64,000 nt of DNA, taken from NCBI GenBank assembly GCA_002189035.1, contig NEEC01000144.1, positions 1 through 64,000 of the forward strand, written 5' to 3'. Source of the DNA: Utricularia gibba. Its lineage: Eukaryota > Streptophyta > Magnoliopsida > Lamiales > Lentibulariaceae. The first letter of the stretch is position 1. Every line of letters begins with the position of its first letter. The translations under genes and the position numbers were made by a program. Below the pieces are notes generated by a model. That model was not told the DNA's origin, ran no database searches, and saw only the letters and a program-made list of their open reading frames with translations. Positions 1 to 64,000 of this stretch are shown here, in pieces.

Positions 1-124
1 AGCACCCCAAATGGTTTTCTCAACCACAGCTTTTATTTGAGGAGGCGCTCTCGAGGGGCACTAGGATCTGGCCGGAGGTCGGGTCGAACTCGGGCCCATA
101 GTCATTTGTAGCCCGGCAAAAAAA
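1..124 (+). repeat. Partial monomer at left edge (R half only)
   Basis: The window opens inside the right half of a monomer, at AGCACCCC, and runs to the A-run before the first GTGATCC. It carries the CTCAACCACAGC version of the second variable window and the GGGTCGAACTCGGG version of the third. The array therefore continues beyond the left edge. Confidence 0.95.
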
Positions 125-824
125 GTGATCCATTTATTAACGTTGGGTTTTCGGCAGCTGCCTACATGGTTTCTGAAGGAAAAGCTTGTCGTTTTTGGGT
201 GGGTGCTTTGTTGGGAACTTCGTCCGGACCCAAGGTTCGGTTCGACTCCTGAGCCAATCGGGTCCTATTCGACGAAAATCGTGATGCATTTTTTGAAGTT
301 AGGATGTCATGAGCACCCCAAATGGTTTTCTCAACCACAGCTTTTTATTTGAGGAGGCGCTCTCGAGGGGCACTAGGATGGCCGGAGGTCAGGTCGATCT
401 CGGCCCATAGTCATTTGTAGCCCGGCAAAAAAGTGATCCATTTATTAACGTTGGGTTTTCGGCAGCTGCCTACATGGTTTCTGAAGGAAAAGCTTGTCGT
501 TTTTGGTGGGTGCTTTGTTGGGAACTTCGTCCGGACCCAAGGTTCGGTTCGACTCCTGAGCCCAATGGGTCCTATTCGACGAAAATCGTGATGCATTTTT
601 TGAAGTTAGGATGTCATGAGCACCCAAATGGTTTTCTCAACCACAGCTTTTATATTTGAGGAGGCGCTCTCGAGGGGCACTAGGATCTGGCCGGAGGTCG
701 GGTCGAACTCGGGCCCATAGTCATTTGTAGCCCGGCAAAAAAAGTGATCCATTTATTAACGTTGGGTTTTCGGCAGCTGCCTACATTGTTTCTGAAGGAA
801 AAGCTTGTCGTTTTTGGGTGGGTG

Positions 825-841
825 CTTCGTTGGAAGTTCAT
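825..841 (+). other. CENP-B-box-like half site
   Basis: Bases 825-836, CTTCGTTGGAAG, match the first 12 positions of the 17-bp CENP-B box YTTCGTTGGAARCGGGA. The last five positions (837-841) are TTCAT instead of CGGGA. The same 12-base match is at 42192-42203 and 44048-44059, and related forms (TTTCGTTGGGAA) occur in other monomers with a TTCGTTGGG centre. The CGGG core is among the positions needed for CENP-B binding, so a functional box is unlikely. The match lies in the first variable window. Confidence 0.3.
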
Positions 842-3800
842 CCGGACCCAAGGTTCGGTTCGACTCCTGAGCCAATCGGGTCCTATTCGACGAAATCGTG
901 ATGCATTTTTGAAGTTAGGATGTCATGAGCACCCCAAATGGTTTTCTCATCCACAAGCTTTATATTTGAGGAGGCGCTCTCGAGGGGCACCAGGATCGGG
1001 CCGGAGGTCAGGTCGGGCTCGGGCCCATAGTCATTTGTAGCCCGGCAAAAAAGTGATCCATTTATTAACGTTGGGTTTTCGGCAGCTGCCTACATGGTTT
1101 CTGAAGGAAAAGCTTGTCGTTTTTGGGTGGGTGCTGTTGTTGGGAACTTCGTCCGGACCCAAGGTTCGGTTCGACTCTGAGCCCAATGGGGTCCTATTCG
1201 ACGAAAATCGTGATGCATTTTTTGAAGTTAGGATGTCATGAGCACCCAAATGGTTTCTTGTCCACAAGCTTTATATTTGAGGAGGCGCTCTCGAGGGGCA
1301 CTAGGATCTGGCCGGAGGTCGGGTCGAACTCGGGCCCATAGTCATTTGTAGCCCGGCAAAAAAAGTGATCCATTTTTAACGTTGGGTTTTCGGCAGCTGC
1401 CTACATGGTTTCTGAAGGAAAAGCTTGTCGTTTTTGGGTGGGTGCTTTCGTTGGGAAGTTCATCCGGACCCAAGGTTCGGTTCGACTCCTGAGCCCAATC
1501 GGGTCCTATTCGACGAAAATCGTGATGCATTTTTGAAGTTAGGATGTCATGAGCACCCCAAATGGTTTTCTGTCCACAAGCTTTTTATTTGAGGAGGCGC
1601 TCTCGAGGGGCACTAGGATCTGGCCGGAGGTCAGGTCGAACTCGGGCCATAGTCATTTGTAGCCCGGCAAAAAAGTGATCCATTTATTAACGTTGGGTTT
1701 TCGGCAGCTGCCTACATGGTTTCTGAAGGAAAAGCTTGTCGTTTTTGGGTGGGTGCTGTTGTTCGGAATTCGTCCGGACCCAAGGTTCGGTTCGACTCCT
1801 GAGCCCAATGGGGTCCTATTCGACGAAAATCGTGATGCATTTTTGAAGTTAGGATGTCATGAGCACCCCAAATGGTTTTCTTGTCCACAAGCTTTATATT
1901 TGAGGAGGCGCTCTCGAGGGGCACCAGGATCGGGCCGGAGGTCGGGTCGGGCTCGGCCCATAGTCATTTGTAGCCCGGCAAAAAAAAGTGATCCATTTAT
2001 TAACGTTGGGTTTTCGGCAGCTGCTACATGGTTTCTGAAGGAAAAGCTTGTCGTTTTTGGGTGGGTGCTTTGTTGGGAATTCATCCGGACCCAAGGTTCG
2101 TTCGACTCCTGAGCCCAATCGGGTCCTATTCGACGAAAATCGTGATGCATTTTTGAAGTTAGGATGTCATGAGCACCCCAAATGGTTTTCTCATCCACAA
2201 GCTTTATATTTGAGGAGGCGCTCTCGAGGGGCACCAGGATCGGGCCGGAGGTCGGGTCGGGCTCGGGCCCATAGTCATTTGTAGCCGGCAAAAAAAGTGA
2301 TCCATTTATTAACGTTGGGTTTTCGGCAGCTGCCTACATGGTTTCTGAAGGAAAAGCTTGTCGTTTTTGGGTGGGTGCTGTTGTTCGGAAATTCGTCCGG
2401 ACCCAAGGTTCGGTTCGACTCCTGAGCCCAATCGGGTCCTATTCGACGAAAATCGTGATGCATTTTTGAAGTTAGGATGTCATGGCACCCCAAATGGTTT
2501 CTTGTCCACAAGCTTTTATATTTGAGGAGGCGCTCTCGAGGGGCACTAGGATCGGGCCGGAGGTCGGGTCGAACTCGGGCCCATAGTCATTTGTAGCCCG
2601 GCAAAAAAAGTGATCCATTTATTAACGTTGGGTTTTCGGCAGCTGCCTACATGGTTTCTGAAGGAAAAGCTTGTCGTTTTTGGGGGGTGCTTTTGTTGGG
2701 AATTCATCCGGACCCAAGGTTCGGTTCGACTCCTGAGCCCAATGGGTCCTATTCGACGAAAATCGTGATGCATTTTTTGAAGTTAGGATGTCATGAGCAC
2801 CCCAAATGGTTTTCTTGTCCACAAGCTTTATATTTGAGGAGGCGCTCTCGAGGGGCACAGGATCGGGCCGGAGGTCAGGTCGGGCTCGGCCCATAGTCAT
2901 TTGTAGCCCGGCAAAAATGTGATCCATTTATTAACGTTGGGTTTTCGGCAGCTGCCTACATGGTTTCTGAAGGAAAAGCTTGTCGTTTTTGGGTGGGTGC
3001 TTTGTTCGGAAATTCGTCCGGACCCAAGGTTCGGTTCGACTCCTGAGCCCAATCGGGTCCTATTCGACGAAAATCGTGATGCATTTTTTGAAGTTAGGAT
3101 GTCATGAGCACCCCAAATGGTTTTCTCAACCACAGCTTTTTATTTGAGGAGGCGCTCTCGAGGGGCACTAGGATCGGGCCGGAGGTCGGTCGGCTCGGGC
3201 CCATAGTCATTTGTAGCCCGGCAAAAAAGTGATCCATTTATTAACGTTGGGTTTTCGGCAGCTGCCTACATGGTTTCTGAAGGAAAAGCTTGTCGTTTTT
3301 GGGTGGGTGCTTTGTTGGGAATTCGTCCGGACCCAAGGTTCGGTTCGACTCCTGAGCCCAATGGGGTCCTATTCGACGAAAATCGTGATGCATTTTTTTG
3401 AAGTTAGGATGTCATGAGCACCCCAAATGGTTTTCTTGTCCACAAGCTTTATATTTGAGGAGGCGCTCTCGAGGGGCACCAGGATCGGGCCGGAGGTCAG
3501 GTCGGGCTCGGCCCATAGTCATTTTGTAGCCCGGCAAAAAAAGTGATCCATTTATTAACGTTGGGTTTTCGGCAGCTGCCTACATGGTTTCTGAAGGAAA
3601 AGCTTGTCGTTTTTGGTGGGTGCTGTTGTTGGAAATTCGTCCGGACCCAAGGTTCGGTTCGACTCCTGAGCCCAATCGGGTCCTATTCGACGAAAATCGT
3701 GATGCATTTTTGAAGTTAGGATGTCATGAGCACCCCAAATGGTTTTCTCCCACAGCTTTATATTTGAGGAGGCGCTCTCGAGGGGCACTAGGATCGGGCC

Positions 3801-6021
3801 GGAGGTCGGGTCGAACTCGGGCCCATAGTCATTTGTAGCCCGGCAAAAAAAGTGATCCATTTATTAACGTTGGGTTTTCGGCAGCTGCCTACATGGTTTC
3901 TGAAGGAAAAGCTTGTCGTTTTTGGGTGGGTGCTGTTGTTGGAACTTCGTCCGGACCCAAGGTTCGGTTCGACTCCTGAGCCCAATCGGGTCCTATTCGA
4001 CGAAATCGTGATGCATTTTTTGAAGTTAGGATGTCATGAGCACCCCAAATGGTTTTCTCAACCACAGCTTTTTATTTGAGGAGGCGCTCTCGAGGGGCAC
4101 TAGGATCGGGCCGGAGGTCAGGTCGAACTCGGGCCCATAGTCATTTGTAGCCCGGCAAAAAAAGTGATCCATTATTAACGTTGGGTTTTCGGCAGCTGCC
4201 TACATGGTTTCTGAAGGAAAAGCTTGTCGTTTTTGGTGGGTGCTTTCGTTGGGAATTCGTCCGGACCCAAGGTTCGGTTCGACTCCTGAGCCCAAGGGTC
4301 CTATTCGACGAAAATCGTGATGCATTTTTTGAAGTTAGGATGTCATGAGCACCCCAAATGGTTTTCTTGTCCACAAGCTTTATATTTGAGGAGGCGCTCT
4401 CGAGGGGCACCAGGATCGGGCCGGAGGTCAGGTCGGGCTCGGCCCCATAGTCATTTGTAGCCCGGCAAAAAATGTGATCCATTTATTAACGTTGGGTTTT
4501 CGGCACCTGCCTACATGGTTTCTGAAGGAAAAGCTTGTCGTTTTTGGGTGGGTGCTTTGTTCGGAAATTCGTCCGGACCCAAGGTTCGGTTCGACTCCTG
4601 AGCCCAATCGGGTCCTATTCGACGAAAATCGTGATGCATTTTTTGAAGTTAGGATGTCATGAGCACCCAAATGGTTTTTTCTCAACCACAGCTTTTTATT
4701 TGAGGAGGCGCTCTCGGGGGCACTAGGATCGGGCCGGAGGTCGGGTCGAACTCGGCCCATAGTCATTTGTAGCCCGGCAAAAAAAGTGATCCATTTATTA
4801 ACGTTGGGTTTTCGGCAGCTGCCTACATGGTTTCTGAAGGAAAAGCTTGTCGTTTTTGGGTGGGTGCTTTGTTCGGAACTTCGTCCGGACCCAAGGTTCG
4901 GTTCGACTCCTGAGCCCAATCGGGTCCTATTCGACGAAAATCGTGATGCATTTTTTGAAGTTAGGATGTCATGAGCACCCCAAATGGTTTTCTCAACACA
5001 GCTTTTTATTTGAGGAGGCGCTCTCGAGGGGCACTAGGATCGGGCCGGAGGTCAGGTCGCTCGGGCCCATAGTCATTTGTAGCCCGGCAAAAAAAAGTGA
5101 TCCATTTATTAACGTTGGGTTTTCGGCAGCTGCCTACATGGTTTCTGAAGGAAAAGCTTGTCGTTTTTGGGTGGGTGCTGTTGTTGGGAACTTCGTCCGG
5201 ACCCAAGGTTCGGTTCGACTCCTGAGCCCAATGGGGTCCTATTCGACGAAAATCGTGATGCATTTTTTGAAGTTAGGATGTCATGAGCACCCCAAATGGT
5301 TTTCTTGTCCACAAGCTTTATATTTGAGGAGGCGCTCTCGGGCACTAGGATCGGCCGGAGGTCGGGTCGGCTCGGGCCCATAGTCATTTGTAGCCCGGCA
5401 AAAAAAGTGATCCATTTATTAACGTTGGGTTTTCGGCACCTGCCTACATGGTTTCTGAAGGAAAAGCTTGTCGTTTTTGGGTGGGTGCTTTCGGAAGTTC
5501 ATCCGGACCCAAGGTTCTGTTCGACTCCTGAGCCCAATGGGTCCTATTCGACGAAAATCGTGATGCATTTTTTGAAGTTAGGATGTCATGAGCACCCCAA
5601 ATGGTTTTCTTGTCCACAAGCTTTTATTTGAGGAGGCGCTCTCGAGGGGCACCAGGATCGGGCCGGAGGTCAGGTCGGGCTCGGCCCATAGTCATTTGTA
5701 GCCCGGCAAAAAAAATGATCCATTATTAACGTTGGGTTTTCGGCAGCTGCCTACATGGTTTCTGAAGGAAAAGCTTGTCGTTTTTGGGGGGTGCTGTTGT
5801 TCGGAACTTCGTCCGGACCCAAGGTTCGGTTCGACTCCTGAGCCCAATCGGGTCCTATTCGACGAAAATCGTGATGCATTTTTTGAAGTTAGGATGTCAT
5901 GAGCACCCCAAATGGTTTTCTCCCACAGCTTTTTTATTTGAGGAGGCGCTCTCGAGGGGCACTAGGATCGGGCCGGAGGTCAGGTCGCTCGGCCCATAGT
6001 CATTTGTAGCCCGGCAAAAAA

Positions 6022-6304
6022 GTGATCCATTTATTAACGTTGGGTTTTCGGCAGCTGCCTACATGGTTTCTGAAGGAAAAGCTTGTCGTTTTTGGGTGGT
6101 GCTTTCATTGGGAACTTCGTTCGACCAATCGGGTCCTATTCGACGAAAATCGTGATGCATTTTTGAAGTTAGGATGTCATGAGCACCCCAAATGGTTTTC
6201 TGTCCACAAGCTTTTATATTTGAGGAGGCGCTCTCGAGGGGCACCAGGATCGGCCGGAGGTCGGTCGGGCTCGGCCCATAGTCATTTGTAGCCCGGCAAA
6301 AAAA
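6022..6304 (+). repeat. 25-bp-deletion monomer (1 of 9)
   Basis: This monomer is 283 bp. The stretch from CCCAAGG to CTGAG is gone, so the sequence reads AACTTCGTTCGACCAATCGGG. The B-box-like site is lost. The following window is CTGTCCACAAGC. Confidence 0.85.
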
Positions 6305-9300
6305 GTGATCCATTTATTAACGTTGGGTTTTCGGCAGCTGCCTACATGGTTTCTGAAGGAAAAGCTTGTCGTTTTTGGTGGGTGCTGTTGTTCGGAACTT
6401 CGTCCGGACCCAAGGTTCGTTCGACTCCTGAGCCCAATCGGGTCCTATTCGACGAAAATCGTGATGCATTTTTTGAAGTTAGGATGTCATGAGCACCCCA
6501 AATGGTTTTCTTGTCCACAAGCTTTATATTTGAGGAGGCGCTCTCGAGGGGCACTAGGATCGGGCCGGAGGTCGGGTCGGCTCGGGCCCATAGTCATTTG
6601 TAGCCCGGCAAAAAAGTGATCCATTATTAACGTTGGGTTTTCGGCAGCTGCCTACATGGTTTCTGAAGGAAAAGCTTGTCGTTTTTGGGTGGGTGCTTTT
6701 TGTTGGGAATTCGTCCGGACCCAAGGTTCGGTTCGACTCCTGAGCCCAATGGGGTCCTATTCGACGAAAATCGTGATGCATTTTTTGAAGTTAGGATGTC
6801 ATGAGCACCCCAAATGGTTTTCTTGTCCACAAGCTTTATATTTGAGGAGGCGCTCTCGAGGGCACCAGGATCGGGCCGGAGGTCAGGTCGGGCTCGGCCC
6901 ATAGTCATTTGTAGCCCGGCAAAAAAGTGATCCATTTATTAACGTTGGGTTTTCGGCAGCTGCCTACATGGTTTCTGAAGGAAAAGCTTGTCGTTTTTGG
7001 GTGGGTGCTGTTGTTCGGAAATTCGTCCGGACCCAAGGTTCGGTTCGACTCCTGAGCCCAATCGGGTCCTATTCGACGAAAATCGTGATGCATTTTTTGA
7101 AGTTAGGATGTCATGAGCACCCCAAATGGTTTTTCTCAACCACAGCTTTTTATTTGAGGAGGCGCTCTCGAGGGGCACTAGGATCGGGCCGGAGGTCAGT
7201 CCTCGGGCCCATAGTCATTTGTAGCCCGGCAAAAAAAGTGATCCATTTATTAACGTTGGGTTTTCGGCAGCTGCCTACATGGTTTCTGAAGGAAAAGCTT
7301 GTCGTTTTTTGGTGGGTGCTTTCGTTGGGAATTCGTCCGGACCCAAGGTTCGGTTCGACTCCTGAGCCCAATGGGTCCTATTCGACGAAAATCGTGATGC
7401 ATTTTTGAAGTTAGGATGTCATGAGCACCCCAAATGGTTTTCTCAACCACAAGCTTTTTATTTGAGGAGGCGCTCTCGAGGGGCACTAGGATCGGGCCGG
7501 AGGTCGGGTCGGCTCGGGCCCATAGTCATTTGTAGCCCGGCAAAAAAAGTGATCCATTTATTAACGTTGGGTTTTCGGCAGCTGCCTACATGGTTTCTGA
7601 AGGAAAAGCTTGTCGTTTTTGGGTGGGTGCTTTGTTGGAATTCGTCCGGACCCAAGGTTCGGTTCGACTCCTGAGCCAATGGGTCCTATTCGACGAAAAT
7701 CGTGATGCATTTTTGAAGTTAGGATGTCATGAGCACCCCAAATGGTTTTCTCACCACAAGCTTTATATTTGAGGAGGCGCTCTCGAGGGGCACCAGGATC
7801 GGGCCGGAGTCGGGTCGGGCTCGGGCCCATAGTCATTTGTAGCCCGGCAAAAAAAGTGATCCATTTATTAACGTTGGGTTTTCGGCAGCTGCCTACATGG
7901 TTTCTGAAGGAAAAGCTTGTCGTTTTTGGGGGGGTGCTGTTGTTGGGAACTTCGTCCGGACCCAAGGTTCGGTTCGACTCCTGAGCCCAATGGGTCCTAT
8001 TCGACGAAAATCGTGATGCATTTTTTGAAGTTAGGATGTCATGAGCACCCCAAATGGTTTTCTTGTCCACAAGCTTTATATTTGAGGAGGCGCTCTCGAG
8101 GGGCACTAGGATCTGGCCGGAGGTCGGGTCGAACTCGGGCCCATAGTCATTTGTAGCCCGGGAAAAAAAGTGATCCATTTATTAACGTTGGGTTTTCGGC
8201 ACCTGCCTACATTGTTTCTGAAGGAAAAGCTTGTCGTTTTTGGGTGGGTGCTTTGTTGGGAATTCGTCCGGACCCAAGGTTCGGTTCGACTCCTGAGCCC
8301 AATCGGGTCCTATTCGACGAAAATCGTGATGCATTTTTGAAGTTAGGATGTCATGAGCACCCCAAATGGTTTTCTGTCCACAAGCTTTTTATTTGAGGAG
8401 GCGCTCTCGAGGGGCACTAGGATCGGGCCGGAGGTCAGGTCGAACTCGGGCCATAGTCATTTGTAGCCCGGCAAAAAAAGTGATCCATTTATTAACGTTG
8501 GGTTTTCGGCAGCTGCCTACATGGTTTCTGAAGGAAAAGCTTGTCGTTTTTGGGTGGGTGCTTTTGTTGGAATTCGTCCGGACCCAAGGTTCGGTTCGAC
8601 TCCTGAGCCCAATGGGGTCCTATTCGACGAAAATCGTGATGCATTTTTTGAAGTTAGGATGTCATGAGCACCCCAAATGGTTTTTCATCCACAAGCTTTA
8701 TATTTGAGGAGGCGCTCTCGAGGGGCACCGGATCGGGCCGGAGGTCGGGTCGGCTCGGGCCCCATAGTCATTTGTAGCCCGGCAAAAAAAGTGATCCATT
8801 TATTAACGTTGGGTTTTCGGCAGCTGCCTACATGGTTTCTGAAGGAAAAGCTTTGTCGTTTTGGGTGGGTGCTTTGTTGGGAATTCGTCCGGACCCAAGG
8901 TTCGGTTCGACTCCTGAGCCCAATGGGGTCCTATTCGACGAAAATCGTGATGCATTTTTTGAAGTTAGGATGTCATGAGCACCCCAAATGGTTTTCTCAA
9001 CCACAGCTTTTATTTGAGGAGGCGCTCTCGAGGGGCACTAGGATCGGGCCGGAGGTCGGTCGAACTCGGGCCCATAGTCATTTGTAGCCCGGCAAAAAAA
9101 GTGATCCATTTATTAACGTTGGGTTTTCGGCAGCTGCCTACATGGTTTCTGAAGGAAAAGCTTGTCGTTTTTGGGTGGGTGCTTTTGTTGGGAATTCGTC
9201 CGGACCCAAGGTTCGGTTCGACTCCTGAGCCCAATCGGGTCCTATTCGACGAAAATCGTGATGCATTTTTGAAGTTAGGATGTCATGAGCACCCCAAATG

Positions 9301-9717
9301 GTTTTTGTCCACAAGCTTTATATTTGAGGAGGCGCTCTCGAGGGGCACAGGATCGGGCCGGAGGTCGGGTCGGGCTCGGGCCCATAGTCATTTGTAGCCC
9401 GGCAAAAAAGTGATCCATTTATTAACGTTGGGTTTTCGGCAGCTGCCTACATGGTTTCTGAAGGAAAAGCTTGTCGTTTTTGGGTGGGTGCTGTTGTTCG
9501 GTTCGTCCGGACCCAAGGTTCGGTTCGACTCCTGAGCCCAATCGGGTCCTATTCGACGAAAATCGTGATGCATTTTTGAAGTTAGGATGTCATGAGCACC
9601 CCAAATGGTTTTCTTGTCCACAAGCTTTATATTTGAGGAGGCGCTCTCGAGGGGCACTAGGATCGGGCCGGAGGTCGGGTCGCTCGGGCCCATAGTCATT
9701 TGTAGCCCGGCAAAAAA

Positions 9718-10009
9718 GTGATCCATTTATTAACGTTGGGTTTTCGGCAGCTGCCTACATGGTTTCTGAAGGAAAAGCTTGTCGTTTTTGGGTGGGTGCT
9801 TTTCATTGGGAACTTCGTTTCGGACCAATCGGGTCCTATTCGACGAAAATCGTGATGCATTTTTTGAAGTTAGGATGTCATGAGCACCCCAAATGGTTTT
9901 CTCTGTCCACAAGCTTTATATTTGAGGAGGCGCTCTCGAGGGGCACCAGGATCGGGCCGGAGGTCGGGTCGGGCTCGGGCCCATAGTCATTTGTAGCCCG
10001 GCAAAAAAA
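9718..10009 (+). repeat. 25-bp-deletion monomer (2 of 9)
   Basis: Same deletion as at 6022; the junction reads TTCGTTTCGGACCAATCGGG. Length is 292 bp. The A-type window reads CTCTGTCCACAAGC, intermediate between the CTGTCC and CTTGTCC forms. Confidence 0.85.
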
Positions 10010-13000
10010 GTGATCCATTTATTAACGTTGGGTTTTCGGCAGCTGCCTACATGGTTTCTGAAGGAAAAGCTTGTCGTTTTTGGGTGGGTGCTTTGTTGTT
10101 GGAACTTCGTCCGGACCCAAGGTTCGGTTCGACTCCTGAGCCCAATCGGGTCCTATTCGACGAAAATCGTGATGCATTTTTTGAAGTTAGGATGTCATGA
10201 GCACCCCAAATGGTTTTCTTGTCCACAAGCTTTATATTTGAGGAGGCGCTCTCGAGGGGCACTAGGATCGGCCGGAGGTCGGGTCGAACTCGGGCCCATA
10301 GTCATTTGTAGCCCGGCAAAAAAGTGATCCATTTATTAACGTTGGGTTTTCGGCAGCTGCCTACATGGTTTCTGAAGGAAAAGCTTGTCGTTTTTGGGTG
10401 GGTGCTTTCGTTGGGAATTCATCCGGACCCAAGGTTCGGTTCGACTCCTGAGCCCAATGGGGTCCTATTCGACGAAAATCGTGATGCATTTTTGAAGTTA
10501 GGATGTCATGAGCACCCCAAATGGTTTTCTTGTCCACAAGCTTTATATTTGAGGAGGCGCTCTCGAGGGGCACCAGGATCGGGCCGGAGGTCAGGTCGGG
10601 CTCGGCCCATAGTCATTTGTAGCCCGGCAAAAAATGTGATCCATTTATTAACGTTGGGTTTTCGGCACCTGCCTACATGGTTTCTGAAGGAAAAGCTTGT
10701 CGTTTTTGGGTGGGTGCTGTTGTTCGGAAATTCGTCCGGACCCAAGGTTCGGTTCGACTCCTGAGCCCAATCGGGTCCTATTCGACGAAAATCGTGATGC
10801 ATTTTTTGAAGTTAGGATGTCATGAGCACCCCAAATGGTTTTCTCAACCACATGCTTTTTATTTGAGAGGCGCTCTCGAGGGGCACTAGGATCGGGCCGG
10901 AGGTCATATCGCTCGGGCCCATAGTCATTTGTAGCCCGGCAAAAAAAAGTGATCCATTATTAACGTTGGGTTTTCGGCAGCTGCCTACATGGTTTCTGAA
11001 GGAAAGCTTGTCGTTTTTGGTGGGTGCTTTGTTGGAACTTCGTCCGGACCCAAGGTTCGGTTCGACTCCTGAGCCCAATGGGTCCTATTCGACGAAAATC
11101 GTGATGCATTTTTTGAAGTTAGGATGTCATGAGCACCCCAAATGGTTTTCTTGTCCACAAGCTTTATATTTGAGGAGGCGCTCTCGAGGGGCACCAGGAT
11201 CGGGCCGGAGTCAGGTCGGGCTCGGCCCATAGTCATTTGTAGCCCGGCAAAAAAAGTGATCCATTTATTAACGTTGGGTTTTCGGCAGCTGCCTACATGG
11301 TTTCTGAAGGAAAAGCTTGTCGTTTTTGGGTGGGTGCTTTGTTCGGAAATTCGTCCGGACCCAAGGTTCGGTTCGACTCCTGAGCCCAATCGGGTCCTAT
11401 TCGACGAAAATCGTGATGCATTTTTTGAAGTTAGGATGTCATGAGCACCCCAAATGGTTTTCTCACCACAAGCTTTATATTTGAGGAGGCGCTCTCGAGG
11501 GGCACTAGGATCGGGCCGGAGGTCGGGTCGGCTCGGGCCCATAGTCATTTGTAGCCCGGCAAAAAAAGTGATCCATTTATTAACGTTGGGTTTTCGGCAG
11601 CTGCCTACATGGTTTCTGAAGGAAAAGCTTGTCGTTTTTGGGTGGGTGCTGTTGTTCGGAACTTCGTCCGGACCCAAGGTTCGGTTCGACTCCTGAGCCC
11701 AATCGGGTCCTATTCGACGAAAATCGTGATGCATTTTTTGAAGTTAGGATGTCATGAGCACCCCAAATGGTTTTCTCAACCACATGCTTTTTATTTGAGG
11801 AGGCGCTCTCGAGGGGCACTAGGATCGGGCCGGAGGTCAGGTCGATCTCGGGCCCATAGTCATTTGTAGCCCGGCAAAAAAAGTGATCCATTATTAACGT
11901 TGGGTTTTCGGCAGCTGCCTACATGGTTTCTGAAGGAAAAGCTTGTCGTTTTTGGGTGGGTGCTTTCATTGGGAATTCGTCCGGACCCAAGGTTCGGTTC
12001 GACTCCTGAGCCCAATGGGGTCCTATTCGACGAAAATCGTGATGCATTTTTTGAAGTTAGGATGTCATGAGCACCCCAAATGGTTTTCTGTCCACAAGCT
12101 TTATATTTGAGGAGGCGCTCTCGAGGGGCACCAGGATCGGGCCGGAGGTCAGGTCGGGCTCGGCCCATAGTCATTTGTAGCCCGGCAAAAAAGTGATCCA
12201 TTTATTAACGTTGGGTTTTCGGCACCTGCCTACATGGTTTGTGAAGGAAAAGCTTGTCGTTTTTGGTGGGTGCTGTTGTTCGGAATTCGTCCGGACCCAA
12301 GGTTCGGTTCGACTCCTGAGCCCAATCGGGTCCTATTCGACGAAAATCGTGATGCATTTTTTGAAGTTAGGATGTCATGAGCACCCCAAATGGTTTTCTC
12401 AACCACAGCTTTTTTATTTGAGGAGGCGCTCTCGAGGGGCACTAGGATCGGGCCGGAGGTCGGTCGAACTCGGGCCCATAGTCATTTGTAGCCCGGCAAA
12501 AAAAGTGATCCATTTATTAACGTTGGGTTTTCGGCAGCTGCCTACATGGTTTCTGAAGGAAAAGCTTGTCGTTTTTGGGTGGGTGCTTTGTTCGGAACTT
12601 CGTCCGGACCCAAGGTTCGGTTCGACTCCTGAGCCCAATCGGGTCCTATTCGACGAAAATCGTGATGCATTTTTTGAAGTTAGGATGTCATGAGCACCCC
12701 AAATGGTTTTCTCAACCACAGCTTTTTATTTGAGGAGGCGCTCTCGAGGGGCACTAGGATCGGGCCGGAGGTCGGTCGACTCGGGCCCATAGTCATTTGT
12801 AGCCCGGCAAAAAAAAGTGATCCATTTATTAACGTTGGGTTTTCGGCAGCTGCCTACATGGTTTCTGAAGGAAAAGCTTGTCGTTTTTGGGTGGGTGCTT
12901 TTGTTGGGAATTCATCCGGACCCAAGGTTCGGTTCGACTCCTGAGCCCAATGGGTCCTATTCGACGAAAATCGTGATGCATTTTTTGAAGTTAGGATGTC

Positions 13001-13010
13001 ATGAGCACCC

Positions 13011-13026
13011 CAAATGTCCACGCTTT
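13011..13026 (+). repeat. Private deletion in the second variable window
   Basis: CCCCAAATG is followed directly by TCCACGCTTTTATTTG, losing GGTTTTCTTG and an A of AAGCTT. The monomer starting at 12817 is about 300 bp. Confidence 0.75.
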
Positions 13027-14046
13027 TATTTGAGGAGGCGCTCTCGAGGGGCACTAGGATCGGCCGGAGGTCGGGTCGAACTCGGGCCCATAGTCATTTG
13101 TAGCCGGCAAAAAAAGTGATCCATTTATTAACGTTGGGTTTTCGGCAGCTGCCTACATTGTTTCTGAAGGAAAAGCTTGTCGTTTTTGGTGGGTGCTTGT
13201 TGGAAAGTTCATCCGGACCCAAGGTTCTGTTCGACTCCTGAGCCAATCGGGTCCTATTCGACGAAAATCGTGATGCATTTTTGAAGTTAGGATGTCATGA
13301 GCACCCCAAATGGTTTTCTCATCCACAAGCTTTATATTTGAGGAGGCGCTCTCGAGGGCACCAGGATCGGGCCGGAGTCGGGTCGGGCTCGGGCCCATAG
13401 TCATTTGTAGCCCGGCAAAAAAGTGATCCATTTATTAACGTTGGGTTTTCGGCAGCTGCCTACATGGTTTCTGAAGGAAAAGCTTGTCGTTTTTTGGAGG
13501 GTGCTGTTGTTGGGAACTTCGTCCGGACCCAAGGTTCGGTTCGACTCTGAGCCCAATGGGGTCCTATTCGACGAAAATCGTGATGCATTTTTTGAAGTTA
13601 GGATGTCATGAGCACCCCAAATGGTTTTCTTGTCCACAAGCTTTATATTTGAGGAGGCGCTCTCGAGGGGCACTAGGATCTGGCCGGAGGTCGGGTCGAA
13701 CTCGGGCCCATAGTCATTTGTAGCCCCGGAAAAAAAGTGATCCATTTATTAACGTTGGGTTTTCGGCACCTGCCTACATTGTTTCTGAAGGAAAAGCTTG
13801 TCGTTTTTGGGTGGGTGCTTTCGTTGGGAAGTTCATCCGGACCCAAGGTTCTGTTCGACTCCTGAGCCCAATGGGGTCCTATTCGACGAAAATCGTGATG
13901 CATTTTTTGAAGTTAGGATGTCATGAGCACCCCAAATGGTTTTCTCAACCACAGCTTTTTATTTGAGGAGGCGCTCTCGAGGGGCACTAGGATCGGGCCG
14001 GAGGTCAGGTCGCTCGGCCCATAGTCATTTGTAGCCCGGCAAAAAA

Positions 14047-14315
14047 GTGATCCATTTATTAACGTTGGGTTTTCGGCAGCTGCCTACATGGTTTGAAGGA
14101 AAAGCTTGTCGTTTTTGGTGGGTGCTTTCGGAATTCGTTCGGACCAATCCGGTCCTATTCGAAAAATCGTGATGCATTTTTGAAGTTAGGATGTCATGAG
14201 CACCCCAAATGGTTTCTCCACAAGCTTTATATTTGAGGAGGCGCTCTCGAGGGCACCGGATCGGCCGGAGGTCGGTCGGCTCGGGCCCATAGTCATTTGT
14301 AGCCCGGCAAAAAAA
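14047..14315 (+). repeat. 25-bp-deletion monomer (3 of 9), also eroded
   Basis: At 269 bp this is the shortest monomer in the window. Besides the shared deletion (junction TTCGTTCGGACCAATCCGG) it has lost bases in CATGGTTTGAAGG, in TATTCGAAAAATCG and in GGTTTCTCCACAAGC. It has the AATCCGG substitution seen in several other deletion copies. Confidence 0.85.
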
Positions 14316-16540
14316 GTGATCCATTTATTAACGTTGGGTTTTCGGCAGCTGCCTACATGGTTTCTGAAGGAAAAGCTTGTCGTTTTTGGTGGGTGCTTTT
14401 GTTGGAACTTCATCCGGACCCAAGGTTCGTTCGACTCCTGAGCCCAATGGGGTCCTATTCGACGAAAATCGTGATGCATTTTTTTGAAGTTAGGATGTCA
14501 TGAGCACCCCAAATGGTTTTTTCTTGTCCACAAGCTTTATATTTGAGGAGGCGCTCTCGAGGGGCACTAGATCTGGCCGGAGGTCGGGTCGAACTCGGCC
14601 CATAGTCATTTGTAGCCCGGCAAAAAAAGTGATCCATTTTAACGTTGGGTTTTCGGCAGCTGCCTACATGGTTTCTGAAGGAAAAGCTTGTCGTTTTTGG
14701 GTGGTGCTTTGTTGGGAATTCATCCGGACCCAAGGTTCGGTTCGACTCCTGAGCCCAATGGGGTCCTATTCGACGAAAATCGTGATGCATTTTTTGAAGT
14801 TAGGATGTCATGAGCACCCCAAATGGTTTTCTTGTCCACAAGCTTTATATTTGAGGAGGCGCTCTCGAGGGGCACCAGGATCGGGCCGGAGGTCAGGTCG
14901 GGCTCGGCCCATAGTCATTTGTAGCCCGGCAAAAAAGTGATCCATTTTTAACGTTGGGTTTTCGGCACTGCCTACATGGTTTCTGAAGGAAAAGCTTGTC
15001 GTTTTTTGGTGGGTGCTTTGTTCGGAAATTCGTCCGGACCCAAGGTTCGGTTCGACTCCTGAGCCCAATCGGGTCCTATTCGACGAAAATCGTGATGCAT
15101 TTTTTGAAGTTAGGATGTCATGAGCACCCCAAATGGTTTCTCAACCACATGCTTTTTATTTGAGGAGGCGCTCTCGAGGGGCACTAGGATCGGGCCGGAG
15201 GTCATATCGATCTCGGGCCCATAGTCATTTGTAGCCCGGCAAAAAAAGTGATCCATTATTAACATTGGGTTTTCGGCAGCTGCCTACATGGTTTCTGAAG
15301 GAAAAGCTTGTCGTTTTTGGGTGGGTGCTTTTGTTGGGAATCATCCGGACCCAAGGTTCGGTTCGACTCCTGAGCCAATGGGTCCTATTCGACGAAAATC
15401 GTGATGCATTTTTTGAAGTTAGGATGTCATGAGCACCCCAAATGGTTTTCTTGTCCACAAGCTTTTATTTGAGGAGGCGCTCTCGAGGGGCACTAGGATC
15501 GGGCCGGAGGTCAGGTCGGGCTCGGCCCATAGTCATTTGTAGCCCGGCAAAAAAGTGATCCATTTATTAACGTTGGGGTTTTCGGCAGCTGCCTACATGG
15601 TTTCTGAAGGAAAAGCTTGTCGTTTTTGGGTGGTGCTTTGTTGGAAGTTCATCCGGACCCAAGGTTCTGTTCGACTCCTGAGCCCAATGGGGTCCTATTC
15701 GACGAAAATCGTGATGCATTTTTTGAAGTTAGGATGTCATGAGCACCCCAAATGGTTTTCTTGTCCACAAGCTTTATATTTGAGGAGGCGCTCTCGAGGG
15801 GCACCAGGATCGGGCCGGAGGTCAGGTCGGGCTCGGCCCATAGTCATTGTAGCCCGGCAAAAAATGTGATCCATTTATTAACGTTGGGTTTTCGGCAGCT
15901 GCCTACATGGTTTTTGAAGGAAAAGCTTGTCGTTTTTGGGTGGGTGCTTTGTTCGGAAATTCGTCCGGACCCAAGGTTCGGTTCGACTCCTGAGCCCAAT
16001 CGGGTCCTATTCGACGAAAATCGTGATGCATTTTTGAAGTTAGGATGTCATGAGCACCCCAAATGGTTTTCTTGTCCACAAGCTTTATATTTGAGGAGGC
16101 GCTCTCGAGGGGCACCAGGATCGGGCCGGAGGTCGGTCGGGCTCGGCCCATAGTCATTTGTAGCCCGGCAAAAAAAGTGATCCATTTATTAACGTTGGGT
16201 TTTCGGCAGCTGCCTACATTGTTTCTGAAGGAAAAGCTTGTCGTTTTTGGGTGGGTGCTTTCGTTGGGAAGTTCATCCGGACCCAAGGTTCTGTTCGACT
16301 CCTGAGCCCAATGGGGTCCTATTCGACGAAAATCGTGATGCATTTTTGAAGTTAGGATGTCATGAGCACCCAAATGGTTTTCTTGTCCACAAGCTTTATA
16401 TTTGAGGAGGCGCTCTCGAGGGGCACCAGGATCGGGCCGGAGGTCAGGTCGGGCTCGGCCCCATAGTCATTTGTAGCCCGGCAAAAAATGTGATCCATTT
16501 ATTAACGTTGGGTTTTCGGCACCTGCCTACATGGTTTGTG

Positions 16541-16570
16541 AAGGAAAAAGGGAGTTGTCGTGGGTGGGTG
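16541..16570 (+). repeat. Scrambled segment inside one monomer
   Basis: Where other copies read AAGGAAAAGCTTGTCGTTTTTG, this copy reads AAGGAAAAAGGGAGTTGTCGTGGG. The otherwise near-invariant left-half AAGCTT is lost. No other monomer has this change. It could be a real local rearrangement or a consensus error in assembly. Confidence 0.7.
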
Positions 16571-18390
16571 CTGTTGTTCGGAAATTCGTCCGGACCCAAG
16601 GTTCGGTTCGACTCCTGAGCCCAATCGGGTCCTATTCGACGAAAATCGTGATGCATTTTTTGAAGTTAGGATGTCATGAGCACCCCAAATGGTTTTCTCA
16701 ACCACAAGCTTTTTATTTGAGGAGGCGCTCTCGAGGGGCACTAGGATCGGCCGGAGGTCAGGTCGGCTCGGGCCCATAGTCATTTGTAGCCCGGCAAAAA
16801 AAGTGATCCATTTATTAACGTTGGGTTTTCGGCAGCTGCCTACATGGTTTCTGAAGGAAAAGCTTGTCGTTTTTGGGTGGGTGCTTTTGTTGGGAATTCA
16901 TCCGGACCCAAGGTTCGGTTCGACTCCTGAGCCCAATGGGGTCCTATTCGACGAAAATCGTGATGCATTTTTGAAGTTAGGATGTCATGAGCACCCCAAA
17001 TGGTTTTCTTGTCCACAAGCTTTATATTTGAGGAGGCGCTCTCGAGGGGCACTAGGATCGGGCCGGAGGTCAGGTCGGCTCGGCCCATAGTCATTTGTAG
17101 CCCGGCAAAAAAGTGATCCATTTATTAACGTTGGGTTTTCGGCAGCTGCCTACATGGTTTCTGAAGGAAAAGCTTGTCGTTTTTGGGTGCTTTTGTTGGG
17201 AATTCATCCGGACCCAAGGTTCGGTTCGACTCCTGAGCCCAATGGGGTCCTATTCGACGAAAATCGTGATGCATTTTTTGAAGTTAGGATGTCATGAGCA
17301 CCCCAAATGGTTTTTCTTGTCCACAAGCTTTATATTTGAGGAGGCGCTCTCGAGGGGCACCAGGATCGGGCCGGAGGTCAGGTCGGGCCTCGGCCCATAG
17401 TCATTTGTAGCCCGGCAAAAAATGTGATCCATTTATTAACGTTGGGTTTTCGGCACCTGCCTACATGGTTTGTGAAGGAAAAGCTTGTCGTTTTTGGGTG
17501 GGTGCTGTTGTTCGGAAATTCGTCCGGACCCAAGGTTCGGTTCGACTCCTGAGCCCAATCGGGTCCTATTCGACGAAAATCGTGATGCATTTTTTGAAGT
17601 TAGGATGTCATGAGCACCCCAAATGGTTTTCTCAACCACAGCTTTATATTTGAGGAGGCGCTCTCGAGGGGCACTAGGATCGGGCCGGAGGTCAGGTCGG
17701 CTCGGGCCCATAGTCATTTGTAGCCCGGCAAAAAAAGTGATCCATTTATTAACGTTGGGTTTTCGGCAGCTGCCTACATGGTTTCTGAAGGAAAAGCTTG
17801 TCGTTTTTGGGTGGGTGCTTTTGTTGGGAATTCATCCGGACCCAAGGTTCGGTTCGACTCCTGAGCCCAATGGGGTCCTATTCGACGAAAATCGTGATGC
17901 ATTTTTTGAAGTTAGGATGTCATGAGCACCCCAAATGGTTTTCTTGTCCACAAGCTTTATATTTGAGGAGGCGCTCTCGAGGGGCACTAGGATCGGGCCG
18001 GAGGTCAGGTCGGGCTCGGCCCATAGTCATTTGTAGCCCGGCAAAAAATGTGATCCATTTATTAACGTTGGGTTTTCGGCACCTGCCTACATGGTTTCTG
18101 AAGGAAAAGCTTGTCGTTTTTGGGTGGGTGCTTTGTTGGGAAGTTCATCCGGACCCAAGGTTCGGTTCGACTCCTGAGCCCAATGGGGTCCTATTCGACG
18201 AAAATCGTGATGCATTTTTTTGAAGTTAGGATGTCATGAGCACCCCAAATGGTTTTCTTGTCCACAAGCTTTATATTTGAGGAGGCGCTCTCGAGGGGCA
18301 CAGGATCGGGCCGGAGGTCAGGTCGGGCTCGGCCCATAGTCATTTGTAGCCCGGCAAAAAATGTGATCCATTTATTAACGTTGGGTTTTC

Positions 18391-18404
18391 GGCAGGATGG
18401 TTCT
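18391..18404 (+). repeat. Private deletion of the palindrome region
   Basis: Other copies read GGCAGCTGCCTACATGGTTTCTG; this one reads GGCAGGATGGTTCTG. The GCAGCTGC dyad and part of CCTACATGG are gone. Confidence 0.75.
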
Positions 18405-20270
18405 GAAGGAAAAGCTTGTCGTTTTTGGGTGGGTGCTTGTTGGAATTCGTCCGGACCCAAGGTTCGGTTCGACTCCTGAGCCCAATCGGGTCCTATTCGA
18501 CGAAAATCGTGATGCATTTTTTGAAGTTAGGATGTCATGAGCACCCCAAATGGTTTTTGTCCACAAGCTTTATATTTGAGGAGGCGCTCTCGAGGGGCAC
18601 TAGGATCGGGCCGGAGGTCAGTCGGCTCGGGCCCATAGTCATTTGTAGCCCGGCAAAAAAAGTGATCCATTTATTAACGTTGGGTTTTCGGCAGCTGCCT
18701 ACATGGTTTCTGAAGGAAAAGCTTGTCGTTTTTGGGTGGGTGCTTTTTGTTGGAATTCATCCGGACCCAAGGTTCGGTTCGACTCCTGAGCCCAATGGGG
18801 TCCTATTCGACGAAAATCGTGATGCATTTTTTGAAGTTAGGATGTCATGAGCACCCCAAATGGTTTTCTTGTCCACAAGCTTTATATTTGAGGAGGCGCT
18901 CTCGAGGGGCACAGGATCGGGCCGGAGGTCAGGTCGGGCTCGGCCCATAGTCATTTGTAGCCCGGCAAAAAAAGTGATCCATTTATTAACGTTGGGTTTT
19001 CGGCACTGCCTACATGGTTTCTGAAGGAAAAGCTTGTCGTTTTTGGGTGGGTGCTTTCGTTGGAATTCATCCGGACCCAAGGTTTGTTCGACTCCTGAGC
19101 CCAAGGGTCCTATTCGACGAAAATCGTGATGCATTTTTTGAAGTTAGGATGTCATGAGCACCCCAAATGGTTTTCTTGTCCACAAGCTTTATATTTGAGG
19201 AGGCGCTCTCGAGGGGCACCAGGATCGGGCCGGAGGTCAGGTCGGCTCGGCCCATAGTCATTTGTAGCCCGGCAAAAAATGTGATCCATTTATTAACGTT
19301 GGGTTTTCGGCAGCTGCCTACATGGTTTCTGAAGGAAAAGCTTGTCGTTTTTGGTGGGTGCTGTTGTTCGGAAATTCGTCCGGACCCAAGGTTCGGTTCG
19401 ACTCCTGAGCCCAATCGGGTCCTATTCGACGAAAATCGTGATGCATTTTTGAAGTTAGGATGTCATGAGCACCCCAAATGGTTTTCTTGTCCACAAGCTT
19501 TATATTTGAGGAGGCGCTCTCGAGGGGCACTAGGATCGGGCCGGAGGTCGGTCGAACTCGGGCCCATAGTCATTTGTAGCCCGGCAAAAAAAGTGATCCA
19601 TTTATTAACGTTGGGTTTTCGGCAGCTGCCTACATGGTTTCTGAAGGAAAAGCTTGTCGTTTTTGGGTGGGTGCTTTGTTGGGAAGTTCATCCGGACCCA
19701 AGGTTCGGTTCGACTCCTGAGCCCAATGGGTCCTATTCGACGAAAATCGTGATGCATTTTTTGAAGTTAGGATGTCATGAGCACCCCAAATGGTTTTCTT
19801 GTCCACAAGCTTTATATTTGAGGAGGCGCTCTCGAGGGGCACTAGGATGGCCGGAGGTCGGTCGGGCTCGGCCCCATAGTCATTTGTAGCCCGGCAAAAA
19901 AGTGATCCATTTATTAACGTTGGGTTTTCGGCAGCTGCCTACATGGTTTCTGAAGGAAAAGCTTGTCGTTTTTGGGTGGGTGCTTTGTTGGAATTCGTCC
20001 GGACCCAAGGTTCTGTTCGACTCCTGAGCCCAAGGGTCCTATTCGACGAAAATCGTGATGCATTTTTTGAAGTTAGGATGTCATGAGCACCCCAAATGGT
20101 TTTCTTGTCACAAGCTTTATATTTGAGGAGGCGCTCTCGAGGGGCACCAGGATCGGCCGGAGGTCAGGTCGGGCTCGGGCCCATAGTCATTTGTAGCCCG
20201 GCAAAAATGTGATCCATTTATTAACGTTGGGTTTTCGGCAGCTGCCTACATGGTTTCTGAAGGAAAAGCT

Positions 20271-20290
20271 TGTCGTTTTTGGTTCGGAAA
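20271..20290 (+). repeat. Private deletion in the first variable window
   Basis: GTCGTTTTTGG joins directly to TTCGGAAATTCG, removing the GTGGGTGCTTTG segment present in neighbours. The two sides share a TTGG/TTCGG-like end, which fits slippage. Confidence 0.75.
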
Positions 20291-22383
20291 TTCGTCCGGA
20301 CCCAAGGTTCGGTTCGACTCCTGAGCCCAATCGGGTCCTATTCGACGAAAATCGTGATGCATTTTTTGAAGTTAGGATGTCATGAGCACCCCAAATGGTT
20401 TTCTCAACCACAGCTTTTTATTTGAGGAGGCGCTCTCGAGGGCACTAGGATCGGGCCGGAGGTCTCGGCTCGGGCCCATAGTCATTTGTAGCCCGGCAAA
20501 AAAAGTGATCCATTATTAACGTTGGGTTTTCGGCAGCTGCCTACATGGTTTCTGAAGGAAAAGCTTGTCGTTTTTGGGGGTGCTTTTGTTGGGAATTCAT
20601 CCGGACCCAAGGTTCGGTTCGACTCCTGAGCCCAATGGGGTCCTATTCGACGAAAATCGTGATGCATTTTTTGAAGTTAGGATGTCATGAGCACCCCAAA
20701 TGGTTTTCTTGTCCACAAGCTTTATATTTGAGGAGGCGCTCTCGAGGGGCACAGGATCGGGCCGGAGGTCAGGTCGGGCTCGGCCCCATAGTCATTTGTA
20801 GCCCGGCAAAAAATGTGATCCATTTATTAACGTTGGGTTTTCGGCACCTGCCTACATGGTTTCTGAAGGAAAAGCTTGTCGTTTTTGGGTGGGTGCTTTG
20901 TTGGGAATTCATCCGGACCCAAGGTTCGGTTCGACTCCTGAGCCCAATGGGTCCTATTCGACGAAAATCGTGATGCATTTTTTGAAGTTAGGATGTCATG
21001 AGCACCCCAAATGGTTTTCTTGTCCACAAGCTTTATATTTGAGGAGGCGCTCTCGAGGGGCACTAGGATCGGGCCGGAGGTCGGTCGGGCTCGGCCCATA
21101 GTCATTTGTAGCCCGGCAAAAAAGTGATCCATTTATTAACGTTGGTTTTCGGCAGCTGCCTACATGGTTTCTGAAGGAAAAGCTTGTCGTTTTTGGGGGG
21201 TGTTGGGAATTCGTCCGGACCCAAGGTTCGGTTCGACTCCTGAGCCCAATGGGTCCTATTCGACGAAAATCGTGATGCATTTTTTGAAGTTAGGATGTCA
21301 TGAGCACCCCAAATGGTTTTCTTGTCCACAAGCTTTATATTTGAGGAGGCGCTCTCGAGGGCACTAGGATCGGGCCGGAGGTCGGGTCGCTCGGGCCCAT
21401 AGTCATTTGTAGCCCGGCAAAAAAAGTGATCCATTATTAACGTTGGGTTTTCGGCACCTGCCTACATGGTTTCTGAAGGAAAAGCTTGTCGTTTTTGGGT
21501 GGGTGCTTTCGTTGGGAAGTTCATCCGGACCCAAGGTTCTGTTCGACTCCTGAGCCCAATGGGGTCCTATTCGACGAAAATCGTGATGCATTTTTTGAAG
21601 TTAGGATGTCATGAGCACCCCAAATGGTTTTCTTGTCCACAAGCTTTATATTTGAGGAGGCGCTCTCGAGGGGCACCAGGATCGGGCCGGAGGTCAGGTC
21701 GGGCTCGGCCCATAGTCATTTGTAGCCCGGCAAAAAAGTGATCCATTATTAACGTTGGGTTTTCGGCACCTGCCTACATGGTTTCTGAAGGAAAAGCTTG
21801 TCGTTTTTGGGTGGGTGCTTTCGTTGGAAGTTCGTCCGGACCCAAGGTTCGGTTCGACTCCTGAGCCCAATGGGTCCTATTCGACGAAAATCGTGATGCA
21901 TTTTTTTGAAGTTAGGATGTCATGAGCACCCCAAATGGTTTTCTTGTCCACAAGCTTTATATTTGAGGAGGCGCTCTCGAGGGGCACTAGGATCGGGCCG
22001 GAGGTCAGGTCGGCTCGGCCCATAGTCATTTGTAGCCCGGCAAAAAAAGTGATCCATTTATTAACGTTGGGTTTTCGGCACCTGCCTACATGGTTTCTGA
22101 AGGAAAAGCTTGTCGTTTTTGGGTGGGTGCTTTGTTGGGAATTCATCCGGACCCAAGGTTCGGTTCGACTCCTGAGCCCAATCGGGTCCTATTCGACGAA
22201 AATCGTGATGCATTTTTGAAGTTAGGATGTCATGAGCACCCCAAATGGTTTTCTGTCCACAAGCTTTATATTTGAGGAGGCGCTCTCGAGGGGCACTAGG
22301 ATCGGGCGGAGGTCGGGTCGAACTCGGCCATAGTCATTTGTAGCCCGGCAAAAAAGTGATCCATTTATTAACGTTGGGTTTTC

Positions 22384-22393
22384 GGCAGCTGCC
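22384..22393. other. 10-bp perfect palindrome GGCAGCTGCC in the L half
   Basis: GGCAGCTGCC is its own reverse complement and lies about 28 bases into most L halves. Two recurrent variants destroy it: GGCACCTGCC (for example near 4502, 10671, 16520, 21463, 23320) and GGCACTGCC (for example near 14965, 25487, 31952). Short dyads recur in many centromeric satellites, but no function can be read from this one. Confidence 0.8.
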
Positions 22394-22468
22394 TACATGG
22401 TTTCTGAAGGAAAAGCTTGTCGTTTTTGGGTGGGTGCTTTGTTGGGAATTCATCCGGACCCAAGGTTC

Positions 22469-22479
22469 GGTTCGACTCC
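22469..22479 (+). promoter_or_regulatory. RNA polymerase III B-box-like sequence (recurs in most monomers)
   Basis: GGTTCGACTCC matches all fixed positions of the tRNA-type internal promoter B box, GGTTCGANTCC. The same site is present at the same offset (113 bases into the L half) in most monomers. One common variant, GGTTCTGTTCGACTCC (for example near 13227, 16292, 42224), changes the first G of the box to T. The 25-bp-deletion monomers lack it. I see no convincing A box (TRGCNNARYNGG) 30-60 bases upstream, and a T5 run (CGTTTTTGG) lies between. It could be chance or a relic of a tRNA-derived ancestor; activity is not shown. Confidence 0.35.
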
Positions 22480-22511
22480 TGAGCCCAATGGGGTCCTATT
22501 CGACGAAAATC

Positions 22512-22667
22512 GTGATGCATTTTTTGAAGTTAGGATGTCATGAGCACCCCAAATGGTTTTCTTGTCCACAAGCTTTATATTTGAGGAGGCGCTCTCGAGG
22601 GGCACCAGGATCGGGCCGGAGGTCAGGTCGGGCTCGGCCCATAGTCATTTGTAGCCCGGCAAAAAAT
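22512..22667 (+). repeat. Right 156-bp subunit (R half) of the representative monomer
   Basis: From GTGATGC to the base before the next GTGATCC is exactly 156 bp, homologous to the left half. It holds CTCGAG, which the left half lacks. It ends in CCCGGC plus an A-run where the left half ends in TTCGACGAAAATC. The right half contains two of the three variable windows. The equal length and collinear landmarks indicate an ancestral 156-bp satellite that was duplicated, diverged, and then amplified as a 312-bp unit. Confidence 0.9.
22520..22525 (+). terminator. T6 run, possible RNA polymerase III terminator
   Basis: Six T's follow GTGATGCA, 40 bases after the B-box-like site. The run is T5 or T6 in nearly all monomers. 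RNA polymerase III stops at four or more T's, so B box and T-run are in the right order for a short transcript. This only matters if the box is used. Confidence 0.25.
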
Positions 22668-25600
22668 GTGATCCATTTATTAACGTTGGGTTTTCGGCAG
22701 CTGCCTACATGGTTTCTGAAGGAAAAGCTTGTCGTTTTTGGGTGGGTGCTTTGTTGGGAAGTTCGTCCGGACCCAAGGTTCGGTTCGACTCCTGAGCCCA
22801 ATGGGTCCTATTCGACGAAAATCGTGATGCATTTTTTGAAGTTAGGATGTCATGAGCACCCCAAATGGTTTTCTTGTCCACAAGCTTTATATTTGAGGAG
22901 GCGCTCTCGAGGGGCACTAGGATCGGGCCGGAGGTCAGGTCGGGCTCGGCCCATAGTCATTTGTAGCCCGGCAAAAAAAGTGATCCATTTATTAACGTTG
23001 GGTTTTCGGCAGCTGCCTACATGGTTTCTGAAGGAAAAGCTTGTCGTTTTTGGGTGGGTGCTTTGTTGGGAATTCATCCGGACCCAAGGTTCGGTTCGAC
23101 TCCTGAGCCCAATGGGGTCCTATTCGACGAAAATCGTGATGCATTTTTTGAAGTTAGGATGTCATGAGCACCCCAAATGGTTTTCTTGTCCACAAGCTTT
23201 ATATTTGAGGAGGCGCTCTCGAGGGGCACCAGGATCGGGCCGGAGGTCAGGTCGGCTCGGCCCATAGTCATTTGTAGCCCGGCAAAAAAAGTGATCCATT
23301 TATTAACGTTGGGTTTTCGGCACCTGCCTACATGGTTTCTGAAGGAAAAGCTTGTCGTTTTTGGGTGGGTGCTTTGTTGGGAAGTTCATCCGGACCCAAG
23401 GTTCGGTTCGACTCCTGAGCCAATCGGGTCCTATTCGACGAAAATCGTGATGCATTTTTGAAGTTAGGATGTCATGAGCACCCCAAATGGTTTTCTGTCC
23501 ACAAGCTTTATATTTGAGGAGGCGCTCTCGAGGGGCACTAGGATCGGGCCGGAGGTCGGGTCGGGCTCGGCCCATAGTCATTTGTAGCCCGGCAAAAAAG
23601 TGATCCATTTATTAACGTTGGGTTTTCGGCAGCTGCCTACATGGTTTCTGAAGGAAAAGCTTGTCGTTTTTGGTGGGTGCTTTGTTGGGAATTCGTCCGG
23701 ACCCAAGGTTCGGTTCGACTCCTGAGCCCAATGGGGTCCTATTCGACGAAAATCGTGATGCATTTTTTGAAGTTAGGATGTCATGAGCACCCCAAATGGT
23801 TTTCTTGTCCACAAGCTTTTATTTGAGGAGGCGCTCTCGAGGGGCACTAGGATCTGGCCGGAGGTCGGGTCGGCTCGGGCCCATAGTCATTTGTAGCCCG
23901 GCAAAAAAAGTGATCCATTTATTAACGTTGGGTTTTCGGCACCTGCCTACATTGTTTCTGAAGGAAAAGCTTGTCGTTTTTGGGTGGGTGCTTTCGTTGG
24001 GAATTCATCCGGACCCAAGGTTCGGTTCGACTCCTGAGCCCAAGGGTCCTATTCGACGAAAAATCGTGATGCATTTTTTGAAGTTAGGATGTCATGAGCA
24101 CCCCAAATGGTTTTCTTGTCCACAAGCTTTATATTTGAGGAGGCGCTCTCGAGGGGCACCAGGATCGGGCCGGAGGTCAGGTCGGGCTCGGCCCCATAGT
24201 CATTTGTAGCCCGGCAAAAAAGTGATCCATTTATTAACGTTGGGTTTTCGGCACCTGCCTACATGGTTTGTGAAGGAAAAGCTTGTCGTTTTTGGTGGGT
24301 GCTTTGTTGGAATTCGTCCGGACCCAAGGTTCGGTTCGACTCCTGAGCCCAATCGGGTCCTATTCGACGAAAATCGTGATGCATTTTTGAAGTTAGGATG
24401 TCATGAGCACCCCAAATGGTTTTCTGTCCACAAGCTTTATATTTGAGGAGGCGCTCTCGAGGGGCACTAGGATCGGGCCGGAAGGTCGGGCTCGGGCCCA
24501 TAGTCATTTGTAGCCCGGCAAAAAAAGTGATCCATTTATTAACGTTGGTTTTCGGCAGCTGCCTACATGTTTCTGAAGGAAAAGCTTGTCGTTTTTGGGG
24601 TGCTTTGTTGGGAATTCGTCCGGACCCAAGGTTCGGTTCGACTCTGAGCCCAATGGGGTCCTATTCGACGAAAATCGTGATGCATTTTTGAAGTTAGGAT
24701 GTCATGAGCACCCCAAATGGTTTTCTTGTCCACAAGCTTTATATTTGAGGAGGCGCTCTCGAGGGGCACTAGGATCGGGCCGGAGGTCGGTCGTCGGGCC
24801 CATAGTCATTTGTAGCCCGGCAAAAAAAGTGATCCATTTATTAACGTTGGGTTTTCGGCAGCTGCCTACATGGTTTCTGAAGGAAAAGCTTGTCGTTTTT
24901 GGGTGGGTGCTGTTGTTCGGAACTTCGTCCGGACCCAAGGTTCGGTTCGACTCCTGAGCCCAATCGGGTCCTATTCGACGAAAATCGTGATGCATTTTTT
25001 GAAGTTAGGATGTCATGAGCACCCCAAATGGTTTTCTTGTCCACAAGCTTTATATTTGAGGAGGCGCTCTCGAGGGGCACTAGGATCGGGCCGGAGGTCG
25101 GGTCGAACTCGGGCCCATAGTCATTTGTAGCCCGGCAAAAAAGTGATCCATTTATTAACGTTGGGTTTTCGGCACCTGCCTACATTGTTTCTGAAGGAAA
25201 AGCTTGTCGTTTTTGGGTGGGTGCTTTCGTTGGGAAGTTCATCCGGACCCAAGGTTCTGTTCGACTCCTGAGCCCAATGGGGTCCTATTCGACGAAAATC
25301 GTGATGCATTTTTTGAAGTTAGGATGTCATGAGCACCCCAAATGGTTTTCTTGTCCACAAGCTTTATATTTGAGGAGGCGCTCTCGAGGGGCACCAGGAT
25401 CTGGCCGGAGGTCAGGTCGGGCTCGGCCCATAGTCATTTGTAGCCCGGCAAAAAATGTGATCCATTTATTAACGTTGGGTTTTCGGCACTGCCTACATGG
25501 TTTCTGAAGGAAAAGCTTGTCGTTTTTGGGTGGGTGCTTTGTTGGGAAATTCGTCCGGACCCAAGGTTCGGTTCGACTCCTGAGCCCAATCGGGTCCTAT

Positions 25601-28600
25601 TCGACGAAAATCGTGATGCATTTTTGAAGTTAGGATGTCATGAGCACCCCAAATGGTTTTTCTCCACAAGCTTTATATTTGAGGAGGCGCTCTCGAGGGG
25701 CACCAGGATCGGGCCGGAGGTCAGGTCGGGCTCGGCCCCATAGTCATTTGTAGCCCGGCAAAAAAATGTGATCCATTTATTAACGTTGGGTTTTCGGCAG
25801 CTGCCTACATGGTTTCTGAAGGAAAAGCTTGTCGTTTTTGGGTGGGTGCTTTTGGAATTCATCCGGACCCAAGGTTCGGTTCGACTCCTGAGCCCAATCG
25901 GGTCCTATTCGACGAAAATCGTGATGCATTTTTGAAGTTAGGATGTCATGAGCACCCCAAATGGTTTTCTCATCCACAAGCTTTATATTTGAGGAGGCGC
26001 TCTCGAGGGGCACCAGGATCGGGCCGGAGGTCGGGTCGGGCTCGGGCCCATAGTCATTTGTAGCCCGGCAAAAAAAGTGATCCATTTATTAACGTTGGGT
26101 TTTCGGCAGCTGCCTACATGGTTTCTGAAGGAAAAGCTTGTCGTTTTTGGGTGGGTGCTTTGTTGGGAACTTCGTCCGGACCCAAGGTTCGGTTCGACTC
26201 CTGAGCCCAATGGGGTCCTATTCGACGAAAATCGTGATGCATTTTTGAAGTTAGGATGTCATGAGCACCCCAAATGGTTTTCTTGTCCACAAGCTTTATA
26301 TTTGAGGAGGCGCTCTCGAGGGGCACTAGGATCTGGCCGGAGGTCGGTCGAACTCGGGCCCATAGTCATTTGTAGCCCGGCAAAAAAAGTGATCCATTTA
26401 TTAACGTTGGGTTTTCGGCAGCTGCCTACATGGTTTCTGAAGGAAAAGCTTGTCGTTTTTGGGTGGGTGCTTTGTTGGAAGTTCATCCGGACCCAAGGTT
26501 CTGTTCGACTCCTGAGCCCAATCGGGTCCTATTCGACGAAAATCGTGATGCATTTTGAAGTTAGGATGTCATGAGCACCCCAAATGGTTTTCTGTCCACA
26601 AGCTTTATATTTGAGGAGGCGCTCTCGAGGGCACCAGGATCGGGCCGGAGGTCGGGTCGGGCTCGGCCCATAGTCATTTGTAGCCCGGCAAAAAAAGTGA
26701 TCCATTTATTAACGTTGGGTTTTCGGCAGCTGCCTACATGGTTTCTGAAGGAAAAGCTTGTCGTTTTTGGGTGGGTGCTTGTTGGGAACTTCGTCCGGAC
26801 CCAAGGTTCGGTTCGACTCCTGAGCCCAATCGGGTCCTATTCGACGAAAATCGTGATGCATTTTTTGAAGTTAGGATGTCATGAGCACCCCAAATGGTTT
26901 TCTTGTCCACAAGCTTTATATTTGAGGAGGCGCTCTCGAGGGGCACTAGGATCTGGCCGGAGGTCGGGTCGAACTCGGGCCCATAGTCATTTGTAGCCCG
27001 GCAAAAAAAGTGATCCATTTATTAACGTTGGGTTTTCGGCACCTGCCTACATTGTTTCTGAAGGAAAAGCTTGTCGTTTTTGGGTGGGTGCTTGTTGGGA
27101 AGTTCATCCGGACCCAAGGTTCTGTTCGACTCCTGAGCCCAATGGGGTCCTATTCGACGAAAATCGTGATGCATTTTTTTGAAGTTAGGATGTCATGAGC
27201 ACCCCAAATGGTTTTCTTGTCCACAAGCTTTATATTTGAGGAGGCGCTCTCGAGGGGCACCAGGATCGGGCCGGAGGTCAGGTCGGCTCGGCCCATAGTC
27301 ATTTGTAGCCGGCAAAAAATGTGATCCATTTATTAACGTTGGGTTTTCGGCACTGCCTACATGGTTTCTGAAGGAAAAGCTTGTCGTTTTTGGTGGGTGC
27401 TTTGTTCGGAAATTCGTCCGGACCCAAGGTTCGGTTCGACTCCTGAGCCCAATCGGGTCCTATTCGACGAAAATCGTGATGCATTTTTTGAAGTTAGGAT
27501 GTCATGAGCACCCCAAATGGTTTTCTCCACAAGCTTTATATTTGAGGAGGCGCTCTCGAGGGGCACTAGGATCGGGCCGGAGGTCAGGTCGCTCGGGCCC
27601 ATAGTCATTTGTAGCCCGGCAAAAAAAGTGATCCATTTATTAACGTTGGGTTTTCGGCAGCTGCCTACATGGTTTCTGAAGGAAAAGCTTGTCGTTTTTG
27701 GTGGGTGCTTTTGTTCGGAACTTCGTCCGGACCCAAGGTTCGGTTCGACTCCTGAGCCCAATCGGGTCCTATTCGACGAAAATCGTGATGCATTTTTTGA
27801 AGTTAGGATGTCATGAGCACCCCAAATGGTTTTCTCAACCACATGCTTTTTATTTGAGAGGCGCTCTCGAGGGGCACTAGGATCGGGCCGGAGGTCGGTC
27901 GAACTCGGCCCATAGTCATTTGTAGCCCGGCAAAAAAAGTGATCCATTTATTAACGTTGGGTTTTCGGCAGCTGCCTACATGGTTTCTGAAGGAAAAGCT
28001 TGTCGTTTTTGGTGGGTGCTTTGTTGGAACTTCGTCCGGACCAAGGTTCGGTTCGACTCCTGAGCCCAATCGGGTCCTATTCGACGAAAATCGTGATGCA
28101 TTTTTTGAAGTTAGGATGTCATGAGCACCCCAAATGGTTTTCTCAACCACAGCTTTATATTTGAGGAGGCGCTCTCGAGGGGCACTAGGATCGGGCCGGA
28201 GGTCAGTCGCTCGGCCATAGTCATTTGTAGCCCGGCAAAAAAGTGATCCATTTATTAACGTTGGGTTTTCGGCAGCTGCCTACATGGTTTCTGAAGGAAA
28301 AGCTTGTCGTTTTTGGGTGGGTGCTGTTGTTCGGAAATTCGTCCGGACCCAAGGTTCGGTTCGACTCCTGAGCCCAATCGGGTCCTATTCGACGAAAATC
28401 GTGATGCATTTTTGAAGTTAGGATGTCATGAGCACCCCAAATGGTTTTCTCATCCACAAGCTTTATATTTGAGGAGGCGCTCTCGAGGGGCACCAGGATC
28501 GGGCCGGAGGTCGGGTCGGCTCGGGCCCATAGTCATTTGTAGCCCGGCAAAAAAAGTGATCCATTTATTAACGTTGGGTTTTCGGCAGCTGCCTACATGG

Positions 28601-28865
28601 TTTCTGAAGGAAAAGCTTGTCGTTTTTGGGTGGGTGCTTTTGTTGGGAACTTCGTCCGGACCCAAGGTTCGGTTCGACTCCTGAGCCCAATGGGGTCCTA
28701 TTCGACGAAAATCGTGATGCATTTTTGAAGTTAGGATGTCATGAGCACCCCAAATGGTTTCTTGTCCACAAGCTTTATATTTGAGGAGGCGCTCTCGAGG
28801 GCACTAGGATCGGCCGGAGGTCGGTCGAACTCGGGCCCATAGTCATTTGTAGCCCGGCAAAAAAA

Positions 28866-29151
28866 GTGATCCATTTATTAACGTTGGGTTTTCGGCAGCT
28901 GCCTACATGGTTTCTGAAGGAAAAGCTTGTCGTTTTTGGGTGGTGCTTTTCATTGGGAACTTCGTTCGGACCAATCCGGTCCTATTCGACGAAAATCGTG
29001 ATGCATTTTTTGAAGTTAGGATGTCATGAGCACCCCAAATGGTTTTCTCATCCACAAGCTTTATATTTGAGGAGGCGCTCTCGAGGGCACCAGGATCGGG
29101 CCGGAGGTCAGGTCGGGCTCGGCCCATAGTCATTTGTAGCCCGGCAAAAAA
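28866..29151 (+). repeat. 25-bp-deletion monomer (4 of 9)
   Basis: Junction TTCGTTCGGACCAATCCGG with the TTCATTGGG centre before it and CTCATCCACAAGC after it. This combination recurs at 39019 and, with small changes, at 30399, 54137 and 63432, so these copies share one ancestor. Confidence 0.85.
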
Positions 29152-30398
29152 GTGATCCATTTATTAACGTTGGGTTTTCGGCAGCTGCCTACATGGTTTC
29201 TGAAGGAAAAGCTTGTCGTTTTTGGGTGGGTGCTTTGTTGGGAACTTCGTCCGGACCCAAGGTTCGGTTCGACTCCTGAGCCCAATCGGGTCCTATTCGA
29301 CGAAAATCGTGATGCATTTTTTGAAGTTAGGATGTCATGAGCACCCCAAATGGTTTTCTCAACCACATGCTTTTTATTTGAGGAGGCGCTCTCGAGGGGC
29401 ACTAGGATCTGGCCGGAGGTCGGGTCGAACTCGGGCCCATAGTCATTTGTAGCCCGGCAAAAAAAGTGATCCATTTATTAACGTTGGTTTTCGGCAGCTG
29501 CCTACATGGTTTCTGAAGGAAAAGCTTGTCGTTTTTGGGTGGGTGCTGTTGTTCGGAACTTCGTCCGGACCCAAGGTTCGGTTCGACTCCTGAGCCCAAT
29601 CGGGTCCTATTCGACGAAAATCGTGATGCATTTTTTGAAGTTAGGATGTCATGAGCACCCCAAATGGTTTTCTCAACCACAAGCTTTTTATTTGAGGAGG
29701 CGCTCTCGAGGGCACTAGGATCTGGCCGGAGGTCGGGTCGAACTCGGGCCATAGTCATTTGTAGCCCGGCAAAAAAAGTGATCCATTTATTAACGTTGGG
29801 TTTTCGGCAGCTGCCTACATGGTTTCTGAAGGAAAAGCTTGTCGTTTTTGGTGGGTGCTGTTGTTCGGAAATTCGTCCGGACCCAAGGTTCGGTTCGACT
29901 CCTGAGCCCAATCGGGTCCTATTCGACGAAAATCGTGATGCATTTTTGAAGTTAGGATGTCATGAGCACCCCAAATGGTTTTCTGTCCACAAGCTTTATA
30001 TTTGAGGAGGCGCTCTCGAGGGGCACCAGGATCGGGCCGGAGGTCAGGTCGGGCTCGGGCCCATAGTCATTTGTAGCCCGGCAAAAAAAGTGATCCATTT
30101 ATTAACGTTGGGTTTTCGGCAGCTGCCTACATGGTTTCTGAAGGAAAAGCTTGTCGTTTTTGGGAGGGTGCTTTTGTTGGGAATTCGTCCGGACCCAAGG
30201 TTCGGTTCGACTCCTGAGCCCAATGGGGTCCTATTCGACGAAAATCGTGATGCATTTTTTGAAGTTAGGATGTCATGGACCCCAAATGGTTTTCTTGTCA
30301 CAAGCTTTATATTTGAGGAGGCGCTCTCGAGGGGCACTAGGATCGGCCGGAGGTCGGGTCGAACTCGGCCCATAGTCATTTGTAGCCCGGCAAAAAAA

Positions 30399-30679
30399 GT
30401 GATCCATTTATTAACGTTGGGTTTTCGGCAGCTGCCTACATGGTTTCTGAAGGAAAAGCTTGTCGTTTTTGGTTGGGTGCTTTCGGAACTTCGTTCGGAC
30501 CAATCCGGTCCTATTCGACGAAAATCGTGATGCATTTTTGAAGTTAGGATGTCATGAGCACCCCAAATGGTTTTCTCATCCACAAGCTTTATATTTGAGG
30601 AGGCGCTCTCGAGGGGCACTAGGATCGGGCCGGAGGTCAGGTCGGGCTCGGCCCATAGTCATTTGTAGCCCGGCAAAAA
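30399..30679 (+). repeat. 25-bp-deletion monomer (5 of 9)
   Basis: Junction TTCGTTCGGACCAATCCGG; the preceding centre is shortened to GGTTGGGTGCTTTCGG. It is followed by CTCATCCACAAGC. Only four monomers separate it from the copy at 28866. Confidence 0.85.
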
Positions 30680-33600
30680 GTGATCCATTTTTACGTTGGG
30701 TTTTCGGCAGCTGCCTACATGGTTTCTGAAGGAAAAGCTTGTCGTTTTTGGGTGGGTGCTGTTGTTCGGAACTTCGTCCGACCCAAGGTTCGGTTCGACT
30801 CCTGAGCCCAATCGGGTCCTATTCGACGAAAATCGTGATGCATTTTTTGAAGTTAGGATGTCATGAGCACCCCAAATGGTTTTCTGTCCACAAGCTTTAT
30901 ATTTGAGGAGGCGCTCTCGAGGGGCACTAGGATCTGGCCGGAGGTCGGGTCGAACTCGGGCCCATAGTCATTTGTAGCCCGGCAAAAAAAGTGATCCATT
31001 TATTAACGTTGGGTTTTCGGCACCTGCCTACATGGTTTCTGAAGAAAAGCTTGTCGTTTTTGGGTGGGTGCTTTCGTTGGGAATTCATCCGGACCCAAGG
31101 TTCTGTTCGACTCCTGAGCCCAATGGGGTCCTATTCGACGAAAATCGTGATGCATTTTTTGAAGTTAGGATGTCATGAGCACCCCAAATGGTTTTCTTGT
31201 CCACAAGCTTTATATTTGAGGAGGCGCTCTCGAGGGGCACAGGATCGGGCCGGAGGTCGGTCGGGCTCGGGCCCATAGTCATTTGTAGCCCGGCAAAAAA
31301 AAGTGATCCATTTATTAACGTTGGGTTTTCGGCACCTGCCTACATGGTTTCTGAAGGAAAAGCTTGTCGTTTTTGGGTGGGTGCTTTGTTGGGAATTCGT
31401 CCGGACCCAAGGTTCGGTTCGACTCCTGAGCCCAATGGGGTCCTATTCGACGAAAATCGTGATGCATTTTTTGAAGTTAGGATGTCATGAGCACCCCAAA
31501 TGGTTTTCTTGTCCACAAGCTTTATTTTGAGGAGGCGCTCTCGAGGGGCACTAGGATCTGGCCGGAGGTCGGGTCGCTCGGCCCCATAGTCATTTGTAGC
31601 CCGGCAAAAAAAGTGATCCATTTATTAACGTTGGGTTTTCGGCAGCTGCCTACATGGTTTCTGAAGGAAAAGCTTGTCGTTTTTGGGTGGGTGCTTTGTT
31701 GGGAATTCGTCCGGACCCAAGGTTCGGTTCGACTCCTGAGCCCAATGGGGTCCTATTCGACGAAAATCGTGATGCATTTTTGAAGTTAGGATGTCATGAG
31801 CACCCCAAATGGTTTTCTTGTCCACAAGCTTTATATTTGAGGAGGCGCTCTCGAGGGGCACCAGGATCGGGCCGGAGGTCAGGTCGGGCTCGGCCCATAG
31901 TCATTTGTAGCCGGCAAAAAAAGTGATCCATTTATTAACGTTGGGTTTTCGGCACTGCCTACATGGTTTCTGAAGGAAAAGCTTGTCGTTTTTGGGTGGG
32001 TGCTGTTGTTCGGAACTTCGTCCGGACCCAAGGTTCGGTTTCGACTCCTGAGCCCAATCGGGTCCTATTCGACGAAAATCGTGATGCATTTTTTGAAGTT
32101 AGGATGTCATGAGCACCCCAAATGGTTTTCTCAACCACAGCTTTTTATTTGAGGAGGCGCTCTCGAGGGGCACTAGGATCGGGCCGGAGGTCGGGTCGCT
32201 CGGGCCCATAGTCATTTGTAGCCCGGCAAAAAAAGTGATCCATTTATTAACGTTGGGTTTTCGGCAGCTGCCTACATGGTTTCTGAAGGAAAAGCTTGTC
32301 GTTTTTGGGTGGGTGCTTGTTCGGAACTTCGTCCGGACCCAAGGTTCGGTTCGACTCCTGAGCCCAATCGGGTCCTATTCGACGAAAATCGTGATGCATT
32401 TTTTGAAGTTAGGATGTCATGAGCACCCCAAATGGTTTTCTCAACCACAGCTTTTTATTTGAGGAGGCGCTCTCGAGGGGCACTAGGATCTGGCCGGAGG
32501 TCAGGTCGCTCGGGCCCATAGTCATTTGTAGCCCGGCAAAAAAAGTGATCCATTTATTAACGTTGGGTTTTCGGCAGCTGCCTACATGGTTTCTGAAGGA
32601 AAAGCTTGTCGTTTTTTGGTGGGTGCTGTTGTTCGGAAAATTCGTCCGGACCCAAGGTTCGGTTCGACTCCTGAGCCCAATCGGGTCCTATTCGACGAAA
32701 ATCGTGATGCATTTTTGAAGTTAGGATGTCATGAGCACCCCAAATGGTTTTCTGTCCACAAGCTTTATATTTGAGGAGGCGCTCTCGAGGGGCACCAGGA
32801 TCGGGCCGGAGGTCGGGTCGGGCTCGGGCCCATAGTCATTTGTAGCCCGGCAAAAAAAGTGATCCATTTATTAACGTTGGGTTTTCGGCAGCTGCCTACA
32901 TTGTTTCTGAAGGAAAAGCTTGTCGTTTTTGGGTGGGTGCTTCGTTGGGAACTTCGTCCGGACCCAAGGTTCGGTTCGACTCCTGAGCCAATGGGTCCTA
33001 TTCGACGAAAATCGTGATGCATTTTTGAAGTTAGGATGTCATGAGCACCCCAAATGGTTTTCTGTCCACAAGCTTTATATTTGAGGAGGCGCTCTCGAGG
33101 GGCACAGGATCGGGCGGAGGTCAGGTCGGCTCGGCCCATAGTCATTTGTAGCCCGGCAAAAAAAGTGATCCATTTATTAACGTTGGGTTTTCGGCAGCTG
33201 CCTACATGGTTTCTGAAGGAAAAGCTTGTCGTTTTTGGGTGGGTGCTTTTGTTGGGAACTTCGTCCGGACCAAGGTTCGGTTCGACTCCTGAGCCCAATG
33301 GGGTCCTATTCGACGAAAATCGTGATGCATTTTTTGAAGTTAGGATGTCATGAGCACCCCAAATGGTTTTCTTGTCCACAAGCTTTTATTTGAGGAGCGC
33401 TCTCGAGGGGCACCAGGATCGGGCCGGAGGTCAGGTCGGCTCGGGCCCATAGTCATTTGTAGCCCGGCAAAAAAAGTGATCCATTTTTAACGTTGGGTTT
33501 TCGGCAGCTGCCTACATGGTTTCTGAAGGAAAAGCTTGTCGTTTTTGGGTGGGTGCTTTGTTGGGAACTTCGTCCGGACCCAAGGTTCGGTTCGACTCCT

Positions 33601-34364
33601 GAGCCCAATGGGGTCCTATTCGACGAAAATCGTGATGCATTTTTTGAAGTTAGGATGTCATGAGCACCCCAAATGGTTTTCTTGTCCACAAGCTTTATAT
33701 TTGAGGAGGCGCTCTCGAGGGGCACTAGGATCTGGCCGGAGGTCGGGTCGAACTCGGGCCCATAGTCATTTGTAGCCCGGCAAAAAAAGTGATCCATTTA
33801 TTAACGTTGGGTTTTCGGCACCTGCCTACATGTTTCTGAAGGAAAAGCTTGTCGTTTTTGGGTGGGTGCTTTCGTTGGGAAGTTCATCCGGACCCAAGGT
33901 TCTGTTCGACTCCTGAGCCCAATGGGGTCCTATTCGACGAAAATCGTGATGCATTTTTTGAAGTTAGGATGTCATGAGCACCCCAAATGGTTTTCTTGTC
34001 CACAAGCTTTATATTTGGAGGCGCTCTCGAGGGGCACTAGGATCTGGCCGGGAGGTCGGGTCGAACTCGGCCCATAGTCATTTGTAGCCCGGCAAAAAAA
34101 AAGTGATCCATTTATTAACGTTGGGTTTTCGGCACCTGCCTACATGTTTCTGAAGGAAAAGCTTGTCGTTTTTGGGTGGGTGCTTTCGTTGGGAAGTTCA
34201 TCCGGACCCAAGGTTCTGTTCGACTCCTGAGCCCAATGGGGTCCTATTCGACGAAAATCGTGATGCATTTTTTGAAGTTAGGATGTCATGAGCACCCCAA
34301 ATGGTTTTCTTGTCCACAAGCTTTATATTTGAGGAGGCGCTCTCGAGGGGCACCAGGATCGGGC

Positions 34365-34384
34365 CGGAGGGGTTTCGGCCCATA
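34365..34384 (+). repeat. Private rearrangement of the third variable window
   Basis: GCCGGAGGGGTTTCGGCCCATAG stands where neighbours have GCCGGAGGTCAGGTCGGGCTCGGCCCATAG. A similar but shorter loss, GGAGGGGTCGGCTCGG, is at about 37130. Confidence 0.7.
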
Positions 34385-36270
34385 GTCATTTGTAGCCCGG
34401 CAAAAAATGTGATCCATTTATTAACGTTGGGTTTTCGGCAGCTGCCTACATGGTTTCTGAAGGAAAAGCTTGTCGTTTTTGGGTGGGTGCTTTGTTGGGA
34501 ACTTCGTCCGGACCCAAGGTTCGGTTCGACTCCTGAGCCCAATCGGGTCCTATTCGACGAAAATCGTGATGCATTTTTTGAAGTTAGGATGTCATGAGCA
34601 CCCCAAATGGTTTTCTGTCCACAAGCTTTATATTTGAGGAGGCGCTCTCGAGGGGCACCAGGATCGGGCCGGAGGTCAGGTCGGGCTCGGCCCCATAGTC
34701 ATTTGTAGCCGGCAAAAAATGTGATCCATTTATTAACGTTGGGTTTTCGGCAGCTGCCTACATGGTTTCTGAAGGAAAAGCTTGTCGTTTTTGGGGTGCT
34801 GTTGTTCGGAACTTCGTCCGGACCCAAGGTTCGGTTCGACTCCTGAGCCCAATCGGGTCCTATTCGACGAAAATCGTGATGCATTTTTGAAGTTAGGATG
34901 TCATGAGCACCCCAAATGGTTTTCTCCCACAGCTTTTTATTTGAGGAGGCGCTCTCGAGGGCACTAGGATCGGCCGGAGGTCGGGTCGAACTCGGGCCCA
35001 TAGTCATTTGTAGCCCGGCAAAAAAAGTGATCCATTTATTAACGTTGGGTTTTCGGCAGCTGCCTACATGGTTTCTGAAGGAAAAGCTTGTCGTTTTTGG
35101 GTGGGTGCTGTTGTTCGGAACTTCGTCCGGACCCAAGGTTCGGTTCGACTCCTGAGCCCAATCGGGTCCTATTCGACGAAAATCGTGATGCATTTTTTGA
35201 AGTTAGGATGTCATGAGCACCCCAAATGGTTTTCTCACCACAAGCTTTATATTTGAGGAGGCGCTCTCGAGGGGCACTAGGATCGGGCCGGAGGTCGGTC
35301 GAACTCGGGCCCATAGTCATTTGTAGCCCGGCAAAAAAGTGATCCATTTATTAACGTTGGGTTTTCGGCAGCTGCCTACATGGTTTCTGAAGGAAAAGCT
35401 TGTCGTTTTTTGGTGGGTGCTTGTTCGGAAATTCGTCCGGACCCAAGGTTCGGTTCGACTCCTGAGCCCAATCGGGTCCTATTCGACGAAAATCGTGATG
35501 CATTTTTTGAAGTTAGGATGTCATGAGCACCCCAAATGGTTTTCTGTCCACAAGCTTTATATTTTGAGGAGGCGCTCTCGAGGGGCACCAGGATCGGGCC
35601 GGAGGTCGGGTCGGCTCGGGCCCATAGTCATTTGTAGCCCGGCAAAAAAGTGATCCATTTATTAACGTTGGGTTTTCGGCAGCTGCCTACATGGTTTCTG
35701 AAGGAAAAGCTTGTCGTTTTTGGGTGGGTGCTTCGTTGGGAACTTCGTCCGGACCCAAGGTTCGGTTCGACTCCTGAGCCAATCGGGTCCTATTCGACGA
35801 AAATCGTGATGCATTTTTGAAGTTAGGATGTCATGAGCACCCCAAATGGTTTTCTCATCCACAAGCTTTATATTTGAGGAGGCGCTCTCGAGGGCACAGG
35901 ATCGGGCCGGAGGTCAGGTCGGGGGCCCATAGTCATTTGTAGCCCGGCAAAAAAAGTGATCCATTTATTAACGTTGGGTTTTCGGCAGCTGCCTACATGG
36001 TTTCTGAAGGAAAAGCTTGTCGTTTTTGGGTGGGTGCTTTTGTTGGGAACTTCGTCCGGACCCAAGGTTCGGTTCGACTCCTGAGCCCAATGGGGTCCTA
36101 TTCGACGAAAATCGTGATGCATTTTTTGAAGTTAGGATGTCATGGCACCCCAAATGGTTTTCTTGTCCACAAGCTTTATATTTGAGGAGGCGCTCTCGAG
36201 GGGCACTAGGATCTGGCCGGAGGTCGGGTCGAACTCGGGCCCATAGTCATTTGTAGCCCGGCAAAAAAAA

Positions 36271-36556
36271 GTGATCCATTTATTAACGTTGGGTTTTCGG
36301 CAGCTGCCTACATGGTTTCTGAAGGAAAAGCTTGTCGTTTTTGGGTGGGTGCTTTCGTTGGGAACTTCGTTCGGACCAATCGGGTCCTATTCGACGAAAA
36401 TCGTGATGCATTTTTGAAGTTAGGATGTCATGAGCACCCCAAATGGTTTTCTCATCCACAAGCTTTATATTTGAGGAGGCGCTCTCGAGGGCACTAGGAT
36501 CGGGCCGGAGGTCGGGTCGGGCTCGGCCCATAGTCATTTGTAGCCCGGCAAAAAAA
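36271..36556 (+). repeat. 25-bp-deletion monomer (6 of 9)
   Basis: Junction TTCGTTCGGACCAATCGGG, keeping the CGGG rather than the CCGG form. Preceded by a TTCGTTGGG centre and followed by CTCATCCACAAGC. Confidence 0.85.
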
Positions 36557-39018
36557 GTGATCCATTTATTAACGTTGGGTTTTCGGCAGCTGCCTACATG
36601 GTTTCTGAAGGAAAAGCTTGTCGTTTTTGGGTGGGTGCTGTTGTTCGGAACTTCGTCCGGACCCAAGGTTCGGTTCGACTCCTGAGCCCAATCGGGTCCT
36701 ATTCGACGAAAATCGTGATGCATTTTTGAAGTTAGGATGTCATGAGCACCCCAAATGGTTTTCTTGTCCACAAGCTTTATATTTGAGGAGGCGCTCTCGA
36801 GGGGCACTAGGATCGGCCGGGCGGAGGTCGGGTCGCTCGGGCCCATAGTCATTGTAGCCCGGCAAAAAAAGTGATCCATTTATTAACGTTGGGTTTTCGG
36901 CACCTGCCTACATGTTTCTGAAGGAAAAGCTTGTCGTTTTTGGGTGGGGTTTGTTGGAAATTCATCGGACCCAAGGTTCGGTTCGACTCCTGAGCCCAAT
37001 CGGGTCCTATTCGACGAAAATCGTGATGCATTTTTTGAAGTTAGGATGTCATGAGCACCCCAAATGGTTTTCTTGTCCACAAGCTTTATATTTGAGGAGG
37101 CGCTCTCGAGGGGCACTAGGATCGGGCCGGAGGGGTCGGCTCGGCCCATAGTCATTTGTAGCCCGGCAAAAAAAGTGATCCATTTATTAACGTTGGGTTT
37201 TCGGCAGCTGCCTACATGGTTTCTGAAGGAAAAGCTTGTCGTTTTTTGGGTGGGTGCTTTGTTGGAACTTCGTCCGGACCCAAGGTTGTTCGACTCCTGA
37301 GCCAATGGGGTCCTATTCGACGAAAATCGTGATGCATTTTTTGAAGTTAGGATGTCATGAGCACCCCAAATGGTTTTCTTGTCCACAAGCTTTATATTTG
37401 AGGAGGCGCTCTCGAGGGCACTAGGATCTGGCCGGAGGTCGGGTCGAACTCGGGCCCATAGTCATTTGTAGCCCGGCAAAAAAAAGTGATCCATTTATTA
37501 ACGTTGGTTTTCGGCAGCTGCCTACATGGTTTCTGAAGGAAAAGCTTGTCGTTTTTGGGTGGGTGCTTTGTTGGGAATTCATCCGGACCCAAGGTTCTGT
37601 CGACTCCTGAGCCCAATCGGGTCCTATTCGACGAAAATCGTGATGCATTTTTTGAAGTTAGGATGTCATGAGCACCCCAAATGGTTTTCTCAACCACAAG
37701 CTTTATATTTGAGGAGGCGCTCTCGAGGGCACTAGGATCGGGCCGGAGGTCGGGGCTCGGGCCCATAGTCATTTGTAGCCCGGCAAAAAAAGTGATCCAT
37801 TTATTAACGTTGGGTTTTCGGCAGCTGCCTACATGGTTTCTGAAGGAAAAGCTTGTCGTTTTTGGGTGGGTGCTGTTGTTCGGAACTTCGTCCGGACCCA
37901 AGGTTCGGTTCGACTCTTGAGCCCAATCGGGTCCTATTCGACGAAAATCGTGATGCATTTTTTGAAGTTAGGATGTCATGAGCACCCCAAATGGTTTTCT
38001 CAACCACAAGCTTTTATTTGAGGAGGCGCTCTCGAGGGGCACTAGGATCTGGCCGGAGGTCGGTCGAACTCGGGCCCATAGTCATTTAGCCGGAAAAAAA
38101 GTGATCCATTTATTAACGTTGGGTTTTCGGCAGCTGCCTACATGGTTTCTGAAGGAAAAGCTTGTCGTTTTTGGGGGGTGCTTTTGGGTTCGTCCGGACC
38201 CAAGGTTCGGTTCGACTCCTGAGCCCAATCGGGTCCTATTCGACGAAAATCGTGATGCATTTTTTGAAGTTAGGATGTCATGAGCACCCCAAATGGTTTT
38301 CTGTCCACAAGCTTTATATTTGAGGAGGCGCTCTCGAGGGGCACTAGGATCGGGCCGGAGGTCGGGTCGGGCTCGGGCCCATAGTCATTTGTAGCCCGGC
38401 AAAAAAAGTGATCCATTTATTAACGTTGGGTTTCGGCAGCTGCCTACATTGTTTCTGAAGGAAAAGCTTGTCGTTTTTGGGTGGGTGCTTTGTTGGGAAC
38501 TTCGTCCGGACCCAAGGTTCGGTTCGACTCCTGAGCCCAATCGGGTCCTATTCGACGAAAATCGTGATGCATTTTTGAAGTTAGGATGTCATGAGCACCC
38601 CAAATGGTTTTCTGTCCACAAGCTTTATATTTGAGGAGGGCGCTCTCGAGGGGCACCTAGGATCGGGCCGGAGGTCAGGTCGGCTCGGCCCATAGTCATT
38701 TGTAGCCGGCAAAAAAAGTGATCCATTATTAACGTTGGGTTTTCGGCAGCTGCCTACATGGTTTCTGAAGGAAAAGCTTGTCGTTTTTGGGTGGGTGCTT
38801 TTGTTGGGAATTCGTCCGGACCCAAGGTTCGGTTCGACTCTGAGCCCAATGGGGTCCTATTCGACGAAAATCGTGATGCATTTTTGAAGTTAGGATGTCA
38901 TGAGCACCCCAAATGGTTTTCTTGTCCACAAGCTTTATATTTGAGGAGGCGCTCTCGAGGCACTAGGATCTGGCCGGAGGTCGGGTCGCCCATAGTCATT
39001 TGTAGCCCGGCAAAAAAA

Positions 39019-39301
39019 GTGATCCATTTATTAACGTTGGGTTTTCGGCAGCTGCCTACATGGTTTTGAAGGAAAAGCTTGTCGTTTTTGGTGGGTGCTT
39101 CATTGGGAACTTCGTTCGACCAATCCGGTCCTATTCGACGAAAATCGTGATGCATTTTTGAAGTTAGGATGTCATGAGCACCCCAAATGGTTTTCTCATC
39201 CACAAGCTTTATATTTGAGGAGGCGCTCTCGAGGGCACTAGGATCGGGCCGGAGGTCGGGTCGGGCTCGGGCCCATAGTCATTTGTAGCCCGGCAAAAAA
39301 A
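39019..39301 (+). repeat. 25-bp-deletion monomer (7 of 9)
   Basis: Junction TTCGTTCGACCAATCCGG, with TTCATTGGG before and CTCATCCACAAGC after. It also has a two-base loss in ATGGTTTTGAAGG. Confidence 0.85.
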
Positions 39302-42110
39302 GTGATCCATTTATTAACGTTGGGTTTTCGGCAGCTGCCTACATGGTTTCTGAAGGAAAAGCTTGTCGTTTTTGGGTGGGTGCTTTGTTCGGAACTTCGT
39401 CCGGACCCAAGGTTCGGTTCGACTCCTGAGCCCAATCGGGTCCTATTCGACGAAAATCGTGATGCATTTTTTGAAGTTAGGATGTCATGAGCACCCCAAA
39501 TGGTTTTCTTGTCCACAAGCTTTATATTTGAGGAGGCGCTCTCGAGGGGCACTAGGATCGGGCCGGAGGTCGGGTCGAACTCGGGCCCATAGTCATTTGT
39601 AGCCCGGCAAAAAAAAGTGATCCATTTATTAACGTTGGGTTTTCGGCAGCTGCCTACATGGTTTCTGAAGGAAAAGCTTGTCGTTTTTGGGTGGGTGCTT
39701 TGTTGGGAACTTCGTCCGGACCCAAGGTTCGGTTCGACTCCTGAGCCCAATGGGGTCCTATTCGACGAAAATCGTGATGCATTTTTTGAAGTTAGGATGT
39801 CATGAGCACCCCAAATGGTTTTCTTGTCCACAAGCTTTATATTTGAGGAGGCGCTCTCGAGGGGCACTAGATCTGGCGGAGGTCGGGTCGAACTCGGGCC
39901 CATAGTCATTTGTAGCCCGGCAAAAAAAAGTGATCCATTTATTAACGTTGGGTTTTCGGCAGCTGCCTACATGGTTTCTGAAGGAAAAGCTTGTCGTTTT
40001 TGGGTGGGTGCTTTTCGTTGGGAAGTTCATCCGGACCCAAGGTTCTGTTCGACTCCTGAGCCCAATGGGTCCTATTCGACGAAAATCGTGATGCATTTTT
40101 TGAAGTTAGGATGTCATGAGCACCCCAAATGGTTTTCTTGTCCACAAGCTTTATATTTGAGGAGGCGCTCTCGAGGGGCACCAGGATCGGGCCGGAGGTC
40201 AGGTCGGGCTCGGCCCATAGTCATTTGTAGCCCGGCAAAAAAGTGATCCATTTATTAACGTTGGGTTTTCGGCAGCTGCCTACATGGTTTCTGAAGGAAA
40301 AGCTTGTCGTTTTTGGGTGGGTGCTTTGTTCGGAACTTCGTCCGGACCCAAGGTTCGGTTCGACTCCTGAGCCCAATCGGGTCCTATTCGACGAAAATCG
40401 TGATGCATTTTTTGAAGTTAGGATGTCATGAGCACCCCAAATGGTTTTCTCAACCACATGCTTTTATTTGAGGAGGCGCTCTCGAGGGGCACTAGGATCT
40501 GGCCGGAGGTCGGTCGAACTCGGGCCCATAGTCATTTGTAGCCCGGCAAAAAAAGTGATCCATTTATTAACGTTGGGTTTTCGGCAGCTGCCTACATGGT
40601 TTCTGAAGGAAAAGCTTGTCGTTTTTGGGTGGGTGCTGTTGTTCGGAACTTCGTCCGGACCCAAGGTTCGGTTCGACTCCTGAGCCCAATCGGGTCCTAT
40701 TCGACGAAAATCGTGATGCATTTTTTGAAGTTAGGATGTCATGAGCACCCCAAATGGTTTTCTCAACCACATGCTTTTTATTTGAGAAGGCGCTCTCGAG
40801 GGGCACTAGGATCTGGCCGGAGGTCAGGTCGAACTCGGGCCATAGTCATTTGTAGCCCGGCAAAAAAAGTGATCCATTTATTAACGTTGGGTTTTCGGCA
40901 GCTGCCTACATGGTTTCTGAAGGAAAAGCTTGTCGTTTTTGGTGGGTGCTGTTGTTCGGAAATTCGTCCGGACCCAAGGTTCGGTTCGACTCCTGAGCCC
41001 AATCGGGTCCTATTCGACGAAATCGTGATGCATTTTGAAGTTAGGATGTCATGAGCACCCCAAATGGTTTTCTCATCCACAAGCTTTATATTTGAGGAGG
41101 CGCTCTCGAGGGGCACTAGGATCGGGCCGGAGTCGGGTCGGGCTCGGGCCCATAGTCATTTGTAGCCCGGCAAAAAAAGTGATCCATTTATTAACGTTGG
41201 GTTTTCGGCAGCTGCCTACATGGTTTCTGAAGGAAAAGCTTGTCGTTTTTGGGAGGGTGCTTTTGTTGGGAACTTCGTCCGGACCCAAGGTTCGGTTCGA
41301 CTCTTGAGCCCAATGGGTCCTATTCGACGAAAATCGTGATGCATTTTTTGAAGTTAGGATGTCATGCACCCCAAATGGTTTTCTTGTCCACAAGCTTTAT
41401 ATTTGAGGAGGCGCTCTCGAGGGGCACTAGGATCGGGCCGGAGGTCAGGTCGGGCTCGGCCCATAGTCATTTGTAGCCCGGCAAAAAATGTGATCCATTT
41501 ATTAACGTTGGGTTTTCGGCAGCTGCCTACATGGTTTCTGAAGGAAAAGCTTGTCGTTTTTTGGGTGGGTGCTGTTGTTGGAACTTCGTCCGGACCCAAG
41601 TTCGGTTCGACTCCTGAGCCCAATCGGGTCCTATTCGACGAAAATCGTGATGCATTTTTTGAAGTTAGGATGTCATGAGCACCCCAAATGGTTTTCTCAA
41701 CACATGCTTTTTATTTGAGGAGGCGCTCTCGAGGGGCACTAGGATCGGGCCGGAGGTCATATCGGCTCGGGCCCATAGTCATTTGTAGCCCGGCAAAAAA
41801 AGTGATCCATTATTAACGTTGGGTTTTCGGCAGCTGCCTACATGGTTTCTGAAGGAAAAGCTTGTCGTTTTTTGGTGGGTGCTTTTTTGGAACTTCGTCC
41901 GGACCCAAGGTTCGGTTCGACTCCTGAGCCCAATGGGTCCTATTCGACGAAAATCGTGATGCATTTTTTGAAGTTAGGATGTCATGAGCACCCCAAATGG
42001 TTTTCTCAACCACAGCTTTTTATTTGAGAGGCGCTCTCGAGGGGCACTAGGATCTGGCCGGAGGTCGGGTCGAACTCGGGCCCATAGTCATTTGTAGCCC
42101 GGCAAAAAAA

Positions 42111-42732
42111 GTGATCCATTTATTAACGTTGGGTTTTCGGCAGCTGCCTACATTGTTTCTGAAGGAAAAGCTTGTCGTTTTTGGGTGGGTGCTTCGTTGG
42201 AAGTTCATCCGGACCCAAGGTTCTGTTCGACTCCTGAGCCCAATCGGGTCCTATTCGACGAAAATCGTGATGCATTTTTGAAGTTAGGATGTCATGAGCA
42301 CCCCAAATGGTTTTCATCCACAAGCTTTATATTTGAGGAGGCGCTCTCGAGGGGCACTAGGATCGGGCCGGAGTCAGGTCGGGCTCGGGCCCATAGTCAT
42401 TTGTAGCCCGGCAAAAAAAAGTGATCCATTTATTAACGTTGGGTTTTCGGCAGCTGCCTACATGGTTTCTGAAGGAAAAGCTTGTCGTTTTGGGTGGGTG
42501 CTGTTGTTGGGAACTTCGTCCGGACCCAAGGTTCGGTTCGACTCCTGAGCCCAATGGGTCCTATTCGACGAAAATCGTGATGCATTTTTGAAGTTAGGAT
42601 GTCATGAGCACCCCAAATGGTTTTCTTGTCCACAAGCTTTATATTTGAGGAGGCGCTCTCGAGGGGCACTAGGATCTGGCCGGAGGTCGGGTCGAACTCG
42701 GGCCCATAGTCATTTGTAGCCCGGCAAAAAAA
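42111..42732 (+). repeat. Example a-b dimer inserted between tetramers (~0.62 kb)
   Basis: One type-a monomer (42111, CATTGTTTCTG, TTCATCC, CTCATCC form) followed by one type-b monomer (42421, CTTGTCC), then directly another type-a at 42733. Similar dimers start at 43968 and 47038. They fit loss or gain of two monomers by unequal exchange in the tetramer array. Confidence 0.7.
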
Positions 42733-45700
42733 GTGATCCATTTATTAACGTTGGGTTTTCGGCAGCTGCCTACATTGTTTCTGAAGGAAAAGCTTGTCGT
42801 TTTTGGGTGGTGCTTGTTGGAATTCGTCCGGACCCAAGGTTCGGTTCGACTCCTGAGCCCAATCGGGTCCTATTCGACGAAAATCGTGATGCATTTTTGA
42901 AGTTAGGATGTCATGAGCACCCCAAATGGTTTTCTCATCCACAAGCTTTATATTTGAGGAGGCGCTCTCGAGGGGCACCAGGATCGGGCCGGAGGTCAGG
43001 TCGGGCTCGGGCCCATAGTCATTTGTAGCCCGGCAAAAAAAGTGATCCATTTATTAACGTTGGGTTTTCGGCAGCTGCCTACATGGTTTCTGAAGGAAAA
43101 GCTTGTCGTTTTTGGGTGGGTGCTTTTGTTGGGAACTTCGTCCGGACCCAAGGTTCGGTTCGACTCCTGAGCCCAATGGGTCCTATTCGACGAAAATCGT
43201 GATGCATTTTTTGAAGTTAGGATGTCATGAGCACCCCAAATGGTTTTCTTGTCCACAAGCTTTATATTTGAGGAGGCGCTCTCGAGGGGCACTAGGATCG
43301 GGCCGGAGGTCAGGTCGGCTCGGCCCATAGTCATTTGTAGCCCGGCAAAAAAGTGATCCATTTATTAACGTTGGGTTTTCGGCACCTGCCTACATGGTTT
43401 CTGAAGGAAAAGCTTGTCGTTTTTGGGTGGGTGCTGTTGTTCGGAACTTCGTCCGGACCCAAGTTCGGTTCGACTCCTGAGCCCAATCGGGTCCTATTCG
43501 ACGAAAATCGTGATGCATTTTTTGAAGTTAGGATGTCATGAGCACCCCAAATGGTTTTCTCAACACATGCTTTTTATTTGAGGAGGCGCTCTCGAGGGGC
43601 ACTAGGATCGGGCCGGAGGTCAGTCGCTCGGGCCCATAGTCATTTGTAGCCCGGCAAAAAAAGTGATCCATTATTAACGTTGGGTTTTCGGCAGCTGCCT
43701 ACATGGTTTCTGAAGGAAAAGCTTGTCGTTTTTGGTGGGTGCTTTTCGGAACTTCGTCCGGACCCAAGGTTCGGTTCGACTCCTGAGCCCAATCGGGTCC
43801 TATTCGACGAAAATCGTGATGCATTTTTTGAAGTTAGGATGTCATGAGCACCCCAAATGGTTTCTCAACACAGCTTTTTATTTGAGAGGCGCTCTCGAGG
43901 GGCACTAGGATCTGGCCGGAGGTCGGGTCGAACTCGGGCCCATAGTCATTTGTAGCCGGCAAAAAAAGTGATCCATTTATTAACGTTGGGTTTTCGGCAG
44001 CTGCCTACATGTTTCTGAAGGAAAAGCTTGTCGTTTTTGGGTGGGTGCTTCGTTGGAAGTTCATCCGGACCCAAGGTTCTGTTCGACTCCTGAGCCCAAT
44101 CGGGTCCTATTCGACGAAATCGTGATGCATTTTTTGAAGTTAGGATGTCATGAGCACCCCAAATGGTTTTCTCATCCACAAGCTTTTATTTGAGGAGGCG
44201 CTCTCGAGGGGCACCGGATCGGGCCGGAATCAGGTCGGGCTCGGGCCCATAGTCATTTGTAGCCCGGCAAAAAAAGTGATCCATTTATTAACGTTGGGTT
44301 TTCGGCAGCTGCCTACATGGTTTCTGAAGGAAAAGCTTGTCGTTTTTGGGGGGTGCTTTGTTGGGAACTTCGTCCGGACCCAAGGTTCGGTTCGACTCTT
44401 GAGCCCAATGGGTCCTATTCGACGAAAATCGTGATGCATTTTTTGAAGTTAGGATGTCATGAGCACCCAAATGGTTTCTTGTCCACAAGCTTTATATTTG
44501 AGGAGGCGCTCTCGAGGGGCACTAGGATCTGGCCGGAGGTCGGGTCGAACTCGGCCCATAGTCATTTGTAGCCCGGCAAAAAAAGTGATCCATTTATTAA
44601 CGTTGGGTTTTCGGCAGCTGCCTACATTGTTTCTGAAGGAAAAGCTTGTCGTTTTTTTGGTGGGTGCTTGTTGGAAGTTCATCCGGACCCAAGGTTCTGT
44701 TCGACTCCTGAGCCCAATCGGGTCCTATTCGACGAAAATCGTGATGCATTTTTGAAGTTAGGATGTCATGAGCACCCCAAATGGTTTTCTCATCCACAAG
44801 CTTTATATTTGAGGAGGCGCTCTCGAGGGGCACCAGGATCGGGCCGGAGTCAGGTCGGCTCGGGCCCATAGTCATTTGTAGCCCGGCAAAAAAAGTGATC
44901 CATTTATTAACGTTGGGTTTTCGGCAGCTGCCTACATGGTTTCTGAAGGAAAAGCTTGTCGTTTTTGGGTGGGTGCTGTTGTTGGGAACTTCGTCCGGAC
45001 CCAAGGTTCGGTTCGACTCCTGAGCCCAATGGGTCCTATTCGACGAAAATCGTGATGCATTTTTTGAAGTTAGGATGTCATGGCACCCCAAATGGTTTTC
45101 TTGTCCACAAGCTTTATATTTGAGGAGGCGCTCTCGAGGGCACTAGGATCTGGCCGGAGGTCGGTCGAACTCGGCCCATAGTCATTTGTAGCCCGGCAAA
45201 AAAAGTGATCCATTTATTAACGTTGGGTTTTCGGCAGCTGCCTACATTGTTTCTGAAGGAAAAGCTTGTCGTTTTTGGGTGGTGCTTGTTGGGAAGTTCA
45301 TCCGGACCCAAGGTTCTGTTCGACTCCTGAGCCCAATCGGGTCCTATTCGACGAAAATCGTGATGCATTTGAAGTTAGGATGTCATGAGCACCCCAAATG
45401 GTTTTCTGAACCACAAGCTTTTTTATTTGAGGAGGCGCTCTCGAGGGCACTAGGATCTGGCCGAGGTCATGTCGAACTCGGGCCCATAGTCATTTGTAGC
45501 CCGGCAAAAAAAGTGATCCATTTACTAACGTTGGGTTTTCGGCAGCTGCCTACATGGTTTCTGAAGGAAAAGCTTGTCGTTTTTGGTGGGTGCTGTTGTT
45601 CGGAACTTCGTCCGGACCCAAGGTTCGGTTCGACTCCTGAGCCCAATCGGGTCCTATTCGACGAAAATCGTGATGCATTTTTGAAGTTAGGATGTCATGA

Positions 45701-45764
45701 GCACCCCAAATGTTTTCTCAACCACAGCTTTTTATTTGAGAGGCGCTCTCGAGGGGCACTAGGA

Positions 45765-45800
45765 TGGCCGGAGGTCAGTGGCCATCATTTAGCCCGCAAA
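45765..45800 (+). repeat. Eroded third variable window with lost CCCATAGTC
   Basis: GATGGCCGGAGGTCAGTGGCCATCATTTAGCCCGC replaces the usual GGAGGTC-G-rich-GGGCCCATAGTCATTTGTAGCCCGGC. About 20 bases are missing in several steps. This is the most damaged R-half end in the window. Confidence 0.7.
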
Positions 45801-48800
45801 AAAAGTGATCCATTTATTAACGTTGGGTTTTCGGCAGCTGCCTACATGGTTTCTGAAGGAAAAGCTTGTCGTTTTTGGGTGGGTGCTGTTGTTCGGAAAT
45901 TCGTCCGGACCCAAGGTTCGGTTCGACTCCTGAGCCCAATCGGGTCCTATTCGACGAAATCGTGATGCATTTTACTAAAGTTAGGATGTCATGAGCACCC
46001 CAAATGGTTTTCTCATCCACAAGCTTTATATTTGAGGAGGCGCTCTCGAGGGGCACCAGGATCGGGCCGGAGTCGGTCGGCTCGGGCCCATAGTCATTTG
46101 TAGCCCGGCAAAAAAAGTGATCCATTTATTAACGTTGGGTTTTCGGCAGCTGCCTACATGGTTTCTGAAGGAAAAGCTTGTCGTTTTTGGAGGGTGCTTT
46201 GTTGGGAACTTCGTCCGGACCCAAGGTTCGGTTCGACTCTGAGCCCAATGGGGTCCTATTCGACGAAAATCGTGATGCATTTTTTGAAGTTAGGATGTCA
46301 TGAGCACCCCAAATGGTTTCTTGTCCACAAGCTTTATATTTGAGGAGGCGCTCTCGAGGGGCACTAGGATCGGGCCGGAGGTCAGGTCGGGCTCGGCCCA
46401 TAGTCATTTGTAGCCCGGCAAAAAAGTGATCCATTTATTAACGTTGGGTTTTCGGCACCTGCCTACATGGTTTCTGAAGGAAAAGCTTGTCGTTTTTGGG
46501 TGGGTGCTTTGTTCGGAACTTCGTCCGGACCCAAGGTTCGGTTCGACTCCTGAGCCCAATCGGGTCCTATTCGACGAAAATCGTGATGCATTTTTTGAAG
46601 TTAGGATGTCATGAGCACCCCAAATTTTTCTCAACACAGCTTTTTATTTGAGGAGGCGCTCTCGAGGGCACTAGGATCGGGCCGGAGGTCATCGGCTCGG
46701 GCCCATAGTCATTTGTAGCCCGGCAAAAAAAGTGATCCATTTATTAACGTTGGGTTTTCGGCAGCTACATGGTTTCTGAAGGAAAAGCTTGTCGTTTTTG
46801 GTGGGTGCTTTGTTGGGAACTTCGTCCGGACCCAAGGTTCGGTTCGACTCCTGAGCCCAATCCGGTCCTATTCGACGAAAATCGTGATGCATTTTTGAAG
46901 TTAGGATGTCATGAGCACCCCAAATGGTTTTCTCAACCACATGCTTTTATTTGAGGAGGCGCTCTCGAGGGGCACTAGGATCTGGCCGGAGGTCGGGTCG
47001 AACTCGGGCCCATAGTCATTTGTAGCCCGGCAAAAAAGTGATCCATTTATTAACGTTGGGTTTTCGGCAGCTGCCTACATGGTTTCTGAAGGAAAAGCTT
47101 GTCGTTTTTGGGTGGGTGCTTGTTGGAATTCGTCCGGACCCAAGGTTCGTTCGACTCCTGAGCCCAATCGGGTCCTATTCGACGAAATCGTGATGCATTT
47201 TTGAAGTTAGGATGTCATGAGCACCCCAAATGGTTTTCTCATCCACAAGCTTTATATTTGAGGAGGCGCTCTCGAGGGGCACCGGATCGGCCGGAGTCAG
47301 GTCGGCTCGGGCCCATAGTCATTTGTAGCCCGGCAAAAAAAGTGATCCATTTATTAACGTTGGGTTTTCGGCAGCTGCCTACATGGTTTCTGAAGGAAAA
47401 GCTTGTCGTTTTTGGGTGGGTGCTGTTGTTGGGAACTTCGTCCGGACCCAAGGTTCGGTTCGACTCCTGAGCCCAATGGGTCCTATTCGACGAAAATCGT
47501 GATGCATTTTTTGAAGTTAGGATGTCATGAGCACCCCAAATGGTTTTCTTGTCCACAAGCTTTATATTTGAGGAGGCGCTCTCGAGGGGCACTAGGATCT
47601 GGCCGGAGGTCGGGTCGAACTCGGGCCCATAGTCATTTGTAGCCCGGCAAAAAAGTGATCCATTTATTAACGTTGGGTTTTCGGCAGCTGCCTACATGGT
47701 TTCTGAAGGAAAAGCTTGTCGTTTTGGTGGGTGCTTGTTGGAATTCGTCCGGACCCAAGGTTCGTTCGACTCCTGAGCCCAATCGGGTCCTATTCGACGA
47801 AAATCGTGATGCATTTTTTGAAGTTAGGATGTCATGAGCACCCCAAATGGTTTTCTCATCCACAAGCTTTATATTTGAGGAGGCGCTCTCGAGGGGCACC
47901 GGATCGGGCCGGAGTCAGGTCGGGCTCGGGCCCATAGTCATTTGTAGCCCGGCAAAAAAAAGTGATCCATTTATTAACGTTGGGTTTTCGGCAGCTGCCT
48001 ACATGGTTTCTGAAGGAAAAGCTTGTCGTTTTTTGGGGGTGCTGTTGTTGGGAACTTCGTCCGGACCCAAGGTTCGGTTCGACTCTGAGCCCAATGGGGT
48101 CCTATTCGACGAAAATCGTGATGCATTTTTTGAAGTTAGGATGTCATGAGCACCCCAAATGGTTTTCTGTCCACAAGCTTTATATTTGAGGAGGCGCTCT
48201 CGAGGGGCACTAGGATCTGGCCGGAGGTCGGGTCGAACTCGGGCCCATAGTCATTTGTAGCCCGGCAAAAAAAGTGATCCATTTATTAACGTTGGGTTTT
48301 CGGCAGCTGCCTACATTGTTTCTGAAGGAAAAGCTTGTCGTTTTTGGGTGGGTGCTTTCGTTGGAATTCGTCCGGACCCAAGGTTCTGTTCGACTCCTGA
48401 GCCCAATCGGGTCCTATTCGACGAAAATCGTGATGCATTTTTGAAGTTAGGATGTCATGAGCACCCCAAATGGTTTTCTGTCCACAAGCTTTTATTTTGA
48501 GAGGCGCTCTCGAGGGCACTAGGATCTGGCCGGAGTCGGGTCGAACTCGGGGCCATAGTCATTTGTAGCCCGGCAAAAAAAGTGATCCATTTATTAACGT
48601 TGGGTTTTCGGCAGCTGCCTACATGGTTTCTGAAGGAAAAGCTTGTCGTTTTTGGGTGGGTGCTGTTGTTCGGAACTTCGTCCGGACCCAAGGTTCGGTT
48701 CGACTCCTGAGCCCAATCGGGTCCTATTCGACGAAAATCGTGATGCATTTTTTGAAGTTAGGATGTCATGAGCACCCCAAATGGTTTTCTCAACCACAAG

Positions 48801-48896
48801 CTTTTTATTTGAGGAGGCGCTCTCGAGGGGCACTAGGATCTGGCCGGAGGTCAGGTCGAACTCGGCCCATAGTCATTTGTAGCCCGGCAAAAAAAA

Positions 48897-50126
48897 GTGA
48901 TCCATTTATTAACGTTGGGTTTTCGGCAGCTGCCTACATGGTTTCTGAAGGAAAAGCTTGTCGTTTTTGGGTGGTGCTGTTGTTCGGAAATTCGTCCGAC
49001 CCAAGGTTCGGTTCGACTCCTGAGCCCAATCGGGTCCTATTCGACGAAAATCGTGATGCATTTTTTGAAGTTAGGATGTCATGAGCACCCCAAATGGTTT
49101 TCTCATCCACAAGCTTTATATTTGAGGAGGCGCTCTCGAGGGGCACCAGGATCGGGCCGGAGTCGGGTCGGGCTCGGGCCCATAGTCATTTGTAGCCCGG
49201 CAAAAAAAGTGATCCATTTATTAACGTTGGGTTTTCGGCAGCTGCCTACATGGTTTCTGAAGGAAAAGCTTGTCGTTTTTGGTGGGTGCTTTTGTTGGGA
49301 ACTTCGTCCGGACCCAAGGTTCGGTTCGACTCCTGAGCCCAATGGGGTCCTATTCGACGAAAATCGTGATGCATTTTTTGAAGTTAGGATGTCATGAGCA
49401 CCCCAAATGGTTTTCTTGTCCACAAGCTTTATATTTGAGGAGGCGCTCTCGAGGGCACTAGGATCGGGCCGAGTCAGGTCGGGCTCGGGCCCATAGTCAT
49501 TTGTAGCCCGGCAAAAAAAGTGATCCATTTATTAACGTTGGGTTTTCGGCAGCTGCCTACATGGTTTCTGAAGGAAAAGCTTGTCGTTTTTGGGTGGGTG
49601 CTGTTGTTCGGAACTTCGTCCGGACCCAAGTTCGGTTCGACTCCTGAGCCCAATCGGGTCCTATTCGACGAAAATCGTGATGCATTTTTTGAAGTTAGGA
49701 TGTCATGAGCACCCCAAATGGTTTTCTCAACACAAGCTTTTTATTTGAGGAGGCGCTCTCGAGGGCACTAGGATCGGGCCGGAGTCAGTCGCTCGGGCCC
49801 ATAGTCATTTGTAGCCCGGCAAAAAAGTGATCCATTTATTAACGTTGGGTTTTCGGCAGCTGCCTACATGGTTTCTGAAGGAAAAGCTTGTCGTTTTTGG
49901 TGGTGCTTTTTTGGAACTTCGTCCGGACCCAAGGTTCGGTTCGACTCCTGAGCCCAATCGGTCCCCGAAAATCGTGATGCATTTTTGAAGTTAGGATGTC
50001 ATGAGCACCCCAAATGGTTTTCTCAACCACAGCTTTTTATTTGAGAGGCGCTCTCGAGGGCACTAGGATCTGGCCGGAGGTCGGGTCGAACTCGGGCCCA
50101 TAGTCATTTGTAGCCCGGCAAAAAAA
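48897..50126 (+). repeat. Example tetrameric higher-order unit (~1.23 kb)
   Basis: Four monomers: a (48897-49207, CTCATCC, GGAGTCGGG), b (49208-49519, CTTGTCC, AATGGGG), c (49520-49826, CTCAACACAAGC with the private CCCAAGTTCGG deletion), d (49827-50126, CTCAACCACAGC, GAGAGGCG). The next unit, 50127-51362, repeats the order a-b-c/d-c/d. Confidence 0.75.
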
Positions 50127-53100
50127 GTGATCCATTTTATTAACGTTGGGTTTTCGGCAGCTGCCTACATTGTTTCTGAAGGAAAAGCTTGTCGTTTTTG
50201 GTGGGTGCTTGTTGGAAGTTCATCCGGACCCAAGGTTCTGTTCGACTCCTGAGCCAATCGGGTCCTATTCGACGAAAATCGTGATGCATTTTTGAAGTTA
50301 GGATGTCATGAGCACCCCAAATGGTTTTCTCATCCACAAGCTTTATATTTGAGGAGGCGCTCTCGAGGGGCACCAGGATCGGGCCGGAGTCAGGTCGGGC
50401 TCGGGCCCATAGTCATTTGTAGCCCGGCAAAAAAAGTGATCCATTTATTAACGTTGGGTTTTCGGCAGCTGCCTACATGGTTTCTGAAGGAAAAGCTTGT
50501 CGTTTTTGGGGGGTGCTTTGTTGGAACTTCGTCCGGACCCAAGGTTCGGTTCGACTCCTGAGCCCAATGGTCCTATTCGACGAAAATCGTGATGCATTTT
50601 TTGAAGTTAGGATGTCATGAGCACCCCAAATGGTTTTCTTGTCCACAAGCTTTATATTTGAGGAGGCGCTCTCGAGGGGCACTAGGATCTGGCCGGAGGT
50701 CGGGTCGAACTCGGCCCATAGTCATTTGTAGCCCGGCAAAAAAAGTGATCCATTTATTAACGTTGGGTTTTCGGCAGCTGCCTACATGGTTTCTGAAGGA
50801 AAAAGCTTGTTTTTGGGGGTGCTTTGTTGGGAATTCGTCCGGACCAAGGTTCGGTTCGACTCCTGAGCCCAATCGGGTCCTATTCGACGAAAATCGTGAT
50901 GCATTTTTTGAAGTTAGGATGTCATGAGCACCCCAAATGGTTTTCTCAACCACAAGCTTTTTATTTGAGGAGGCGCTCTCGAGGGGCACTAGGATCTGGC
51001 CGGAGGTCGGTCGAACTCGGGCCATAGTCATTTGTAGCCCGGCAAAAAAAGTGATCCATTTACTAACGTTGGGTTTTCGGCAGCTGCCTACATGGTTTCT
51101 GAAGGAAAAGCTTGTCGTTTTTGGGTGGGTGCTGTTGTTCGGAACTTCGTCCGGACCCAAGGTTCGGTTCGACTCCTGAGCCCAATCGGGTCCTATTCGA
51201 CGAAAATCGTGATGCATTTTTTGAAGTTAGGATGTCATGAGCACCCCAAATGGTTTTCTCAACACAGCTTTTTATTTGAGGAAGGCGCTCTCGAGGGCAC
51301 TAGGATCTGGCCGGAGGTCAGTCGAACTCGGCCCATAGTCATTTGTAGCCCGGCAAAAAAAAGTGATCCATTTATTAACGTTGGGTTTTCGGCAGCTGCC
51401 TACATGGTTTCTGAAGGAAAAGCTTGTCGTTTTTGGGTGGGTGCTGTTGTTCGGAAATTCGTCCGGACCCAAGGTTCGGTTCGACTCCTGAGCCCAATCG
51501 GTCCTATTCGACGAAATCGTGATGCATTTTTGAAGTTAGGATGTCATGAGCACCCCAAATGGTTTTCTCTCCACAAGCTTTATATTTGAGGAGGCGCTCT
51601 CGAGGGGCACCAGGATCGGGCCGGAGTCGGGTCGGGCTCGGGCCCATAGTCATTTGTAGCCCGGCAAAAAAAGTGATCCATTTATTAACGTTGGGTTTTC
51701 GGCAGCTGCCTACATGGTTTCTGAAGGAAAAGCTTGTCGTTTTTGGGTGGGTGCTTTGTTGGGAACTTCGTCCGGACCCAAGGTTCGGTTCGACTCTGAG
51801 CCCAATGGGTCCTATTCGACGAAAATCGTGATTTTTTGAAGTTAGGATGTCATGAGCACCCCAAATGGTTTTCTTGTCCACAAGCTTTATATTTGAGGAG
51901 GCGCTCTCGAGGGCACTAGGATCGGGCCGGAGGTCAGGTCGCTCGGCCCATAGTCATTTGTAGCCCGGCAAAAAATGTGATCCATTTATTAACGTTGGGT
52001 TTTCGGCACCTGCCTACATGGGTGAAGGAAAAGCTTGTCGTTTTTGGGGTGGTGCTGTTGTTCGGAATTCGTCCGGACCCAAGTTCGGTTCGACTCCTGA
52101 GCCCAATCGGTCCTATTCGAAAAATCGTGATGCATTTTTTTGAAGTTAGGATGTCATGAGCACCCCAAATGGTTTTCTCAACACATGCTTTTTATTTGAG
52201 AGGCGCTCTCGAGGGGCACTAGGATCGGCCGGAGGTCTCGACTCGGGCCCATAGTCATTTGTAGCCCGGCAAAAAAAAGTGATCCATTTATTAACGTTGG
52301 GTTTTCGGCAGCTGCCTACATGGTTTCTGAAGGAAAAGCTTGTCGTTTTTGGTGGGTGCTTTGTTGGAACTTCGTCCGGACCCAAGGTTCGGTTCGACTC
52401 CTGAGCCCAATCCGGTCCTATTCGACGAAAATCGTGATGCATTTTTTGAAGTTAGGATGTCATGAGCACCCCAAATGGTTTTCTCAACCACATGCTTTTT
52501 ATTTGAGGAGGCGCTCTCGAGGGGCACTAGGATCGGCCGGAGGTCGGGTCGCTCGGGCCCATAGTCATTTGTAGCCCGGCAAAAAAAGTGATCCATTTAT
52601 TAACGTTGGGTTTTCGGCAGCTGCCTACATTGTTTCTGAAGGAAAAGCTTGTCGTTTTTGTGGGTGCTTGTTTGGAATTCATCCGGACCCAAGGTTCTGT
52701 TCGACTCCTGAGCCCAATCGGGTCCTATTCGACGAAAATCGTGATGCATTTTTGAAGTTAGGATGTCATGAGCACCCCAAATGGTTTTCTCATCCACAAG
52801 CTTTATATTTGAGGAGGCGCTCTCGAGGGGCACCGGATCGGGCCGGAGTCGGTCGGCTCGGGCCCATAGTCATTTGTAGCCCGGCAAAAAAAGTGATCCA
52901 TTTATTAACGTTGGGTTTTCGGCAGCTGCCTACATGGTTTCTGAAGGAAAAGCTTGTCGTTTTTGGGAGGGTGCTGTTGTTGGAACTTCGTCCGGACCCA
53001 AGGTTCGGTTCGACTCTTGAGCCCAATGGGTCCTATTCGACGAAAATCGTGATGCATTTTTTGAAGTTAGGATGTCATGGCACCCCAAATGGTTTTCTTG

Positions 53101-53201
53101 TCCACAAGCTTTATATTTGAGGAGGCGCTCTCGAGGGCACTAGGATCTGGCCGGAGGTCGGTCGAACTCGGGCCCATAGTCATTTGTAGCCCGGCAAAAA
53201 A

Positions 53202-56200
53202 AGTGATCCATTTATTAACGTTGGGTTTTCGGCAGCTGCCTACATGGTTTCTGAAGGAAAAGCTTGTCGTTTTTGGGTGGGTGCTGTTGTTGGAACTTCG
53301 TCCGGACCCAAGGTTCGGTTCGACTCCTGAGCCCAATGGGTCCTATTCGACGAAAATCGTGATGCATTTTTTGAAGTTAGGATGTCATGAGCACCCCAAA
53401 TGGTTTTCTCATCCACAAGCTTTATATTTGAGGAGGCGCTCTCGAGGGCACAGGATCGGGCCGGAGGTCGGGTCGGGCTCGGCCCATAGTCATTTGTAGC
53501 CCGGCAAAAAAAGTGATCCATTTATTAACGTTGGGTTTTCGGCAGCTGCCTACATGGTTTCTGAAGGAAAAAGCTTGTCGTTTTTGGGTGGGTGCTTTCG
53601 TTGGGAATTCGTCCGGACCCAAGGTTCGGTTCGACTCCTGAGCCCAATGGGGTCCTATTCGACGAAAATCGTGATGCATTTTTTGAAGTTAGGATGTCAT
53701 GAGCACCCCAAATGGTTTTCTTGTCCACAAGCTTTATATTTGAGGAGGCGCTCTCGAGGGGCACCAGGATCGGCCGGAGGTCGGGTCGCTCGGCCCATAG
53801 TCATTTGTAGCCCGGCAAAAAAAGTGATCCATTTATTAACGTTGGTTTTCGGCAGCTGCCTACATGGTTTCTGAAGGAAAAGCTTGTCGTTTTTGGGAGG
53901 GTGCTTTTGTTTGGGAACTTCGTCCGGACCCAAGGTTCGGTTCGACTCTGAGCCCAATGGGGTCCTATTCGACGAAAATCGTGATGCATTTTTTGAAGTT
54001 AGGATGTCATGGGCACCCCAAATGGTTTTCTTGTCCACAAGCTTTATATTTGAGGAGGCGCTCTCGAGGGGCACTAGGATCTGGCCGGAGGTCGGTCGAA
54101 CTCGGGCCCATAGTCATTTGTAGCCCGGCAAAAAAAGTGATCCATTTATTAACGTTGGGTTTTCGGCAGCTGCCTACATGGTTTCTGAAGGAAAAGCTTG
54201 TCGTTTTTGGTAAGGTGCTTTCATTGGGAACTTCGTTCGGACCAATCGGTCCTATTCGACGAAAATCGTGATGCATTTATTGAAGTTAGGATGTCATGAG
54301 CACCCCAAATGGTTTTCTCATCCACAAGCTTTATATTTGAGGAGGCGCTCTCGAAGGCACCGGGATCGGCCGAGGTCGGGTCGGGCTCGGCCCATAGTCA
54401 TTTGTAGCCCGGCAAAAAAAGTGATCCATTTATTAACGTTGGGTTTTCGGCAGCTGCCTACATGGTTTCTGAAGGAAAAGCTTGTCGTTTTTGGGTGGGT
54501 GCTGTTGTTCGGAACTTCGTCCGGACCCAAGGTTCGGTTCGACTCCTGAGCCCAATCGGGTCCTATTCGACGAAAATCGTGATGCATTTTTTTGAAGTTA
54601 GGATGTCATGAGCACCCCAAATGGTTTTCTTGTCCACAAGCTTTATATTTGAGGAGGCGCTCTCGAGGGGCACTAGATCTGGCCGGAGGTCGGGTCGAAC
54701 TCGGCCCATAGTCATTTGTAGCCCCGGCAAAAAAAGTGATCCATTTATTAACGTTGGGTTTTTTCGGCAGCTGCCTACATTGTTTCTGAAGGAAAAGCTT
54801 GTCGTTTTTGGGTGGGTGCTTTGTTGGGAAGTTCATCCGGACCCAAGGTTCTGTTCGACTCCTGAGCCCAATGGGGTCCTATTCGACGAAAATCGTGATG
54901 CATTTTTTGAAGTTAGGATGTCATGAGCACCCCAAATGGTTTTCTTGTCCACAAGCTTTATATTTGAGGAGGCGCTCTCGAGGGCACTAGGATCTGCCGG
55001 AGGTCGGTCGAACTCGGGCCCATAGTCATTTGTAGCCCGGCAAAAAAAGTGATCCATTTATTAACGTTGGGTTTTCGGCAGCTGCCTACATGGTTTCTGA
55101 AGGAAAAGCTTGTCGTTTTTGGGTGGGTGCTTTTGTTGGAACTTCGTCCGGACCCAAGGTTCGGTTCGACTCCTGAGCCCAATGGGTCCTATTCGACGAA
55201 AATCGTGATGCATTTTTTGAAGTTAGGATGTCATGGCACCCCAAATGGTTTTCTTGTCCACAAGCTTTATATTTGAGGAGGCGCTCTCGAGGGGCACCAG
55301 GATCGGGCCGGAGGTCAGGTCGGGCTCGGCCCCATAGTCATTTGTAGCCCGGCAAAAATGTGATCCATTTATTAACGTTGGGTTTTCGGCACCGCCTACA
55401 GTTTGTGAAGGAAAAGCTTGTCGTTTTTGGGTGGGTGCTGTTGTTCGGAACTTCGTCCGGACCCAAGTTCGGTTCGACTCCTGAGCCCAATCGGTCCTAT
55501 TCGACGAAAATCGTGATGCATTTTTTGAAGTTAGGATGTCATGAGCACCCCAAATGGTTTTCTCAACCACATGCTTTTTATTTGAGGAGGCGCTCTCGAG
55601 GGGCACTAGGATCGGGCCGGAGGTCATATCGATCTCGGGCCCATAGTCATTTGTAGCCCGGCAAAAAAAGTGATCCATTTATTAACGTTGGGTTTTCGGC
55701 AGCTGTGGTTTCTGAAGGAAAAGCTTGTCGTTTTTGGGTGGGTGCTTTTTGGGAACTTCGTCCGGACCCAAGGTTCGGTTCGACTCCTGAGCCCAATGGG
55801 GTCCTATTCGACGAAAATGTGATGCATTTTTTGAAGTTAGGATGTTGGCACCAAATGGTTTTCTCAACCACATGCTTTTATTTGAGGAGGCGCTCTCGAG
55901 GGGCACTAGGATCTGGCCGGAGGTCGGTCGAACTCGGGCCCATAGTCATTTGTAGCCCGGCAAAAAAAGTGATCCATTTATTAACGTTGGGTTTTCGGCA
56001 GCTGCCTACATGGTTTCTGAAGGAAAAGCTTGTCGTTTTTGGGTGGGTGCTGTTGTTTCGGAACTTCGTCCGGACCCAAGGTTCGGTTCGACTCCTGAGC
56101 CCAATGGGTCCTATTCGACGAAAATCGTGATGCATTTTTTGAAGTTAGGATGTCATGAGCACCCCAAATGGTTTTCTCAACCACAAGCTTTTATTTGAGG

Positions 56201-59200
56201 AGGCGCTCTCGAGGGGCACTAGGATCTGGCCGGAGGTCAGGTCGAACTCGGGCCTAGTCATTTTGTAGCCCGGCAAAAAAGTGATCCATTTATTAACGTT
56301 GGGTTTTCGGCAGCTGCCTACATGGTTTCTGAAGGAAAAGCTTGTCGTTTTTGGGTGGGTGCTGTTGTTCGGAACTTCGTCCGGACCCAAGGTTCGGTTC
56401 GACTCCTGAGCCCAATCGGGTCCTATTCGACGAAATCGTGATGCATTTTTAAAGTTAGGATGTCATGAGCACCCCAAATGGTTTTCTCATCCACAAGCTT
56501 TATTTGAGGAGGCGCTCTCGAGGGGCACTAGGATCGGGCCGGAGGTCGGGTCGGGCTCGGCCATAGTCATTTGTAGCCCGGCAAAAAAAGTGATCCATTT
56601 ATTAACGTTGGGTTTTCGGCAGCTGCCTACATGGTTTCTGAAGGAAAAGCTTGTCGTTTTTGGGTGGGTGCTTTTGTTGGGAACTTCGTCCGGACCCAAG
56701 GTTCGGTTCGACTCTGAGCCCAATGGGGTCCTATTCGACGAAAATCGTGATGCATTTTTTGAAGTTAGGATGTCATGGGCACCCAAATGGTTTTCTTGTC
56801 CACAAGCTTTATATTTGAGGAGGCGCTCTCGAGGGGCACTAGGATCGGGCCGGAGGTCGGGTCGAACTCGGGCCCATAGTCATTTGTAGCCGGCAAAAAA
56901 TGTGATCCATTTATTAACGTTGGGTTTTTCGGCAGCCTACATGGTTTGTGAAGGAAAAGCTTGTCGTTTTTGGGTGGGTGCTGTTGTTGGGAACTTCGTC
57001 CGGACCCAAGGTTCGGTTCGACTCCTGAGCCCAATCGGGTCCTATTCGACGAAAATCGTGATGCATTTTTTGAAGTTAGGATGTCATGAGCACCAAATGG
57101 TTTTCTCCACAAGCTTTTTATTTGAGGAGGCGCTCTCGAGGGGCACTAGGATCGGGCCGGAGGTCATATCGATCTCGGCCCATAGTCATTTGTAGCCCGG
57201 CAAAAAAAGTGATCCATTATTAACGTTGGGTTTTCGGCAGCTGCCATGGTTTCTGAAGGAAAAGCTTGTCGTTTTTGGTTGGGTGCTTTCATTGGGAACT
57301 TCGTCCGGACCCAAGGTTCGGTTCGACTCCTGAGCCCAATGGGTCCTATTCGACGAAATCGTGATGCATTTTGAAGTTAGGATGTCATGAGCACCCCAAA
57401 TGGTTTTCTCAACCACATGCTTTTATTTGAGGAGGCGCTCTCGAGGGGCACTAGGATCTGGCCGGAGGTCGGGTCGAACTCGGCCCATAGTCATTTGTAG
57501 CCCGGCAAAAAAAGTGATCCATTTATTAACGTTGGGTTTTCGGCAGCTGCCTACATGGTTTCTGAAGGAAAAGCTTGTCGTTTTTGGGTGGGTGCTGTTG
57601 TTGGAAATTCGTCCGGACCCAAGGTTTCGTTCGACTCCTGAGCCCAATCGGGTCCTATTCGACGAAAATCGTGATGCATTTTTTGAAGTTAGGATGTCAT
57701 GAGCACCCAAATGGTTTTCTCAACCACAAGCTTTATATTTGAGGAGGCGCTCTCGAGGGGCACTAGGATCGGGCCGGAGGTCATTCGAACTCGGGCCCAT
57801 AGTCATTTGTAGCCCGGCAAAAAAAGTGATCCATTTATTAACGTTGGGTTTTCGGCAGCTGCCTACATGGTTTCTGAAGGAAAAGCTTGTCGTTTTTGGG
57901 TGGGTGCTTTGTTGGGAACTTCGTCCGGACCCAAGGTTCGGTTCGACTCCTGAGCCCAATCGGGTCCTATTCGACGAAAATCGTGATGCATTTTTGAAGT
58001 TAGGATGTCATGAGCACCCCAAATGGTTTTCTCACCACAAGCTTTATATTTGAGGAGGCGCTCTCGAGGGCACTAGGATCGGCCGGAGGTCGGTCGGGCT
58101 CGGGCCCATAGTCATTTGTAGCCCGGCAAAAAAAGTGATCCATTTATTAACGTTGGGTTTTCGGCAGCTGCCTACATGGTTTCTGAAGGAAAAGCTTGTC
58201 GTTTTTGGGTGGGTGCTTTGTTGGAAGTTCGTCCGGACCCAAGGTTCGGTTCGACTCCTGAGCCCAATCGGGTCCTATTCGACGAAAATCGTGATGCATT
58301 TTTGAAGTTAGGATGTCATGAGCACCCCAAATGGTTTTCTCATCCACAAGCTTTATATTTGAGGAGGCGCTCTCGAGGGGCACTAGGATCGGGCCGGAGG
58401 TCAGGTCGGGCTCGGGCCCATAGTCATTTGTAGCCCGGCAAAAAAAGTGATCCATTTATAACGTTGGGTTTTCGGCAGCTGCCTACATGGTTTCTGAAGG
58501 AAAAGCTTGTCGTTTTTGGGTGGGTGCTGTTGTTGGGAACTTCGTCCGGACCCAAGGTTCGGTTCGACTCCTGAGCCCAATGGGGTCCTATTCGACGAAA
58601 ATCGTGATGCATTTTTTGAAGTTAGGATGTCATGAGCACCCCAAATGGTTTTCTTGTCCACAAGCTTTATATTTGAGGAGGCGCTCTCGAGGGGCACTAG
58701 GATCGGCCGGAGGTCGGGTCGATCGGGCCCATAGTCATTTGTAGCCCGGCAAAAAAAGTGATCCATTTATTAACGTTGGGTTTTCGGCAGCTGCCTACAT
58801 GGTTTCTGAAGGAAAAGCTTGTCGTTTTTGGGTGGGTGCTTTGTTGGGAAGTTCATCCGGACCCAAGGTTCGTTCGACTCCTGAGCCCAATCGGGTCCTA
58901 TTCGACGAAAATCGTGATGCATTTTTGAAGTTAGGATGTCATGAGCACCCCAAATGGTTTTCTCAACCACAAGCTTTTTATTTGAGGAGGCGCTCTCGAG
59001 GGCACTAGGATCGGCCGGAGGTCGGGTCGAACTCGGGCCCATAGTCATTTGTAGCCCGGCAAAAAAAGTGATCCATTTATTAACGTTGGGTTTTCGGCAG
59101 CTGCCTACATGGTTTCTGAAGGAAAAGCTTGTCGTTTTTGGGTGGGTGCTTTGTTGGGAACTTCGTCCGGACCCAAGGTTCGGTTCGACTCCTGAGCCCA

Positions 59201-60312
59201 ATGGGGTCCTATTCGACGAAAATCGTGATGCATTTTTTGAAGTTAGGATGTCATGAGCACCCCAAATGGTTTTCTCATCCACAAGCTTTATATTTGAGGA
59301 GGCGCTCTCGAGGGCACCGGGATCGGGCCGGAGGTCGGGTCGGGCTCGGCCCCATAGTCATTTGTAGCCCGGCAAAAAAAGTGATCCATTTATTAACGTT
59401 GGGTTTTCGGCAGCTGCCTACATGGTTTCTGAAGGAAAAGCTTGTCGTTTTTGGGTGGGTGCTTTGTTGGAATTCGTCCGGACCCAAGGTTCGGTTCGAC
59501 TCCTGAGCCCAATCGGGTCCTATTCGACGAAAATCGTGATGCATTTTTTGAAGTTAGGATGTCATGAGCACCCAAATGGTTTTCTCATCCACAAGCTTTA
59601 TATTTGAGGAGGCGCTCTCGAGGGGCACCGGGATCGGGCCGGAGGTCGGGTCGGGCTCGGCCCATAGTCATTTGTAGCCCGGCAAAAAAAGTGATCCATT
59701 TATTAACGTTGGGTTTTCGGCAGCTGCCTACATGGTTTCTGAAGGAAAAGCTTGTCGTTTTTGGGTGGGTGCTGTTTTTTGGAATTCGTCCGGACCCAAG
59801 GTTCGGTTCGACTCCTGAGCCCAATCGGGTCCTATTCGACGAAAATCGTGATGCATTTTTGAAGTTAGGATGTCATGAGCACCCCAAATGGTTTTCTTGT
59901 CCACAAGCTTTATATTTGAGGAGGCGCTCTCGAGGGGCACTAGGATCGGCCGGAGGTCGGGTCGAACTCGGGCCCATAGTCATTTGTAGCCCGGCAAAAA
60001 AAGTGATCCATTTATTAACGTTGGGTTTTCGGCAGCTGCCTACATGTTTCTGAAGGAAAAGCTTGTCGTTTTTGGGTGGGTGCTTTGTTGGGAATTCGTC
60101 CGGACCCAAGGTTCGGTTCGACTCCTGAGCCCAATGGGGTCCTATTCGACGAAAATCGTGATGCATTTTTTGAAGTTAGGATGTCATGAGCACCCCAAAT
60201 GGTTTTCTTGTCCACAAGCTTTATATTTGAGGAGGCGCTCTCGAGGGGCACTAGGATCGGGCCGGAGGTCGGTCGGGCTCGGCCCATAGTCATTTGTAGC
60301 CCGGCAAAAAAA
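53202..60312 (+). repeat. Satellite block 5: mixed types with traces of the a-b-c-d order (23 monomers)
   Basis: Monomer starts (within about 4 bases): 53202, 53511, 53823, 54137, 54421, 54736, 55049, 55360, 55669, 55970, 56280, 56590, 56902, 57210, 57512, 57826, 58135, 58447, 58759, 59069, 59381, 59690, 60003. The set 56280 (CTCATCC), 56590 (CTTGTCC), 56902 (GTCATATCG ending) and 57210 (CTCAACC) looks like one a-b-c-d unit. One deletion monomer (54137) lies here. Monomers at 55669 and 57210 have lost bases after GCAGCTG. Confidence 0.85.
54137..54420 (+). repeat. 25-bp-deletion monomer (8 of 9)
   Basis: Junction TTCGTTCGGACCAATCGG, with CATTGGG before and CTCATCCACAAGC after. It carries private changes: GGTAAGGTGC in place of GGGTGGGTGC, CATTTATTGAAG in place of CATTTTTTGAAG, and CTCTCGAAGG, which destroys CTCGAG. 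Confidence 0.85.
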
Positions 60313-63300
60313 GTGATCCATTTATTAACGTTGGGTTTTCGGCACCTGCCTACATGGTTTCTGAAGGAAAAGCTTGTCGTTTTTGGGTGGGTGCTGTTGT
60401 TCGGAAATTCGTCCGGACCCAAGGTTCGGTTCGACTCCTGAGCCCAATCGGGTCCTATTCGACGAAAATCGTGATGCATTTTTTGAAGTTAGGATGTCAT
60501 GAGCACCCCAAATGGTTTTCTCAACCACATGCTTTATTTGAGGAGGCGCTCTCGAGGGGCACTAGGATCGGGCCGGAGGTCATATCGATCTCGGGCCCAT
60601 AGTCATTTGTAGCCCGGCAAAAAAAGTGATCCATTTATTAACGTTGGGTTTTCGGCAGCTGCCTACATGGTTTCTGAAGGAAAAGCTTGTCGTTTTTGGG
60701 TGGGTGCTTTTTTGGGAACTTCGTCCGGACCCAAGGTTCGGTTCGACTCCTGAGCCCAATGGGGTCCTATTCGACGAAAATCGTGATGCATTTTTTGAAG
60801 TTAGGATGTCATGAGCACCCCAAATGGTTTTCTTGTCCACAAGCTTTATATTTGAGGAGGCGCTCTCGAGGGGCACCAGGATCGGGCCGGAGGTCAGGTC
60901 GGGCTCGGCCCCATAGTCATTTGTAGCCCGGCAAAAAAAGTGATCCATTTATTAACGTTGGGTTTTCGGCAGCTGCCTACATGGTTTCTGAAGGAAAAGC
61001 TTGTCGTTTTTGGGTGGGTGCTTTGTTGGAAATTCGTCCGGACCCAAGGTTCGGTTCGACTCCTGAGCCCAATCGGGTCCTATTCGACGAAAATCGTGAT
61101 GCATTTTTGAAGTTAGGATGTCATGAGCACCCCAAATGGTTTTCTCAACCACAAGCTTTATATTTGAGGAGGCGCTCTCGAGGGGCACTAGGATCGGCCG
61201 GAGGTCGGGTCGAACTCGGGCCCATAGTCATTTGTAGCCCGGCAAAAAAAGTGATCCATTTATTAACGTTGGGTTTTCGGCAGCTGCCTACATGGTTTCT
61301 GAAGGAAAAGCTTGTCGTTTTTGGGTGGGTGCTGTTGTTCGGAACTTCGTCCGGACCCAAGGTTCGGTTCGACTCCTGAGCCCAATCGGGTCCTATTCGA
61401 CGAAAATCGTGATGCATTTTTTGAAGTTAGGATGTCATGAGCACCCCAAATGGTTTTCTCAACCACAAGCTTTTTATTTGAGGAGGCGCTCTCGAGGGGC
61501 ACTAGGATCGGGCCGGAGGTCATATCGATCTCGGGCCCATAGTCATTTGTAGCCCGGCAAAAAAAGTGATCCATTTATTAACGTTGGGTTTTCGGCAGCT
61601 GCCTACATGGTTTCTGAAGGAAAAGCTTGTCGTTTTTGGGTGGGTGCTTTGTTGGGAACTCGTCCGGACCCAAGGTTCGGTTCGACTCCTGAGCCCAATG
61701 GGGTCCTATTCGACGAAAATCGTGATGCATTTTTTGAAGTTAGGATGTCATGAGCACCCCAAATGGTTTTCTGTCCACAAGCTTTATATTTGAGGAGGCG
61801 CTCTCGAGGGGCACCAGGATCGGGCCGAGGTCAGGTCGGGCTCGGCCCCATAGTCATTTGTAGCCCGGCAAAAAAGTGATCCATTTATTAACGTTGGGTT
61901 TTCGGCACTGCCTACATGGTTTCTGAAGGAAAAGCTTGTCGTTTTTGGGTGGGTGCTTTGTTCGGAAATTCGTCCGGACCAAGGTTTCGGTTCGACTCCT
62001 GAGCCCCAATCGGGTCCTATTCGACGAAAATCGTGATGCATTTTTGAAGTTAGGATGTCATGAGCACCCCAAAATGGTTTTCTCAACACATGCTTTTTAT
62101 TTGAGGAGGCGCTCTCGAGGGGCACTAGGATCGGCCGGAGGTCGGGTCGAACTCGGGCCCATAGTCATTTGTAGCCCGGCAAAAAAAGTGATCCATTTAT
62201 TAACGTTGGGTTTTCGGCACCTGCCTACATGTTTCTGAAGGAAAAGCTTGTCGTTTTTGGGTGGGTGCTGTTGTTCGGAACTTCGTCCGGACCCAAGGTT
62301 CGGTTCGACTCCTGAGCCCAATCGGGTCCTATTCGACGAAAATCGTGATGCATTTTTTGAAGTTAGGATGTCATGAGCACCCCAAATGGTTTTCTCAACC
62401 ACATGCTTTTTATTTGAGGAGGCGCTCTCGAGGGGCACTAGGATCGGGCCGGAGGTCATATCGATCTCGGGCCCATAGTCATTTGTAGCCCGGCAAAAAA
62501 AGTGATCCATTTATTAACGTTGGGTTTTCGGCAGCTGCCTACATGGTTTCTGAAAAAGCTTGTCGTTTTTGGGAGGGTGCTGTTGTTGGGAACTTCGTCC
62601 GGACCCAAGGTTCGGTTCGACTCCTGAGCCCAATGGGTCCTATTCGACGAAAATCGTGATGCATTTTTTGAAGTTAGGATGTCATGGCACCCCCAAATGG
62701 TTTTCTTGTCCACAAGCTTTATATTTGAGGAGGCGCTCTCGAGGGCACTAGGATCTGGCCGGAGGTCGGGTCGAACTCGGGCCCATAGTCATTTGTAGCC
62801 CGGCAAAAAAAGTGATCCATTTATTAACGTTGGGTTTTCGGCAGCTGCCTACATGTTTCTGAAGGAAAAGCTTGTCGTTTTTGGGTGGGTGCTTTCGTTG
62901 GGAATTCATCCGGACCCAAGGTTCGTTCGACTCCTGAGCCCAATGGGGTCCTATTCGACGAAAATCGTGATGCATTTTTTGAAGTTAGGATGTCATGAGC
63001 ACCCCAAATGGTTTCTTGTCCACAAGCTTTATATTTGAGGAGGCGCTCTCGAGGGCACCAGGATCGGGCCGGAGGTCAGGTCGGGCTCGGCCCCATAGTC
63101 ATTTGTAGCCCGGCAAAAAAAGTGATCCATTTTAACGTTGGGTTTTCGGCAGCTGCCTACATGGTTTCTGAAGGAAAAGCTTGTCGTTTTTGGGTGGGGT
63201 GCTGTTGTTCGGAACTTCGTCCGGACCCAAGGTTCGGTTCGACTCCTGAGCCCAATCGGGTCCTATTCGACGAAAATCGTGATGCATTTTTTGAAGTTAG

Positions 63301-63431
63301 GATGTCATGAGCACCCCAAATGGTTTTCTCAACCACATGCTTTTTATTTGAGGAGGCGCTCTCGAGGGGCACTAGGATCGGGCCGGAGGTCGTCGATCTC
63401 GGCCCATAGTCATTTGTAGCCCGGCAAAAAA
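60313..63431 (+). repeat. Satellite block 6: trimeric higher-order repeat (~0.94 kb)
   Basis: Monomer starts: 60313, 60626, 60940, 61251, 61566, 61876, 62188, 62502, 62812, 63122. Every third monomer (60313, 61251, 62188, 63122; spacings 938, 937, 934 bp) has a GTTGTTCGG centre, AATCGGG, CTCAACCACA and the rare ending GTCATATCGATCTCGG (decayed to GTCGTCGATCTCGG in the last). In the first two units the next monomers end CAGGTCGGGCTCGGCCCC and then GGGTCGAACTCGGG; in the third unit that order is reversed. The unit therefore recurs more than three times with some shuffling. Confidence 0.8.
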
Positions 63432-63714
63432 GTGATCCATTTATTAACGTTGGGTTTTCGGCAGCTGCCTACATGGTTTCTGAAGGAAAAGCTTGTCGTT
63501 TTTGGTGGTGCTTTTTGGGAACTTCGTTCGGACCCAATCCGGTCCTATTCGACGAAAATCGTGATGCATTTTTGAAGTTAGGATGTCATGAGCACCCCAA
63601 ATGGTTTTCTCATCCACAAGCTTTATATTTGAGGAGGCGCTCTCGAGGGCACCGGGATCGGCCGGAGGTCGGGTCGGGCTCGGGCCCATAGTCATTTGTA
63701 GCCCGGCAAAAAAA
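63432..63714 (+). repeat. 25-bp-deletion monomer (9 of 9)
   Basis: Junction TTCGTTCGGACCCAATCCGG. This copy keeps all three C's, so it shows the exact product expected when the two CCCAA repeats (25 bp apart in intact monomers) are joined. Followed by CTCATCCACAAGC. Confidence 0.85.
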
Positions 63715-64000
63715 GTGATCCATTTATTAACGTTGGGTTTTCGGCAGCTGCCTACATGGTTTCTGAAGGAAAAGCTTGTCGTTTTTGGGTGGGTGCTGTT
63801 GTTCGGAACTTCGTCCGGACCCAAGGTTCGGTTCGACTCCTGAGCCCAATCGGGTCCTATTCGACGAAAATCGTGATGCATTTTTTGAAGTTAGGATGTC
63901 ATGAGCACCCCAAATGGTTTTCTTGTCCACAAGCTTTATATTTGAGGAGGCGCTCTCGAGGGGCACTAGGATCGGCCGGAGGTCGGGTCGAACTCGGGCC
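63715..64000 (+). repeat. Partial monomer at right edge
   Basis: The last monomer begins at 63715 and is cut at the window end inside GTCGGGTCGAACTCGGGCC. It has a GTTGTTCGG centre, AATCGGG and CTTGTCCACAAGC. The array continues to the right. Confidence 0.95.

What the first reader, a model, noticed from the sequence alone, without database searches (positions are those of the whole stretch)
40869..53201. Tetrameric higher-order repeat with dimer indels
Monomers with the CTCATCC window recur at spacings of 4, 2, 4, 2, 4, 4, 2, 4, 4, 4, 4 monomers, and are followed by CTTGTCC and then two CTCAAC-type monomers when the spacing is four. This a-b-c-d order with a-b extra dimers is a true higher-order structure over 12 kb, of the kind known from alpha satellite.
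Basis: seen in the sequence. Interest (0 to 1): 0.65.

Follow-up and report, generated by a model that had tools for sequence, protein, structure and literature searches.

The report
Octamer higher-order repeat in bladderwort satellite
A 12-kb stretch of a 311-base plant satellite (very probably from the bladderwort Utricularia gibba) is built from near-identical blocks of about eight repeat copies that have gained or lost pairs of copies, a known kind of satellite evolution found here in a genome whose centromeres have been described as lacking satellites.

Summary
The pattern is real, but the unit was misread. The whole window, and the whole 106-kb contig, is one head-to-tail 311-bp satellite. 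However, lags 10 (0.983) and 18 (0.984) are stronger. Without the marker region, lag 4 is no longer significant (p=0.17), while lags 8, 10 and 18 are (p=0.001). The unit is an octamer, A1-B1-C1-D1-A2-B2-C2-D2, present as five blocks of 6, 10, 10, 8 and 6 monomers. Same-position monomers are 99.3% alike, half-unit partners 98.1%, others 97.2%. C1 and C2 are not sisters, so "a-b-c-d repeated" is only half right. Part of the order recurs on a second contig. Unlike alpha satellite, monomers differ by only ~3%. The host carries the Utricularia/Genlisea COX1 Cys-Cys mark. At least ~1 Mb of this satellite sits on satellite-only contigs; none was seen on a telomere-to-telomere chromosome. A new member of a known kind.

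The parts
1..64000 (+). Tandem 311-bp satellite, 208 monomers, 96% identical to consensus, one orientation; continues to the end of the 106,100-bp contig
40881..42744 (+). HOR block 1, six monomers A1 B1 C1 D1 A2 B2 (monomers 133-138); 99.2-99.5% identical to the same six positions of blocks 3, 4 and 5
42745..45816 (+). HOR block 2, ten monomers A2x B1 C1 D1 A2 B2 A2 B2 C2 D2 (139-148); first monomer is intermediate between A1 and A2
45817..48908 (+). HOR block 3, ten monomers A1 B1 C1 D1 A2 B2 A2 B2 C2 D2 (149-158); 99.0% identical to block 2 over ten monomers; its two A2B2 dimers are 99.8% identical
48909..51374 (+). HOR block 4, the plain octamer A1 B1 C1 D1 A2 B2 C2 D2 (159-166)
51375..53214 (+). 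HOR block 5, six monomers A1 B1 C1 D1 A2 B2 (167-172); the regular order ends here

Best explanation
This is a local higher-order repeat inside a young, well homogenised 311-bp plant satellite. Random substitutions first marked eight neighbouring monomers. The marked block was then copied in tandem by out-of-register exchange (unequal crossing over, or out-of-register break-induced replication). Later exchanges shifted by two monomers, made easier by the likeness of A1B1 and A2B2; these added an A2B2 dimer (decamers) or removed C2D2 (hexamers). The array as a whole is a patchwork of such events of different period and age. Shown: the block structure, its identities, and part of the same order on a second contig. 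Inferred: the exchange mechanism and its order in time. The satellite's role is not shown; the most likely role is a heterochromatic or (peri)centromeric array on some chromosomes of Utricularia, with the HOR as a by-product of recombination rather than a functional unit.
For: Lag peaks at 8, 10, 16, 18, 20 (sums of 6-, 8- and 10-monomer blocks) in all columns, without the marker, and separately in columns 1-150 and 216-315. Same-position identity 0.9928 against 0.981 (half-unit partners) and 0.972 (others); 35 of 39 monomers have their nearest neighbour in the same one of eight classes. Block identities 0.989-0.995. Part of the order, including the intermediate A2x position, recurs on contig C160 (11 monomers in a row, score 23.1, 0 of 500 shuffles reach it, maximum 19.9), so it is not a quirk of one contig's assembly. 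Elsewhere in the contig: a period-3 run, period-9 structures tagged by a short 283-289-bp monomer, and a 40-monomer (12.4 kb) duplication at distance 186 monomers. The published exchange and BIR models predict such structures (PMC8997354).
Against: Only five blocks, and the eight classes were drawn from the same data; a left-half/right-half Mantel test did not exceed its null (r 0.12, null maximum 0.19), so not every pair of sites is linked. C2 is loose (98.1% within class). The assembly is noisy: deletions outnumber insertions 1382 to 79, and contig C103 contains garbled patches. With indels counted, a strict published rule (at most 5 differences over at least 3 monomers; PMC10199239) finds no HOR in any tested region of the contig. 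Dimer indels could in principle be made by the assembler.
Confidence: 0.82

Rival explanations
1. A true tetramer a-b-c-d repeated, with extra a-b dimers.
For: Marker spacings; lag 4 above lags 3 and 5; A1/A2 98.2% and B1/B2 98.3% are the closest between-class pairs for A and B.
Against: Lag 10 and 18 exceed lag 4; lag 4 loses significance without the marker columns while 8, 10, 18 keep it; C1-C2 96.8% is no more than unrelated pairs, C1 being closer to D2 (98.2%). It may describe an older stage (duplication of an A-B-x-y block) now overprinted.
Confidence: 0.1
2. Assembly artefact: a long-read assembler joined overlapping or mis-phased reads of an almost uniform satellite, producing apparent blocks and dimer gains or losses.
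For: Unpolished indel noise, garbled patches in C103, every sampled satellite contig is satellite at both ends, i.e. broken by repeats.
Against: Blocks differ from one another by ~0.5-1% in substitutions, so they are not copies of the same reads laid end to end; another contig (C160) carries 11 of the monomers in the same order.
Confidence: 0.08

Closest known systems
Arabidopsis thaliana CEN178 local HORs (Col-CEN, analysed by TRASH; PMC10199239)
   Same: Nearly uniform plant satellite in which blocks of neighbouring monomers share variants with other blocks; HOR defined by paired blocks rather than discrete monomer classes
   Different: Monomer 311 bp, not 178; CENH3 occupancy not known here; the strict <=5-difference rule is not met because of indel noise
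Human alpha-satellite HORs
   Same: Multi-monomer units copied as blocks, with period variants (4-, 7-, 8-mers within an 11-mer array described in PMC8997354)
   Different: Alpha monomers within a HOR are 50-70% identical; here 97%. No array-wide period, no CENP-B box tested, no kinetochore data
Switchgrass centromere HORs containing truncated monomers (PMC4053949)
   Same: HOR units tagged by a shortened monomer, like the 283-289-bp monomers behind the period-9 structures elsewhere in this contig
   Different: 175-bp family of another plant; truncation here is only ~28 bp

Membership tests
Higher-order repeat (general definition) | Monomers at the same position of different units are much more alike than neighbouring monomers of one unit | tested here: met
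   99.3% against 97.2%; lag-1 identity 0.972 is among the lowest, lag 10 0.983
Higher-order repeat (general definition) | Signal present outside the marker used to see it, and above permutation | tested here: met
   Lags 8, 10, 18 p=0.001 with marker columns removed
Tetrameric HOR as described in the finding | Period four at all four positions | tested here: not met
   C1/C2 96.8%; lag 4 p=0.17 without marker
TRASH-type HOR (default rule) | At least 3 consecutive monomer pairs with at most 5 differences, indels counted | tested here: not met
   0 pairs in 133-172; 6-24 differences per aligned pair, many of them single-base gaps
Alpha-satellite-like HOR array | Strongly diverged monomers (50-70% identical) within a unit, near-identical units | tested here: not met
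   Within-unit identity about 97%; threshold from PMC8997354
Centromeric satellite | Bound by the centromeric histone CENH3 / located at primary constrictions | not testable with these tools
   No ChIP or FISH; no exact hit of a conserved 24-mer listed on contigs C1-C102, including C3, which has telomeres at both ends
Utricularia / Genlisea host | Two contiguous cysteines in helix 3 of mitochondrial COX1 | tested here: met
   ...PPSLLLLCCSALVEVGSG... on contig C515; the mark occurs in all Utricularia and in Genlisea sect. Recurvatae (PMC11688529)

The most novel reading that the evidence does not exclude
Utricularia gibba, whose centromeres have been described as lacking satellite repeats, does have a megabase-scale, HOR-bearing satellite that serves as the centromere of some chromosomes while others (such as the telomere-to-telomere C3) are free of it: a mixed-centromere karyotype in one of the smallest plant genomes, caught while HORs are just forming.
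Probability: 0.2. Interest if true: 0.65.

Novelty: new member of a known kind. Interest (0 to 1): 0.36.

Why it matters
It gives a clear example of an early stage of higher-order repeat formation: units 99% alike made of monomers still 97% alike, with dimer gains and losses between units. The host matters too. A 2021 paper on U. gibba states that its putative centromeres lack satellite repeats (PMC8333044), yet what is probably the same genome holds at least ~1 Mb of one satellite on contigs that could not be joined to chromosomes. Whether those arrays are centromeric on some chromosomes is directly testable by FISH and CENH3 ChIP.

Tried and rejected
Rfam SSU search of the genome failed twice; a DNA query found only an rRNA fragment on C255, so an origin in the rDNA spacer was not supported but not excluded. 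Looked for a junction between the satellite and unique DNA at both ends of 15 satellite contigs and in an irregular stretch of C103: none, only satellite or garbled sequence, so the chromosomal place is unknown. Internal duplication or strong dyad in the monomer: best internal shift matches 94 of 315 positions, best inverted match a 29-bp GC-rich one. Long lag runs at 90-106 kb are mostly a block of uniformly high identity (mean 0.985-0.988), not a HOR. Strict TRASH-type counting: uninformative because of indel noise. The original U. gibba long-read genome paper is not held, so whether it already lists this satellite could not be checked.

Full report
What is there. The window is the first 64 kb of contig C130 (106,100 bp) of a 100.1-Mb, 516-contig genome. 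Tandem Repeats Finder reports one array over the whole window, period 311; the rest of the contig is the same satellite. Wrap-around alignment to a consensus gave 208 monomers in the window, 96% identical to the consensus, all in one orientation. Against the consensus there are 1,382 deleted, 79 inserted and 1,167 substituted bases. The excess of deletions looks like residual long-read consensus error, so the comparisons below use substitutions only and skip gaps.

Checking the observation. The marker spacings 4,2,4,2,4,4,2,4,4,4,4 are exactly as written (monomers 133 to 171), with minor exceptions: 137 and 167 have lost bases in the marker, and 147 and 157 do not fit the 'two CTCAAC' rule. 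Lag identity in monomers 133-172 is 0.9726 at lag 3, 0.9791 at lag 4, 0.9732 at lag 5; in 1-15 kb lag 4 is flat. But lag 10 (0.9833) and lag 18 (0.9835) are higher, with 6, 8, 16 and 20 also raised and lag 2 not raised.

The true unit. Reading the haplotypes at 36 variable sites shows that successive 'tetramers' are of two kinds. Labelled A1 B1 C1 D1 and A2 B2 C2 D2, the interval reads: 6-mer (A1B1C1D1A2B2), 10-mer (A2x B1C1D1 A2B2 A2B2 C2D2), 10-mer (A1B1C1D1 A2B2 A2B2 C2D2), 8-mer (A1B1C1D1A2B2C2D2), 6-mer (A1B1C1D1A2B2). Same-position monomers are 99.3% identical, half-unit partners 98.1%, others 97.2%; 35 of 39 monomers have their closest relative in their own class. C1 and C2 are only 96.8% alike, so the second half is not simply a copy of the first. 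Because the classes were drawn from these data, the label permutation is partly circular; the independent support is the lag test with the marker columns removed, where lag 4 has p=0.17 and lags 8, 10 and 18 have p=0.001, and the repetition of lags 8, 10 and 18 in each flank of the monomer separately. A Mantel test between left and right halves was not significant, which I count against complete linkage within monomers.

Is it an assembly product? Contig C160, in reverse orientation (about 45,353-48,677), holds 11 consecutive monomers matching C130 monomers 135-145 at 97.4-99.7% (0 of 500 shuffles as good), including the position of the odd A2x monomer. On both sides the match falls off, so C160 is not simply the same piece. 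This argues for real order. The noise of the assembly still means dimer gains and losses should be confirmed on single reads.

Surroundings. The interval is one patch of several. Sliding spectra show period 3 at about 12-24 kb, period 9 at about 28-43 kb, and periods 9, 14, 19 and 23 at about 68-92 kb; the last follow a short monomer of 283-289 bp spaced 9 or 5 apart. A 40-monomer block (window 445-12,827) recurs at 57,838-70,222, 99.0% against a background of about 97.3%, with two rare short monomers at matching places.

Host and abundance. The genome is a flowering plant: light-harvesting proteins and TTTAGGG telomeres, with contig C3 (5.35 Mb) telomeric at both ends. Its mitochondrial COX1 has the Cys-Cys pair in helix 3, which marks Utricularia and Genlisea section Recurvatae (PMC11688529). 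With ~100 Mb, the long-read style, and contig C255 of 3,424,836 bp against a published U. gibba contig N50 of 3.4 Mb (PMC5793159), U. gibba is the likely species; this last step is inference. A conserved 24-mer of the satellite has 3,413 hits with up to two mismatches, i.e. about 1.06 Mb as a lower bound (count times 311). The listed exact hits start at contig C103, none on C1-C102, and a rarer 26-mer (90 hits) occurs on 15 contigs of 18-136 kb, 773 kb in all, none of the multi-megabase ones. Wherever ends were read, these contigs are satellite at both ends. A paper on U. gibba states that its putative centromeres lack satellite repeats (PMC8333044). The satellite contigs do not contradict that for C3, but they show that an abundant satellite exists somewhere; contamination is not formally excluded because no junction with plant DNA was found.

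How it works. The layout is what out-of-register exchange produces: a block marked by substitutions is copied, and later shifts by two monomers, made easier by the likeness of A1B1 and A2B2, add or remove dimers. Unequal crossing over and break-induced replication (both reviewed in PMC8997354) fit equally well. Nothing here shows a function for the octamer itself.

Verdict. Real, correctly noticed from sequence alone, wrong by a factor of two in its period, and ordinary in kind: a new member of the class of plant satellite HORs, made somewhat more interesting by its host.

Noticed in passing
window 445-12827 and 57838-64000 (continuing to C130:70222): A 40-monomer, 12.4-kb segmental duplication 186 monomers apart, 99.0% identical against ~97.3% background, sharing short monomers (20/206 and 32/218).
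   Followed up: partly
window 6034, 28878, 30411, 36283, 39031, 54149, 63444 and further places to C130:89034: Recurrent short monomers (280-289 bp) with a ~28-bp deletion in the CGTCCGGACCCAAGG...CCCAATC region; beyond the window they are often spaced 9 or 5 monomers apart and tag a period-9 structure.
   Followed up: partly
window 16815-24849 and C130:90571-106021: A uniform subfamily (mostly CTTGTCC type) at two places, the first with period-3 structure; the two match each other across ~75 kb.
   Followed up: partly
L069 and L070 (C103:17001-34000): Garbled satellite patches, apparently unpolished read sequence, within an otherwise clean array contig.
   Followed up: partly
L041:5509-6173 (C255): A degenerate nuclear fragment with SSU rRNA and an overlapping reverse-strand LSU rRNA piece in a 3.4-Mb contig; no intact rDNA array was found by the one DNA query made.
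   Followed up: no
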